Shown in pieces: positions 1-53,853 of a stretch of DNA of 53,853 bases. The notes under the pieces were generated by a model. It had not been told where the DNA came from, ran no database searches, and saw only the letters and a list, made by a program, of their open reading frames with translations. Made by a program: the position numbers and the translations under genes. How positions within the stretch are numbered: position 1 is the stretch's first letter; each line of letters opens with the position of its first letter. This stretch comes from Lachnospiraceae bacterium (GTDB lineage Bacteria > Bacillota > Clostridia > Lachnospirales > Lachnospiraceae): contig JAFUXG010000002.1 of the NCBI GenBank assembly GCA_017470935.1, positions 1-53,853 on the forward strand, in the 5' to 3' direction.

Positions 1-144
1 ACCTTGCCGCGTACGTCATCAAAACTTTAACGGGATACTTAGAAACTCTTATCACCGTACAGTCAGTCATACAAAACGCACCATGCTGGTAGCTTACCTG
101 CGTCCGCCATACGAAAACAAAAATTCACTAAACAGTAATATTGC

Positions 145-2778
145 TCACACCGTGTAGGTCTCAAGGTAGTGCTCGATGCTCCGGTGCGTCCAGTCATACA
201 GCTCCTTTAGTGAGCCGTGGCCTGCGATGGCATCATCAATTCTGTCTTCCTTGCAGGCAAACTCCTGGCCCTGTGCAGCAATGGCAAGCTCTTCTATTCC
301 AAGGCTTCTCATTCCGCCCTTTAGAGCGTGAACAAGTATTGTGTATTCCTTCCAATCCTTCTTATCAAACATCTCCTGAATATCATTCCAGCGTTTTTCT
401 TCAAGCTCAAGGCAGTATTCAAGGAGCTCTTTATAAAGGTCACGCTGTCCGCCCATATTCTCAAGTGCTTTCTCCCCGTCAAGGAAAACATAATCCCTTG
501 TCTGCTTTGTATCATCTATAGTCTCATGCTTTTTGTGTTCAACTGCTGCCACGAAATCACGTGCAGTGACAGTTTTCCCGACAGAATTACCGGTTACAGG
601 GTCGCCGATCACTGTACCGCCAGTCACAGCATCGCTGCTTACAGGATTGCCAGCCACAGTATCTCCTGCTACAGTATCGTGGGGCACATTACCGACTCCA
701 TAGCTTCTCTCAGGCTTAGTATCACCTTCCGGCTCATACTCTATAAGGGCTCTTGGCAGCCAATGCTTTAATACAGCCCCTACATCCTTGACACTTATGG
801 GCTTTGCCAGGAAATCCTGAAACCCGCTCTTCAAAAACATCTGCTTTACGTCATTGACCACATTGGCAGTCATGGCAACTATGGGGACATTTCTGTATTT
901 CTCAGTTCCTCGCTGCCTTATTATCTTTGTGGTTTCAATGCCATCAAGCTCCGGCATCATGTGGTCCATGAACACCAGATCAATGTCCATGCTCTCAAGA
1001 ACACTTATTGCCTCCCGGCCTCCAGACACAAGAATACAGTTAGCCTTATAAAGCTTCAAAATACCCTCTGCAACCTTTCTGTTGATCTCATTGTCATCCA
1101 CAACCAGTATATTAGCTTTTGGAATAATAAATGAGGTCTCCAGCGGCTCCTCATATGTAAGCTCGTTATAAAATGCTTCGCCGTTGATAGCGGATATTAT
1201 TGTGGTTGCACTAAAGGGAATATTGATTCCATATATGTCCTCGCCAAAATCAAATGTATATCTGGAATCACAATACACAAACACCTTAAGCCTTTTGACC
1301 AGCTCATGCATAAACTCACGGTTTGTTCTATAGGCTTCAACATCCAGCATCACATGTGTGGCATTTCCATGCTCAACAGCACTTTTGAAGTCCTCAAAGG
1401 TGTTAACAAATTCATAATGGACTGAAAGCCCGCCCCACATCCTTCTGGATGCCGACCGATAAAAGCCTTCTCTCTGTTTGAACAGCTCATTTTGAGATAG
1501 AACGAAAGTAAGCACACTTATACCCTTCTGCTTAAGTGAAAGGCTTGGATTCCCATCTATTATGCGCTGTGGCACATCTATGGTTACTGTAGTGCCCTCA
1601 CCATACACACTTTCAACCTCAATAGTGCCATCCATCAACTCCACAAGACGTTTACATATTGGAAGACCAAGTCCCGTCCCCTCAACAGAACGGTTCTTCT
1701 TGGAATCGAGACGGCTGAAGGACTCAAACAAATGGGCTATGTCCTCCCTCTTAATACCAATACCACTGTCCTTAACGCTTATCTTAAGCCTGTTTGCTCC
1801 CTTACGCATATAACATTCCATATTAATATAAATGTATCCCTGCTCGGTGAACTTCACTGAATTGGTGACAATATTGGTAATGATCTGGCGTATTCTTATC
1901 TCATCCCCATTAAGAAGTCTTGGAATATTGGGATCAAAGTCTACTATTATATCTACATTTTTGTATCCCCGTCTGAACATTGCAGTGTTAACAGCCTCCT
2001 GCACTGCAGTGACAACAGAATAGGGCTCGTAGATTATATTCATTTTGCCTGATTCAATTTTGGAAAAATCAAGAATATCATTGATAATAGCCAGCAGATT
2101 CTGGCCGGAGGACTGGATGTTATGGCAGTACTGTGCCACCTTTGGATTAATATCCTCACGAAGTACGAGCTCGCTCATACCCACAATAGCATTCATTGGG
2201 GTACGGATCTCATGGGACATATTGGCAAGGAACTCGTCCTTGCTCTTCTGTGCAATGCTTAGCAGCTCATTTTGAATCTGAATCTCCTGCACCTTCTGCT
2301 GATATAAAAGCACAAGATAGCTCTCTGTAAGAAGATATATCTCACAGGTCAAGATCATCATCACATAATACTGGATGGGAACACGGCTTACGATAACATC
2401 ATATTCCACAATAAGCTCGAAGGCTAATGTTACATTTACGATCAAAAAATAACAATAGTTAAGCTTTCTCTCACCATACATGGACATCATTGTTCCTGCA
2501 GCCATGTAGATGCATATTCCAAATGCAAGTGAGCCCATGGCAACTCCTATAAGATGGACTCCTATCATGGCGCAGACTGCGAAGCCTATCTGCTTGAGGA
2601 AATCATTTTTGACCACAATAAGACAGGCTACAGTGATAATGCTCATCCCAGCAGCAAAAACAGCCACCTGCATTGTGACATACTCATCCTTGGTCCACGC
2701 TGAATATACCACATGCATTGATGCAAAGAGCAGATATTCGACCATTTCAAAAATTGTCAGCTGTTTTGAACTTAGCAT
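145..2778 (-). CDS. Hybrid sensor histidine kinase with receiver and HPt domains
   Basis: A membrane-bound phosphorelay protein that should autophosphorylate on His and pass phosphate to its own Asp and then to a C-terminal HPt His. The first ~170 residues are hydrophobic with about six membrane segments and no obvious periplasmic sensor. HisKA follows near residue 200 (SHEIRTPMN), then HATPase_c with GTGLGLPICKRLVE, a receiver near 565-690 (LVVDDNEINRKVAEG, VFMDHMMPELDG) and an HPt domain with HALKGGMRSLG. An inactive-looking stretch lies between ATPase and receiver, perhaps a degenerate receiver. The longest frame begins at GTG 2814, but a GGGGG ribosome site precedes ATG 2778 and I prefer that start. 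It lies 51 bases after glyA. The output regulator is not adjacent; the separate HPt gene at 8284 may belong to the same relay. Confidence 0.93.
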   Translation of the reverse strand: MLSSKQLTIFEMVEYLLFASMHVVYSAWTKDEYVTMQVAVFAAGMSIITVACLIVVKNDFLKQIGFAVCAMIGVHLIGVAMGSLAFGICIYMAAGTMMSMYGERKLNYCYFLIVNVTLAFELIVEYDVIVSRVPIQYYVMMILTCEIYLLTESYLVLLYQQKVQEIQIQNELLSIAQKSKDEFLANMSHEIRTPMNAIVGMSELVLREDINPKVAQYCHNIQSSGQNLLAIINDILDFSKIESGKMNIIYEPYSVVTAVQEAVNTAMFRRGYKNVDIIVDFDPNIPRLLNGDEIRIRQIITNIVTNSVKFTEQGYIYINMECYMRKGANRLKISVKDSGIGIKREDIAHLFESFSRLDSKKNRSVEGTGLGLPICKRLVELMDGTIEVESVYGEGTTVTIDVPQRIIDGNPSLSLKQKGISVLTFVLSQNELFKQREGFYRSASRRMWGGLSVHYEFVNTFEDFKSAVEHGNATHVMLDVEAYRTNREFMHELVKRLKVFVYCDSRYTFDFGEDIYGINIPFSATTIISAINGEAFYNELTYEEPLETSFIIPKANILVVDDNEINRKVAEGILKLYKANCILVSGGREAISVLESMDIDLVFMDHMMPELDGIETTKIIRQRGTEKYRNVPIVAMTANVVNDVKQMFLKSGFQDFLAKPISVKDVGAVLKHWLPRALIEYEPEGDTKPERSYGVGNVPHDTVAGDTVAGNPVSSDAVTGGTVIGDPVTGNSVGKTVTARDFVAAVEHKKHETIDDTKQTRDYVFLDGEKALENMGGQRDLYKELLEYCLELEEKRWNDIQEMFDKKDWKEYTILVHALKGGMRSLGIEELAIAAQGQEFACKEDRIDDAIAGHGSLKELYDWTHRSIEHYLETYTV
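585..690 (-). repeat. 15-bp tandem repeat encoding pentapeptide linker
   Basis: Inside the hybrid kinase, between receiver and HPt, about seven degenerate five-residue units follow one another (DTVAG, DTVAG, NPVSS, DAVTG, GTVIG, DPVTG, NSVGK). At DNA level this is a 15-bp period. It is a low-complexity flexible linker that probably expands and contracts by slippage. Confidence 0.8.
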
Positions 2779-2829
2779 ATACATCCCCCATTGTACAGCT
2801 TGTAACAACAGCACCAGAAATATACATTA

Positions 2830-4065
2830 TTACGCATAAAGCGGATACTTGGAGGTTATTGACTTAACAAGCTCCATAGCCTTTGCCTCATCCTTGTCAA
2901 TTACTGCAGCCTTGATAGCATCAGCAATAATGACCATATCCTTCTCATCAGCACCACGGGTCGTTATAGCAGGAGTTCCAAGACGGATTCCGCTTGTGAC
3001 AAATGGTGACTTAGGATCGTTAGGAACTGTATTCTTGTTAGCTGTAATATGAACGCTGTCAAGAAGCTTCTCAACCTCCTTGCCTGTAAGGTCAAGGTTC
3101 TGAAGATCAACCAGCATAAGGTGGTTGTCCGTACCGCCTGATACAATCTTAAAGCCTCTCTCCACAAGCGCAGAAGCAAGGGTTGCTGCGTTCTTAACAA
3201 CCTGCTGCTGATACACCTTATATTCCGGCGATAATGCTTCCTTAAGGCATACTGCCTTAGCTGCTATCACATGCATTAAAGGGCCGCCCTGGATTCCCGG
3301 GAACACTGCCTTATTAAAGTTATACTTCTCATTGACCTCATTGCTTGAAAGGATCATTCCTCCACGAGGTCCTCTTAAGGTCTTGTGGGTAGTAGTTGTT
3401 GTAACATGAGCATATGGAATAGGGCTTTCATGAACTCCCGCTGCCACAAGTCCGGCAATGTGTGCCATATCTACCATGAGAACTGCTCCCACACTGTCAG
3501 CAATCTCTCTGAATCTCTTGAAATCTATTGCTCTTGCATAAGCTGATGCACCTGCCACAATAAGCTTAGGCTTGCACTCCTTTGCAATACGCTCTACCTC
3601 GTCATAGTCGATGAAGCCGTCATCGTTAACTCCGTAAGGAACCACGTTGAAATACTTTCCTGAAAGGTTAACAGGCGAGCCATGGGTAAGGTGTCCTCCA
3701 TGAGCAAGATTCATACCCATAAATGTATCACCCGGCTCCATAATAGCAAAAAATGCTGCCATATTAGCCTGGGCTCCTGAATGTGGCTGCACATTGACAT
3801 ACTCACATTTAAAAAGCTCCTTGGCTCTCTCTCGCGCAAGATCCTCCACCACATCCACATACTGGCATCCACCATAGTAACGCTTTCCCGGATATCCCTC
3901 TGCGTACTTATTGGTAAGAGGACTTCCCATAGCAGCCATAACAGCCTTGCTTACAATATTCTCAGAAGCAATAAGCTCAATATTCTCATTCTGACGGTTG
4001 ATCTCGTCAGTCATCGCCTTTGCAACCTCAGGATCAAATCCGCTCACTTCATCAAAACTATACAT
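2830..4065 (-). CDS. glyA: Serine hydroxymethyltransferase
   Basis: Cytosolic PLP enzyme that interconverts serine and glycine and charges tetrahydrofolate with a one-carbon unit for purine, thymidylate and methionine synthesis. The 411-residue length is normal for bacterial GlyA. Visible signatures are the N-terminal [10 protein letters not shown], the PLP-lysine segment [11 protein letters not shown] with the catalytic Lys in TTTTHKT, and [13 protein letters not shown]. The ATG start has GGAGGT seven bases upstream. The hybrid kinase gene follows 51 bases downstream in the same direction, so read-through is possible, but the functions are unrelated. No riboswitch was recognised in the leader. 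Confidence 0.99.
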
Positions 4066-4086
4066 TCCAAAACCTCCACATTCTAT

Positions 4087-4115
4087 TGTATAACTATATT
4101 ATCTGCTATTCGCAA
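4087..4115 (-). promoter_or_regulatory. Probable glyA promoter
   Basis: On the minus strand a TTGCGA -35 and TATACA -10 are separated by 17 bases and end about 20 bases before the glyA ATG. This is a consensus-like sigma-A promoter by eye; no start site data. Confidence 0.4.
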
Positions 4116-4174
4116 TTGCAGCACAGCTGCTAAGTAACCATCTTCGAAAACGCCTGGCATATATCATATACATT

Positions 4175-4450
4175 TTAATAATAATTAGCATTAAAATATA
4201 CGTTATTGTATTCCTCTTCCTCTGCTTTCTGTGCGGCATTAGGATCTCTATAAGGTTCCGGCAGCGGCATCCATGCAATAACACCACGATCCTTACTCTC
4301 TCTTCCACGATAATCTGTCACAAATCCGTGAAGACGGAAGCTGTATGTACGAATATAGGTTGTCATACCGTCACTGCAGATAAATTCATTACGCTCACGG
4401 ATCTCATCAACAGTAGGCTCTCTGTCAGACACTAAAATCCAATCACTCAT
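4175..4450 (-). CDS. DUF551 domain protein
   Basis: A 91-residue cytosolic protein of unknown function. It begins MSDWILVSDREPTVDE and has the closing signature VIAWMPLPEPY, both characteristic of the DUF551 family often found in phages and accessory regions. The frame opens 39 bases earlier (4489), but AAAGGAG lies ten bases before ATG 4450, which decides the start. The C-terminus is acidic with an unusual Asn/Tyr-rich tail. It is separated from both neighbours by more than 100 bases and is probably monocistronic. No function can be assigned from context. Confidence 0.75.
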   Translation of the reverse strand: MSDWILVSDREPTVDEIRERNEFICSDGMTTYIRTYSFRLHGFVTDYRGRESKDRGVIAWMPLPEPYRDPNAAQKAEEEEYNNVYFNANYY

Positions 4451-4647
4451 ATTATGCTTTCTCCTTTCCAGATAAATTGTTCTGAGCAATTACACAGCTT
4501 CTGCGAATTCTTCTTGCGCTGTGCAAGCACCTGTTAAAAATCTACAAATAGAATAACACGAATCATCCAAGTATTCAAGATAAATCTGCACTTCCAATAC
4601 ATCCACGCTGCACCTCATAAAACAACCAGCCAGCCAATTCCCCCCTG

Positions 4648-5835
4648 TCACTCTGCTTCATCCCTATATCTTTCCTGCTCATAGGCTTCCTTAAGGGGTC
4701 TCATTTTCTCTGCCTCATCAAAGGTCATCTGCTCCTCAATCTGTCCCGTTGTTACTGACTTATTAAGAACAAGTCTTTTTCCGAAATGTCTGACTGCTTT
4801 TTTGTAGCTTCTCCGTATAGGGCTTCGGGGCTCACTTGCCCTTTTTCTCACGATTCTGTCAGTCAGCATCTGAAGTCCCTTTTCCCTCACTCTTATTCTT
4901 TCAACCCTGTCTGTGGGCAGTGTATTGTCATTAAGAAACTGTCTGATCTTAATATTCATTCCCCGTCCCACCCACACGAGAAACAGTACGGTAATTGCTA
5001 TCTTAATAAATGCAAGGATCATCCTTATAAGCTTCGAGCCGGCATTTTCCTCCATAACCGCTTTTCCAAGAGCATCCCACAGACTTCCGATATCATCAAA
5101 GCCCATATTCTTCAACATATTGGCAACCCATGCCAGAATAATGAAAAAGCCCTTAATAAGTATCCTCAATACAACGATAAGTGTATCTCCTATCACATAA
5201 AGCAGATCATCCATTTTAATTGCCGCAGCAAGAAGCATGGCAAGGGCCATGACGGCAAAGAGCATACCCACAAGATATGAATTGGATCTTGCAATCTGGG
5301 AAAGGGGCAGCTGCTTATGAAGAAGCTGATTGTTTGCAAGATCATAAAGCCCCTTTATATAAAATCTGAGAAGAAACAACAGCATATACACACAGCCTGT
5401 CACTAACAGATACTTTCTCAAAACCTCATGGTGGCTAACAAAGGAATAAATGTAGGATATTGCAAACAGGATGATAGCCGCCCATGGAACCCTTACATTT
5501 TCAGCAAGCTCATTTCCCTTCCAATAAGAAACCGACCATACGGTGAGGGCAACAAGATACACTGCGAACACAATAAACATCACGCTCTGAAGGGGTATGG
5601 CAAAAAGGGTGAGATACAGGGTAAAATGCGCTATCATGTAGATCAGAAAATTGCCATTGATAAACAGCCTTATTCCTATCACAGCCATAAAGCACAGAAT
5701 AAACAGCATATGCACATAAAGGGAGGACAGCTCCCCTGCTATCACGATCTGTACCACAAGGAAGAATGTGATCGCCGCAAGAAAGTGCATGATAACAGAC
5801 ACTATTTCATTGTAATGCATTAATCTGCTCTGCAT
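4648..5835 (-). CDS. Multi-pass membrane protein with DUF4129-like C-terminal tail
   Basis: A 395-residue integral membrane protein with roughly nine hydrophobic segments and a cytoplasmic tail of about 90 residues. The tail carries IRRSYKKAVRHFGKR, a TTGQIEEQ helix and LKEAYEQERY, resembling the DUF4129 domain that ends transglutaminase-type membrane proteins of MoxR/DUF58 clusters. The transglutaminase domain itself is absent, both here and nearby. The start is an ATG with AAAGGAG seven bases upstream. It is the third gene after moxR and DUF58 in the transcript. The 119-base gap before it holds a MITE-like insertion. Function is unknown, probably cell-envelope assembly or protein maturation together with its two partners. 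The DUF4129 assignment rests on motif likeness. Confidence 0.7.
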   Translation of the reverse strand: MQSRLMHYNEIVSVIMHFLAAITFFLVVQIVIAGELSSLYVHMLFILCFMAVIGIRLFINGNFLIYMIAHFTLYLTLFAIPLQSVMFIVFAVYLVALTVWSVSYWKGNELAENVRVPWAAIILFAISYIYSFVSHHEVLRKYLLVTGCVYMLLFLLRFYIKGLYDLANNQLLHKQLPLSQIARSNSYLVGMLFAVMALAMLLAAAIKMDDLLYVIGDTLIVVLRILIKGFFIILAWVANMLKNMGFDDIGSLWDALGKAVMEENAGSKLIRMILAFIKIAITVLFLVWVGRGMNIKIRQFLNDNTLPTDRVERIRVREKGLQMLTDRIVRKRASEPRSPIRRSYKKAVRHFGKRLVLNKSVTTGQIEEQMTFDEAEKMRPLKEAYEQERYRDEAE

Positions 5836-5848
5836 ATTATGCTCCTTT

Positions 5849-5963
5849 ACCTAATCTATACATCTAGGCAATTGCGAAACGCAAATATACACTTTGTTTG
5901 TTGTGAACATTGTATAGTGCCAACAGTTGTTAATGAGTTTCGCAATTACCTGATCTATACATC
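5849..5963. mobile_element. MITE-like insertion with target duplication
   Basis: A 16-bp sequence ACCTRATCTATACATC occurs at 5849-5864 and again at 5948-5963 (one mismatch), 99 bases apart. Just inside lie perfect 11-bp inverted repeats AATTGCGAAAC (5870-5880) and GTTTCGCAATT (5937-5947). No ORF lies between. The right copy contains the DUF58 stop codon and the left copy abuts the ribosome site of the next gene, so removing 99 bases would restore a tightly packed operon. This fits a small non-autonomous element with a long target duplication. Confidence 0.6.
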
Positions 5964-7166
5964 CCACCGGAACATTCCCGGGAATCTGAGCTCCGCCTCA
6001 TTGCCCTCTCTCTCCGGTATTATCCAGTATACCGATTCCTTGTTAATATGAGACTCAAAGAAGCCATACAGGGCATCATCCCTGTAGGTTGATATGATAA
6101 CATGGGTGACCTCCCCTTCGGCAGTATCAAAGCCCATCTGTAATATCTTCATCATATCCGCAGGTTTCCTTCTGATATCCAGTCTTGCAAGATATATATC
6201 CAGTGCCTTCAGGTGTTCCCTTCCTGTACCTGACTTGAAATGCGGCGGCAAGACTTCAATATGCTCTTTATCACTGCCACTTCCATCATTACTATTATCA
6301 TCCCTGTCTTTCCTGTCACCCGTCCTGTCACCGGTCATTTCTATCTCATTTTCTTCTTCCTTACTTTCTACATCCCAGCCGTTAGTATATAAGCTGACCC
6401 TGATGCCGTGGTCTATATAGTCCGCTGCAATGGTTGAAGAGATCCGTATGGCATGCTCTGCCAGCACATCCGCCTGGGATTTCATATAGGGGCGGAGATT
6501 CAGATATATCCTCACCTCATTTTCCGTTGTTGCCTGGTACTGATTGACCATAAGCTCATTCATTCTTGCAGAAGCCTTCCAGTTAATGCTTCCCATTGTA
6601 TCAAAGGATTGATAGGGTCTTATTCCGCGAAAGGCAAAGGGATCCGGATTATCCCACCTGTTAATGAAAAAATCACCCATTATCTGATTTCTTATCTGTA
6701 TGAAATTCTCCATGGGTATCCGCCTTGGCAGAACTGTAAGCACCGTATCATTATCATTAATATGTGCAAAGCTGTGCTTCAAAAAAAGATCCCTGGAGGA
6801 TACCTGCAGCTCCTTAATGCTGAACACACCCCTTGCACCGGTTGTAAATTCCAGCCTTCTTTCTATCCTCTGGTTACCCAGGATGGAAAAAATGTCATTG
6901 CGGTAATACATGTCGGAAACATTGGAATTCTCCTCCTCAGTAAAATCAAAGCTTCTTGAGGTGGCAAATTTCACATTTAAAATAGGCAGAGCCAATGGTT
7001 TGTCATTTTCTATGACCTCAACCAGCTCCACCTTCTCGTCACAAGACACCACATCCTCAGAGAAATCAAGCTTTACCCTGAGACCGCGATCCCAGTATTT
7101 TTTATATAGCTCATATTGCAGCGAATATATGATCACCACAACCAGAAATGCGATTATCAGTCTCAT
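5955..7166 (-). CDS. DUF58 domain protein
   Basis: A 403-residue protein with one N-terminal membrane segment and a large soluble region. The DUF58 hallmark is clear around residues 165-200: RPYQSFDTMGSINWKASARM followed by ELMVNQYQ, the conserved G-x-x-x-I-x-W-x-x-SAR pattern. DUF58 proteins have a von Willebrand-like fold and act with MoxR ATPases in envelope or complex-assembly functions, mostly undefined. An acidic, Asp/Ser-rich loop near 280-300 is specific to this copy. The ATG start has GGAAAGG eight bases upstream. It lies between moxR and the DUF4129-like gene, in the canonical order. Its stop codon lies within the duplicated target of the small insertion described at 5849-5963. Confidence 0.88.
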   Translation of the reverse strand: MRLIIAFLVVVIIYSLQYELYKKYWDRGLRVKLDFSEDVVSCDEKVELVEVIENDKPLALPILNVKFATSRSFDFTEEENSNVSDMYYRNDIFSILGNQRIERRLEFTTGARGVFSIKELQVSSRDLFLKHSFAHINDNDTVLTVLPRRIPMENFIQIRNQIMGDFFINRWDNPDPFAFRGIRPYQSFDTMGSINWKASARMNELMVNQYQATTENEVRIYLNLRPYMKSQADVLAEHAIRISSTIAADYIDHGIRVSLYTNGWDVESKEEENEIEMTGDRTGDRKDRDDNSNDGSGSDKEHIEVLPPHFKSGTGREHLKALDIYLARLDIRRKPADMMKILQMGFDTAEGEVTHVIISTYRDDALYGFFESHINKESVYWIIPEREGNEAELRFPGMFRWDV

Positions 7167-7222
7167 TTATTAAGCCTTTCCGTTGATTCGATGTTTTTGC
7201 TTCACAAATGCTAAGTTCGAGC

Positions 7223-8167
7223 TCACCACTCCTCGGTGGGGGCAGGAACAGAATTCAAAAGCTCGTCAACAAAGGCTTCCGTGTCCCTTCTCGTACTGCT
7301 TCCATTTGCAAGAATTATCCTATGGGCAAGCACAGGAACTGCCAGCGCCTTCACATGATCGGGAGTTACAAAATCCGAGCCGTTAACTGCAGCATACACC
7401 TGGGATGCCCACATAAGTGCCAGAGCGCTTCTTGGACTTGCACCTAACAGTGACCTTGAATGTACTCTGGATTTCTGCACAATGTCCACAATATACTGGC
7501 GTACACATTTATGCACTGTCACCTTACGGCATGCTCCGCCTGCCTCGATTATGTCCTCTCCGGAGCATACAGGCTTCAGCTCATCGTATGGATTATTCTC
7601 AATAAACCTGTCGAGCATCAACAGCTCATCATGATTAAGGGGCGGCTGCATAGGAATCCGCATAAGAAATCTGTCAAGCAATGCTTCCGGCAGGGTAAAT
7701 GTTCCCGCCGTCTCAATGGGATTCTCTGTAGCAACAACAAAGAATGGGCTGTTAAGCTGCCTTGTCTCGCCGTCTATGGTAATCTGCTGTTCTGCCATAC
7801 ATTCAAGCAATGCGGACTGGGTTCTTGGCGTAGCACGGTTAAGCTCATCTGCCAGTAACACGTTGGTAAATGCAGGTCCCGGAATAAAATGAAATTCATT
7901 CTCCTTTGGATTATACATATGAAGCCCTGTAATATCCGCCGGCAGCAGATCCGGTGTGAACTGCACTCTCTTAAACTCCACATCAATGGATGCAGCCAAT
8001 GATTTTGCAAGAAGTGTCTTGCCGGTTCCCGGTGTATCCTCAATAAGGACATGACCGCCTGCTATAAGGGCAGTTATTATCAAGTCTATATTTTTCTCCT
8101 TACCCACGATCACAGACGAAAGATTAGCTCTCAGTCTGTCAGCTAATTCTTTGATGCTATATGGCAT
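7223..8167 (-). CDS. MoxR family AAA+ ATPase
   Basis: Cytosolic AAA+ chaperone-like ATPase of the MoxR family. Walker A is TPGTGKT near residue 40, Walker B is LLADELNRA, followed by the MoxR pattern TPRTQSALLECMAEQQ and sensor 1 VVATENPIE. The 314-residue length is typical. The frame starts at 8191, but GGAGG lies seven bases before ATG 8167, so I use that start. It is the first gene of a moxR-DUF58-DUF4129 operon with a 57-base gap to DUF58. Members are thought to remodel or activate partner complexes in the membrane; the client here is unknown. Confidence 0.92.
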   Translation of the reverse strand: MPYSIKELADRLRANLSSVIVGKEKNIDLIITALIAGGHVLIEDTPGTGKTLLAKSLAASIDVEFKRVQFTPDLLPADITGLHMYNPKENEFHFIPGPAFTNVLLADELNRATPRTQSALLECMAEQQITIDGETRQLNSPFFVVATENPIETAGTFTLPEALLDRFLMRIPMQPPLNHDELLMLDRFIENNPYDELKPVCSGEDIIEAGGACRKVTVHKCVRQYIVDIVQKSRVHSRSLLGASPRSALALMWASQVYAAVNGSDFVTPDHVKALAVPVLAHRIILANGSSTRRDTEAFVDELLNSVPAPTEEW

Positions 8168-8283
8168 TTTGTCCTCCACAATTACCGTCACAATACATTT
8201 TTATATTTATTACTGTTTTCTGCTAACGAAGCTCCTGTCAATCACCCGGATTCCAATAATGATCCTCCAGGCGCAGAAAGCTC

Positions 8284-8619
8284 TTACATGTCAAGCAGTT
8301 CCTTTCTCTTTCCCATTGCCTTCTCATACATGGTCTTATAATCTGCATCCTGCTTAGACCGTAGAAGCTCTGTCATCTCAGAAAAAGGATCGTATATAGG
8401 TGTAAGGGAGAGATTGCCAAGGACGCCCTTTAATGCATGAGCAAGCTCAAAGGCAGTATCCTTGTCACCGCTTTCAAGTACAGGTCCTAACGCTTCAAAT
8501 CTCTCGTCTGCAAGACCCATGTTCACCATCTTTAAATAAAACTCTTCATTATTCATGCAGCGTGCAAGCCCCTCCTCAGTGTTTGCACCAAAACTTTTCA
8601 GCTTGTCCAAAGTGATCAT
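8284..8619 (-). CDS. Stand-alone HPt phosphotransfer protein
   Basis: A 111-residue cytosolic four-helix protein with the HPt motif AHALKGVLGNLSL near residue 62, where His is the expected phosphate acceptor. The N-terminal GANTEEGLARCMNNEEFY is typical of HPt modules that follow receiver domains. The ATG is preceded by GAGAGG. Stand-alone HPt proteins shuttle phosphate between hybrid kinases and response regulators. The hybrid kinase at 145-2778 is the nearest candidate partner, but the link is inferred from proximity only. No cognate regulator lies beside it. Confidence 0.88.
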   Translation of the reverse strand: MITLDKLKSFGANTEEGLARCMNNEEFYLKMVNMGLADERFEALGPVLESGDKDTAFELAHALKGVLGNLSLTPIYDPFSEMTELLRSKQDADYKTMYEKAMGKRKELLDM

Positions 8620-8654
8620 AATTAATACCTCTCTTTCATTATATTATTGTCATA

Positions 8655-9176
8655 TTACTCAGGTCTTCCCATACCGTTCTTCTTCATCACCAGCTTCATA
8701 TAGACCGGCATAACAAGGAATATTATTACATATCCCACAATAAGACATACAATAAGTGATGACAAGAACATAGGAACGAATGGAATCTGCGCCCCATGAG
8801 CGGTTGCCTGCTTATAAGCAAAAAACACCATAATAAGTGTCATTATAGGTGTATAAATGAGATCGGAAAGCAGGCTCTCCATTAATCTTGTGCCAAGCTT
8901 ACCCTGCTCCAGATTAAGCTTACCGCACACACTGTCATTAACCTTCTTCATAGGAACAAGAAAACCGATAATAAGACTGATAACAGTACTTACCACAAAG
9001 CTTATCAAAAATCCCGGAACAGAGAAGCCCCCTGACTGCTTTGCACCCATAAGATTACCTACAAGAGATAAGCAAAAGCTTAATGTGATTCCCATAAGCA
9101 GGCTCATCTGTAATCCGATCTTCTTCATCTTCTTGCCCATATCAGGTCCCTGGTTGTTCATTGCATTTTCATCCAT
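8655..9176 (-). CDS. Four-helix membrane protein of unknown function
   Basis: A 173-residue integral membrane protein with four predicted membrane helices arranged as two hairpins, and Met/Lys-rich cytosolic ends. I do not recognise a named family, although the layout resembles small DUF2798-type proteins. The ATG has AAGGGAG ten bases upstream. The leader (9177-9350) contains inverted repeats, one TTATACA/TGTATAA with a seven-base loop near 9254-9275. It sits 35 bases upstream of the HPt gene and may be co-transcribed with it. Confidence 0.6.
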   Translation of the reverse strand: MDENAMNNQGPDMGKKMKKIGLQMSLLMGITLSFCLSLVGNLMGAKQSGGFSVPGFLISFVVSTVISLIIGFLVPMKKVNDSVCGKLNLEQGKLGTRLMESLLSDLIYTPIMTLIMVFFAYKQATAHGAQIPFVPMFLSSLIVCLIVGYVIIFLVMPVYMKLVMKKNGMGRPE

Positions 9177-9350
9177 GGTTAAAATCTCCCTTATATTGTT
9201 ATAAATTTTTCATTCATCCCGCAGTCTATATACACATTGCTGATACAATATATTTATACATCCAAGGTGTATAATATACGGACTGCATATAGATGATATT
9301 TTATCACGTTTTACCAATGCGGTAAACAAGTTTAATTAAACTAATAACTT

Positions 9351-10643
9351 TTACTTTCTAATATTCTTCAAAATGATGCCTAACATATCTTTCGTAGAGA
9401 CCTTGCCATCAGCCTTCTTCTTGGCATAATCCGCAGCAATTGCTCCCATCTGCCCCGAAAGACCTTCTGCAGCCTTGGATTCCATTATCTTCTTAACCCA
9501 CTCAATGTCAGAAGCAGTCTTATTACCCAGATATATCTGTTCAAAGATATAGATACACCCCTCACCCAAGGCAGCTATAACACTTCCTGCTACTATTGCA
9601 TTTAACACCTCACCTGCAATATTGATTCCCGGCACCGCCTTAAGTCCCGAAAGCGCAGTCTTTCCTATAACTCCCGCTGCGCCGGCATTGACTATAGTCT
9701 GAATAAGTTCAGTGTTATTGTCATACTCCACCTTGTATATCTTGGAAAGCCCCTTGATAAGCCCTGCCTCTAAGGGTGTCAGAAGTGTTCCGTCAGCAAA
9801 GGGAATCGGCGTAAGTCCAACGGTAATCCCCGCAAGCACAGAGGTACCCACCACCGAATGGGATATTATCCTTTTCTGCTGCAGATCATAATCCGCCATA
9901 TCCTTAACGCTTGCCGCAAGCCCCTCAGGTATATGCTTCTCCGTCTCAGATAAAAGCTCTGCCAGACCATCAGGTATGACATTGATATTGTTATCCGCAT
10001 CTATCTTGTAGGTGCGTGCCACAATGGGAATCACAGCCTTTAGGTTGTCCCATAGCTTCTTGTGAGACTGAAATGCCTGATATACCATAGCCACATTCTC
10101 ATCCCTTTCCGGCTTGGAATATGACTTTGTAATAACAACTATGATGGGCACGCTCTTCCATATCATGGTAGCCTTGGCAAGCATATCAATGTTTTTCCTG
10201 AACATCTTCTTAGATGTCCCGTCAATGCAGTACCATATCATGTGTATCTGACGCTCTTCGTCATTATTCTTAATGCTCTCCCGGGACCATTTCCTTATAG
10301 CCTTAATGGCATTGTTCTGGTTGAGAAAGCCCGGCTCAAAGCCCATGGTATCAATAAGGCGGAAATTAAGATCCCTGCTCTCATATACCTTAAGCTCCCT
10401 TGTTGTAGCCTCTCCTATTCCGGTACGCGCCAGCTCTTCACTTTGAAATACAGAGTTTATAAGAGTTGATTTGCCAACGCCTGAGTTTCCTACTACAACG
10501 ATATTCGCCTTTGCAGGGTTTATCACACTATCTATGCTGCCTGAATTCTTATCATTATTATCAATAATATTATCTTGAGCATTATCAGGAATTATTTCAG
10601 AATTATTTTCAAAATTATTTCCAGGAACATTTTCCGTATTCAT
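9351..10643 (-). CDS. Era/dynamin-like GTPase with DUF697-type C-terminal domain
   Basis: A 430-residue P-loop GTPase. G1 is VVGNSGVGKST near residue 53, G3 is LIDTMGFE and G4 is probably VVITKSY. The C-terminal half has a Gly/Ala-rich hydrophobic region (SVVGTSVLAGITVGLTPIPF) matching the DUF697 (YcjF-like) membrane-associated domain that often follows such GTPases. The first 40 residues are an Asn/Asp/Ile-rich low-complexity tail. Start: ATG with GAAAGGGG upstream. Relatives are associated with membrane stress responses; the exact role is unknown. It appears monocistronic. A 14-bp palindrome of AGTTTAA type lies just after the gene (9329-9342). Confidence 0.82.
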   Translation of the reverse strand: MNTENVPGNNFENNSEIIPDNAQDNIIDNNDKNSGSIDSVINPAKANIVVVGNSGVGKSTLINSVFQSEELARTGIGEATTRELKVYESRDLNFRLIDTMGFEPGFLNQNNAIKAIRKWSRESIKNNDEERQIHMIWYCIDGTSKKMFRKNIDMLAKATMIWKSVPIIVVITKSYSKPERDENVAMVYQAFQSHKKLWDNLKAVIPIVARTYKIDADNNINVIPDGLAELLSETEKHIPEGLAASVKDMADYDLQQKRIISHSVVGTSVLAGITVGLTPIPFADGTLLTPLEAGLIKGLSKIYKVEYDNNTELIQTIVNAGAAGVIGKTALSGLKAVPGINIAGEVLNAIVAGSVIAALGEGCIYIFEQIYLGNKTASDIEWVKKIMESKAAEGLSGQMGAIAADYAKKKADGKVSTKDMLGIILKNIRK

Positions 10644-10754
10644 ATATAGCCACCCCTTTCTGTCACAATACTAACATGCACTCATATTACTCATCATCTT
10701 ATCACTGCAATATTTATATAACTAAAAAACGATCATGAATCCAGCCAAAAAACA

Positions 10755-12560
10755 TCACTCTCTAAGAGCCTTCATTTTCTTCTTGCATTCATACATCTCA
10801 TTGTCTGCCCGCTTGAATACGTCCTCCACATTGCCGTCCACACTCTTATCGTATATGGCATAGCCGATAGCGGCAGAAACCTTCTCCCACGCCTCCAATG
10901 AATCATCCTTTTCAAAACCGGCAAGCTGTTCCTCAAACTCGGCGATCAGCTTATCAATGTTGTTATAATCCTCGCTTTTAAGAATGACCACAAATTCATC
11001 ACCACCGATCCTGAATACCGGTGAATGGGCAAATATATGGCAGACCATCATACAGAGCTTTTTGATGGCGATATTCCCCTTATCATGTCCATATGTATCA
11101 TTGATCTTTTTCAGGTAATTGAGATCGATCATGGCAATTCCGAACTCTGTATCTCTATTCTCCTTAAGGTCGCTCTCCATGTTCAGGACGATCTTATCAT
11201 AGGCTGTCTTATTACGGATTCCTGTAAGGGCATCCTTGTTGGCAAGCTCTGACATGGCTTCAGCATGATGCTTGCTGTCATCAAGCTCCTTCAGCGTAGC
11301 TTTAAGCTGCTCCACCATCTCATTAAGCTTATATGTCATATCGCCCACTTCATCGTTTCTGTATGCCACAGCCTTGTGGTCAAGATCCCCCGCAGCTATT
11401 AGCGCCATATCCTCTCCAAGAAGCTCCATGGGATATGTAATCGAGACAGACAGCTTATTGGCGACCACGAGAACAGCCAATGCTATAAGTATTGTTCCTA
11501 TAAAAAATGCAAACATTGCATTCACGATCATAGAATTCATATTCTCAACACTTTTCATAGCATTATCTCTTGGTATTCTTGCACACAATGTCCATCCAAG
11601 CCTGCTTATGGGCGCATATACATATATGTCATTATGCTTTTCAAGTATTCCGCTCTGCCCTGATGTGATCCTTGCAAACTCATCATCCTTAAGTCCTGTG
11701 TATTCCCTGGCAGTCAGTCCCTCTGCATCAGGAGATATGATCCCACCCTCAGCATCCACAGCAAAGGAATATGAGCCCTCACCGAAATCCATTGAGATCA
11801 TATCATCATATAATCCTGTTATATCAAAGTCAGCACAGTCGACGCCCTGTATATTCCCATACTGATCCTTAAATGGAGATGCAACTGTAATGGTAAGACC
11901 ACGCCCCTGGGAATCCACATATAATCCGGTGTAGAATGTGCCGTCCTCAAGAAGTCCCTGCTTGTACCAGTCTGACTCAAAGTAATTGTAATACAGATAC
12001 TCACCTTCAGGAACCGAAGAAATATAGGACCATTTATCATAGGAGGCAAGAAATCCGCCTACGGTTCCTGCATATACTGTATTGATAAGCCCGTCATTCT
12101 CGTAAGCGATCTGTTCCCATACCCTTTCAAGATTACTGAACAGCTTCATGTCATCTATTGCATCCTCTGGAGTCATATCCTCCGTAGCTAACGCTCCCGT
12201 AAGGGCAAATACATCCTTGCCCGTACTCTCTCTGGGCGCATCAATATATGAGCCCATACCTATAAGAATATCCTTATTGGGGTACATGGCTTCTATATAG
12301 TCTGTCAGAAACTCGATATATTTTTCATAATGCTCCAGCTTTGCATCAATAGAAGATGTCTTCTCCTCCACAATATCCGTAAGATTATTCTTGAGCTGCT
12401 TTGACAAGGCCCCCTCTGCTTCATTTCTTATCCTGACCATGCATACCATACTGGCAATAAATGCCGCAACAATAGCAACAACCGTTGTTATTATGACCGA
12501 CCATCTTACCCTCCTTCGTATAGGCATGCGCCTTCCTATTCTTTCGTTACCATCCTCCAA
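10755..12560 (-). CDS. Diguanylate cyclase with Cache sensor, HAMP and GGDEF
   Basis: A membrane receptor enzyme that should make cyclic di-GMP. One N-terminal membrane helix (about 25-45), a large extracytoplasmic double-Cache region (about 50-320, with YDKWSYIS and GRGLTITVASPFKD), a second helix, HAMP (about 370-420) and a C-terminal GGDEF domain with an intact FRIGGDEFVVIL active-site loop. A short RxxD-like inhibitory site was not evident. The frame opens at TTG 12590. AAGGGGGAG lies six bases before an in-frame TTG at 12560, which I choose. The Cache fold suggests sensing of a small ligand such as an amino acid or carboxylate. No c-di-GMP riboswitch was seen in the window. Confidence 0.93.
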   Translation of the reverse strand: MEDGNERIGRRMPIRRRVRWSVIITTVVAIVAAFIASMVCMVRIRNEAEGALSKQLKNNLTDIVEEKTSSIDAKLEHYEKYIEFLTDYIEAMYPNKDILIGMGSYIDAPRESTGKDVFALTGALATEDMTPEDAIDDMKLFSNLERVWEQIAYENDGLINTVYAGTVGGFLASYDKWSYISSVPEGEYLYYNYFESDWYKQGLLEDGTFYTGLYVDSQGRGLTITVASPFKDQYGNIQGVDCADFDITGLYDDMISMDFGEGSYSFAVDAEGGIISPDAEGLTAREYTGLKDDEFARITSGQSGILEKHNDIYVYAPISRLGWTLCARIPRDNAMKSVENMNSMIVNAMFAFFIGTILIALAVLVVANKLSVSITYPMELLGEDMALIAAGDLDHKAVAYRNDEVGDMTYKLNEMVEQLKATLKELDDSKHHAEAMSELANKDALTGIRNKTAYDKIVLNMESDLKENRDTEFGIAMIDLNYLKKINDTYGHDKGNIAIKKLCMMVCHIFAHSPVFRIGGDEFVVILKSEDYNNIDKLIAEFEEQLAGFEKDDSLEAWEKVSAAIGYAIYDKSVDGNVEDVFKRADNEMYECKKKMKALRE

Positions 12561-12722
12561 AGTATTCTCCCCCTTAGCTGCTAATGCCAATCTTCATTTA
12601 ACCATTAGCATTTATATAAAAACATATCATTGCCATATAAATAATATCTAATTATACCTTTAATTTTGCTTCTTTGCAATGCCATACTTTAAGAAGGATA
12701 GCTATGCATGGAATGTAGTTCT

Positions 12723-14492
12723 TTAATGGCAATCATCGCTTACCCTCTCAAGATATACAACTCCAAGCCTATAATAGCCCTTAAGCTTCACGTCTCCCAT
12801 CCGCTCCATCACCTCATGTACAATTTCCTGAAAACCAGCATTGTCAAGCTCCGTTTCTGTCCGTAATACTGCCTGCTTACTGACAGCAAGCTCCTTTGCA
12901 AACGCACCTGCAATCTCTTTAACAGAATAGCAGCTGCCATTCATGTGATAGTATTCCGAAAATAATATATATTCCTTACCACTTAACAGAGCTTCAGCTA
13001 TATACCTGCTAAGTTCGTTAGTTGCGGTGACGTTCTCACCATATTCTACAGCATATGTCTCAGTATCTTCCATTCCGTACTCCGGGCCACCCTCTGATGA
13101 ACTGTCACTACCGTTATTATCACCAGCATTAGCTTTGTCGTCAGCTACATTCTCTTTATCCGCTTCAGAACGGACCAGGATACTGATATCGTCCAATACT
13201 CCCCACATCTTGCTTTTCAATATGTCCTGACGCTCCTTAAATTCCTTCAATTCAGCCTTATATGTATTGTGGTCAAACTCTTCCACATAAAAGTGTCCGT
13301 CAAACTCTGTTCCGTCAACCGAGTAAGGAACTTGTAGCATTTCAACCGTATCATCTTCCACGTCATGATCATCGGACATATCACTGGAATCATCCAAGCT
13401 TTCCTGCACATCATCCTCATCAGACACCATCACGATCTGTGCCTCATCTACCTGATATGTTATGGGATACTGCTTCATACTTCCATCGCACATTTTCACC
13501 CACTGATACCTTGATAACAGATCGATACTCTGTGCATAGCGCACCCTGACATCCTCTCCCTCAATCCCTTTCTCCTCAAGTGACAGCGGAAGACGCTCTG
13601 CCATACTTTTAAGGGGAAGCATATTGCTTATCATTGATGTCCCGCTGCCGTCTATAGCAATCACGCCATAGTAATACTCTTCATTTTCGTTATATTCCTT
13701 CTCCTCTCCATAAAAGCCAAAATTCTGGGCTCCCCACTCCTTATCGGCCTGCCATGCAGTCTCCTTTGTCTCAGCCACAATATCGCAGCTTTCATAATAT
13801 CCTCTAAGCTCGTCCGTTCTGTAGGTTGCTTTCACAACAAGATACCACTTGGCACCTTCCACCGGTTCCCATGATAGAATCCCATTTCCATATTCGGAGA
13901 TGTCAAATTGCAGATTGCCGGGAGTATCAAGCTCTCCCCTGACAAACACCTTGGTTATCTCAGGTTCTGGCAGCTTTTCACCTGTTGTAAGATCCATCCA
14001 CTTTACCAGATACATTTTTCCAATATTGCCCCAGTCATTGCCTGCGCCCTTATCAAACAATACATAGTCCGAATGCTCATAATCCTGTAACGAAAGCTTC
14101 TCCACCAAGGCAGTGGATACGTTGAGCAGCGGGTTCTCCGGAGGATATAGTGACATGACATGGTTATCCTTGTCCACATCATACCTGCAATATATCTTAC
14201 ACTCAAGCTCCTCATCCTGATACAGCTCCACAGCATCATCATAATACTCTATTCCAAGCTCCCTCAGATCGACAGCCATCTCTAAGGGTATGGCCTCCGA
14301 ACGTGTAATTGTGTAAATGTTGTCGGAAGTCTCATGTCTTTCCTGCGTTGTTATATCTGTCGTTTTCTCCGAGCATCCGGTAAGGTACAATAACAATACT
14401 GCCGCCAGTATCAATATTCGTTTATTTAATTTATTCCCTTTATTTTTCCCTATCATTTTATCCAAATCCATCTTGTTGCTAATACATCTCAC
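12723..14492 (-). CDS. Lipoprotein of unknown function in ECF sigma operon
   Basis: A 589-residue exported protein. A lipobox LLYLTGCS near residue 41 follows a basic, hydrophobic signal segment, so it should be anchored on the outer face of the membrane. The middle contains a region resembling a fibronectin type III strand pattern (GNGILSWEPVEGAKWYLVV), and there are long acidic stretches rich in Asp, Ser and Glu. The C-terminal 120 residues are more ordered. The gene starts eight bases after the anti-sigma factor stop, so translation is probably coupled; in-frame ATGs lie at codons 8 and 13. As third gene of the sigma operon it may be a sensor or envelope target of the system. Confidence 0.7.
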   Translation of the reverse strand: MRCISNKMDLDKMIGKNKGNKLNKRILILAAVLLLYLTGCSEKTTDITTQERHETSDNIYTITRSEAIPLEMAVDLRELGIEYYDDAVELYQDEELECKIYCRYDVDKDNHVMSLYPPENPLLNVSTALVEKLSLQDYEHSDYVLFDKGAGNDWGNIGKMYLVKWMDLTTGEKLPEPEITKVFVRGELDTPGNLQFDISEYGNGILSWEPVEGAKWYLVVKATYRTDELRGYYESCDIVAETKETAWQADKEWGAQNFGFYGEEKEYNENEEYYYGVIAIDGSGTSMISNMLPLKSMAERLPLSLEEKGIEGEDVRVRYAQSIDLLSRYQWVKMCDGSMKQYPITYQVDEAQIVMVSDEDDVQESLDDSSDMSDDHDVEDDTVEMLQVPYSVDGTEFDGHFYVEEFDHNTYKAELKEFKERQDILKSKMWGVLDDISILVRSEADKENVADDKANAGDNNGSDSSSEGGPEYGMEDTETYAVEYGENVTATNELSRYIAEALLSGKEYILFSEYYHMNGSCYSVKEIAGAFAKELAVSKQAVLRTETELDNAGFQEIVHEVMERMGDVKLKGYYRLGVVYLERVSDDCH

Positions 14493-14499
14493 TCTGCGC

Positions 14500-15171
14500 T
14501 CATCTCAAAAGTCCCCTGATACATTCTGTCATCTCCTTTTCAGTGGCATTATCACTTTCCATATAATACCACCTTCCATCCATTGAAAAGGCTGCAAGCA
14601 GGAGCCTATTCCCCTCTGCCTCTAAGCTTCCCAGATACACCTTATGACCTTTCAGTTTAACCGGCTCTATGTCATATAAGCTCTGTAACCCCGTTTTCCC
14701 TTCATTGCCTATCCACAGGGTAACAGTACCATTTCCTGCTTCAAGCTCTCTTACCCGGGTTTCCGAATCAAATACATAATATGACGCATCAAGCTTTCCA
14801 AGGTATGATTGCGTCACCTCATTAACATCCTCGCCATGGGTATCACCATCAGAGACAGCATCACTTCCATAGAAAGCATCGTAATTAATTTCTTCAAGCT
14901 CTGTATATGTAACCCTGCCATTAATGCGCATTATACCTACTGCCAATACGAAAAGCACTGCGCAGGCTGCAAATACATATTGCGGCACATGCCTCCCATT
15001 GAAGCCTATGGTCTCTGCCATTTTAAGACCTCCGGCATTACCGCACATTTTCCTTTTCAGGCTTTCATCCTTCTCATCCTCTGCCTGCGCCTTTTTCAAT
15101 GTATCTGCGATCAGTTCCTTTGACGGATGCTGTCTATCCATAAATGCCTTATATTGCTGTTCCATATACAA
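14500..15171 (-). CDS. Probable anti-sigma factor
   Basis: A 223-residue single-pass membrane protein. The first ~60 cytosolic residues are charged and helical, followed by a membrane helix (VFAACAVLFVLAVGIM) and an extracytoplasmic domain of about 140 residues with beta-strand character. Size, topology and position directly downstream of an ECF sigma gene (31-base gap) match anti-sigma factors, although no zinc (ZAS) motif HxxxCxxC is present. It should hold the sigma factor inactive until an envelope signal is sensed. Start: ATG with AAAGGAA upstream; a second ATG lies two codons later. Confidence 0.72.
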   Translation of the reverse strand: MYMEQQYKAFMDRQHPSKELIADTLKKAQAEDEKDESLKRKMCGNAGGLKMAETIGFNGRHVPQYVFAACAVLFVLAVGIMRINGRVTYTELEEINYDAFYGSDAVSDGDTHGEDVNEVTQSYLGKLDASYYVFDSETRVRELEAGNGTVTLWIGNEGKTGLQSLYDIEPVKLKGHKVYLGSLEAEGNRLLLAAFSMDGRWYYMESDNATEKEMTECIRGLLR

Positions 15172-15202
15172 GTTCCTTTCCCTTAAAAAGCTCTATATGT
15201 TA

Positions 15203-15697
15203 TCAGTCCAACCTAATATAATCATTGTTCAACTTCTTTCTAAGTAACTCACGTCCTCTTGCAAGCTGTGACTTCACAGTTCCCTCCCTGCGCTTCAGGC
15301 ACGCAGCGATCTCCGCCACCGATAATTCTTCATAGTAGTATAAATGTATAACCGTCCGATACTTTTCCGGCAGACTCTTGACCGCAAGATACACCCTAAG
15401 CTCCGCCTCCGACTGCTCTCGATTTTCCCCGGCAGCAAGTGTCTCATCAAGCGGAAGTGTCTGATTCGTCATCCATTTTCTCCGATAAGTCCTTCCACAA
15501 TTGATGGTTACCCTGAGCAGCCAGTTCCTCACATGCTCCTCACTTTGCAGCCTTTCCCTATAACGCACCAGACGAAGGAATACCTCCTGAAAAATATCCT
15601 CCGCATTTTCCTTTGTATTCCCATGGATAAGTGCAAGCCGGTACACCATATCTCCATATTGCTCTATCATTTTTTCAATATCAAAATCCTTCAACAT
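15203..15697 (-). CDS. ECF-type RNA polymerase sigma factor
   Basis: A 164-residue sigma-70 family protein with only regions 2 and 4. Region 2 is visible at AEDIFQEVFLRLVR and VRNWLLRVTINCGRTYRRK, region 4 at LPEKYRTVIHLYYYEELSVAEIAACL followed by GTVKSQLARGRELL. Start: ATG with AGGAG and a five-base spacer. It lies downstream of a small anchored-protein gene (50-base gap) and upstream of an anti-sigma and a lipoprotein gene; all four are probably one operon. The motif at 16244-16272 upstream of the operon is the likely autoregulated promoter. Confidence 0.95.
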   Translation of the reverse strand: MLKDFDIEKMIEQYGDMVYRLALIHGNTKENAEDIFQEVFLRLVRYRERLQSEEHVRNWLLRVTINCGRTYRRKWMTNQTLPLDETLAAGENREQSEAELRVYLAVKSLPEKYRTVIHLYYYEELSVAEIAACLKRREGTVKSQLARGRELLRKKLNNDYIRLD

Positions 15698-15747
15698 TTA
15701 TCTCCTGCAATCCATTGACACTTGCCAACATTAACAGGTAGATTGTA

Positions 15748-16206
15748 TCATTCACCGAAAGACTTTTCAACATTGCACACTCTAATAGCCGGAAGATTTC
15801 TACTGCTCATCTGCGATGTGCCCGCATATTTCCCCACAAACTCGATATTAACATAATCCATTGAAGTCTCACTTTCTATAGTAACATGATCTGCCGATAA
15901 ATCTGTAAAATACGCCTCCAATTCGCTGTCCGCTAACAATCCTCCTTTTACCTCTTGGGAAAAGTCCCCTATCAGTTTGACACTTGCTGTAGAATCTCCT
16001 TGATTGTATAGTGAAACAACGCAGTATATATGCACCTCATCTTTAATTATTTCATATTCACGCAAATAACTTTTTTCTTGTACTATGATAGCATTATTCT
16101 CGTTATCACTAAAAAAATGCCAAATTAAAATATTCAAGCTTCCAATAAGGCATAGTAATAATGCAATAATTATGAGTATCCTATTCTTACGCTTCAATTG
16201 CTTCAT
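15748..16206 (-). CDS. Signal-anchored small exported protein
   Basis: A 152-residue protein with a basic N-terminus and one hydrophobic helix (ILIIIALLLCLIGSLNILIW), then an extracytoplasmic domain of about 115 residues that looks all-beta (VHIYCVVSLYNQGDSTASVKL). I do not recognise the family. It lies at the head of the ECF sigma operon, behind the best candidate sigma-dependent promoter. Start ATG with AGAGGATT upstream. It may be a sensor accessory or envelope-protective target. Confidence 0.65.
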   Translation of the reverse strand: MKQLKRKNRILIIIALLLCLIGSLNILIWHFFSDNENNAIIVQEKSYLREYEIIKDEVHIYCVVSLYNQGDSTASVKLIGDFSQEVKGGLLADSELEAYFTDLSADHVTIESETSMDYVNIEFVGKYAGTSQMSSRNLPAIRVCNVEKSFGE

Positions 16207-16243
16207 AATCCTCTTCTATATCTCCCCTTTATTTACATAATTA

Positions 16244-16272
16244 AAAACTTTCAAAAAAGATAAATGGTTGCA
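16244..16272 (-). promoter_or_regulatory. Candidate ECF sigma promoter P1
   Basis: On the minus strand TGCAACC (16266-16272) and AAGTTTT (16244-16250) are separated by 15 bases and lie about 40 bases upstream of the sigma operon. The same arrangement recurs without gaps at 18181-18209 and 23335-23363. A -35 element containing AAC with a short conserved -10 is the usual ECF promoter form. Confidence 0.55.
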
Positions 16273-16373
16273 TTTTTTGATAATAACAAACAAACTTATC
16301 AAAAAAAGAATCCACCTGCACAAAACAGATGAATTCTTCTTTCTTACAATTACTATATTATTATCCACAGACC

Positions 16374-16877
16374 CTATATCTGCTTTGCCTTATTATATGT
16401 CGCCACCGTTGTATTCAGTGCGGCACACGCTTCCTCCAAGGAAAGGTGCAGATTCTTCATAAGTGCCTCAATATTTCCTGCGAGCGTTGAAAGAGTGCCT
16501 TCTTCTCTTCCTTCTTCTCTTCCTTCTTCTCTTCCTTTCTCCCGTTCTTCTGCTTCAATCTGGTCAAATGCTAAACACATGTTATAATTCACCTCATCCT
16601 TCTTCAAATATTTTTCCCGCTCTTCCCATATCTTTGGACGTTCCACCATAACAGACATGGTATACAAGGTGTCCGCATATACGTCTTTGTAATCCTCATC
16701 ATCTTCAATCAGCTTTCTCATTGCACTTCCATTACCTCTGTGCTTCATAAGCTTGAATAGCTGTCTAAGCTCCGTCTTAAAGACATCCATATCCTCGATG
16801 TCATCAAGACATATCACATTCATCTTGTAATCTGAGAAATACTTTCGGAACACATCTTGTTTTGGAAAATGCATCAT
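16374..16877 (-). pseudogene. N-terminally truncated Rpn family (PD-(D/E)XK) nuclease/transposase
   Basis: The 167-residue frame matches the C-terminal half of Rpn (RpnA-like) recombination-promoting nucleases: FKTELRQLFKLMKHRGN, a helical middle, the EEREKGREEG-type repeat and a final LSLEEACAALN helix. The N-terminal PD-(D/E)XK catalytic core, normally about 150 residues, is missing. Upstream, a 16-codon frame (MNMGEINNV...) ends at a stop just before it. GAAGAGAAG codon repeats encode three copies of REEG, a known slippage-prone hallmark. The protein cannot be catalytically active; whether the fragment is translated is unknown. Confidence 0.72.
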
Positions 16878-17300
16878 ATCTGATAATGACCATTCATAAC
16901 ATTATTGATTTCGCCCATATTCATCCCTCTTCTCTTCATGTATTACATACTACTACATCAGTCCATCAATAGAATGAATATCTCAACATAAGTGCAATGC
17001 TTTCATGCCAGAAAAGCAGATGCCTTTCGTAAAATAGTATTGTTTTGATGGAAAACTCCTTTCCATCTCCAAGTACAAACGATTAATTTTGAACAATAAT
17101 CACAAGTTTATTATAATCCATTTTTTATGGTTTGTCAGTACAAAAATGCTATACTAATTCATCAAATTATTATTTCCTTCATTAGAATTCTATTATACTC
17201 CTTGTCCAATTATATTATGGAGTAATAACAATTCCATTTCTACTTTCCAATCCCCTTTTTTCCTGTCACCACCATTTTTAAATGACCATTTTACCGGTTC
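16878..17300. other. AT-rich intergenic region
   Basis: No convincing ORF on either strand. It may contain decayed 5-prime sequence of the truncated Rpn gene near 16880-16930. I saw no terminator with a strong stem. Confidence 0.5.
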
Positions 17301-17837
17301 CTACCAGTACTTCCAATTGTCATCAACCATTTTATATTTAAACATTTTTTTCATCATCTTATTTATCTCTTCCACTTCTTCATCTGCACCTTCCGGATAT
17401 GGAATTCTCGCTACTCTCCATTCATTTTTAGTATCTTTATAAATGTTCCATATACATAATCCACCTGCCCAGCTGATCTTCTTTTTATTGCCATTTAATC
17501 GGTCAATCTCATAATCAACTACAATGGTTCCTTCGTTTCCTTTTATATCAGCAACGACAATATTGGCATTCGCATCTATTTCTTTCACATTTTCATAATA
17601 GCCCTCCTTTTTGAAATTATAGATTTCTAATGCATCTGTTGCCATTTTCTCTCCGCGCATAACACCTCTTGCTTCTTCCATAAGCGGCTCCAGTTCTTCT
17701 TTGCATCTTAGCTGTTCCAACATATATTCCCTTTTGTTCTTTTCGTATTGAATTGTATATATCCATGCTGCAACAATAAATATAATTCCGGCTGCAAGTA
17801 ATATAATGATTGCTATTAGTATTCTACTTTTTTGCAA
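17301..17837 (-). CDS. Signal-anchored protein of unknown function
   Basis: A 178-residue protein with an N-terminal membrane helix (ILIAIIILLAAGIIFIVAAW), a short charged helix and an extracytoplasmic alpha/beta domain with strands such as GTIVVDYEIDR and GGLCIWNIYKD. Architecture resembles small NTF2-like or DUF4878-type exported domains, but I cannot assign it. The start is TTG: GGAGG lies six bases upstream inside the preceding gene, which it overlaps by 14 bases. Probably co-transcribed from the candidate ECF promoter at 18181-18209. Confidence 0.65.
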   Translation of the reverse strand: MQKSRILIAIIILLAAGIIFIVAAWIYTIQYEKNKREYMLEQLRCKEELEPLMEEARGVMRGEKMATDALEIYNFKKEGYYENVKEIDANANIVVADIKGNEGTIVVDYEIDRLNGNKKKISWAGGLCIWNIYKDTKNEWRVARIPYPEGADEEVEEINKMMKKMFKYKMVDDNWKYW

Positions 17838-18108
17838 CGTATTCCTCCAAATATTTCTTCACGTCCTTCTCAGGTTTTTTCCAATAGATATTCTTATATA
17901 AGAAAATAGCTCCGCCAGACATAACAACGGCGTGTATGACCCACACAACAAGTAAAGGTATCTCCTCGGTCTCAAACAGAGCTTCTCCCTTTATTAAACT
18001 AATAATCACAAGTAAAAAAAGCGAACTGCTTCCGTTATCACCAAAGCATCTCACTGTTTTCCATACTGATATCCTGCAATATTCCGTCGCGGAATGAAAA
18101 TTTAACAA
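17824..18108 (-). CDS. Small two-helix membrane protein, TTG start
   Basis: A 94-residue frame with two hydrophobic helices (SSSLFLLVIISLIKG; LLVVWVIHAVVMSGGAIFLY) and a basic C-terminal tail (KKPEKDVKKYLEEYVAKK). The only start in frame is TTG at 18108. It overlaps the TAA of a ten-codon frame that itself has an excellent ribosome site, so expression depends on coupling, frameshifting, or the upstream ORF being the frameshifted true N-terminus. It overlaps the next gene by 14 bases. Family unknown. Confidence 0.55.
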   Translation of the reverse strand: MLNFHSATEYCRISVWKTVRCFGDNGSSSLFLLVIISLIKGEALFETEEIPLLVVWVIHAVVMSGGAIFLYKNIYWKKPEKDVKKYLEEYVAKK

Positions 18109-18134
18109 CCTGTCATTAAACCTTTCTTTTTCAT
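18102..18134 (-). CDS. Ten-codon ORF (leader peptide or frameshifted N-terminus)
   Basis: AAAGGAG precedes an ATG by seven bases, opening MKKKGLMTGC before TAA. The stop overlaps the TTG of the next frame. It could be a coupling leader, or the true start of the downstream protein separated by a frameshift. Confidence 0.4.
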   Translation of the reverse strand: MKKKGLMTGC

Positions 18135-18180
18135 AGTAATCTCCTTTTCGTATAATTTGTATTTAGTACTTTCATAGATT

Positions 18181-18209
18181 AATACTTCCAAAAAGGGTGA
18201 AAGGTTGCA
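18181..18209 (-). promoter_or_regulatory. Candidate ECF sigma promoter P2
   Basis: TGCAACC (18203-18209), 15 bases, AAGTATT (18181-18187) on the minus strand, aligned without gaps to P1 and P3. It lies about 47 bases before the ten-codon ORF and the two small membrane-protein genes. Confidence 0.55.
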
Positions 18210-18323
18210 TTTTTTGAAAAATATCATTTTCTTTGTCTCAAATATGCCGCTTTCCCAATTTGAAAAGCGATCAGTGACAGAACCGCATAAAGAACCGAAG
18301 CAAATCATACTATATAACAAATA

Positions 18324-18363
18324 AGCAGGATAAAATGTGCGGTTCGGCTCAAATTATCCTGCT
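18324..18363 (-). terminator. Probable terminator after the ABC operon
   Basis: Perfect 10-bp inverted repeat AGCAGGATAA / TTATCCTGCT with a 20-base loop, followed on the minus strand by a moderately T-rich stretch. It lies 27 bases after the 25-codon ORF. Confidence 0.5.
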
Positions 18364-18390
18364 CTGTCAAAAAATAGCATTACAACAAAC

Positions 18391-18468
18391 TTATCCTTTT
18401 TTATTCCTCTTTACCAGAATGTAATACGCAAATACAATCATTGCAAATACGCTCAATATACTGCTCAT
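18391..18468 (-). CDS. 25-residue single-helix membrane peptide
   Basis: A very short ORF starting with ATG, with AGGAGG seven bases upstream. The peptide MSSILSVFAMIVFAYYILV then ends in KRNKKG, that is one membrane helix with a basic cytosolic tail. It begins 12 bases after the ABC permease stop and lies before the terminator hairpin, so it is the last gene of the GntR-ABC operon. Such micro-proteins often modulate the transporter beside them; that is inference. The strong ribosome site and ideal membrane topology argue against chance. Confidence 0.6.
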   Translation of the reverse strand: MSSILSVFAMIVFAYYILVKRNKKG

Positions 18469-18479
18469 GACCATTCCTC

Positions 18480-19133
18480 CTAAAATTCCTTCTTTTCCAT
18501 GATCCCGATACTGATCCGCAGTGATATCAGAAGTATCACAAGAGAAACTGCAAATATCAGCAGATAGAGCACGCCAACACCCATTTCAGACAACCTGCTT
18601 ATCACGGAAGACACATTAATCCGGGATACATCCACGAGCTTCTTCATAACAAAAACAATTACAAAGAATGCACCAAAACATATAAAGATTGCTATTCTTC
18701 CCTTTTCTCCCCCATATTTGAGATGAAATGGCAGCATGACAGCCATTAAAATGAGAAGAACCGGGAGAAAAATTCCCGCTTGTGGCAGCACCTCCTTCAC
18801 AGTAACTGTCTGCCGCAATGAACCGGTCACAATTACCGTCACCAATGCAAACAGCCATGTACAGACACCCATAAGGATACCAAATCCATACTTCTCAACC
18901 GCATACCCCCTTCTCGTAACAGGCAGGGAAAACAAAAATGAATAACCGTTGTCAAACTCATCATAGCTGATCGAGCCCAGAGCGAACAAGCCACCAATAC
19001 CTGTCATATAGCCGACAACGAATACCCAATCATCAAGAGAAATCCCCATGATAACACACATCAGTGCAATCATAATATAGGATCTTCCCTGATTTTTCAT
19101 CAGTTTAAAATCCTTAATCAACAGTCCCTTCAT
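18480..19133 (-). CDS. ABC-2 type transporter permease
   Basis: A 217-residue protein with six membrane helices, starting MKGLLIKDFKLMKNQGRSY, the typical opening of small ABC-2 permeases paired with YtrA-type regulators, and the motif DEFDNGYSFLFSLPVTRRGYA seen in split form around residues 58-78 (DxxNxxxxLxSLPVxRxxYV class). The ATG overlaps the ATPase stop by four bases (ATGA), so translation is coupled. Likely exports or senses a peptide or antibiotic, or functions in envelope stress. Confidence 0.88.
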   Translation of the reverse strand: MKGLLIKDFKLMKNQGRSYIMIALMCVIMGISLDDWVFVVGYMTGIGGLFALGSISYDEFDNGYSFLFSLPVTRRGYAVEKYGFGILMGVCTWLFALVTVIVTGSLRQTVTVKEVLPQAGIFLPVLLILMAVMLPFHLKYGGEKGRIAIFICFGAFFVIVFVMKKLVDVSRINVSSVISRLSEMGVGVLYLLIFAVSLVILLISLRISIGIMEKKEF

Positions 19134-19981
19134 ACTGCCTCACCCCTTACCATCATTGTAATCACTTCATCGATTCCTGCCTTTTCAATAATTAACTTCG
19201 GATAATTTTCTACATAATATTGTCTCTGGTTCGTTAAGATACGATAACCATATTTCTCCTTACGGCGACGGATAACATATTCCTTATCCAACGCTGCATA
19301 CTGTTCTTCGTCTGCCTTAAGCACTGCATATTGATCCAGAAGCACATCTGTATCCTCATGAAGAACTATCCTTCCGTCATGTATCATATACAGGTCGTCA
19401 CAAAGTCCCTCCAGATCACCGGATATATGGGAGCTTATCAAAATAGCACGCTCCCCGTCCTGCTCCATGAATTCCCTAAGCATCTCCAGCAGTTCATCTC
19501 TGGCTATCACATCAAGCCCCACTGTGGGTTCATCCAGAATCAGCAGGGTCGCCTGATGGGAAATCGCAGTAAGAACCTTTAATTTTGCCCTCATACCTGT
19601 GGAGAATTCCTTAAGCTTTTTATTACGCGGCAGCTCGAAATGCTTAACCTTCTTAAGGAAAAATTCTCTATCAAAGCTTTCATAAAGATTCTCTAAGACC
19701 GGTACAATATCATCAATGGTCAGATACCCGCTAAATCCTGAATCCGCAAGAACAACGCCTATATCCTGCTTATCCTTTCCATCAAATTCCCGTATATCCT
19801 TTCCCTGTACTGTAATTATCCCGCTGTCTGCCGAAATCAACCCAAGTATTGCTTTAAGTGTTGTACTTTTTCCAGCACCATTTTGCCCTATCAGTCCTGT
19901 CACATACCCTGGCTTGACCTCCAGAGAACAGTCCAGATTAAAGCTGCCATACTGTTTCCTTAATTGTTCGATCACTAACAT
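19130..19981 (-). CDS. ABC transporter ATP-binding protein
   Basis: A 283-residue ATPase. Walker A is GQNGAGKSTT near residue 35, the signature is FSTGMRAKLKV (a variant of LSGGQ usual in this subfamily), Walker B is LLILDEPTVGLD and the switch His is in ISSHISGDLEG. The usual Q-loop Gln position reads GVVLADSGF, so the Q-loop is atypical, as in other YtrB-like ATPases. It begins two bases after the GntR stop and overlaps the permease. Together they form an ABC exporter of the YtrAB/BceAB-like kind. Confidence 0.93.
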   Translation of the reverse strand: MLVIEQLRKQYGSFNLDCSLEVKPGYVTGLIGQNGAGKSTTLKAILGLISADSGIITVQGKDIREFDGKDKQDIGVVLADSGFSGYLTIDDIVPVLENLYESFDREFFLKKVKHFELPRNKKLKEFSTGMRAKLKVLTAISHQATLLILDEPTVGLDVIARDELLEMLREFMEQDGERAILISSHISGDLEGLCDDLYMIHDGRIVLHEDTDVLLDQYAVLKADEEQYAALDKEYVIRRRKEKYGYRILTNQRQYYVENYPKLIIEKAGIDEVITMMVRGEAV

Positions 19982-19983
19982 AC

Positions 19984-20355
19984 CTACTCCTCCATAATCA
20001 GTTCAAATAATGTCCGGATTTCTTCATCGCTTATTCCACAGCGCCGTCCCTTCATGATCGCCTGCTCCAGATCTGCCTCCAGCTCCTTTTTCTGCTCCTC
20101 CAGCAAAAGAGCCGGATTCACCGCCGCCACATAGGTTCCTTTTCCATGAACGGTGACTGTATATCCCTCTGCCTCCAGATTGTCATACGCCTTCTTTACC
20201 GTCAGTGCGCTTATCTTCAATTCCTTTGACAGGACACGTACAGAGGGCAGGATATCATTCTCCTTAAGCTCTCCATCGCGAATCTGTTTCTTAATCTGGT
20301 CGATGATCTGCTCATAAATCGGAACCATAATAGAATTGTTAATTATAATCTTCAA
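19984..20355 (-). CDS. GntR family regulator, YtrA type
   Basis: A 123-residue DNA-binding protein: N-terminal GntR winged helix (PIYEQIIDQIKKQIRDGEL, LPSVRVLSKELKISALTVKK) and the short helical YtrA-type dimerisation tail. The open frame extends to 20436, but AGGAGG lies nine bases before an in-frame TTG at 20355, giving the standard family length. First gene of the regulator-ATPase-permease operon. Its own promoter overlaps an inverted repeat, so autorepression is likely. Confidence 0.92.
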   Translation of the reverse strand: MKIIINNSIMVPIYEQIIDQIKKQIRDGELKENDILPSVRVLSKELKISALTVKKAYDNLEAEGYTVTVHGKGTYVAAVNPALLLEEQKKELEADLEQAIMKGRRCGISDEEIRTLFELIMEE

Positions 20356-20382
20356 TTCATTTAACCTCCTCTTGTGTATAAC

Positions 20383-20411
20383 AGTATATAACAGTATGTA
20401 ACTGTTGTCAA
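20383..20411 (-). promoter_or_regulatory. GntR operon promoter with overlapping operator
   Basis: On the minus strand TTGACA, 17 bases, TATACT. Within the spacer is the inverted repeat ACAGT-N5-ACTGT (20391-20405), and a second half-site ATACTGTTAT follows over the -10. This layout is that of a YtrA-type autoregulated promoter. Confidence 0.7.
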
Positions 20412-20525
20412 GTATTATACGGTGTTTATTGCACATACCTTAAACCACACAAAAAAGCACCCACGATATGAATCGCAAGTGCAATCACAGATAATGTATC
20501 TTTAAAGAAAATCCAGTACATTTTT

Positions 20526-20870
20526 TCAACGGGCAGTTATTTTTAATGCATTCCTAATAGATTGTTCCACAAAACTGTTAAGCGACAATTCATGGGATAT
20601 TGCGTACACCGCCGCCTGTCTGTGCAATTCAGATGGTATCCTGACATTGAAACTTCCTTTGTATGCTTTCTCCGGCTTTTCACCATTAGCTTCACAAAGA
20701 ACCAGATAATCATCAACAGACTGGTGAAAATCTTCTACCAATTCTGCAGCATTTAATCCCTCATAAGAAATCAACGCCCGAATCCCCTGCACCTTGCCGT
20801 AAAATATACCATCCTCTTCCGAAAATTCAACACTCCCAACATACCCCTTATATTCCATTGTATTGTTCAT
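20526..20870 (-). CDS. hicB: HicB family antitoxin
   Basis: A 114-residue type II antitoxin: an N-terminal partial RNase H-like HicB domain (YKGYVGSVEFSEEDGIFYGK, GIRALISYEG) that should cap the toxin, and a C-terminal ribbon-helix-helix (FNVRIPSELHRQAAVYAIS) for DNA binding. The ATG overlaps the hicA stop by four bases, so the pair is translationally coupled, toxin gene first. The ribbon-helix-helix probably binds the perfect inverted repeat upstream of hicA. Confidence 0.92.
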   Translation of the reverse strand: MNNTMEYKGYVGSVEFSEEDGIFYGKVQGIRALISYEGLNAAELVEDFHQSVDDYLVLCEANGEKPEKAYKGSFNVRIPSELHRQAAVYAISHELSLNSFVEQSIRNALKITAR

Positions 20871-21124
20871 AACAATCCCTCCTGCTCCAATACTTCTATT
20901 AACTGTTTAACTTGATATGCCAGTAGTTCTTTTCGGGGATGAGGCTTGTGTAACATTATAGTACTCTTGTGATTCTTACTTGTAAATATTACTCTTGAAC
21001 CACTTGTATGTCCTTTATCTGAGCGATTATAATCCAGATAGCCAAGCAAAGTCTCTGCCTCATCAAATGTAAAATCCTTTGGATGTTCTTTTAATCTGGC
21101 AATTAATTTATCCTTCTTGCCCAA
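20867..21124 (-). CDS. hicA: HicA family mRNA interferase toxin
   Basis: An 85-residue double-stranded-RNA-binding-fold toxin. The end resembles the HicA branch with TSGSRVIFTS and LHKPHPRKEL instead of the classical GSHH motif, and the helix QLIEVLEQEGLL closes it. Start is TTG, with AAGGAG 11 bases upstream; a nearby ATG is out of frame. Predicted to cleave mRNA in the ribosome context, neutralised by HicB. Promoter and palindrome lie directly upstream. Confidence 0.9.
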   Translation of the reverse strand: MGKKDKLIARLKEHPKDFTFDEAETLLGYLDYNRSDKGHTSGSRVIFTSKNHKSTIMLHKPHPRKELLAYQVKQLIEVLEQEGLL

Positions 21125-21147
21125 ATCATCTTCAACTCCTTACCTTT

Positions 21148-21192
21148 AGTATATCATACCCCTCCAAAATTGCAACTATTTTTAGTTGCAAT
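21148..21192 (-). promoter_or_regulatory. hicAB promoter with palindromic operator
   Basis: TTGCAA, 16 bases, TATACT on the minus strand. The -35 lies inside a perfect 10-bp inverted repeat ATTGCAACTA / TAGTTGCAAT with a four-base loop (21169-21192). It could also serve as the terminator of the upstream XRE gene, but the position over the -35 suggests an operator for HicB. Confidence 0.6.
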
Positions 21193-21200
21193 CATTCAGG

Positions 21201-21584
21201 CTATTCAACACTTTTTTCCAGCCTCTTCTTCCCATCATTGATACACTGTTTCTTAAATTCCGCCAGATCAAGACCTTCAATAAATTCATCCACTGCCTGC
21301 TCCGAAGCATCTGCTCCACGTTTCTTCAAGATATCTCTTACATCCTGTCTTGTAAATGATATCGTAACAAAGCTATTCTCTTCCTGCTTCTTAAGAGCAT
21401 ATGCATCCATCTTAATCTTGTAGGTCAGCAGCCTCAGGAGATAATCCGGCACCCGCCTGTGCCCCAATTCCCAATCTGTAATCGTCGGGTAAGGTATGCC
21501 AAATTCTTTTGAAAATTCCCTTCTGTTCATTCCCGTTTCCTGTCTAAGCTCCTTCAAACGTTCCTGCTTTTCTTCTCTTTCCAT
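21201..21584 (-). CDS. XRE family helix-turn-helix protein
   Basis: A 127-residue protein with an N-terminal helix-turn-helix (MNRREFSKEFGIPYPTITDW, EL-GHRRVPDYLLRLL) and a helical C-terminal half. The longer frame begins at TTG 21605; AAAGGAA lies about ten bases before ATG 21584. This arrangement is common for solitary regulators or antitoxins next to hicAB. No toxin partner is obvious. Its 5-prime end follows the remains of the ORF6N gene. Confidence 0.82.
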   Translation of the reverse strand: MEREEKQERLKELRQETGMNRREFSKEFGIPYPTITDWELGHRRVPDYLLRLLTYKIKMDAYALKKQEENSFVTISFTRQDVRDILKKRGADASEQAVDEFIEGLDLAEFKKQCINDGKKRLEKSVE

Positions 21585-21601
21585 AATCTTGTTTCCTTTC
21601 C

Positions 21602-22365
21602 TCAACTTGTTATCTTCGCCTTGCTGACCAGATCATTTATAACACTCACATCCCCTATCCTATTAATTCCAAAACACTTCTTGCCTGCATCCTTGACAGA
21701 TGCTCCCATATGATATCCTTTTCCGCCTGATGTACCAGTTGTGTGATCAGACTAAATGCATCAAAAATCTGTCCATCATAGAATATTTTCTGATTATCTT
21801 CCTTATGAGCCTCTATGTAATCAAATACTCTGTCAAATCTCTCATTCGTCAACTTTTCAAAGTTTTCTTGTCTTATTTCTGCTTGAATATGTCGCTTTTC
21901 TATATGATTCACTTTTTCCAGCAGCATTGAATTACCGGCAAGATACTTTCTCATCTCAACAAATGTTTTCATAATCTGAATACTTACCTGTATCGCTACA
22001 TCACTTCTAAGTACCGCCGATAACATAGCAATGCCCTGTTCGGTATAGACATATGGTAATTTTCTTCTGCCACCATGTTCTTTTTCATCTGATTCTTTAT
22101 CATTTAGGCTTGAGGTCGCAATTTGCGACCTCAAAGTTTCATATTCTTCCTCAGTTAATTGAAAACAAAAATCCTCCGGAAAGCGTTTCTTATTTCTCTT
22201 CATTGCTTCATTTAACCGTTTTGTTTCCACCTGATAAAGCATTGATAAATCACTGTCGAGCATTACCTGTTTCCCACGAATCATATATATTAAGTTATAT
22301 ATTATTTGTGTATCTGTATCTAATATTTGATTATCAGCAACTGAAATTTCTTCATATGTATCCAT
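21602..22365 (-). pseudogene. ORF6N domain protein, frameshifted and internally deleted
   Basis: The first 210 residues match ORF6N/KilA-N-type phage-derived proteins (MIRGKQVMLDSDLSMLYQVE, FPEDFCFQLTEEEY, LPYVYTEQGIAMLSAVLRS, KIFYDGQIFDAFSLI). Near 21710 the frame breaks after HQAEKD. The next frame carries the family's C-terminus, YHMGASVKDAGKKCFGINR to KAKITS, ending at 21602. In intact relatives a further domain lies between these two segments, so the gene has lost an internal piece and shifted frame. The N-terminal DNA-binding part may still be made. The codons for LRSQIAT form a palindrome (22110-22134) related to the repeats upstream. Confidence 0.72.
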
Positions 22366-22395
22366 ATAAACATCCTCCGTCTATACTTTTTATTC

Positions 22396-22652
22396 CAAAC
22401 TTGAAGTCACAATTTGTGACTTCAAGTTTGAACGAGATAACATATCTCATAACTTAAAAGCCTTGTTTTTCAAGCGTTTTAGCCAATTTTACTCTTTCTT
22501 ATCCTCCAAACTTGAAGTCGCAATTTGCGACTTCAAGTTTGAACAAGATAACATACCTCATAACTTAAAAGCCTTATTTTTCAAGCATTTCAGCCAATTT
22601 TTCGCTTTCTCATTCTCCAAAACTTGAAGTCGCAATTTGCGACTTCAAGTTT
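22396..22652. repeat. Three tandem ~111-bp units each with a 33-35 bp near-perfect palindrome
   Basis: Palindromes at 22396-22430, 22507-22541 and 22620-22652, spaced 111-112 bases, each with 16-17 bp arms (CAAACTTGAAGTCGCAA and its complement) around one central base. Copy 1 carries A and T where the others carry G and C, at paired positions, so symmetry is conserved. The flanking 75 bases are also repeated. In the minus-strand reading frame of the adjacent gene the copies spell NLKSQIATSSL or NLKSQIVTSSL, the same motif as the gene's own palindromic segment at 22110-22134. Confidence 0.85.
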
Positions 22653-22730
22653 CACACAAAAGAATATGCATTGCATATATCAAATAATAACATAATGCAA
22701 TGCATAAATCAATTCACAATATAATCTCGT

Positions 22731-22859
22731 TTACCCCTCCGCCCACGCTATATACACAATCACATTCCGATACATAAATATATCCCGGATATAATTCACC
22801 TCTAAATGCTGACCCTCATGGATATAAGCCCAATCCCTTTCATCAAATCCTACCATCAT
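22731..22859 (-). pseudogene. Short coding-like fragment
   Basis: A 42-codon frame (MMVGFDERDWAYIHEGQHL...) with protein-like composition. It is in the same frame as the 73-codon ORF upstream, separated by TAG TGA, and a readable stretch EYVTFSCESP precedes it. It may be the severed C-terminus of that gene. Family unknown. Confidence 0.3.
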
Positions 22860-22895
22860 TGGTGATTCGCAGCTAAATGTAACATACTCACCTCA

Positions 22896-23117
22896 CTACC
22901 GCAGCCTGACATCCATCTTTTTCATTATAAATGAATCCAGCAGCACATACTTTACCGCCCTTGCCTTTGAATCTCTGTCATACTGCACCAGCACGATGGT
23001 ATCACTTCCCTTTCTCTGAAGTTCTAAATCATAAAGCACACTTCCTCCCTTTACAGTATCCTTAATTATAAGCTGATATAGGTTTGTCCTCATTTCTACA
23101 ATCCCCATGCGATACAC
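22896..23117 (-). CDS. Small protein of unknown function, possibly truncated
   Basis: A 73-residue frame with GTG start (MYRMGIVEMRTNLYQLIIKD). The middle resembles a beta-rich fold (SDTIVLVQYDRDSKARAVKYVLL). No recognisable family. The frame appears to continue after two adjacent stops into 22731-22859, so it may be the front half of a broken gene. It is about 220 bases downstream of a candidate ECF promoter (23335-23363), with two other very short frames between. Confidence 0.4.
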   Translation of the reverse strand: MYRMGIVEMRTNLYQLIIKDTVKGGSVLYDLELQRKGSDTIVLVQYDRDSKARAVKYVLLDSFIMKKMDVRLR

Positions 23118-23334
23118 ATCATCATTTTACGCTGCTTAAGACTGCCGGCGCACTCTGTCACAGACATATCTGTACGGTAGCTTCTCATTACAAAATATTT
23201 TTTCTCATTGTATTATTAGTTCGGCTCATTTTCATAGATTCTCCCATAATCGCCCCGGCAGAAAAGCAATTGTACGATAATCTACAATAATTATCATTGT
23301 CTATCCAAGCCAGGAGTTATTTGCTTTTATATAT
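23118..23334. other. Leader region between candidate promoter P3 and the 73-codon ORF
   Basis: No gene of normal size. On the minus strand a 15-codon frame MKMSRTNNTMRKNIL has GGGAGA upstream and its TAA overlaps an ATG that opens a 30-codon frame. These could be small peptides or decay products. Confidence 0.35.
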
Positions 23335-23363
23335 AATACTTTTCTTCCGGTTAAATGGTTGCA
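23335..23363 (-). promoter_or_regulatory. Candidate ECF sigma promoter P3
   Basis: TGCAACC (23357-23363), 15 bases, AAGTATT (23335-23341) on the minus strand; ungapped match to P1 and P2. Confidence 0.45.
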
Positions 23364-23444
23364 TTTATTACAGTTCCTTGCTTTTATGTTTGTTATCGCC
23401 AAGGTGCATGACTGGAATTCCGTATTGCATCCGCACAAAAAAAA

Positions 23445-23473
23445 CACTTAAAAAGGGCGATTACTCGCCCTTT
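23445..23473 (-). terminator. Rho-independent terminator of the MNT-HEPN operon
   Basis: Perfect 9-bp stem AAAGGGCGA / TCGCCCTTT with four-base loop, followed on the minus strand by TTTTTAAGTG and a further T-run. Lies 58 bases after the HEPN stop. Confidence 0.85.
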
Positions 23474-23530
23474 ATATAACTCACACTATACATTGTGCTG
23501 CATACCCATCATATTCCATGTTATGTATTT

Positions 23531-23932
23531 CTACTCTGATCTATTATTCTCCTCTTGCATTTTCAAGAATGTTTCATTAAGGTTTTTATATATATTATGA
23601 ACACGCTGAATCGTCTGTACCGTAGTCCTGACACCTTTACCATATCTGCTGCTTTCTTCCCAATCAGTAATTGTGTCACTCAGCAATTCCAACGCTTCCT
23701 GCTTTTCAAAGGTAAATCCCGTTTCCGTAAGCAATGATAAAAGATATCTGATATCATGCGATTTATCATACCCAATACCATTCTCAAGTAAAATTGCTTT
23801 GATTAGAAATTCCAATGCTTGCTGCGTTTCAAAACAAGCAACATCCAGATATGCATCATCCTCTGTAACCTTTGATACTGCATCCCTAGACTGATTCAGC
23901 ATAACCACAGATCTACTGTACATTGTGCTCAT
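23531..23932 (-). CDS. HEPN domain protein
   Basis: A 133-residue all-helical protein of the PF05168-type HEPN family: CFETQQALEFLIKAILLENG and the diagnostic KSHDIRYLLSLL. HEPN proteins partner MNT nucleotidyltransferases and act as RNases or as the toxin half of a pair. A classical Rx4-6H site is not clear, only H in SHDI and scattered Arg near VRTTVQTIQRVH. ATG 23932 overlaps the MNT gene stop by 20 bases; a second ATG lies three codons on. A longer frame to 23977 overlaps more and lacks a ribosome site. Confidence 0.82.
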   Translation of the reverse strand: MSTMYSRSVVMLNQSRDAVSKVTEDDAYLDVACFETQQALEFLIKAILLENGIGYDKSHDIRYLLSLLTETGFTFEKQEALELLSDTITDWEESSRYGKGVRTTVQTIQRVHNIYKNLNETFLKMQEENNRSE

Positions 23933-24329
23933 ATACAACAACACCTCCCTCAACCGCATCACGCAACATAGTATCATTCAAATATTCATAATTGACAACA
24001 TCCGCCCTGCCCCTTGTAACTCTTGAGATTACACTTCTCATAGATGAAGTAAATGACATTAAAACACCATCCTGATCATAACAATCCTGATTCCAATCTA
24101 TGCATATATCCAAATCACTCGTAATATCACAATCATATCTTGTAGAACTTCCAAAAATAATAATTCTTCTGACATTGGTATCATTTTTTGCCATTTCAAC
24201 AATTTCTTTTACTTTTTTTTGCATTAATGGATGTATCTTACCTACATGATCAAATGCATCATCAGAAACTATTTTGTTAAAATTCCAATCTGCAGATTTT
24301 CTGGCAATTAAATATTCCTCAGTAGTCAC
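23913..24329 (-). CDS. MNT-type minimal nucleotidyltransferase
   Basis: A 138-residue protein of the polymerase-beta nucleotidyltransferase fold. The motif IIFGSSTRYDCDITSDLDIC supplies GSS and the metal-binding DxD (SDLDI); a third Asp is likely in RADVVNYEY. The spacing between GS and DxD is the family's 8-10 residues, but TRYDCD replaces the usual ARG. A 35-residue N-terminal extension precedes it. First gene of a two-gene MNT-HEPN cassette, in which MntA-type enzymes nucleotidylate (often AMPylate) the HEPN toxin. Confidence 0.85.
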   Translation of the reverse strand: MTTEEYLIARKSADWNFNKIVSDDAFDHVGKIHPLMQKKVKEIVEMAKNDTNVRRIIIFGSSTRYDCDITSDLDICIDWNQDCYDQDGVLMSFTSSMRSVISRVTRGRADVVNYEYLNDTMLRDAVEGGVVVYEHNVQ

Positions 24330-24539
24330 AGAATCACCCTCTCATAAATCACTCACTATTTTTTCATGTATTATTAATTTATATCAATGCTAACACAAAC
24401 AGAAATTATATTCAATGCGAAATTGATAAGAGATTTTACAAATTTTGGGGGTCTAACTCATCATACATTCCTTGCTTTCGTTCATCTATTGTTCTAATAT
24501 GACCTATTTTTTTACTAGATCACATACCCACAAATTTTT
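24330..24539. other. AT-rich intergenic spacer
   Basis: No coding sequence seen apart from the remnant at 24540-24662. Confidence 0.4.
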
Positions 24540-24662
24540 TTAATATTCTAATGCGGCGGCTCTATCTTTTTCACGCCCATTAACTTTTACTATACAGAAT
24601 GGATATGGCTCATTCGTTTCACCGTGTGGTATAGCTTTCTGTATTTTTACATCTATAAAAAA
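24540..24662 (-). pseudogene. Gene fragment after the Imm33-like gene
   Basis: Directly after the Imm33-like stop, the same frame reads about 40 protein-like codons (DVKIQKAIPHGETNEPYPFC, then KVNGREKDRAAALEY) to TAA. A one-base shift at the end would give LKKFVGM. No start codon is available. Probably the remnant of a neighbouring accessory gene. Confidence 0.4.
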
Positions 24663-25010
24663 TCAACTATCAGGAGATAATATTTCCTCAATTTCAACTT
24701 GTTTATCTGTTTTTAGATCATAAAAACCTACATGCACTCCTTCTTCATATATCCAAAATAAATCGGTTCCATATGGTGCATCAAATATCTCCAATAATTG
24801 CGGAGCCAGGTCGTTAACAGACTGTGCATTGATAATAACAAAGTTTTGTGGATTTGATATGTATTCATCATCATCTACATCAGATAAAAGATTCCAGCCA
24901 TTTAACTGCGGTATAGAACTTTTTTCTCTATAACTGTATCTTATTGGTCGACCATTAATTATATTTTTTGAAACCATAAATCCACCATATAAATCATTAT
25001 TTATTTTCAT
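24663..25010 (-). CDS. DUF2185/Imm33-like immunity protein
   Basis: A 115-residue protein. It opens YGGFMVSKNIINGRPIRYSY and continues with NGWNLLSDVDDDEYISNPQN and LFWIYEEG, the pattern of DUF2185, classed as Imm33 in polymorphic toxin systems. ATG 25010 has GGAGG about nine bases upstream; the TTG start at 25028 lacks support. It follows the 161-codon gene by 32 bases and is probably co-transcribed. No intact toxin is nearby, so it may be an orphan immunity gene. Confidence 0.75.
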   Translation of the reverse strand: MKINNDLYGGFMVSKNIINGRPIRYSYREKSSIPQLNGWNLLSDVDDDEYISNPQNFVIINAQSVNDLAPQLLEIFDAPYGTDLFWIYEEGVHVGFYDLKTDKQVEIEEILSPDS

Positions 25011-25042
25011 TTTCAAATTCCTCCACAATACTTATAAAATCT

Positions 25043-25528
25043 TTATCCGCGCGTATGCTCCTTACAATACTCTGCTACATGTTCATAAATATATTTTCCT
25101 TCATTTTTAAATGATCCAAAATTCCCAGCTTCTATTTGTACTGTTGCCAAATCTAAAGCCTTATCATACTGTTTACATTTAATATAAAGTAACATCTCAC
25201 CTAGGGCTTTATCGTACATGCCTGTCTTTTCTGCCATATCCGCATGGTTAATAAAATTCTTAAGATCATCCCCCAATTCATCTACCTTTGTGCACAATCT
25301 CCGGTCAACTTCAGCAATCATTTCACAGAGATACGGAGCAACTTCCAAATAATTTTTAATTATTTTTTCATGATTCTCCACACAAAAACTCCATAAAGAG
25401 AAAGCTCCATTTGCCCTTAAGCCCATCGGCTCATTGCTGTTTTCCGGCATTTTAAACACTTCCCAAAACAAATCATCAAAACAGTACGGTTTCAGTTCCC
25501 CACGCACCACAACCTTATCATTATTCAA
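25043..25528 (-). CDS. Helical protein of unknown function near the immunity gene
   Basis: A 161-residue, mostly helical, acidic protein. The C-terminal half has TPR-like character (MYDKALGEMLLYIKCKQYDK, ALDLATVQIEAGNFG). No family recognised. The open frame begins with TTG and a weak ribosome site; an AGGAG sits further upstream near the end of the previous gene, but no ATG or GTG follows it in frame, so the start is uncertain. It could be another immunity protein by association with the Imm33-like gene. Confidence 0.6.
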   Translation of the reverse strand: MNNDKVVVRGELKPYCFDDLFWEVFKMPENSNEPMGLRANGAFSLWSFCVENHEKIIKNYLEVAPYLCEMIAEVDRRLCTKVDELGDDLKNFINHADMAEKTGMYDKALGEMLLYIKCKQYDKALDLATVQIEAGNFGSFKNEGKYIYEHVAEYCKEHTRG

Positions 25529-25572
25529 GCCTGTTGCATATATATGTATTGATAAAAAATACTCTTTAACTC

Positions 25573-26310
25573 CTATGACTCATTTTTTAACGCTAGATAG
25601 AACAGCTTTTCATAACCGGACAGTTCCGGCATATCCTCCACATCATACTCCGTCACCTGCACCACATAGAACACCTTCTCATTTATGGGGCAGACTGCGT
25701 ACATAACTCCGTTCATTTTCCCGGTAATGTCTTTTGGGGATGACCCATCACCCGAACCATCCCCATCCGGCTCTCTAACCTCTGTGGTCTGTTCTTCTTG
25801 TTCTGTCTCAGCCTCTGCGGAATCCTCATACATCAATTCATCATCCGATGCAGCAGCTTCCATAACAGAAATATAGGAAACCTCACTGCCGTCCACCGTC
25901 ATAGTCTGTACACGGTCTGCTCCATCATCATAATAACCTGCATTAATCTTGGAAATCCATGTGCCAGCACCACTACTTTGTGTGTCCGATGAATCCTTCC
26001 ACAGATAAAGATTAAGCATAAGCTTTTCGTCCTTGTATATTATCTTTTCAGTGGTATATTCACCATCTGTATCCTCATAGCCTGTTGCCACGTAATACCC
26101 CACCGGAACGTCAACGGAGACAGTTGTGCCTTCAAAGGAAAGCTCCATTGTCTCTGCTCCCTTTTCCCAAATTTCTTCGGTTTCGCTGCGGAGATTGGTG
26201 AGCTCATCAGAGCTTTTACCGTTAATGAGAACTAATATAATAAATGATATCACAGCCAAAGCCATCAGCCCTGCCGCTGCCTTCAAGATTCTTTTAACTG
26301 TTACCCTCAA
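25573..26310 (-). CDS. Signal-anchored protein with acidic linker
   Basis: A 245-residue protein with an N-terminal membrane helix (GLMALAVISFIILVLI), an extracytoplasmic domain with beta strands (GTTVSVDVPVGYYVATGYE), an acidic Glu/Asp/Gly/Ser-rich linker (about 170-205) and a short C-terminal domain. GGAGG lies seven bases before TTG 26310 (GTG 26313 is the alternative); the ATG at 26334 is too far upstream. Family not recognised. It may be the first gene of the run that includes the two genes before the MNT-HEPN locus. Confidence 0.62.
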   Translation of the reverse strand: MRVTVKRILKAAAGLMALAVISFIILVLINGKSSDELTNLRSETEEIWEKGAETMELSFEGTTVSVDVPVGYYVATGYEDTDGEYTTEKIIYKDEKLMLNLYLWKDSSDTQSSGAGTWISKINAGYYDDGADRVQTMTVDGSEVSYISVMEAAASDDELMYEDSAEAETEQEEQTTEVREPDGDGSGDGSSPKDITGKMNGVMYAVCPINEKVFYVVQVTEYDVEDMPELSGYEKLFYLALKNES

Positions 26311-26389
26311 CACACTTCCTCCATAGTATATCATTTATTTGATAAACTCTTCCCATATATAATCCGCACTGCAGCATTTTTGCTGAGAT

Positions 26390-26908
26390 CTACACAAATA
26401 ATCTTTCAAATATATTGAAAAGCAAAAAATAAATAAGTGGGAAGAATAATATAAGCAGGATCACGATAACAGCTATCACAAGTGCTATCTTTTTCTTGCG
26501 CTTTTCCGCCGCAACCCCAGCGTTCAACTCTGCTAATGTGCGGTCAGCATTATCTGATTCATTATTATAGTCTCCTTCCTTCTCTCCCGCAAGACTTCCC
26601 CATATTATTTCATCAGAGTTTGCCATATTATCGATAACCGCTTTGATAGTCCATATGGGCCCCCAGGGAATGCCCCACCAGCCCAAAAGCAGAGATCCCA
26701 ATGTAGAGAAAAGCTTTGCCTTACTCGCCTTACTCTTTTCCACATCCTCAAAGTAATAACGCGACTCACTTCTATGAGTTATCACCACCAGACTTACAAC
26801 AAAGGTATATCTGACAAGCCTTGATGTGGGCGTTATCTCAACGCCATTGTAATTACCGTATTTGTTCTCAGTAAGCCACTTCTTAAAATCTTTATCCATC
26901 TCAAACAT
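26390..26908 (-). CDS. Two-helix membrane protein with GWWGIPWGP motif
   Basis: A 172-residue protein: a soluble N-terminal domain (TPTSRLVRYTFVVSLVVITH), a hydrophobic segment with LGWWGIPWGPIWTIKAV (a motif of small bacterial membrane proteins of unknown function), a charged stretch and a C-terminal membrane helix (VIAVIVILLILFFPLIYFLL). ATG start near 26908 with a GGGAGAT-type site. The interspersed element at 26966-27058 separates it from the DUF4234 gene. Confidence 0.6.
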   Translation of the reverse strand: MFEMDKDFKKWLTENKYGNYNGVEITPTSRLVRYTFVVSLVVITHRSESRYYFEDVEKSKASKAKLFSTLGSLLLGWWGIPWGPIWTIKAVIDNMANSDEIIWGSLAGEKEGDYNNESDNADRTLAELNAGVAAEKRKKKIALVIAVIVILLILFFPLIYFLLFNIFERLFV

Positions 26909-26965
26909 ATCGTATCTCCCTTAATCTATCTGTCCTTTATCTATCTTATCCTTGGTCCTCTGCCA

Positions 26966-27058
26966 CAATATATCACGTCGACTTACGTCCCGTCCCCATG
27001 TGTTCTTTAGCAAAAGTCATTTTCACGCAAGCATGACGCACCTTTGCTCAATATATCA
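26966..27058. repeat. Interspersed non-coding element, copy A
   Basis: About 93 bases bounded by direct repeats CAATATATCA (26966-26975 and 27049-27058). The interior matches copy B at 36946-37035: TATCACGTCGACT near the left, a TGTGTTC/GCAAAA block in the middle and a GC-rich CACGCAAGCATGACG hairpin-like segment, then TTTGCTCA at the right. Confidence 0.65.
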
Positions 27059-27068
27059 TCCCTAAAAG

Positions 27069-28115
27069 TCACCTGTCATTCTGCTTAATTACAATCTCAT
27101 TTATCTTATCCTGCATCAGAATCGGTGGTATAAATGGAAGTAATATAGAAAAGATAACACATATGGTAAAAAATCCTTTCACCGGAATACCTGCATCAAG
27201 TGCCTTTCTCTCTACCGTCTTTGCCCTGCTGCACATCCAGAATATAAAATAATACGGAATAAATATGCAAAGCAACAGCTGTGTTCTGGCACTGTCTGAG
27301 CTTTTTTTCTCATTAACCGACACTCCGTTCACCTTCACTTCCCCACTGCCATATTCAAGTCCGGTAAGATAATATGTGGTCTTATATATCCAAATCAATA
27401 ACCATATTCCAAAGGTGAACAGTATAAGAATTATATGCTTGGAAAGATTGATGTAGCCCGGCAGACTTTCGTAATCATGCTGTTTTCTTTGGGAGACCTG
27501 CTTTTCAAAAGTCATTGCATCTTTCTCCACAGGTTCTCCAGGCTGCCTTAGCCAAAGCATCACAAAAATAAAAGCTATCCCGCTAAGCACATAGCCGGTA
27601 AGCCGATATGCCGATATGTTCCACCACTCATAAAGCACATACTCCAGCACCACATACATAACGGTATAATAAATGAGAGCACCAAGGCAAAACATACCGG
27701 GAAGAAAGCATAAAATCCCCTTTTTGCTGTACTCAGCATATTCCGATATCATCTTGTATGTAATAAATGCAGCCACTAAATATGCAATTACCATCATTAC
27801 ATCCGGTCCGGTTAAGATAACATTGAATGTCTTTATGTCCTCTGTAAGCTCAATCGAATAGGTCTCGAACATCAGATGCTGCAAAGCAATATTGACAACC
27901 TCCACAAAAGCCATGCACAAAAATCCAATACTTAATATTATCTTCTTCTGTCCGGCAAAAAGCAGTACTGCAATTACAATGCATATTACCCCTCCAAAAA
28001 TCCTTGACGGAGGCATAAAGTAAAGCGAGATATTAAAGCCGGACATCATAACAAAAACTATGCCCGCCAATACATTGTGCATAACCTGCAAAGGTCTTTC
28101 ATTCGTTTCTTCCAT
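27069..28115 (-). CDS. Multi-pass membrane protein with C-terminal DUF4234 domain
   Basis: A 348-residue integral membrane protein with about nine helices. The C-terminal third (NLSKHIILILFTFGIWLLIW, IYKTTYYL, then a last pair of helices) resembles DUF4234, a small membrane domain of unknown function. It follows an XRE-type membrane regulator by 17 bases and is surely in its operon. The two probably form a regulator-effector pair responding to an unknown signal. Confidence 0.75.
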   Translation of the reverse strand: MEETNERPLQVMHNVLAGIVFVMMSGFNISLYFMPPSRIFGGVICIVIAVLLFAGQKKIILSIGFLCMAFVEVVNIALQHLMFETYSIELTEDIKTFNVILTGPDVMMVIAYLVAAFITYKMISEYAEYSKKGILCFLPGMFCLGALIYYTVMYVVLEYVLYEWWNISAYRLTGYVLSGIAFIFVMLWLRQPGEPVEKDAMTFEKQVSQRKQHDYESLPGYINLSKHIILILFTFGIWLLIWIYKTTYYLTGLEYGSGEVKVNGVSVNEKKSSDSARTQLLLCIFIPYYFIFWMCSRAKTVERKALDAGIPVKGFFTICVIFSILLPFIPPILMQDKINEIVIKQNDR

Positions 28116-28132
28116 TTAGATACTTCTCCTTA

Positions 28133-28960
28133 TCATTTATAATTGTATTTTTTTATAGATGTCAGTATCAATATTATCGAAGCTGCCACAGACACGATCA
28201 TTATCATCAATGGAGCAAGCAGAGTTTTCTTATAATACTCAAATTTCATGCTTGAATAATCCTCTCCCGAATGATAAGCATATATGAATTCCCCTTCTTT
28301 AACATTCGGTGTGTCAAGCCATACCTGCTTTGTATGGGAATTGCCGGCATCATCCACTTCCGTCACATCTGCCTTTGTATATTGCTCATATATCTTACCA
28401 ATCCTTACCATATCTGCATTTTTGCCCTTTGAGTTAAATACAAAATCTCCTGCCAGACGAAGCTCTAATGCTAACGCCATAATTCCCATAAAAATGCAGA
28501 CTAATGCAACAAAGAGTGTTATATATCGCATAGTATTATTGTGTGTTTTTACTTTATAGGGTTCTGAACTATCCGATTCTGATATATCAAATTCTGTTTT
28601 TCTTGATCCCGTTTTTCCTTCTCCGTTAAGCCCGATTCCGGTTGTTTCCGTCTTATTCATCACTGATTCAGTTTGTTCTGTTTTACCGGTAATCACAACT
28701 CCACTTTTTGTCTCTTTATATCTTAATTCCTTTTCAATCTCATTGTTATCTTTTACATCCGGTTCATTGCCCAAAATAATATAATCAATAGTAACTTCAT
28801 AAAGCTTAGACATCTCGATCAGCTTTTGTATATCCGGCAGCGCCTTGTCAAGCTCCCATTTTGAGATCGACTGGCGGCTCACCTCAAGCTTTTCTGATAA
28901 CTGCTCCTGAGTGAGTCCGTTTTCAGTACGCAGATTATATATTCTCTGCCCTATGGTCAT
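28133..28960 (-). CDS. XRE-type transcriptional regulator with membrane C-terminus
   Basis: A 275-residue protein: an N-terminal helix-turn-helix (LRTENGLTQEQLSEKLEVSR, QSISKWELDKALPD), a Thr/Ser-rich cytosolic linker and two membrane helices (TLFVALVCIFMGIMALAL; PLMIMIVSVAASIILIL) around a short loop. The layout is that of one-component membrane-tethered regulators common in Clostridia. Start: ATG with AAGGAGG upstream. The promoter at 29064-29093 gives a leader of about 95 bases containing a short GCAAC/GTTGC hairpin. Confidence 0.88.
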   Translation of the reverse strand: MTIGQRIYNLRTENGLTQEQLSEKLEVSRQSISKWELDKALPDIQKLIEMSKLYEVTIDYIILGNEPDVKDNNEIEKELRYKETKSGVVITGKTEQTESVMNKTETTGIGLNGEGKTGSRKTEFDISESDSSEPYKVKTHNNTMRYITLFVALVCIFMGIMALALELRLAGDFVFNSKGKNADMVRIGKIYEQYTKADVTEVDDAGNSHTKQVWLDTPNVKEGEFIYAYHSGEDYSSMKFEYYKKTLLAPLMIMIVSVAASIILILTSIKKYNYK

Positions 28961-29063
28961 AGTGCATTTCCTCCTTAAAATTACTGTTGCATTCTCTCAT
29001 AGCCATGAAAAAAAAGCCACCAACCCGACTTTACATTCACGCAACCATAAGTTGCATACGCCT

Positions 29064-29093
29064 ATTATAACAACTTGACAGGTGAATATTCAA
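29064..29093 (-). promoter_or_regulatory. Probable promoter of the XRE-DUF4234 operon
   Basis: Minus strand TTGAAT, 18 bases, TATAAT; perfect -10, fair -35. Confidence 0.5.
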
Positions 29094-29244
29094 TATACTC
29101 ACACTTATTAAATCCTTATTAACATTTGAGCAGATGATTTTTCAACATATTAATCCTTATGAACGATCAGAAAGATGAGTTTTAAGTCATGACCTGTATA
29201 CATAATCAAGCATACATGTTTTCATCACCTGAATAATTATCAAG

Positions 29245-29270
29245 AAAAAAAGAGACATTGCTGTCTCTTT
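29245..29270 (-). terminator. Rho-independent terminator of the HD-GYP-like gene
   Basis: Perfect 9-bp stem AAAGAGACA / TGTCTCTTT with a TTGC loop (29249-29270). On the minus strand a run of seven T follows. Lies about 110 bases after the HD gene stop. Confidence 0.8.
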
Positions 29271-29382
29271 CTATCCGGATCAATATACTCTTAAACGAAT
29301 GTTTTTTCAAAACCTTCTGTTATTATGTCTCGCTGATGATGCCTCAAACCTATACTACATTTTTTTAATACTACAGCCTTCT

Positions 29383-30273
29383 TTAATACTTCACCTTCTC
29401 AGGAATACATTTTGAAAGCTCATCTTTCGGAATGGTAAGAAATATTTCAACCAGCTCTGCGTCCAGCTGAGTCCCCGCCACCTCCTTAAGAATCTTCACA
29501 GCATCCTCATGAGTTCTGGGCTCCTTATAGGAACGGCGCATTGTAATTGCCGAGTATGTATCTGCAATGGCGATTATCCTTGCTGCTAAGGGTATCTCAT
29601 CCCCCTGCAGCTTGTAATATCCATTACCGTCAATCCTCTCATGGTGATAGAGAATCCAGTCTGCTATATGATCAAATGTGTGCAAGGGCTCAAGAATCTG
29701 TACTCCTACCCTCGGATGGGAACGCATGACCTCCCACTCATCATCATCTAATTTTGCAGGCTTATTGAGAATCGATTCCGGAACTCCCAGTTTACCAACA
29801 TCATGCATAAGCGCCGCATACTCAAGACTGACGGGATTGATATCATTTTTCACCCAATTGGGAAGATAACGATAGAACAGCATTGTGAGCTCCTGCACAT
29901 GTCTGCTGTGTCCGTTAAGATTAGGATCCCTTGCATCGATAACGCCCACAAGCACCTCCGCAATATCGATACTTCGGGTCTTTGCAGTATCCAGAAGATT
30001 AAACATAAGAGTAAGAACTATGGCGACAAATACACTTCCGCCGAACAATATCATCGCCATCATCATATCCGGATCTGAGAATATGGCGATGAACAGATAT
30101 CCTATAAGAAAGAAAATGAGCAATATCATAGCCACATACTTCCACACACGGTCACGCTTACTTCCCGAAGACAGCACATCATGGGTGGTCTTCAGGAAAA
30201 GCAGGTACCGTATTATATTAGTGACCATTAATACTGACCCGATTATAATAAATATTGTAATTACAATATCCAT
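29383..30273 (-). CDS. Membrane HD-GYP-like phosphodiesterase
   Basis: A 296-residue protein with three N-terminal membrane helices (about 1-110) and a cytosolic HD-GYP-like domain. HD motif: YAALMHDVGKLGVPESILNK; second part: HHERIDGNGYYKLQGDEIP and ARIIAIADTYSAIT. The GYP triad reads GYY here. HD-GYP enzymes hydrolyse cyclic di-GMP (some cGAMP); the change at the last residue does not remove metal ligands but makes substrate and activity uncertain. Could oppose the cyclase at 10755-12560. Monocistronic by its own terminator. Confidence 0.85.
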   Translation of the reverse strand: MDIVITIFIIIGSVLMVTNIIRYLLFLKTTHDVLSSGSKRDRVWKYVAMILLIFFLIGYLFIAIFSDPDMMMAMILFGGSVFVAIVLTLMFNLLDTAKTRSIDIAEVLVGVIDARDPNLNGHSRHVQELTMLFYRYLPNWVKNDINPVSLEYAALMHDVGKLGVPESILNKPAKLDDDEWEVMRSHPRVGVQILEPLHTFDHIADWILYHHERIDGNGYYKLQGDEIPLAARIIAIADTYSAITMRRSYKEPRTHEDAVKILKEVAGTQLDAELVEIFLTIPKDELSKCIPEKVKY

Positions 30274-30359
30274 AAGTCACAAACTCCTACCATAAAGATA
30301 GGACTAGTATATCATTAAATTCATTATTTTTCTACTAGAAAACACTGATTTTATAATGA

Positions 30360-31745
30360 TTAATTATCTTTGATAACCTCCTCTATCTTTTCCAGATAGT
30401 CACTCCAATACTCTATAAGCCTGTCATGAAGCTTATCAAAATCCGTATCCGTAAGAGGAATGCCCATTTCCACAAACTTCTCAGTAAGTTCTATGCAATA
30501 ATCCTCTGTTCCGTGAGGATACCGCTCCTCAGACAGACACTCACTTCCCACATCGCCGCCGATGCATTTACACCTCATACCATCCTTCATTACCACAACA
30601 TAGTCAAGTACTCCGTCATTTCCATTCTGTAGTGTGAAGTGGTCTACATCATTCCATGTATACTTCTTATCATATAATAAAACTCTTCTCTCAACACCGT
30701 CAGTAGTAAAGCAGTCATAGCATGTAAGGTCGCAGCCAATCCCAAGAAGATATACCATAACTGAACATACAAGCACCTTTCTTCTCATATTCTTAGGAAG
30801 ATGACACCGTAATCCATATTCTCCCGTATACAGATTGCTAAACAACCCGTAATCATAGAACATCCATAAAAGCAAACAAAAAAGATAAAACGAAACAATA
30901 AAATATACAGGCCATAACAAATAATCAATAATATAATCTTCATTTTCAAACCAAAGTGTATAAACATTTTCACAAACCACAGGAACGCCAAATAATACAA
31001 ATAAAAATACAATAAGTATCAGTATGGTTTTTAACAGACTATATCTGAACCTTACTTTCTTAGGTTCCGGAAGGGGAAAATCCTTATATCTGTAATCCAT
31101 GATGTACAATGGAAGTGTAATAACAGTCATTATTGAAAACAGTAATAAAGGATATCCAAAGCCTTCAATAAATGATCCTGAATGGAATATAAATGCTTTC
31201 CCAATTCCTCTGAGAACACATAAACCAATGATAGTTAAAATAGCATATTTCCAGCCCTTCTCTGTTGCAATATCCGAAAGGGGCACAAGGAATACGCTCT
31301 CCCACATCGTGATAAGTGATTTTTTCTCTAACTCTATATAATCCGAAACGATCTCCATGAACTTAGAGCCATTGGCAGTCTCATCATTTATCATATTCCA
31401 ATACTGCTCCACATCAAAATCAGCATTATGAACACGGGACGCCTTCATGCTGCCTGCAAGCTTTAAGGAACCATTTAACTGCGCCATCTGCTCCTCTAAC
31501 TGTGCCACAGTCTTTTCAATCGCCTCGTCCATCGAAAGCTCTTCTGACAAAACTCCCCTTATGTCCGGAATCGCCATACCCATCTTCCTAAGAATGATGA
31601 TCTTTTTGAGACGCTCCACATCCTCCTCCGAATAATCTCGGTAACCGTTCTCCGACCTGGCAGGCGTAAGCAGCCCTTCCTTTTCATAGAATCTGATATT
31701 AGCTTTGGAGATTTGTAAGAATTCTTCTACTTCATTAATCTTCAT
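30360..31745 (-). CDS. MerR-type regulator fused to a multi-pass membrane domain
   Basis: A 461-residue protein. The N-terminal 75 residues are a MerR winged helix (MKINEVEEFLQISKANIRFY, EKEGLLTPARSENGYRDYSE), then a coiled-coil to about 110. Normally a short ligand domain follows; here residues ~150-370 contain about six membrane helices, and the last 90 residues form a soluble domain with Cys-rich GCDLTCYDC near the final helix. So the protein is a membrane-tethered one-component sensor. ATG 31745 has GAGGAGG ten bases upstream; the frame before it is longer. Preceded by a MerR-style 19-bp-spacer promoter. Confidence 0.87.
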   Translation of the reverse strand: MKINEVEEFLQISKANIRFYEKEGLLTPARSENGYRDYSEEDVERLKKIIILRKMGMAIPDIRGVLSEELSMDEAIEKTVAQLEEQMAQLNGSLKLAGSMKASRVHNADFDVEQYWNMINDETANGSKFMEIVSDYIELEKKSLITMWESVFLVPLSDIATEKGWKYAILTIIGLCVLRGIGKAFIFHSGSFIEGFGYPLLLFSIMTVITLPLYIMDYRYKDFPLPEPKKVRFRYSLLKTILILIVFLFVLFGVPVVCENVYTLWFENEDYIIDYLLWPVYFIVSFYLFCLLLWMFYDYGLFSNLYTGEYGLRCHLPKNMRRKVLVCSVMVYLLGIGCDLTCYDCFTTDGVERRVLLYDKKYTWNDVDHFTLQNGNDGVLDYVVVMKDGMRCKCIGGDVGSECLSEERYPHGTEDYCIELTEKFVEMGIPLTDTDFDKLHDRLIEYWSDYLEKIEEVIKDN

Positions 31746-31777
31746 TGGAAAATGTCCTCCTCTATATGACCTCAAGC

Positions 31778-31804
31778 GGAGACAGGGGACGGTTCTCTGT
31801 CTCC
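31778..31804. repeat. REP-like palindrome
   Basis: Perfect 8-bp arms GGAGACAG / CTGTCTCC around an 11-base loop (GGGACGGTTCT), GC-rich in an AT-rich leader. The sequence type is that of extragenic palindromes related to REP-associated (Y1) transposases in Firmicutes; no transposase in the window. It lies in the leader of the MerR gene. Confidence 0.5.
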
Positions 31805-31821
31805 CCCCTTATTTTAGGGGT

Positions 31822-31852
31822 ATTATAAGGGTTAAAGTCACTTTAATGTCAA
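31822..31852 (-). promoter_or_regulatory. MerR-type promoter with 19-bp spacer and palindrome
   Basis: Minus strand TTGACA, 19 bases, TATAAT. Both hexamers are perfect, but the spacer is two bases too long, and within it is the palindrome TTAAAG-TGA-CTTTAA (31832-31846). This is exactly the MerR-family architecture, where the regulator untwists the DNA. Confidence 0.85.
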
Positions 31853-31878
31853 GGGATTTGGGGAAATTTGTGGTAATA

Positions 31879-31915
31879 ATCAAAAGAACTTCCATGTAAA
31901 ACACTAGGAAGTTCT
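31879..31915 (-). terminator. Terminator-like hairpin (copy X of AGAACTTCC hairpin)
   Basis: 9-bp perfect arms AGAACTTCC / GGAAGTTCT with a 13-base loop; on the minus strand followed by TTTTG. It lies 227 bases after the glycosylase-like gene. The same stem recurs near 33367 and 35439. Confidence 0.55.
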
Positions 31916-32141
31916 CTATAATTATATATCAAATCAATCTTTTCTTTAACTTTTGATCAAATGTTACTATATCAGCTCCTGTTGCTATTTTATGTCACAT
32001 ATCTATTTTCTTATATTATTCTCGTATCCATTATTATAACATCAATCATTTATTCTGTGTACCACTTATTACAAAAGTATTGACTCTAATAAATCACTCA
32101 CCCTTTAAAACCTTTTACATAGCAACAAAATTTACTATTAT

Positions 32142-32891
32142 TTATACTATATCCGCAAACCCATTTCTGCTCCACAACCATAAGGGTGTATGTATATCAA
32201 TCGGCTTATACTTCGTTCCTTCAAACAATTCTTTCCACCTATCTGCAACTATACTCTGAACATCACTTTTCACCAATTCGCCATCAGTAATCAGACCAAG
32301 TCTGTGCGTAGCCTTTATGACATGGGTATCCGGTGCAACTGACAAATTTTCTATATTAACAAACTCTCTGTCTGTATATTGCCACATAACATACAGCCAA
32401 TAATTGCATATCTTATTGCCGGGAATGTATGGAAATTTATTTTTCTGTTCCTTCTGTATAAAATGCCTGATCTTATCCACATCATTTTCCAATGTATCAA
32501 AAAGAATCCTTACATCCCCACTACACAATTCCATAAATGTGTTGCAAAGAGCAAGCCATATTTCCGTCTGCTTCTGTTTTTGTAATGCCACCTTATATTT
32601 TATAAGAGCCAACTGAACTTCATCAAAGCTTTTCTCAACACATATTTCGGGTTCAAAAACAAATCGTGTCTCTTGATCATTATAAGTTTTATTAGCACTT
32701 TCCCACAAAGTATATGAATTTCTCTGATAATTGAGTGCCATAGGCAATGTAAAGTATAGATAATTCTCTCTTGAGGATTTATCAAAATGTGGATTTGAAT
32801 CCTCCGGCATAACCTCACCACCAAGCTTTCCGGATTTCCACATGGAATACACTTTATCCACCTTTGATAATATCTTCTGTTTATTCTCCAT
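32142..32891 (-). CDS. HhH-GPD-like (DNA glycosylase superfamily) protein
   Basis: A 249-residue soluble protein. The segment FPYIPGNKICNYWLYVMWQ followed by NLSVAPDTHVIKATHRLGL resembles the HhH-GPD glycosylase core: a helix-hairpin-helix-like PGNK turn and the Asp of a DTHVxxxxxRLGL stretch, as in Nth/MutY (VDTHVxRxxxRLG). The N-terminal half is unfamiliar and no iron-sulfur cluster ligands are seen. It overlaps the NUDIX gene stop by 11 bases, so the two are coupled. A base-excision or defence role is inferred, not shown. The family call needs profile support. Confidence 0.5.
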   Translation of the reverse strand: MENKQKILSKVDKVYSMWKSGKLGGEVMPEDSNPHFDKSSRENYLYFTLPMALNYQRNSYTLWESANKTYNDQETRFVFEPEICVEKSFDEVQLALIKYKVALQKQKQTEIWLALCNTFMELCSGDVRILFDTLENDVDKIRHFIQKEQKNKFPYIPGNKICNYWLYVMWQYTDREFVNIENLSVAPDTHVIKATHRLGLITDGELVKSDVQSIVADRWKELFEGTKYKPIDIHTPLWLWSRNGFADIV

Positions 32892-33318
32892 TCACAATTC
32901 TCCTTTGGTACTCAGCTATCAATAATGGTTGGATCTCCGGATATGTCCATTTATCTGGAAGTTCATCAAACAATACAACCCTTTCCATCTCACTATGTAA
33001 TTCTGAATCGAACTCCTCAACATCCGCATAATAGAGCATCCCATACATTTCCTCGCCGGTTTCATTTACTCGGTTCTTACCTACGACAGAATACACGCAA
33101 ACAGGTGTAATATTAAATGTTACCGCTCCCGTTTCCTCCTGCAATTCCCTCTTTGCAGTATCAAGTATAGATTCTCCATCCTCCCTATGTCCTCCCGGTA
33201 CCTCATATGTACTTCTCTCCTTGTGCTTACAGAACACCCATTTCCCTCCGTGTTTTGAAATGATTACCGCAAACTTTAGCAACTCATCTTCTGCATTATC
33301 ATAGAAATTTACCTGCAT
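32881..33318 (-). CDS. NUDIX hydrolase
   Basis: A 145-residue protein with an intact NUDIX box: GGHREDGESILDTAKRELQE followed by ETGAV (Gx5Ex7REUxEExGU). It should hydrolyse a nucleoside diphosphate linked to another moiety; substrate unknown, a sanitising or nucleotide-modifying function is plausible given the glycosylase-like partner. GGAGG lies nine bases before ATG 33318; the open frame reaches 33387 without support. It follows the terminator-like repeat that ends the DprA block. Confidence 0.9.
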   Translation of the reverse strand: MQVNFYDNAEDELLKFAVIISKHGGKWVFCKHKERSTYEVPGGHREDGESILDTAKRELQEETGAVTFNITPVCVYSVVGKNRVNETGEEMYGMLYYADVEEFDSELHSEMERVVLFDELPDKWTYPEIQPLLIAEYQRRIVNGE

Positions 33319-33357
33319 AGTATTGTACCTCCATAAAATCTTGATTAAAAACAACAT

Positions 33358-33396
33358 ATTTGAAAAAGAACTTCCTTGCATCCGCATAGAAGTTCC
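33358..33396 (-). repeat. Hairpin repeat copy Y (terminator of the dprA-like block)
   Basis: On the minus strand GGAACTTC, a 13-base loop, then GAAGTTCTTTTTC: a terminator for the DprA-like gene seven bases away. About 34 bases (33358-33392) are repeated almost exactly at 35431-35464, with a single A indel. Confidence 0.7.
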
Positions 33397-33402
33397 ATGT
33401 AC

Positions 33403-34107
33403 TTACATATCAAAAATAGATAGTTGTATATTCTCTTCAATATCCGGCAGATTCATCATAAACTCCTCAAGCATTTGACTGTTCCTAATAACAGAAGCCT
33501 TATGTTGCTCCTCTAATAATTGATTGCCTGTTGCATTTTTCAAAAGTGCAGAAGCATATACTGCCAATCTTTTTGCCTGGCGAAACGCAGCGTTAGCTGT
33601 GTGCATTGTACCACCATCACTAGTTGTCTCAATCACAAGCACTCCCTGGCTTACGCCGCTTTGTATCCTGTCTCTTTCAACAAATGTATATTTCTGTGGT
33701 TTGGCATCCGCCGGATACTCACTTATAAGACAACCTCCCGCATTTACAATTCTTTCTGCAAGATTTTCATTTTGTTTGGGGTATATCTGATTAAGTCCTC
33801 CAGGCAATATTGCCACACATCTTCCATTATAATCAAGTGCACCTAATAAAGCCTCTGTGTCACACCCAATAGCGAGACCATTAACCACAGTTAAATTCTT
33901 CTTTGCAGCCATCCTGCCAGCTTCAAATGCCAACTGCCTTGCGTAATCCGAACAATCCCTGCTCCCTACAATCGCAACATTTTTTTCACGATTCATTATA
34001 CCAATATCACCAACATAGTATATACATGTCGGCTTTTTATTCAGAATATTTAACGCTTTGGGATATTGAGTATCTGTGCTTTCACATTTCAAAATCTCAT
34101 AATTCAT
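33403..34107 (-). CDS. DprA/Smf-like Rossmann-fold protein
   Basis: A 234-residue protein with the DprA nucleotide/ssDNA-binding fold: VAIVGSRDCSDYAR, VVNGLAIGCDTEALLGAL, VAILPGGLNQIYPKQN, GGCLISEYP and the closing TMHTANAAFRQAKRLAV. It lacks the winged-helix C-terminus of housekeeping DprA and is encoded outside the usual topA/dprA context. DprA-like proteins next to phosphoribosyltransferase genes are antitoxins (ShosA) in ShosTA-type defence modules. Here a phosphoribosyltransferase remnant ends directly upstream (34117-34251), which suggests this is a ShosA-like protein whose partner has decayed. Alternative: solitary DprA paralogue. ATG with TGAGGAT upstream. Confidence 0.78.
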   Translation of the reverse strand: MNYEILKCESTDTQYPKALNILNKKPTCIYYVGDIGIMNREKNVAIVGSRDCSDYARQLAFEAGRMAAKKNLTVVNGLAIGCDTEALLGALDYNGRCVAILPGGLNQIYPKQNENLAERIVNAGGCLISEYPADAKPQKYTFVERDRIQSGVSQGVLVIETTSDGGTMHTANAAFRQAKRLAVYASALLKNATGNQLLEEQHKASVIRNSQMLEEFMMNLPDIEENIQLSIFDM

Positions 34108-34116
34108 AGCTTATCC

Positions 34117-34251
34117 TCATATAGCCTTGCCTAGAGCAAACATTTCAACCTTATCTGCACCATTTTCAAGCAATATTTTAATCTCACCTGTATCATTCCA
34201 TAAAGAATTCTTGAATACCATAGTACATACACCATCTCCCTGCAAGAACAT
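34117..34251 (-). pseudogene. Phosphoribosyltransferase-like C-terminal remnant
   Basis: A 44-codon frame MFLQGDGVCTMVFKNSLWND then TGEIKILLENGADKVEMFAL and GKAI. The final part matches the end of ComFC/amidotransferase-type phosphoribosyltransferases (TG-xxx-LxENGADxVxxFALGK). The PRPP-binding loop is missing, with a TAG upstream. It overlaps the ribosome site region of the DprA-like gene, showing former operon order PRTase then DprA. Confidence 0.55.
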
Positions 34252-34289
34252 ACGTTCATTATATATTATAACCAGCTAATACGCAATAC

Positions 34290-34748
34290 TTATTTATAAC
34301 AAATGCTATAGCTTTTCAGAGTTTTCTCCATCGAAACAACAGCTACTCCATTTTCCTTTACATACCTGTCCTTTTCAACAAATCCACAAGACAGATATGC
34401 TCTTTGGGCACGAATATTTTTCTCCCTGACATTTAATCTGATTACGGATAATCCATATTTTAAAGCATTCAACCTTATAATTTCATCAATTGCTTTACGA
34501 CCTATTCCCATTCCTCTATACATAGGATCTGCAATAAATATGCCAAGCTTTGCGTCTTTATCCGTACAGTGCTTTATCTCTAACCATACGCTTCCAATAT
34601 TCCTATCATTCTCACTAATATAATACCAGAGAACTATATCACAGGTTTCATCCGGATATATCCTTGATTGATAATCATACAGATCTGTAGCTTGTTCAAA
34701 CTGTTTGTATTCATTTTTGTTGATTTCATTTATTTTGATAAGATTCAT
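34290..34748 (-). CDS. GNAT family N-acetyltransferase
   Basis: A 152-residue acetyltransferase. The acetyl-CoA-binding motif A is AKLGIFIADPMYRGMGIGRK (R/Q-x-x-G-x-G). The closing ENIRAQRAYLSCGFVEKDRY is typical of GNAT domain ends. The substrate cannot be predicted; relatives include ribosomal-protein, aminoglycoside and amino acid acetyltransferases. It starts seven bases after the purN stop and is likely co-transcribed with it. Confidence 0.88.
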   Translation of the reverse strand: MNLIKINEINKNEYKQFEQATDLYDYQSRIYPDETCDIVLWYYISENDRNIGSVWLEIKHCTDKDAKLGIFIADPMYRGMGIGRKAIDEIIRLNALKYGLSVIRLNVREKNIRAQRAYLSCGFVEKDRYVKENGVAVVSMEKTLKSYSICYK

Positions 34749-34754
34749 GTCATA

Positions 34755-35348
34755 TTATCCCAATTTTATCTTTCCGTCCGCAATATCTGCTATGACTTCT
34801 ACAAGAAATGTATGCTCCCTCTCAAGCACTCTTGTTCCCAGTGTTTCCGGTGTATCATCTTCCAACACAGGCACTTTTGTCTGTGCAACTATTTCTCCGC
34901 TGTCATATTCTGCATTTACTCTATGTATTGTAATTCCTGTTTCATGCTCAGCAGCTTGAATTACCGCTTTATGCACATTTATTCCATACATGCCCTTCCC
35001 GCCATACTTCGGAAGTAATGCAGGGTGTATATTGAATACTCTGTTATGATATTTTTTAAGTATGGATTCATGAAGCAAACGCATATAGCCTGCAAGAAAT
35101 ATCATGTCTATTTTATATTTTTCCAGAACATCTAATATTTTCTCTGCCAATAATTCCTCTGTTCCTTCTGTCTTTGTGCTTAAATGATACCTTACAATGC
35201 CCTCATTCCTTGCACGTTCAAGCGCCATAGAATCACCATTATTACTAATGACAACTGTAACATTTGCATTAATTTGATTGTTCCTACAGCCATCTATTAT
35301 TGCTTGTAGATCACTTCCTCCATGCGAGGCAGATACTGCTATGTTCAA
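34755..35348 (-). CDS. purN: Phosphoribosylglycinamide formyltransferase (PurN)-like protein
   Basis: A 197-residue folate-dependent formyltransferase. Catalytic motifs are intact: FNIHPALLPKYGG (Asn and His of NxHP), the hexapeptide AGYMRLL and the Asp in YDSGEIVAQT. In the purine pathway it formylates GAR with 10-formyl-tetrahydrofolate. Start is TTG with AAAGGTGG nine bases upstream. Unusual context: no other pur genes are nearby; it heads an accessory block with GNAT and DprA-like genes and is bounded by repeat copies. It may be a displaced PurN or a related enzyme with a different substrate. Confidence 0.85.
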   Translation of the reverse strand: MNIAVSASHGGSDLQAIIDGCRNNQINANVTVVISNNGDSMALERARNEGIVRYHLSTKTEGTEELLAEKILDVLEKYKIDMIFLAGYMRLLHESILKKYHNRVFNIHPALLPKYGGKGMYGINVHKAVIQAAEHETGITIHRVNAEYDSGEIVAQTKVPVLEDDTPETLGTRVLEREHTFLVEVIADIADGKIKLG

Positions 35349-35430
35349 TTTTCTCAGCCACCTTTCTTTTTCTCTTTACAAATGTCATTTCATAAATTCT
35401 ATATAGTACTTATTTATCAATAATAGTTGA

Positions 35431-35464
35431 ATTTGAAAAGAACTTCCTTGCATCCGCATAGAAG
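35431..35464. repeat. Hairpin repeat copy Z
   Basis: Near-exact copy of 33358-33392 (ATTTGAAAAGAACTTCC then TTGCATCCGCATAGAAG). The second arm is incomplete, so the hairpin is weaker. It lies between the purN start and the 2TM-NUDIX gene. Confidence 0.65.
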
Positions 35465-35586
35465 AAAAGATTAAGCCCCAACAATTCCTTCAGAACATGT
35501 TCCACAACTTCTCTAACCATAAATATATACCTCCCCAAAAACTCACATAATCAATAAGAGGAGCATGCAAATACTCCTCTCATTCA

Positions 35587-36312
35587 TTAAACGATCATTT
35601 CTTTCACAAATCGTACAACATCAAGATTACACTCACGAATCCGTTCATCATTTTCCATCTCATCAAGTGTCATCCAATAATAATGTCTTCCGTCAATTTC
35701 AAATTCGTTCTGTTTCAATATATCAGAATATCTTTTTACCTTTGCATAATATAACTTATGTGCATACACTCTGTTTTCATCATGCGGAACAGAATGCTTG
35801 CGTTCAATTCTCTCGGACTTATACTCTGTATCAATATTCTTTTCATCAACCTTCAGTGCAAGAGACAAACGCTGCCTGATATTATCTTCATTATTCTGTT
35901 CAGTTGTTTTAAAACTAAAGAAGAATCTGCAATCCCACCGTTCATCATAATACAAAAGAAAACGATTAGGATGCTTGTTAAATGTATCCTTAACCGCAAC
36001 AATCGAAAACTCATGTTGAATTTCATTCAAATCCTTAATCTCATTATATAAATTATTCTGCGAGTATTCCTCTTTCATAGCCTTACCCATCTGAAATATT
36101 CCCCATACTGTTAATGTAATTCCCACTATAACAAAAACCGTTTTGAAAACTATTCCCGGCACATTTCCAATATTATGATATTCTGCAAGTACAACAGACA
36201 CCAAAAACGAAAAACCGGTTACAACATCCCATATTCCAATCTTTCTGCCAATATAATCCCGTCGCTTTTCTAATAGTAATCTCAATTCTGTATCGTCAAT
36301 TAGCAGTTTCAT
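35587..36312 (-). CDS. Two-helix membrane protein with NUDIX-like C-terminal domain
   Basis: A 241-residue protein. Two membrane helices (VVTGFSFLVSVVLAEY; IVFKTVFVIVGITLTVWGIF) follow a short basic N-terminus. After a linker, residues 110-241 look like a NUDIX-related fold without the catalytic box (RFLLYYDERWDCRFFFSF, then HDENRVYAHKLYYAKVKRYS and RHYYWMTLDEMENDERI). The layout fits the SMODS-associated NUDIX proteins described as membrane effectors in nucleotide-signalling defence systems. No cyclase gene is visible, so it may be an orphan or an unrelated stress protein. Start ATG at 36312. Confidence 0.55.
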   Translation of the reverse strand: MKLLIDDTELRLLLEKRRDYIGRKIGIWDVVTGFSFLVSVVLAEYHNIGNVPGIVFKTVFVIVGITLTVWGIFQMGKAMKEEYSQNNLYNEIKDLNEIQHEFSIVAVKDTFNKHPNRFLLYYDERWDCRFFFSFKTTEQNNEDNIRQRLSLALKVDEKNIDTEYKSERIERKHSVPHDENRVYAHKLYYAKVKRYSDILKQNEFEIDGRHYYWMTLDEMENDERIRECNLDVVRFVKEMIV

Positions 36313-36477
36313 AAATCACCTCTTAATATTACACCATTTTCATTATTATTGCAATCAATGTATCGTTCATTGTCCTCAATAATATATAGTATAATATAAA
36401 TTTTACCATCTGTCATTAACGCAGTGGTTTAATGAGCCTTTATGAAACTTCAATTGAATATTCGCATAAGATACATA

Positions 36478-36879
36478 TCATTGTCCGATACGAATCACAT
36501 ATTCTTTAACCCTTTTATATCTTTCTTCTTCATCATAATAATCAACATCCACAAGAAATCTCATCTTTTCTTCCGCAGTACCGATTATATCTGATAACTT
36601 TGCTCCATACAATTCCATAAGTGCAAGAAGATTGTCAGCCTGTGGATAACATAAACCTTCTTCCCATTTATATATAGATTGTACCGACCCTATTCTAAGA
36701 TAATCTCTTACATAAATAACACTTAAATTATTCTTTTTTCTACATTTTCGCAAATTCTCTCCTATGATCTTCATATCATATTCTCTTCGATATTTATGAT
36801 CGCTGTAATCATCCGTTTTGTATGATATATAAATGCTGTCGATACGATTCTTATTTTTCCCTATTAATTCACCATCCAC
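36478..36879 (-). CDS. XRE family helix-turn-helix protein
   Basis: A DNA-binding protein of about 134 residues with a helix-turn-helix (LRKCRKKNNLSVIYVRDYLR, VQSIYKWEEGLCYPQ) followed by YGAKLSDIIGTAE. The frame is open to 36948, but a perfect GGGAGG lies eight bases before GTG 36879; another possible start is ATG 36774, directly before the helix-turn-helix. The end of the longer frame overlaps interspersed element B. Probably the local regulator of the island, role unknown. Confidence 0.7.
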   Translation of the reverse strand: MDGELIGKNKNRIDSIYISYKTDDYSDHKYRREYDMKIIGENLRKCRKKNNLSVIYVRDYLRIGSVQSIYKWEEGLCYPQADNLLALMELYGAKLSDIIGTAEEKMRFLVDVDYYDEEERYKRVKEYVIRIGQ

Positions 36880-36945
36880 AAAGCATACCTCCCTTTTGTA
36901 AAAATGTGTATTATTAATTATAATTTTTCCTTGCAATACTTTGCT

Positions 36946-37035
36946 CATTATATCACGTCGACTATCGTCTCCGTGTGTTCATTCGCAAAATGTCAGAACA
37001 TGCGAGCATGTTCTGCCGCTTTGCTCATTATATCA
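36946..37035. repeat. Interspersed non-coding element, copy B
   Basis: Bounded by direct repeats TTTGCTCATTATATCA (36940-36955 and 37020-37035). The interior matches copy A at 26966-27058. It contains a perfect hairpin CAGAACATGC / GCATGTTCTG with a two-base loop. Confidence 0.7.
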
Positions 37036-37043
37036 TAATTACT

Positions 37044-38498
37044 TCACGCAAGCGGTATCATAAGCGTAACACAGAATCCATCCCCATCACTTTTACAGAT
37101 CAGCTTCCCATTCATCTTCTCCATGAGTTCCTTTGAGATATATAGTCCAAGTCCGCTTCCTTCCTTTTCCGATGTATTCTTCTTTCCTCTATAGAACTTG
37201 TTGGTGATCAGATCAAGCTCTTCCGGCTCCACTCCCTCGCCATAATCGCAGATACTCATCTCTAAGTATTTTTTGCAGAAACGGTAAGTGACATCAATCT
37301 GCGTATTCGCATACTTATATGAATTACTGATAATATTCCCAATTACCTGGGACAACCGGTTTCTGTCAACATTTATTATACAGTCCGGAACATCTTCCCT
37401 GACGACCTTCTTATTGGGGTCATGCTCCTCAAGCAGCATACTGAGAATATCCGAAGTCTCTTCCTTACAGTCCACATTCATCTCGTTAAGGTCTTCCAAT
37501 GCAGAATTAAGGAGATTATTCAATAGGACATTGATTTCCTCGGTCTTGTTATTGATATTAAGAAGTTTAGCTTTGACATACTCATCTTTCACCTTCACCT
37601 CAAGAAGCTGGCATATGATCTTAATCCCAGCTACCGGTGTCTTCAGATCATGGCTAAGGGATGCAACAAGCTCCTTCTCCTTAAGCTTCAATGCAAGCTC
37701 ACGCTCTCTTGATGCTCTAAGCTCCTCCCTCATAGTGTCAAAACTCTCGGTAAAAATACCAAAGATGTTGTTCCGCTCCATAATAAGTGGTTCATCAAGT
37801 TTTCCCTGGGCTATGAGGGCTGCATAATTTTTCATTCGTCTGAAAGGTTTTATAATGCTTCGATTGATATAATAGAAAAATGCTGCATAAGAAAAGATCA
37901 TGATCAATATAACAAAGATTGAAACAACCAATGTTCTTCGCATAGCATGATCATACTTTATTTTTGACGGATCTTTGATCACCAGTGTTCCGAGAAACAC
38001 ATCATCATCATTAATAGGAAATGTGAGCAGATTATTTCTCATGGCATCTAATGGGGATTTAATCCCGCTAAATGTTTCCTCCGAGGAAGAATACACAACT
38101 CGGTTATCCTTATCCAGGATCATGACATCCGTACCATTTAGCTTATTACTAAATGCATCAAGGCGATTTCTATTTTCCTCATTGCTTAACACATCAATAT
38201 TATCTTGATTTTTCGTGGTGTTCAATATATCAGAACTGTTTTCTCTTCCCTTACCACTCAAATCATCAATATCATTATGATTTTCCTCATCACTCAATGC
38301 ACCACTATCATCTTGCCCATTCTTACCATTTAAAATCACAAGATCATCCCAGTTTTCCTTCACTGTCTCAATATAATCATTAAAATCAACAGTACTTATC
38401 TGATGGTTCTTATTAGAAAATGCCACACCGAATAATACCATAATGAGTGCTGCAACAACAAGAAGCTGACCAACAAAAAATTTTCTAAATTCCTTCAT
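37044..38498 (-). CDS. Sensor histidine kinase
   Basis: A 484-residue membrane kinase. Two membrane helices (about 8-25 and 188-210) flank an extracytoplasmic region with an Asn/Asp/Ser-rich degenerate repeat (LSDEENHNDIDDLSGKGREN, NIDVLSNEENRNRLDAFSNK) and a short sensor-like domain. HAMP follows, then HisKA (ELVASLSHDLKTPVAGI, His in SHDLKTP) and HATPase_c (NRLSQVIGNIISNSYKYA, EGSGLGLYISKELMEK). It overlaps the response regulator stop by four bases. Closest type: VanS/BceS-like kinases next to ABC transporters. Likely senses envelope damage or an antimicrobial, signalling to the regulator. Confidence 0.95.
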   Translation of the reverse strand: MKEFRKFFVGQLLVVAALIMVLFGVAFSNKNHQISTVDFNDYIETVKENWDDLVILNGKNGQDDSGALSDEENHNDIDDLSGKGRENSSDILNTTKNQDNIDVLSNEENRNRLDAFSNKLNGTDVMILDKDNRVVYSSSEETFSGIKSPLDAMRNNLLTFPINDDDVFLGTLVIKDPSKIKYDHAMRRTLVVSIFVILIMIFSYAAFFYYINRSIIKPFRRMKNYAALIAQGKLDEPLIMERNNIFGIFTESFDTMREELRASRERELALKLKEKELVASLSHDLKTPVAGIKIICQLLEVKVKDEYVKAKLLNINNKTEEINVLLNNLLNSALEDLNEMNVDCKEETSDILSMLLEEHDPNKKVVREDVPDCIINVDRNRLSQVIGNIISNSYKYANTQIDVTYRFCKKYLEMSICDYGEGVEPEELDLITNKFYRGKKNTSEKEGSGLGLYISKELMEKMNGKLICKSDGDGFCVTLMIPLA

Positions 38499-39223
38499 GA
38501 TTCAATAATATATCCCACACCCCAGACGGTTTTAATAATCTCAGGATTATTGGGATCCTTTTCTATTTTTTCTCTAAGATGTCTTGCATGTACAGAAAGA
38601 GTTCCCTCTCCAATGAACTCATCTTCCCAAACACTTTTTAACAGTTCATCCTTTGTGATCACTCTTCCCTTATTTTCAAGAAGATATAAAAGCATCTTAT
38701 ATTCCTTGACCTTAAGACTGATGCTTTCCCCACTTTTCATAAGCTTATGGGAATATGTATCGATATAAATCTCAGGCGAAATCGTAAGCCTTTCCTGTTC
38801 TTTCAAAGCATTTTCAGGCGAAGTGGCGGAAGCTTTAACATTTGCCTTCTCCACAGACCTTTCATAACGGGAAAGCACAGCTTTAACCTTAGCAAATATA
38901 ATGTTCAATGAATAGGGCTTGCTTATGAAATCATCACCGCCGATGTTAAGAGCGGTAAGAATATTATCATCACTTTTTCTGGCACTGATGAACAGGATTG
39001 GCATATCATAATCCTTACGGATACGCTTGCAAAGTTCAAACCCGGATCCGTCACCGAGATTGATATCTAACAGTATCAATGACACCTCATTCTCATCAAG
39101 AAAAGTAACAGCATCTTCATAGCTTGTAACAAAGTAAGTACTGACATCAAATATGTTAAAGTATTCAGCCGTATTCTCTGCAATTGTAATATCATCATCT
39201 ACAATAAGACATTGGTAATTCAT
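38495..39223 (-). CDS. OmpR-type response regulator
   Basis: A 242-residue regulator: receiver (LIVDDDITIAENTAEYF, phospho-Asp in LILLDINLGDGSGFELC, Lys in DDFISKPYS) and a C-terminal winged helix (LSVHARHLREKIEKDPNNP). Kinase gene follows with a four-base overlap. Predicted targets are the ABC transporter and hydrolase genes upstream, through the tandem 11-mers at 44907-44928. Confidence 0.96.
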   Translation of the reverse strand: MNYQCLIVDDDITIAENTAEYFNIFDVSTYFVTSYEDAVTFLDENEVSLILLDINLGDGSGFELCKRIRKDYDMPILFISARKSDDNILTALNIGGDDFISKPYSLNIIFAKVKAVLSRYERSVEKANVKASATSPENALKEQERLTISPEIYIDTYSHKLMKSGESISLKVKEYKMLLYLLENKGRVITKDELLKSVWEDEFIGEGTLSVHARHLREKIEKDPNNPEIIKTVWGVGYIIES

Positions 39224-39317
39224 TGTTCAGCTCCCTGATCAAAGTATATCAATATTATCTTTTTCCCAACAGAAAAAGTCAATATCTAGTTGGAACACAT
39301 TTTTCCATCATTCCACT

Positions 39318-41480
39318 CTATCTTCTTACTCCAACACTTAGCCCTGTCTCACCCACAAACACTATCATGCCATATTCAGGTAAGGGGACGCCGGCATTAT
39401 ATTCTTTCATTAAGCTTGAATATTTTATATTGCCGTACTGATCATATACACAAACTGATGCGCCATCGGGAATATCAAACTTCACGGTCTCATTTTCCAG
39501 TCCTTCAATCCTATACCATTTTGCAGCACCTGTTTCTGTAGAAACCTCAGTAATGCCTTCGGTAAACTCCGGAATGTCTTTTTCGGAAATGTATTCTATA
39601 TTCTGGTCTGTCATGGAAAGAATCTCACATCCGTCCTCATTTCTTATCTCCATATCTGTTACATCCCTTGAAGCACTGTCCGGAATGGTGATCCTGTTCT
39701 CGGCATGATTCTCATCAATAATTGTACATCCGTTCACATAACCCTTTGCCTCTTCACTGGTGTTCAAGGTTACACAGTTGCCAGAAAGGATGTACCACCC
39801 ATCACTTGCGTTTCCATTGTAATAATAGTAGGAAACCCCGTTTCTATTCTCCCATGCGGTAATCACCTTATCACTAACATTATTTTCAGGAATCTTATAT
39901 AGTGCATACCCTCCATTAGGTTCTCTGACATAAACTGAACCATCCTTTTGCTCAAAGTCTAAGATTTCAACCGGCTTGGCAGAAATGGCATTACCTGACT
40001 CCACATCTCCTGACATCTTCACAAACCCGCCATCTGTAGTATACATATACTGCAGCGCAAATTCTTCATTATTTGTAAGAGAACGCATCAGCATATATTT
40101 CATATCCGGAAAGCTTATGTCTACTACCATGTTTGCATTAGCATACTGACCCTCATAGTTCTTATATTCGTCAGGAACTCTGTCAGCTAAGGCAGATGCT
40201 TCCTTTTCAGGATGTTCCACAGTAATTCCCTTTTCAAGAAGGGCAATATCAAGAAGCTTTAGTGCCACATCCTCATTCTCCCCACTGGAACCACCTGATG
40301 ACACCACCGCTACACTAATCTCTTCATCAGGTGCCACAGTAAGGCTTGAGTGCTGGAAATTCGTATCTCCACCTTTTTGCAGTATAGACACTCCTTTATC
40401 CTCGTACTCCTTCCTGCTTACCGTATCCCATCCAAGTCCAAAGCTGTCCGCAGAAGTGCCATAATCCTTAGTCATCTCGGACTTTGCCTTCTCTGAAAGC
40501 AAAGAATTGTTTCCCTGAAAGAAGGATGAACCAAATGCACAGACATCCTCCGCACTTGACATTATTCCTCCTGCACCAATAAGATGCACGATCTCAGGTT
40601 CCATCTGAATGTTATCGTTGATATATATGGGAACCTGCTCATCAAAGTCAGAAACACTCCACATAGTACCGGTATTGCTTATGGAAATAGGCTTACAGAT
40701 ATTTTTTTCAAGATAATCGGAAAATGTCATTCCACTTACCCGCTCTACTAAAATCTCAAGCAAGGTAAATCCATCATTACAATAGCAGTTGTACTCTCCC
40801 GGATTGTATTTAAGTCTCTCTTTACTCAAAAGCTTCAAAAATTCATCGTGATATTTTGAACTCTTTTCATTAAAGGTAAATCCCCCTCCGTACATGGAGC
40901 CCATAAGACCTGATGTATGGTTCATAAGCATCCTTACGGTAATATCCTTATATCTTTCATCAGCCATTCTGAAATCAGGAATGTATTCAGTTACAGGATT
41001 GTCAAGTTCAACCTTTCCCTGATCAACTAGCTGCATTGCTGCGGTTACAACATACATCTTGCTGACGGAACCGATATTTAAGTAATGCTTGTTATCACTT
41101 CCTTGGTTATCTCTTTCCAAGTCACTATTTTGATAATTATCGGCAATGTCACAAAATACTGTTGATATCCCCTCATCCGCCCTTCGGGCACCTGTCTTCG
41201 CTCCGCTTCGTCTCCATTCCATTCCGGTCGGTTCAGAGCCAATGTCCACCGGACATTGTGAACCGGCGCAGAACCGAAGTCCACAGGACGACCTGCACCC
41301 CCAGTGGGAAGGCTTTATATTATTACTGTTAGCACTCACCCTGAAAGGCACTGTCACCAAACCTGCTGCCATTATAAATGCTGCCGCTGTAATATACATT
41401 TTCTTCTTGGTTACCAACTTCACACTCTTCATCATTTTTTGGTTATTTAATCCATTCTTTCTTATATCAACTTTAATCAT
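39318..41480 (-). CDS. Serine beta-lactamase-like (class C/DD-peptidase fold) exported hydrolase
   Basis: A ~720-residue exported serine hydrolase. Signal segment MYITAAAFIMAAGLVTVPF, then after an odd 49-residue insertion the beta-lactamase (PF00144-type) domain: SxxK in IGSVSKMYVVTAAM, TSGLMG, YxN in YNCYCNDGFTLLE and KGG in QKGGDTNFQ. The last ~270 residues form a beta-rich C-terminal region of unknown type. ATG 41480 with GAGGTGA nearby is preferred over the 41537 frame start. Probably a DD-peptidase/esterase acting on the envelope or on an antimicrobial; it is part of the ABC-two-component cluster. Confidence 0.85.
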   Translation of the reverse strand: MIKVDIRKNGLNNQKMMKSVKLVTKKKMYITAAAFIMAAGLVTVPFRVSANSNNIKPSHWGCRSSCGLRFCAGSQCPVDIGSEPTGMEWRRSGAKTGARRADEGISTVFCDIADNYQNSDLERDNQGSDNKHYLNIGSVSKMYVVTAAMQLVDQGKVELDNPVTEYIPDFRMADERYKDITVRMLMNHTSGLMGSMYGGGFTFNEKSSKYHDEFLKLLSKERLKYNPGEYNCYCNDGFTLLEILVERVSGMTFSDYLEKNICKPISISNTGTMWSVSDFDEQVPIYINDNIQMEPEIVHLIGAGGIMSSAEDVCAFGSSFFQGNNSLLSEKAKSEMTKDYGTSADSFGLGWDTVSRKEYEDKGVSILQKGGDTNFQHSSLTVAPDEEISVAVVSSGGSSGENEDVALKLLDIALLEKGITVEHPEKEASALADRVPDEYKNYEGQYANANMVVDISFPDMKYMLMRSLTNNEEFALQYMYTTDGGFVKMSGDVESGNAISAKPVEILDFEQKDGSVYVREPNGGYALYKIPENNVSDKVITAWENRNGVSYYYYNGNASDGWYILSGNCVTLNTSEEAKGYVNGCTIIDENHAENRITIPDSASRDVTDMEIRNEDGCEILSMTDQNIEYISEKDIPEFTEGITEVSTETGAAKWYRIEGLENETVKFDIPDGASVCVYDQYGNIKYSSLMKEYNAGVPLPEYGMIVFVGETGLSVGVRR
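41165..41312. repeat. GC-rich structured sequence inserted in frame in the hydrolase gene
   Basis: About 148 bases with clearly higher GC than the gene. It contains a hairpin CGGTTCA-gagc-CAATGTCC-ACC-GGACATTG-TGAACCG (41229-41265) and further short stems (GTCC-ACA-GGAC). The translation (GCRSSCGLRFCAGSQCPVDI then GSEPTGMEWRRSGAKTGARR) is Cys/Arg-rich, unlike the rest, and lies between signal peptide and mature domain. The form is that of an interspersed repeat captured in frame. Confidence 0.7.
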
Positions 41481-41563
41481 CTTACTCACCTCATACCGGA
41501 CTATCATCCACATATCTGTAATCATTTCAACAAACATAATATTTTCTTCGTTTTCACCAATAC

Positions 41564-44065
41564 CTACTCCGTCATCAGCTCATAGACTGATATCTTTTCA
41601 ATCTTTCCTGCTGCTTTATATGCACAGCCAAATGTAAACAGAAGAATAGCTATATCGGTGACCACAACGCTTATAACAGAAACCGTGATCTTGGCTATAA
41701 GCATTTCTAAAGAACCTAACAACAGTATACTCAATATGGTTCCTATAAGTACGGCAATTATTGTGGGTGGTATTATCCTGGCCGCCACCTGGAACTTCAA
41801 TTCCTTTGATGTATAACCAATGCCCTTCATAATTCCAAGCTCCTTATACTGTTTTCTGATTGTTGATGCCATAAGTATTGACAGTATGATCATCACAACT
41901 ACCCCCGATACTATCATAAGAATGACCGATACCGCTGAGAAGGATGCAGCCGCACTAGCCACCATATCCTTGTAGTCCTCTTTTACATAAGTCATTGACT
42001 TTATCTTCATGGTGCCGGTGCTTCCGGTTATGACCTCATCTCCCACCCGGATAGCGTATTCCATATAGCTGACTCCCGATTCCACCATAGCCTTTGCCAT
42101 CTTGATCTCGGCTGCACTTTTAATTCTTTCTTCGAGAGTATCTCCGGTCACCTCACTGTCACAAATGTCTGATATCTTCTCTCCGTATCTTGAAGTGAGA
42201 AGGTCTGCGAAAGCCTCCCTGTCTGCTCCCTCATTTAAGTAAATGCTAAAAAGATTTGGATTGTATATGGGATAAAGCTTCTTAAATCCATCCTCCGTCA
42301 TATATGCTGCATTGGAATCTATTACAGAATTAACAAATCCACATACCACATAGTCTCTTTTCACCTTGCCGTACTCCACACTTACAGTATCGCCGGTTTT
42401 TACTTTAATTCTTCCTTTCACTTGGGATGTGACAGCCAGTTCATTATCATGCACGGGAAGCCGTCCCTCGATAAGAATGATTGTTTCCGTATCAGAATAA
42501 TCCTTATATACATCAAGAGAAGCTCTTTCTTCACTCTCAGGAAATGTGATACTCACAGAATCTGTTGTAGTCAAAACCTTATTGACCTCAGGAAGTTCCG
42601 CAAGCTCATCCGCAAAGGTCTCCCTGTCTATTCCTCCCACTGTCTCAATTCTTACATCCGGCAGTTCATGTCCGCAGACACTTCTAAGAACCCTGTCGGC
42701 ATTGGCAAACAAGCTTCCGATCATAAAGCTTGTTAAAACCATGACCGTTGCCGCAGTAATACATACTGTAAGTCCCACATTCTGTCCGGCACTTTGGACA
42801 AATCCTTTAAGGGCAAGCCTTATATGTATATTACCCTTTGTTTTTTCAAGAGGGAAATATGTTCTCTTAAAGTGATGTGTGGCAATTCCCTTACGAAATG
42901 CCAGTACAGGCGGATACTTCCTTACTGACAAAGCCTTGGTCAATGCTGTCAGGGCAATGAATATGAGAATGGCAAGCATTGACAATATGATAGGAATTAC
43001 AGGTATCGCATGCTCCCCGCCGTAATGGACTGCGGATGCCGCTTTATCAAGCAGGAATCCCGTAAGCGCTACAGCCGGAATAATACTTACGATAACTCCA
43101 AAAAGCGCGATAATAACATACTCTGCAATGTAGGAAAGTGCTATCTCTCCGGATTTGTAACCTATGGCCTCAAGCACTCCGATAGATACTAGTTGTTCAT
43201 TAATATCACTAACGATTCTGAATCTTATCATAACGATAACTGCTATAACAATAACGCCTGCCATGATAGCCACAATGACACTTAGCAGTGACATGTTGGT
43301 ATTATTGGTAGAAACCATATCCTCGTATGAGTAAGATATCAGTGAAGCGGAGATATCATTTACAGAAATATCCTTTGCAAATGCCTCAAATTCCTTAAGC
43401 AAAGCCCTGTTATCGGTACCCTCTTTCGTATCTGCTGCTATCATTTCGTATCTCTCAAGAAATTCTTCCATGTATGCGAAATCTTCCTGTGAAATGACCG
43501 CCTTTGTACCCATGGTCCAGAGCCCCGACTGGTAAAATCCTGCAACGGTAAATGTGAACTCCCTCTTACCGTATAATACTGTAAGTGTATCACCCACTGA
43601 TACATCAAGTTCTTTTTCATTACATTTATCAAGATAAATGGGATGTGGAAGGCCAGCTATCTCATCCTCTGACAAAGAAGTAGTAACATCAAACCTTTCA
43701 AGCAGTTCCTCATCACCTTCCGAAACAAAGCTGATATCATAAAACTTGTCCTCACCGGCATCGGAACCATCCTTTATCTTCAACATTTCCGTAACCATAC
43801 TCACATGGTCGTATCTCTCCACGCTCTCATTTTCTTCAAAAAATGCAAGGAACTTATCTGTGTAGTCTTCCTGGTTGATCTGAACGAAATTCTTATAGCA
43901 CTCACTACTGCTTACTATATCCGGTGTGATCCTTCCGATACCGGCTATCGAAGCTGCTGCCGAAGCTATTAAAGCCCCGCAGAATGCCGCAAGTATTCCA
44001 AGAAGGATGGACTCTTTTCTGTGCTTTCTTATATTGGCGATGGATAATCTTATTACTTTCTGCAT
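41564..44065 (-). CDS. FtsX-family ABC transporter permease (two FtsX domains)
   Basis: An 833-residue MacB/LolC-class permease. Membrane helix near residues 18-40, a large extracytoplasmic region, FtsX-like helices (about 265-395: VIVAIMAGVIVIAVIVMIRF, IALSYIAEYVIIALFGVIVS), a second extracytoplasmic region and a second FtsX set at the C-terminus (about 700-820). Ten membrane helices in total. It follows the ATPase gene by only three bases. With it forms a mechanotransmission-type ABC exporter; substrates are probably lantibiotic-like peptides or lipid-linked compounds. Confidence 0.93.
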   Translation of the reverse strand: MQKVIRLSIANIRKHRKESILLGILAAFCGALIASAAASIAGIGRITPDIVSSSECYKNFVQINQEDYTDKFLAFFEENESVERYDHVSMVTEMLKIKDGSDAGEDKFYDISFVSEGDEELLERFDVTTSLSEDEIAGLPHPIYLDKCNEKELDVSVGDTLTVLYGKREFTFTVAGFYQSGLWTMGTKAVISQEDFAYMEEFLERYEMIAADTKEGTDNRALLKEFEAFAKDISVNDISASLISYSYEDMVSTNNTNMSLLSVIVAIMAGVIVIAVIVMIRFRIVSDINEQLVSIGVLEAIGYKSGEIALSYIAEYVIIALFGVIVSIIPAVALTGFLLDKAASAVHYGGEHAIPVIPIILSMLAILIFIALTALTKALSVRKYPPVLAFRKGIATHHFKRTYFPLEKTKGNIHIRLALKGFVQSAGQNVGLTVCITAATVMVLTSFMIGSLFANADRVLRSVCGHELPDVRIETVGGIDRETFADELAELPEVNKVLTTTDSVSITFPESEERASLDVYKDYSDTETIILIEGRLPVHDNELAVTSQVKGRIKVKTGDTVSVEYGKVKRDYVVCGFVNSVIDSNAAYMTEDGFKKLYPIYNPNLFSIYLNEGADREAFADLLTSRYGEKISDICDSEVTGDTLEERIKSAAEIKMAKAMVESGVSYMEYAIRVGDEVITGSTGTMKIKSMTYVKEDYKDMVASAAASFSAVSVILMIVSGVVVMIILSILMASTIRKQYKELGIMKGIGYTSKELKFQVAARIIPPTIIAVLIGTILSILLLGSLEMLIAKITVSVISVVVTDIAILLFTFGCAYKAAGKIEKISVYELMTE

Positions 44066-44068
44066 TCT

Positions 44069-44827
44069 CTACCACCCCATCTCATCCAAGAAGCTCTGCA
44101 GTGACTCTCTTCTTTTTTTCAGATCATCCGATCCGTATTTCTCCATCCGGTGTTCACCCTCCACCTTACCGTCCTTGAAATACAAGACTCTGCTGCCCCT
44201 TAGCGCGGTTTTAATGTCATGGGTTACCATTACAATACTCTGGCCGTTCTCATGAAGCTCCGTGAATACATCAAGCACATCCTGACCTGATGAAGAATTA
44301 AGTGCTCCCGTAGGTTCGTCGGCAAAGAGTATCTGGGGATCATTTACCACTGCTCTTACAATACCCACTCTCTGGCATTCACCACCTGATAACTGGTTGG
44401 GATATTTCTTCCAAAGCTCCTCACCAATACCAACCTTGTTAAGAAGCTCTTTAACCTTCTCCACAAGCTCCGGTGAGTTCTTTCTCGCAACAAGAGCACC
44501 TGTCAAAATGTTATCCAACACATTCATATTCTCAAGAAGATATATGCTCTGGAACACGAATCCACAGTGCTTTCTGCGAAACATGGCAAGCTGGTCGTTG
44601 CTGTATTCCGAGATATCCTCGTCATTAAAAAAAACCTTTCCCATAGACGGCTTGTCCATTCCGGACAGAGCATACAGAAGGGTGGATTTTCCCGAACCGG
44701 AAGAACCCATGATTATAGTGAAATCACCCTCCATAATGTCTAAGTCAAGGTTTTTGATTACATGCTGCTGCAATCCTTCATTTGAAAATGTTTTACAAAG
44801 CTTATCAGTTCTTAGTATGGCTTTCAT
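44069..44827 (-). CDS. ABC transporter ATP-binding protein (MacB/LolD type)
   Basis: A 252-residue ATPase. Walker A GSSGSGKSTLLYALSG, Q-loop FVFQSIYLLENMNVLDN, signature LSGGECQRVGIVRAVV, Walker B ILFADEPTGALNSSSG and switch MVTHDI. ATG 44827 has CGGAG eight bases upstream; GTG 44836 is the alternative. First gene of the ABC-hydrolase-two-component cluster, with an activator-type promoter upstream. Confidence 0.95.
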   Translation of the reverse strand: MKAILRTDKLCKTFSNEGLQQHVIKNLDLDIMEGDFTIIMGSSGSGKSTLLYALSGMDKPSMGKVFFNDEDISEYSNDQLAMFRRKHCGFVFQSIYLLENMNVLDNILTGALVARKNSPELVEKVKELLNKVGIGEELWKKYPNQLSGGECQRVGIVRAVVNDPQILFADEPTGALNSSSGQDVLDVFTELHENGQSIVMVTHDIKTALRGSRVLYFKDGKVEGEHRMEKYGSDDLKKRRESLQSFLDEMGW

Positions 44828-44862
44828 ATCGATCACTCCGTTTTTCTTTAAAGTTTTATATT

Positions 44863-44928
44863 ACTATACATGAAAAACAGAATAATATCTTTATGAAAAT
44901 GCTATTAAATTCTTATCAAATTCTTATC
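44863..44928 (-). promoter_or_regulatory. ABC operon promoter with tandem 11-mers (response regulator box)
   Basis: Two exact, adjacent copies of AAATTCTTATC (44907-44917, 44918-44928) lie directly upstream of a weak -35 (AAGATA on the minus strand, 44886-44891) and a good -10 (TATAGT, 44863-44868). An 11-bp period matches one DNA turn and OmpR/BceR-type dimers. Confidence 0.6.
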
Positions 44929-44975
44929 TGATTAATTACCCTAATGTTTGGCGACAGCCTTCAAATCAAAATAAT

Positions 44976-45039
44976 TTGAAACATTTCAACTTTTTCTCAC
45001 TTTTTTCTTGAAACATTTCAGCTTTTTCCTGACTTTTCA
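44976..45039. repeat. Tandem 32-bp repeat with palindrome TTGAAA-CA-TTTCAA
   Basis: Two units (44976-45007, 45008-45039), each beginning TTGAAACATTTCA and followed by a CTTTTTC-rich stretch. The first palindrome is perfect. They lie between the divergent ABC operon and the plus-strand AAA operon and may be regulator binding sites. Confidence 0.65.
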
Positions 45040-45104
45040 ACAGCTATCTCTTTGATGATGTTAATTTTTATCTAAAAAAACAATCTAATGAGTTCATCAT
45101 ATTA

Positions 45105-45133
45105 TTGTTATATTGCTTTATTTATGGTATACT
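45105..45133 (+). promoter_or_regulatory. Promoter of the AAA-TOPRIM operon
   Basis: TTGTTA, 17 bases, TATACT, followed by AAGGAG (45149-45154) eight bases before the ATG. A short leader of about 25 bases. Confidence 0.75.
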
Positions 45134-45162
45134 TTACGCATCTTTTTTAAGGAGCGCATATT

Positions 45163-46281
45163 ATGATTAAATATTTATTTGCTAATAATTACAAATCTTT
45201 GGTTAATTATAAAATTGAATTCAATAGTCTAAATGTCCTTATTGGAAAAAACGGAAGTGGCAAAACAACTGTTATTAATTTATTAACACTTTTGCGTGAT
45301 TTCATTGGTGGAAAAGAATCAAATAATTGTTTTCCAAACATTACATTGACCAGATGGATGAATAATAATATACAAACATTTGAAATGCGTTGCCTAATCA
45401 ATGACAATCATTATTATTATCATTTAGAAATAGAACACAACCATGACAATAGCAATCCATGTATAGTTTTAAATGAAACCGTCAAACTTGATGAGCATTT
45501 ATTATTGAGTTGTAAAAATGGACGCGTAGATATATACAACGATGATTTTGAACACTTGACTGAAATTGCTTCAGATATGACTCGTTCAGGACTTAATTTT
45601 ATTTTTCAGGGTAAAGACAACACTTTGCTTTTTCAATTTAAAACAAACATTTTACAAAATATTATAATATGTTCACCTGATCCTAAGAATATGAATATTC
45701 TTTCAACAAATACTATCGATCAAGCATACCCGGATTATTGTTTAAGCAACATAGTTTCGGTTTATGCTTATCTATCACAATCAAGTACGGAAACAATAAT
45801 CAGACTTTGGGATAAAATGAAAGAAATTAACCCTAATTTTGTTAAAACCAAAGCAGATATGGCACCATTTGGTAAAACCTTATCTTTTGAATATTGCTAC
45901 AATAATCAAAATATACCACTTTATTTTTCCGAATTATCCGACGGAGAAAGAATGATGTTTGCACTCTATCTCTTATTATACGGATTTATTAAAAAAGGAC
46001 TAACTGTTTTAATTGACGAACCGGATAACTATCTGGGTCTTCGCGAAATCAAGTCATGGTGCAATGAACTTGAATCAACCTGCATTGAACAGGGGCAATG
46101 TATTATGATATCACACCATCCTGAAGTAATTGATTATTTTGGAAACGATTCTTCAATATGGATGTCACGTTTACAATCAGGCGAAAGTGTTATAACAGAC
46201 AATCCGTTCGCAAACTTTAAAAATGAAACAGGATTAAAATATTCTGAAATAATTGCCGGAGGATACTTAGATGAAATTTAG
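45163..46281 (+). CDS. AAA ATPase (OLD/RecF-like), putative defence protein
   Basis: A 372-residue ABC-type ATPase of the SMC/OLD class. Walker A LIGKNGSGKTTVINLL (residues ~26-41), signature FSELSDGERMMFALYLLL (~260), Walker B LTVLIDEPDNYLG and switch MISHHPEVIDYFG. There is no long coiled coil and no fused TOPRIM domain. The downstream gene, which overlaps by 11 bases, supplies a TOPRIM-like protein, so the pair looks like a split OLD nuclease (compare Gabija and PARIS). It is on the opposite strand to its neighbours and more AT-rich, signs of acquisition. Confidence 0.82.
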   Translation: MIKYLFANNYKSLVNYKIEFNSLNVLIGKNGSGKTTVINLLTLLRDFIGGKESNNCFPNITLTRWMNNNIQTFEMRCLINDNHYYYHLEIEHNHDNSNPCIVLNETVKLDEHLLLSCKNGRVDIYNDDFEHLTEIASDMTRSGLNFIFQGKDNTLLFQFKTNILQNIIICSPDPKNMNILSTNTIDQAYPDYCLSNIVSVYAYLSQSSTETIIRLWDKMKEINPNFVKTKADMAPFGKTLSFEYCYNNQNIPLYFSELSDGERMMFALYLLLYGFIKKGLTVLIDEPDNYLGLREIKSWCNELESTCIEQGQCIMISHHPEVIDYFGNDSSIWMSRLQSGESVITDNPFANFKNETGLKYSEIIAGGYLDEI

Positions 46282-46843
46282 CGACCGCTATCAATATACT
46301 GTTTTATGTGAAGATAAAAAAACATTTCATTTTATCAACAATATACTAAAACACCAAAACATTAATGTACACAGGATTGATCCGATAATATCTCCCCGCG
46401 CCGCCGGAAGTGGAGAGGCTTTTGTTAGAAACACATATATCAAGCAATTAAAGGCATTACGATCAACAAATTATATCAAACGAGCATTGATTGTTTGCAC
46501 AGATGCAGATACTCATACTGTTGACGAGCGTAAAAAATGGTTTTCTACCGTATGCTCATCTTCTACTGAAAATATTCAAGAACGCAAAGAAAATGAACCT
46601 GTAATGATCTGGATTCCAAAACGTTCAATAGAAAACTGGATAGAGTATTTTAAGAACGACTCCAATGACGTTACCGAAGATACCAAATATGAACATAATG
46701 GTAACCCTGTTAAATGTACATATGAAGCCTCTAAAATGTCTGAATATTTGCAGAATACAGGTAATAACAAAAATGCTATACTCCCTTCAATCCAAGATGC
46801 AAAAAATGAATATATACAATTATGTAACAGTCAGAAAGAATAA
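46271..46843 (+). CDS. TOPRIM-like nuclease partner of the AAA ATPase
   Basis: A 190-residue protein with TOPRIM-like motifs: Glu in YTVLCEDKKTFHFINNIL (residues ~10-25), the Asp pair in ALIVCTDADTHTVDERKKW (~75-92) and a following VMIWIPKRSIENWIEYF. Between them GSGEAFVRNTY is conserved-looking. The ribosome site GGAGGA lies within the 3-prime end of the ATPase gene. TOPRIM domains in OLD-type proteins nick or cut nucleic acid under control of the ATPase. DUF4435/DUF4276-like families are the nearest I can suggest; exact family uncertain. Confidence 0.72.
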   Translation: MKFSDRYQYTVLCEDKKTFHFINNILKHQNINVHRIDPIISPRAAGSGEAFVRNTYIKQLKALRSTNYIKRALIVCTDADTHTVDERKKWFSTVCSSSTENIQERKENEPVMIWIPKRSIENWIEYFKNDSNDVTEDTKYEHNGNPVKCTYEASKMSEYLQNTGNNKNAILPSIQDAKNEYIQLCNSQKE

Positions 46844-46851
46844 GGAAATAC

Positions 46852-46995
46852 TTATCGTATTTCAGACTCTATAATCAAATTATAATCTTTCTCTACGTTA
46901 TCACTGTACATTTTTGCAAAATAGTCAAATAAATCTCTGCCAATATCATTTAATACTAAATTCGCATTATACGTTTTACATACTTTATCCTCTTT
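46852..46995 (-). pseudogene. Coding fragment downstream of the DUF4304 gene
   Basis: In the same frame as, and directly after, the DUF4304 stop, about 47 protein-like codons run to TAA (TYNANLVLNDIGRDLFDYFA, KMYSDNVEKDYNLIIESEIR). No start codon with a ribosome site is usable. Likely the C-terminal remnant of a second immunity-type gene. Confidence 0.4.
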
Positions 46996-47781
46996 TTAGT
47001 TGGTTTCATAAAGATATTTTTTCAAATTGTCCAAATTTTTTGTTTCTGTTTCATTCATCATATCAATAACATCGGAACAATCTTTTTTGAGTATTTTATC
47101 CTTCAAAATATTCAGTTTTTGCAATTTGTTCTGTCCATCAGTTATACATTCAGCTTTCATTTGAATCCATTTTTCCTTATATTGGGGGCTTGGTGTTTCT
47201 TCTATCATTTTTTCCAGATAAGCTGAATGATTTTCCATCAAAGCTTTAGTCTGATTTATGTAATTATTTAAACAAACCAAAGCATTGTCGTATTCTTCCA
47301 GTTTAATGCACAACATTATTAGCGGATTATAGCGTTTGGATAAATACAATTCCAACGCAAAATCATCTTTTCCTTTATCAGTGTCAGGAATATAGTTTAT
47401 ATGTTTTTCAATAATCTGATATACTCTGGAATATGTGCTGCAGTCATCCAAAATAGGCAATAGAAAATCAGTTATAATATGAGCAACCTCTTTTGCACTA
47501 TCATCTGTATAATACCACCATATATCACCTTTCCCAAATATCATGCCTAATCTCATGCTTTCAAAAGAACACTTACCATTTACGATTTCTTTATCAAACA
47601 AGCAGTCTATTCCTATGTTGACAGTAAACTGCTCTCCACCGGAACTGCCCTGAAATTCTACATATTGGAATAGCTGCTTATTAACAACCCTGACATACCT
47701 CTGTCCTTCTATCTTAAACCCAGATTTTTTCATGGTCTCTTTCAAATATTCTTTTATCTTTTTAAGTATAATCTTGTTCAT
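46996..47781 (-). CDS. DUF4304 protein, probable immunity protein
   Basis: A 261-residue protein. The N-terminal half matches DUF4304 (MNKIILKKIKEYLKETMKKS, GFKIEGQRYVRV, QYVEFQGSSGGEQFTVNIGI), a family that occurs mainly as immunity genes next to polymorphic toxins. The C-terminal half is helical and specific to this protein. GGAG lies 11 bases before ATG 47781. Upstream is a toxin-like C-terminal remnant (47807-47926). Confidence 0.75.
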   Translation of the reverse strand: MNKIILKKIKEYLKETMKKSGFKIEGQRYVRVVNKQLFQYVEFQGSSGGEQFTVNIGIDCLFDKEIVNGKCSFESMRLGMIFGKGDIWWYYTDDSAKEVAHIITDFLLPILDDCSTYSRVYQIIEKHINYIPDTDKGKDDFALELYLSKRYNPLIMLCIKLEEYDNALVCLNNYINQTKALMENHSAYLEKMIEETPSPQYKEKWIQMKAECITDGQNKLQKLNILKDKILKKDCSDVIDMMNETETKNLDNLKKYLYETN

Positions 47782-47806
47782 ATAAATAGTTTCTCCAAAA
47801 CAGAAA

Positions 47807-47926
47807 TTATTGTTTTGTATCCTCACCTATTTTGATATATTCACGTTCGGCACCATAGACTTCTCCAATGATTATATCATTGCGTCCTATTAAAATAAAT
47901 ATTGAAAATAATAAATCTATTCCCCA
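47807..47926 (-). pseudogene. Possible toxin C-terminal remnant
   Basis: A 39-codon frame between stops reading LIGRNDIIIGEVYGAEREYI then KIGEDTKQ, ending 25 bases before the DUF4304 start. The position just before an immunity gene fits the severed tail of a polymorphic toxin, but the family is not recognised. Confidence 0.25.
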
Positions 47927-47989
47927 TCAGGAAGCTTATCCACTATACAGTTTTTTTACAAATTCCTTTAGACTGATATTCCATACAAA

Positions 47990-49087
47990 TCATACAAACA
48001 GGCAAAACACCTCTTTGCCCCATTCACTCTTAACCCATTCAATGTTATCATATATCCAGCCATAATCTCCATTACCGTAGCCGCAATCCTGATGTAGGTC
48101 ATGAAGTCCTGTGGAATTATATGCAATCTCCAACACCTGCGAATCATCATCATGATAATCATGCGGGGCAAGCAGATTCAGATAATGTGTGTACATATCA
48201 TTATGGCTTGCCATGGCACGCACACTTTTTCCATCCTTTGTGATGAAATCATCACCCTGTTTTTTACATTCCACAAGCTTTACTCCAAGCTTTTCATAGA
48301 AAAAATCATTCATGTGCCTCTTTAACTGGCCCCATTTAGAAAGCTGTGTACTGTTTTCCCATTCATTTTTAGCGCAAAAATATATGTGATTATATAGATT
48401 TCTTCCGTTTTCCTTGTTATTTAATGCCTGCTCAATCTGCATGCATTTTTCATCGGGTATATTGCCTGACACTGTAATTTTGTACTCGTAAGGCTCGATT
48501 GAGAAAACAACATTTTCCTCACCTGAAATGTCAATCCCCGCTTCTCGCAGTATATTATCTATCTGACGGTTTATCATCTGACGGTTGAATTCATTTTCTT
48601 CCGCATCATTGACCTTGCCCGTAAAACAAAAATCATCATTATACCACTTTACCTCCAACATCTGGCTAAGACGTGCTGCATCTTCATAACCATTCATAAA
48701 CTCAATTGTATTGCCTGTGCGATTAAGCCTCTCTCTGTTTCGTTGGCGCATTTCTTCACAGGTGCTTCTGACCTCATCTATACTTGCATACCCGCTCATT
48801 CGCTCGACAACTCCGTTTTCATGCAGTCTGTATGTATGTCTGCCATTTCCCACGTCAACAACGAATTCACCATCCGTTACCCCAAGTCTTCTCAGAACAG
48901 TGGCAACCTCCTTCCGATCTTCGCAATATGGCATTTTCCCTTTTCCCAATGATGTTATTATCCGGCCAACATTATAGATATCTGCCGCAAAATCTGAATT
49001 TCTGTTTGAATATACTCCCGAAGCATTCTTAACCTCACGAAAGCTCTCACTCCTTGCCCACTCCACTCTGCCATTATGAACTGTCAT
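47990..49087 (-). CDS. Uncharacterised protein, paralogue of the next gene
   Basis: A 365-residue frame from its first ATG. Coding sense continues ~60 codons further upstream (DTDSFTYRDASGNSIAVPEC and on) to a TAG just past the upstream gene's end, without any ATG, GTG or TTG; only an ATA sits where a start is expected. So either the N-terminus begins at ATA, or a start was lost. Residues ~180-250 (NILREAGIDISGEENVVFSI, QIEQALNNKENGRNLYNHIY) align with the gene at 49264-50313; I suspect the DUF4885 class but cannot confirm. After its stop the frame continues for another 17 codons, hinting at a premature stop. Confidence 0.55.
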   Translation of the reverse strand: MTVHNGRVEWARSESFREVKNASGVYSNRNSDFAADIYNVGRIITSLGKGKMPYCEDRKEVATVLRRLGVTDGEFVVDVGNGRHTYRLHENGVVERMSGYASIDEVRSTCEEMRQRNRERLNRTGNTIEFMNGYEDAARLSQMLEVKWYNDDFCFTGKVNDAEENEFNRQMINRQIDNILREAGIDISGEENVVFSIEPYEYKITVSGNIPDEKCMQIEQALNNKENGRNLYNHIYFCAKNEWENSTQLSKWGQLKRHMNDFFYEKLGVKLVECKKQGDDFITKDGKSVRAMASHNDMYTHYLNLLAPHDYHDDDSQVLEIAYNSTGLHDLHQDCGYGNGDYGWIYDNIEWVKSEWGKEVFCLFV

Positions 49088-49263
49088 TACATAATCATTC
49101 CCATCATTGGCACGAAGCGCATGAAATGATTTATTCGAAAAAATAAGCTCATTATTATCAGCCTTAAGCCTGTCATAATTAGCAGGATTCAGCTTAGGTA
49201 TAGCACATTCCGGTACTGCGATACTATTACCGGAAGCATCACGGTAAGTAAAACTATCTGTAT

Positions 49264-50313
49264 CTATGCACTATAATCAAAGCTTTCAGCCCCTTCAAGC
49301 CGAACCGAACCGCTTTGATAATTCATGCTCAATGCCAAATCAGGTATCTTTGAAATATCATATCTCATCGCATCCCTTTCCAGAATCAGGAAATAATCAT
49401 ATGCAACATTCTTGAATTCTGACCGAATTGAAAAATCCTTCAATCCCTGTTTATATAACTCCCTTGCATTCTGTCCCTCGGAATTAACAAAGCCATCCTC
49501 TGTCTGTGTAAAATCTCTGATGTCAAGACCTGTTTTTTCGTAAAAGTCACTGTATAACAAATACTTCGCCCTCTCATCCTCTTTCAACAGTTTCTGAGCG
49601 CTTGCATTGTGAAGCATATTGTAAAAGAGATTTCCTGCATTTTTTCCTGTGTTCAGTGCCTGCTCCATCTGCTTTATAAGCGAATCAGACACAGGATTAT
49701 CCTCGTCATTTTCCAAAAGGTATACTGACAGCCTCTTCGTCATACCATTCACTGCAAAGGAAAATCTCGCATTTCCAAATAGCGAAATGTCTAAGCCGTT
49801 ATTGATAAATACATTTCGAAATTGCTGCGACAGAGTTTTCTCATTGTATTCTTTTGTGGTAGAGTTAGATGCCGCTTTGACCTCTCCTTTCAGATGAGGA
49901 TCATCCTTTACGTATCCACTGCTCAAGGTTGTACCAATTATACCAAAGCAGGTCATATTAAGTTCACAGGCATACATTGCTTTACGTTCGGCATCTGAAT
50001 ACTGCGGATAATTATTCTTGCGGTATTTTTGCTCAAGCGCACATTGTAACTCATGATAATCACTATATCTTGCACGGTTCGACTCTGCAAGTGGAGCATA
50101 TATCTCTTCCAGTTTTCTATACATATCTGCTCCGTCAGAGTCCTTACTTGGAATATTATTATTGTTACTGATCTCAGTTGCTGATAGATCCCTTTTATAC
50201 CAAACTTCATTCGGAGTATCCACCTTTTTGCGGTTTGAAAGATTGTAGTAATTATAATAACCACTCCCCCGGCTCTCGATAACAGGGTTACTCCATGTAA
50301 AACTATATGGCAT
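49264..50313 (-). CDS. Uncharacterised protein, paralogue of the previous gene
   Basis: A 349-residue protein without signal peptide or membrane helix. Shared segments with 47990-49087: FRNVFINNGLDISLFGNARF, QMEQALNTGKNAGNLFYNML and YSDFYEKTGLDIRDF. The N-terminus is Tyr/Asn-rich. GGGAGG lies seven bases before ATG 50313; the first ATG of the frame overlaps that site. Family possibly DUF4885-like, seen in Lachnospiraceae clusters. Part of a run of four minus-strand genes (47990-52369). Confidence 0.65.
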   Translation of the reverse strand: MPYSFTWSNPVIESRGSGYYNYYNLSNRKKVDTPNEVWYKRDLSATEISNNNNIPSKDSDGADMYRKLEEIYAPLAESNRARYSDYHELQCALEQKYRKNNYPQYSDAERKAMYACELNMTCFGIIGTTLSSGYVKDDPHLKGEVKAASNSTTKEYNEKTLSQQFRNVFINNGLDISLFGNARFSFAVNGMTKRLSVYLLENDEDNPVSDSLIKQMEQALNTGKNAGNLFYNMLHNASAQKLLKEDERAKYLLYSDFYEKTGLDIRDFTQTEDGFVNSEGQNARELYKQGLKDFSIRSEFKNVAYDYFLILERDAMRYDISKIPDLALSMNYQSGSVRLEGAESFDYSA

Positions 50314-50411
50314 AACAATCCCTCCCATTCTTTAATCATATTGAATATATCGTCAAAAGCATTTGGCTCATTAATATAAATGTTGTGAATAGGAACGCAT
50401 TATTTTAATGC

Positions 50412-51470
50412 CTATATTATATCCCTCCTGCAAAACAGTGAAAACACATTAAAATGCTTCAACAACCTTAACATCACCGGATTATCATTGGCATATCGTT
50501 CAAACAGCGATCCGACATTGAAATTATATGCCAAGTCTCCAAGAACAGTAGAATTATTAAACGGTACATCTAATTTCCACTTGCGTTCTCCCAATTCGAG
50601 CAGTATGACACCCTTTTGCGTTTCCAATGTATTTTCACCTTCCCGTCCGGGAGCTGCCACTGCTTTATAGAAAAATGAGAATCGTTCTCCGCTTGAAACT
50701 GTTTCAATGAAATCAGGGTTCTTTATATCCTTTAAGGAGCACATATTTCTGCCTCTTGCATAATAATTCCAGCATTCCTCAAAATCCATTCCACTTAATA
50801 AACTGCTTTCTCTGGCATCATTTTCTACATTAACATAATCAATTGATGGTGCTTGCCATTCCTTTGCTAGTTCTTCTGCTATTTCTTTAAGGAATGTATG
50901 CGTACTTTCGCATCTATCCCTGTAATCCGTATCATAATATACATACCCAATATCATTATCTCCATATTGCGAAGAAATACTTTTACCTGCATCCATACAT
51001 ACCTGTGACATCCAATTTGCATTATGAAATTGATATAACGAATAAATTCTGGAAATAAGTTTTTGATCATCTTTCGGATTATTTTCTGTAATTTGCCCCT
51101 TTTGTATCTTGTATAATCTCCATTCTTTACATGTGCTTATAAAGTCTTTTTTTAATTCTTCATCTGAAAATCCTTCATAACTATACTTCTTCATACATTC
51201 GCTAATATGTCTGTGGAGATCCGTTCCGCTTCTAAATATACTATTATTTACAAAATTTAAACGAATATTGCTATAATTATCCGAAGGGATTGCCGTCTGC
51301 GATTCCGGTGTAATCTCCATGTGGTCAAACTGATTTGCAATTTCTGTTATCTCCTTGTCTGCCTGCCCTGTCTTTTCTTGAGTTTCACTTCCTGCCTGCT
51401 TCGTGCTTATCTGATTTCCTGATAATATATTGATTGAATTTGCTGAAACTGCATTTATACCCATGCTCAT
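50412..51470 (-). CDS. Uncharacterised protein
   Basis: A 352-residue protein without signal peptide. The start region (MSMGINAVSANSINILSGNQ) is Ser/Asn/Ile-rich as in proteins of secreted-substrate type from flagellar or related systems, but that is only a resemblance. The middle is helical, the end beta-rich (KGVILLELGERKWKLDVPFN). AGGAGGGG lies three bases before the first ATG; the second ATG (codon 3) has better spacing. Same cluster as its neighbours. Confidence 0.6.
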   Translation of the reverse strand: MSMGINAVSANSINILSGNQISTKQAGSETQEKTGQADKEITEIANQFDHMEITPESQTAIPSDNYSNIRLNFVNNSIFRSGTDLHRHISECMKKYSYEGFSDEELKKDFISTCKEWRLYKIQKGQITENNPKDDQKLISRIYSLYQFHNANWMSQVCMDAGKSISSQYGDNDIGYVYYDTDYRDRCESTHTFLKEIAEELAKEWQAPSIDYVNVENDARESSLLSGMDFEECWNYYARGRNMCSLKDIKNPDFIETVSSGERFSFFYKAVAAPGREGENTLETQKGVILLELGERKWKLDVPFNNSTVLGDLAYNFNVGSLFERYANDNPVMLRLLKHFNVFSLFCRRDII

Positions 51471-51514
51471 TATCCCCTCCTGATTCGTTGTTTTCCTGTC
51501 TGTAAATGCTGCCT

Positions 51515-52369
51515 CTATCGGTGCTTCTCTTTCAACTCACTTTGTGGTGGATATTTCCTATCATAAATATCAATTCCATACGGAATATCCAAGGTTCCTT
51601 TCTCGGATACAGTATATTTTTCTCCTGCGATTTCAAATACTGCTCCGGGCTTATAACGGTTAAATAGCCCTACATCACCCAACTGTCCTGTGATAGATTT
51701 ATAATCATCATCATATTGTCTTTTGGGTATCATAACCGCCCAGTTTTCATTGCTTGTGTTATATAGATACTCCTGCTGTTTATCGCCCACTTTAACTGTA
51801 AAAAAACCTTTTTTCACCCCTGCCTGTTCCAGATAATACTTTTGTTGTTCACGAGTATAATCCAAACCGATATAAATTCCATTTTTAGATAATATCTTCC
51901 AAAAATGTCCCAAATTCCAGCTCTCCTCATCATGAACACCCCTTATAACCTCTGAATACGGATTACTTAACTGTCCTCCCGTACATGCCATTTTATGAGG
52001 CTTTCCGTTGATATCATTGAACTGATAATAGTTCCCTTCCCGTATATCAATTACATTATTCTCTGCACGGATAGGAATACAGTCATCAAGGGAAACGGCA
52101 GGAATCTGGTTATCCATATATTCTGTTCCGTCAATTATTATAGAATTTCTTGTAACTGTCATATTGTTATTTTTGATAGTCAGAAAACCAAAGTTAAAAT
52201 AATCCAATGATTTTTTAGTCATTGATTCTTTTGATCTGATATATCCATTGGTCGAAAATTCTACCGTATCATATGTCGCTGTTTTCCTGTCCCTCGGTAT
52301 ATGTCCCTGCTTTACGGCTTTCATTTCGTTACTGATTGATAACACCGTTCTTAACCCTTCAATATTCAT
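51515..52369 (-). CDS. Uncharacterised protein
   Basis: A 284-residue soluble protein, first gene of the four-gene cluster. The opening MNIEGLRTVLSISNEMKAVK is helical and the rest beta-rich (FGFLTIKNNNMTVTRNSIII, DGTEYMDNQIPAVSLDDCIP; GAVFEIAGEKYTVSEKGTLD). Family not recognised. Start ATG with AGGTGGGG upstream. Confidence 0.6.
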   Translation of the reverse strand: MNIEGLRTVLSISNEMKAVKQGHIPRDRKTATYDTVEFSTNGYIRSKESMTKKSLDYFNFGFLTIKNNNMTVTRNSIIIDGTEYMDNQIPAVSLDDCIPIRAENNVIDIREGNYYQFNDINGKPHKMACTGGQLSNPYSEVIRGVHDEESWNLGHFWKILSKNGIYIGLDYTREQQKYYLEQAGVKKGFFTVKVGDKQQEYLYNTSNENWAVMIPKRQYDDDYKSITGQLGDVGLFNRYKPGAVFEIAGEKYTVSEKGTLDIPYGIDIYDRKYPPQSELKEKHR

Positions 52370-52472
52370 TACGCATTCCCCACCTCTTCATAATTATTTA
52401 CTTGAGAATTTAACAACTCTATCTAATATATCGTTAGCCGACGGTCTGCCCTTAACCAAGATGTAGCGAATA

Positions 52473-52520
52473 GGAAAAAAGAAAACACTCCCTCATGCAT
52501 AACAGCATAAAGAAGTGTTT
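52473..52520 (-). terminator. Terminator of the AAA/PD-(D/E)XK gene
   Basis: On the minus strand an imperfect ~16-bp stem (AAACACTTC.../...GGAGTGTTT) with a small loop, followed by TCTTTTTTCC. Lies about 130 bases after the stop at 52650. Confidence 0.7.
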
Positions 52521-52562
52521 CGATGTTCATTTTATTATATTTTCTGAATTATAAACTCTCCT

Positions 52563-52592
52563 ATAAGCACCTTTGGTGCTTATGTCTTTTTT
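52563..52592 (+). terminator. Hairpin with T-run on the plus strand
   Basis: Perfect 9-bp stem ATAAGCACC / GGTGCTTAT with TTT loop, followed on the plus strand by six T. No plus-strand gene precedes it; it may act on antisense transcription or be part of the gene-end structure. Confidence 0.4.
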
Positions 52593-52649
52593 CGCATTAT
52601 TCCGGGGCCATACGACCATGACCATCGCAACGTTCATTTTTTCACGTCC

Positions 52650-53853
52650 TCACACTACCGCTTCAACCAGCACCTTGTCTCCGACAGAGATTGTCTTAAC
52701 TCCCACTTCCTTGTTCCTGTTGAAGTTGTAGCTTAACATATATCCTTTCTGAATATGGAAATAATCAAGATAATCCGAAAGCTGTTCCTCACCTCGCTCA
52801 TTGTAGGCATTACCGCGCCATATCTTGAGCTCGACAACGAACCGTTCTCCCAAATAATCAATCACTACATCCATCCTCCTGCTGTTTCTTGTCTGCGCCT
52901 CAACGTAATAATTGCCTGTTCCGTTGATGATCGGACGGATGTATAGAAGAAATCTTCTCCTGCCCTCGTCCTCATCAAAGGTGTCATAATCATCTCCATA
53001 CAGATCATCAAAACTCACAACAAATCTTTCAAGCACCTTATCCATATCTAAATGACCATCCTTAATGAACAAGTCTCTGTCATTGGAGCCTGCACGGTAA
53101 ATCGAAGAATTCTTCATCTCATTTTCTGACAGGTAATAATTATATAAAAGCATTTCAAATATTCTATTGGCTATTTTAATTGTATTTCCTTTAATAACGA
53201 TGAAACCATACATCAATGCATCATTAACAGCAAGATTATATCTGTTATAAGCAACATCTTTGCCCGTGAAAAGCAAATCTTCCAATGTATTGCTCATTTC
53301 AGGATTATTTATAACCTTCCCCATCAAAGAATCAAACAATGTGTTACTTTCGGATACAATTATCCTTACCGCCTCATTAATCCCCTCTAATGTCCATGTA
53401 TCAGAAAGACCAGAAAACCTATCCGTACCCGCTAATTCACCGTCAAGGATCTGACATATCCGGCATACAAGAAACGGATAACCGCCCGTATAATCCCGAA
53501 TCTCCTGTGCAATACTCTTTACGTCCATACCCGTATTATGATCTTCCTCATAATCTGATAGCATTCCCGCAATCCCTTCTACCGAAAGGCTCATATCAAT
53601 CAAGAAATCTACCGCGATGTTCCACGGACTATTCACCTTAGCCGCCTCATCAGGACGCAGCTTCCGTTTCAGGTTCTTCACATCCGTCACTCCCGCAAGA
53701 ATCACTGATTGAAAAGTCTTAAGTTTTGGGTTCTTCTTTCTCTTTAGATAAAGTGAACGAAGCTGCGCAAGGAAATCCAGAAATACCTGATTATTGGTTG
53801 CACTGTCAACCTCATCTATAAAAAGTACAATGGGCTTATCGCTCATTTTGCAC
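52650..53853 (-). CDS. AAA-type ATPase with C-terminal PD-(D/E)XK nuclease domain, N-terminus cut by window edge
   Basis: The frame continues past the right edge, so only ~400 C-terminal residues are seen. Walker B/sensor area: PIVLFIDEVDSATNNQVFLD, then LAGVTDVKNLK and the AAA-like lid. The C-terminal domain has the PD-(D/E)XK signature DVVIDYLGERFVVELKIWRG (D...ExK) and ends LSYNFNR...VLVEAVV, as in the AAA-ATPase-like/PDDEXK_9 proteins abundant in Lachnospiraceae and Bacteroidetes. Walker A must lie outside. Function unknown, often linked to genome defence or mobile DNA. Confidence 0.8.
   Translation of the reverse strand, partial: CKMSDKPIVLFIDEVDSATNNQVFLDFLAQLRSLYLKRKKNPKLKTFQSVILAGVTDVKNLKRKLRPDEAAKVNSPWNIAVDFLIDMSLSVEGIAGMLSDYEEDHNTGMDVKSIAQEIRDYTGGYPFLVCRICQILDGELAGTDRFSGLSDTWTLEGINEAVRIIVSESNTLFDSLMGKVINNPEMSNTLEDLLFTGKDVAYNRYNLAVNDALMYGFIVIKGNTIKIANRIFEMLLYNYYLSENEMKNSSIYRAGSNDRDLFIKDGHLDMDKVLERFVVSFDDLYGDDYDTFDEDEGRRRFLLYIRPIINGTGNYYVEAQTRNSRRMDVVIDYLGERFVVELKIWRGNAYNERGEEQLSDYLDYFHIQKGYMLSYNFNRNKEVGVKTISVGDKVLVEAVV

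Follow-up and report, generated by a model that had tools for sequence, protein, structure and literature searches.

An OLD-type ABC ATPase and a TOPRIM-like protein form a two-gene candidate abortive-infection module in a Lachnospiraceae genome

Among the closest described systems is PARIS, in which an AriA hexamer holds three AriB subunits in a sequestered form and phage proteins such as Ocr lead to release and dimerisation of AriB, which then cuts tRNA-Lys (available sections of PMC12409363). Both PARIS genes were required, together with the predicted ATPase and TOPRIM active-site residues (available sections of PMC9122126). In addition, TOPRIM_OLD toxins were neutralised by AAA proteins in assays (PMC10440598, in the part available), and WonAB was described as an abortive-infection system (PMC12137116, likewise in part). 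PMC12137116 and PMC12839542 both cite, in the text available, the survey of ABC ATPases by Krishnan et al. 2020.

The window, meaning the whole stretch of 53,853 nucleotides that was analysed, yielded by greedy choice a set of 54 ORFs with little overlap, each 80 aa or longer, and 2 of these 54 were on the plus strand. These were exactly the genes of an OLD-type ABC ATPase (component A) and of a smaller TOPRIM-like protein (component B), whose features are collected in Table 1. The preliminary description had presented them as the sole plus-strand operon, with genes overlapping by 11 bases, ATPase motifs GKNGSGKTT, LSDGERMM and LIDEPDN and TOPRIM motifs CED and TDADTH; all of this was confirmed, and the motifs were conserved in homologues. 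Its remark that the operon is more AT-rich applied fully to the A gene, which had the lowest GC of the 54 ORFs (0.300); the GC of the B gene was low (0.332), yet besides A five other ORFs were lower, including the ORF at 46996-47826 (0.310). For ORFs from 120 aa upwards (n = 49, A and B included) the mean GC was 0.392 (sd 0.045). A consensus promoter of its own, also claimed for the operon, was not confirmed, since a scan found 14 sites like the TTGTTA-17-TATACT element compared to 13.7 (sd 3.7) in shuffles, so only position favours this one. No terminator-like site was found by the scan, and no Rfam families were found at 44000-48000. An inverted repeat flanking the pair (44881-44898/47004-47021, 17/18) was matched by 6 of 60 shuffles and was taken as chance.

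Table 1. Features of the A and B gene pair and their positions in the window.
Feature	Position	Strand	Basis
Weak promoter-like TTGTTA-17-TATACT with TG	45105..45133	+	9/12 matches; no excess over shuffles
Ribosome-binding site AAGGAG	45149..45154	+	Sequence; 8 bases 5' of first ATG of A
A, OLD-type ABC ATPase, 372 aa	45163..46281	+	Pfam AAA_21/AAA_15, PADLOC models, homologues in three loci
Walker A GKNGSGKTT	45244..45270	+	G28, G31, G33, K34 invariant in 4/4 homologues
ABC signature LSDGERM	45934..45954	+	LSDGE invariant in 4/4
Walker B and catalytic Glu VLIDEPDN	46006..46029	+	D285, E286, P287, N289 invariant in 4/4
H-loop SHH	46111..46119	+	S317, H318 invariant in 4/4
Overlap of A and B genes	46271..46281	+	11 bases, sequence
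B, TOPRIM-like, putative nuclease effector, 190 aa	46271..46843	+	Sub-threshold DUF3226, profile comparison, homologues
First acidic motif CED (E14), TOPRIM-like	46307..46315	+	E14 invariant in 4/4
DxD motif TDAD (D78, D80), TOPRIM-like	46499..46510	+	Invariant in 3/3 close homologues
PKRSIENW, counterpart of IESW in DUF4276/DUF3226-type proteins	46616..46639	+	Profile alignment

The Pfam search with component A showed matches to AAA_21 (2.9e-19; 70.7 bits, cut-off 27) and AAA_15 (3.3e-10; 40.6 bits, cut-off 32.1), and A was also above the Pfam cut-offs of AAA_23 and ABC_tran. Among the best 25 of 116 PADLOC families (E up to 1), A matched MAD3 (2.6e-20), AriA (2.6e-19), AbiLi (4.8e-19), HEC-01A (8.6e-19) and PDC-M25A (1.3e-17), scores which are close together and therefore give the superfamily and not the system. 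No homologues of A were found in phage records or viral contigs. A single match was found in plasmids, a Dolichospermum ATPase with 25% identity that was followed by a listed 51-aa gene, and no B-like ORF was seen there.

The pair was best explained, at a probability of roughly 0.6, as a PARIS/AbiL-like abortive-infection module with an ATPase sensor and a TOPRIM nuclease effector, because PARIS, the neutralisation of TOPRIM_OLD toxins and, with another nuclease, WonAB follow such a plan. We infer a defence role for the pair. By analogy with PARIS, A would form a multimer that binds B and holds it inactive. A phage-encoded trigger or an infection-linked change would be sensed by A, which would then release or activate B. 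As a putative stand-alone TOPRIM nuclease of 190 aa, B may hold Mg2+ with the E14 and D78/D80 observed in its motifs and would cleave nucleic acid, with tRNA or another RNA as the likeliest target; growth would then stop before the phage could multiply. The alternatives weighed below overlap, and the likelihoods given to them do not sum to one with that of the abortive-infection reading.

The intact A and B unit was found in three further genomes, at loci L011 (a Lachnospiraceae MAG from roe-deer rumen), L012 (Lachnospiraceae MAG RUG12871) and L055 (genome G1231), a recurrence that speaks against a chance arrangement. Identities to the window in the three homologous loci were 52, 40 and 27% for A and 51, 43 and 28% for B. 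The overlap of the genes was 11 bases long in the window and L012 and 14 bases in L011, and in L055 the ATPase gene was followed after 3 bases by that of a protein of 193 aa containing HEGEKD, MTDLDDD and CPKYRIENWIEYL. The overlap, the similar divergence and the motif conservation suggest that A and B work together. Overlapping genes with A first would also suit a toxin-antitoxin pair without phage sensing, in which A neutralises a TOPRIM toxin B for addiction or stress response, as AAA proteins do with TOPRIM_OLD toxins in the assays cited above (PMC10440598). This explanation was considered unlikely; for PARIS, the available sections of PMC9122126 exclude a toxin-antitoxin system because deletion of either gene was not toxic. 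A relative of B was likewise encoded by none of the plasmid records searched.

The tblastn searches showed no relatives of B in 50,697 phage records, in 72,556 plasmid records or among viral contigs, and the B proteins of the related loci were not found in plasmids or phages either. Mobile elements such as phages and plasmids carry many defence genes, and the absence of B from the phage, plasmid and viral collections counts against the reading of the pair as a defence module. In cellular genomes, the searches for B used overlapping sets. Weak matches aside, the window itself was the sole match among 60 relatives, in the genus (1/26 genomes), in the class (291 genomes) and in the phylum (398 genomes), while 299 family genomes gave two good matches, the window and G184. 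L011 and G184, the latter from the family of the window, are apparently one genome. Weak matches were dropped in the family (four, E 0.0048-0.0062), the class (three, 5.7e-5 to 0.0055) and the phylum (one, 5.1e-4); five of these eight had stop codons and three lay within frames of 412-1116 aa, as judged by the ORF for L007 and from match tables for the other seven. The L007 match was taken as chance because its ORF resembles what we take to be a glutamyl-tRNA reductase. A scan of genome contigs for B produced two loci (L011 and L012) out of 289 candidate stretches. The profile of A, searched for in the order, matched 2 of 305 genomes, the window and G1231, and its negatives are soft because 6 candidates were scored per genome out of 30-120 among the rows listed. 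Overall, the pair is sporadic and rare, and this sporadic presence (1/26 in the genus, 2/299 in the family) counts for the defence reading.

The searches with B itself showed one sub-threshold Pfam match, DUF3226 (3.5e-4, residues 10-105), with three weaker ones, and two PHROGs matches (E 0.11 and 0.23). No match was found in PADLOC (E up to 1) or NCBIfam, and a search of the PDB by single sequence gave nothing. With the three-member profile, streptodornase was the sole PDB match (E 1.2) and was read as chance. In the PKRSIENW stretch, residues P116, K117, I120, E121 and W123 were invariant in 4/4 homologues. The AlphaFold2 model of B had a pLDDT of 61 and a pTM of 0.61, with block means of 71-86 over residues 1-60 and below 50 over residues 129-174. 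Its order of elements was b-a-b-a-b-a-a-b-a, with strand 1 leading directly into E14 and D78/D80 following strand 3; in TOPRIM domains the E follows strand 1 and the DxD follows strand 3. Foldseek and VIA-align searches with this model showed no significant match and no TOPRIM match, and fold matches say little at this low model confidence.

In profile comparisons with the L055 B protein as query, the profile of the three close B proteins was matched at E 1.3e-5 over 159 columns, with E paired to E14, TDLD to TDAD and PKYRIENW to PKRSIENW. In the reverse comparison the match (E 3e-5) covered just the C-terminal 63 columns and did not reach the DxD. MAFFT misplaced the DxD of the L055 protein, pairing TDAD with another stretch, and the four-member figures obtained from that alignment (5.3e-5 and 1.6e-4 for B against the DUF4276/DUF3226-type proteins) were set aside. 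The comparison set consisted of 14 DUF4276/DUF3226-type proteins, namely the partner protein of the second L012 pair, L031, L032, L034 and L038-L047. The three-member B family matched ten of these at E 1.9e-4 (0/300 column shuffles as high; the ten are one of seven groupings tried) and all 14 at E 0.004 (1/300 shuffles as high). A profile-guided four-member family, in which L055 was placed in the C-terminal part only, gave E 1.3e-4 against the ten and 0.0017 against the 14, with 0/200 shuffles each. In turn, the ten matched an OLD/GajA-type TOPRIM profile, made from the C-terminal part of three proteins, at E 1.6e-4 and all 14 did so at E 0.0063, again with 0/200 shuffles in both cases. Two of these three OLD/GajA-type proteins were checked against the PDB, and one matched OLD 6P74 and the other GajA and OLD 6P74. 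The Pfam clans place DUF3226 and DUF4276 among TOPRIM-like families, a classification on which the argument here does not draw. The direct comparison of B with the OLD/GajA-type TOPRIM was not significant (E about 0.1; 16/200 shuffles as high), and for this reason B is tied to TOPRIM in two profile steps and not directly. The prediction of a TOPRIM in B is thereby supported, not settled.

The OLD and GajA nucleases cut DNA (PMC10568477, in the part available), and the two-step link of B to their TOPRIM domain would also fit a restriction-like module of the Gabija/OLD type, in which A and B nick or degrade foreign DNA and the cell is not killed. This was judged improbable, as neither a GajB helicase nor another DNA-handling partner was recognised beside the pair at the four loci, and its two domains lie on separate proteins, as they do in PARIS and AbiL. 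It is improbable to a similar degree that B is not a TOPRIM at all and that E and DxD motifs occur by chance in some other small nuclease or Rossmann-like protein. Fold matches weigh little with a model of such low confidence; the DxD and IExW of B, in some alignments E14 too, pair in order with DUF4276/DUF3226-type proteins, and the profile scores exceed nearly all shuffles.

Besides the pair, 52 window ORFs had been selected, and 27 of them were scanned with Pfam. Near the pair, an ABC transporter with a histidine kinase, a response regulator and a beta-lactamase-family protein was found on one side, and on the other a DUF4304 gene with two of the DUF4885 type; the flanking ORFs were 44069-44836 (ABC_tran), 46996-47826 (DUF4304) and 47990-49087 (DUF4885). 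PADLOC was run on 11 other window proteins and gave matches in three, an HD-domain protein (Cas10, 9.9e-5), an HTH protein (RmrA and others, 2.3e-13) and a MerR-type regulator (MAD1, 2.3e-11), which were read as generic, so that no defence island was seen among the scanned window proteins. Near the pair, no gene of known defence function was recognised in the window proteins scanned with Pfam or PADLOC, in L011 or in L055, which counts against the defence reading. A reading of the translations showed sugar-metabolism, transporter and replication genes around the L011 pair, and showed the L055 pair flanked by a long, repetitive protein of surface type and by a protein of chemotaxis-receptor type. 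L012, of only 5.8 kb, carried a second pair behind the first, an ATPase with a DUF4276-like protein, with a 244-aa ORF between the pairs. This second pair matched PDC-M25A (5.4e-53) and PDC-M25B (1.1e-7), with DUF4276 at 9.3e-6, under the cut-off, and the location of the L012 locus beside such a PDC-M25-like pair counts for the defence reading.

The neighbourhood survey showed no conserved non-defence surroundings, and on reading the loci no gene adjoining the pair was common to all four. When 17 window proteins were compared with L011 by tblastn, A and B were the only ones matched apart from a single weak response-regulator match. One side of the pair, with the genes of the ABC ATPase, the permease, the protein of beta-lactamase fold and the response regulator, was syntenic in two genomes of the genus (L029 and L030). 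None of the window genes at 46996-53846, on the other side, was found in the fetched L029 and L030 stretches, and therefore no clean empty site was obtained. A housekeeping role in DNA repair or the cell cycle, with A as a RecF-like or archaeal OLD-family Cran1-like ATPase and B as its TOPRIM partner, is highly improbable for a pair of low GC that occurs in 1/26 genus genomes, is rare elsewhere and showed no common neighbourhood, even with no defence island seen around it and with an archaeal OLD-family ATPase described, in the available part of PMC12796447, as indispensable to progress through the cell cycle and apparently without an antiviral role.

Of 60 relatives, one carried DUF4276, as did 15 of 249 phylum genomes. 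The 16 distinct loci were L031 and L037-L051 (the gene of L052 is that of L044), and the L037 match holds a stop codon. A Walker-A ATPase was encoded directly upstream on the same strand in 14 of the 16, corresponding to 13 of 14 loci over the Pfam cut-off and 1 of 2 below it, with none seen in L048 and L051. Preceded by a similar ATPase in most loci, the DUF4276 genes seem to represent a broad family of modules of this kind. A keyword search of the available literature found no paper on DUF4276, and the literature matches listed contained none on the HEC-01 system or PDC-M25 and nothing relevant on MAD3/MAD4.

A more specific proposal, which we regard as possible and rather doubtful, is that the B proteins constitute a lineage of stand-alone TOPRIM effectors that is so far unlisted, recognisable by PKxxIExWI and missed by the defence-profile library used. 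Together with the ATPase they might form a separate abortive-infection type in Lachnospiraceae and related bacteria, responding to a trigger of its own and acting on an RNA or DNA of its own that differs from the tRNA-Lys cut by AriB. If active, the pair would extend the OLD-ABC/TOPRIM modules by a rare lineage of effectors from Lachnospiraceae, a family for which the available sections of the cited PARIS, OLD, Gabija, WonAB and TOPRIM-toxin literature name no example of such modules. It would also indicate that the effectors of some ATPase-TOPRIM pairs score too low to be picked up by the profile libraries employed here, and surveys made with such profiles would therefore undercount this kind.

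Compared to PARIS, the pair has the same arrangement of two adjacent genes, with an OLD-type ABC ATPase of the AAA_21/AAA_15 type first and a stand-alone TOPRIM-like protein second, and A matches the AriA model of PADLOC as given above. However, A has 372 aa and the solved AriA chains listed have 464, and B had no match to DUF4435 (PF14491, the AriB type) at E up to 1, whereas the PARIS detection rule requires a partner of this type (PMC9122126, available sections). AbiL (AbiLi and AbiLii) and RloA/RloB are likewise two-gene pairs of an ATPase and a TOPRIM-like protein, and the AbiLi model was matched by A of L012 (1.2e-23) as well as by A of the window, but neither Pfam nor PADLOC linked B to RloB or AbiLii at E up to 1. 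The PADLOC candidates HEC-01 and PDC-M25, which combine an ATPase with a DUF4276-type protein, have an ATPase of similar size, and the order of DxD and IExW is common to B and the DUF4276-type partners. In contrast, HEC-01B and PDC-M25B were unmatched by B of the window, L011, L012 and L055 at E up to 1, and the kinship of B is visible by profile comparison only. OLD class 1 and GajA also join an ABC ATPase to a TOPRIM-type part but fuse both domains, whereas two ORFs are present here and in the three homologous loci. Gabija further has the helicase GajB (PMC10568477, in the part available), and a UvrD-like helicase was not among the flanking genes of the pair. WonAB and PD-T4-4 are two-gene systems of an OLD-ABC ATPase and a nuclease effector as well, but WonB is a predicted PD-(D/E)XK nuclease and B is TOPRIM-like.

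With no DUF4435 or PADLOC match and with two separate ORFs, the earlier statement that B does not clearly match AriB or GajA proved correct. The earlier designation as a split OLD-like pair of ATPase and TOPRIM was borne out for the split ABC ATPase by Pfam and PADLOC, and for the TOPRIM-like part by motif order and two-step profiles, but not by a confident structure. By the features compared, the pair is predicted to be neither PARIS, AbiL/RloAB, OLD or Gabija nor a listed HEC-01/PDC-M25 member. Its ATPase carries the Walker A, LSxGE, Walker B DEP and H-loop in 4/4 homologues, and on these sequence features the pair would belong to the broad kind of two-gene modules of an OLD-ABC ATPase and a TOPRIM-like protein, the TOPRIM part being supported, not settled.

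The two copies of TTGAAACATTTCARCTTTTTC that precede the pair (the OLD-type ABC ATPase gene and the TOPRIM-like B gene) have a palindromic core and are spaced 32 bases apart, and the repeat is possibly an operator. Searches for the core around the corresponding ABC transporter in L029 and L030, from two further genomes of the genus, gave no match, and neither did L011 and L012, the Lachnospiraceae MAG loci with homologues of the pair.

Features in the window and in L012
Feature	Location	Remarks
Histidine kinase, response regulator, beta-lactamase-family protein (739 aa), large permease (833 aa), ABC ATPase	window 37044-44836	minus strand, single run
Two copies of TTGAAACATTTCARCTTTTTC	window 44976-44996 and 45008-45028	divergent region upstream of the pair
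Two adjacent DUF4885 genes (365 and 354 aa)	window 47990-50328	
398-aa protein	window 52650-53846	AAA_35 and PDDEXK_3 matches, both sub-threshold
Second ATPase (393 aa) and DUF4276-like protein (252 aa)	L012:3405-5328	3' of the homologue of the pair

In the transporter and two-component run, which resembles a peptide-resistance transporter module, every gene except the histidine kinase kept its synteny in two further genomes of the genus; the kinase lay beyond the stretches compared. Of the 26 genomes of the genus, 3 carried relatives of the first DUF4885 gene, the gene's own genome among them. The two domain matches of the 398-aa protein point to a predicted ATPase-nuclease type.

At L032/L050 and L034, which belong to one genus, a 417-aa ATPase was paired with a 182-aa protein. 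The L032/L050 182-aa protein had sub-cut-off Pfam matches to DUF3226 and DUF4276 alike, a bridge linking these families. The second ATPase of L012 matched PDC-M25A, the ATPase of a PADLOC candidate system with a DUF4276-type partner, at 5.4e-53.
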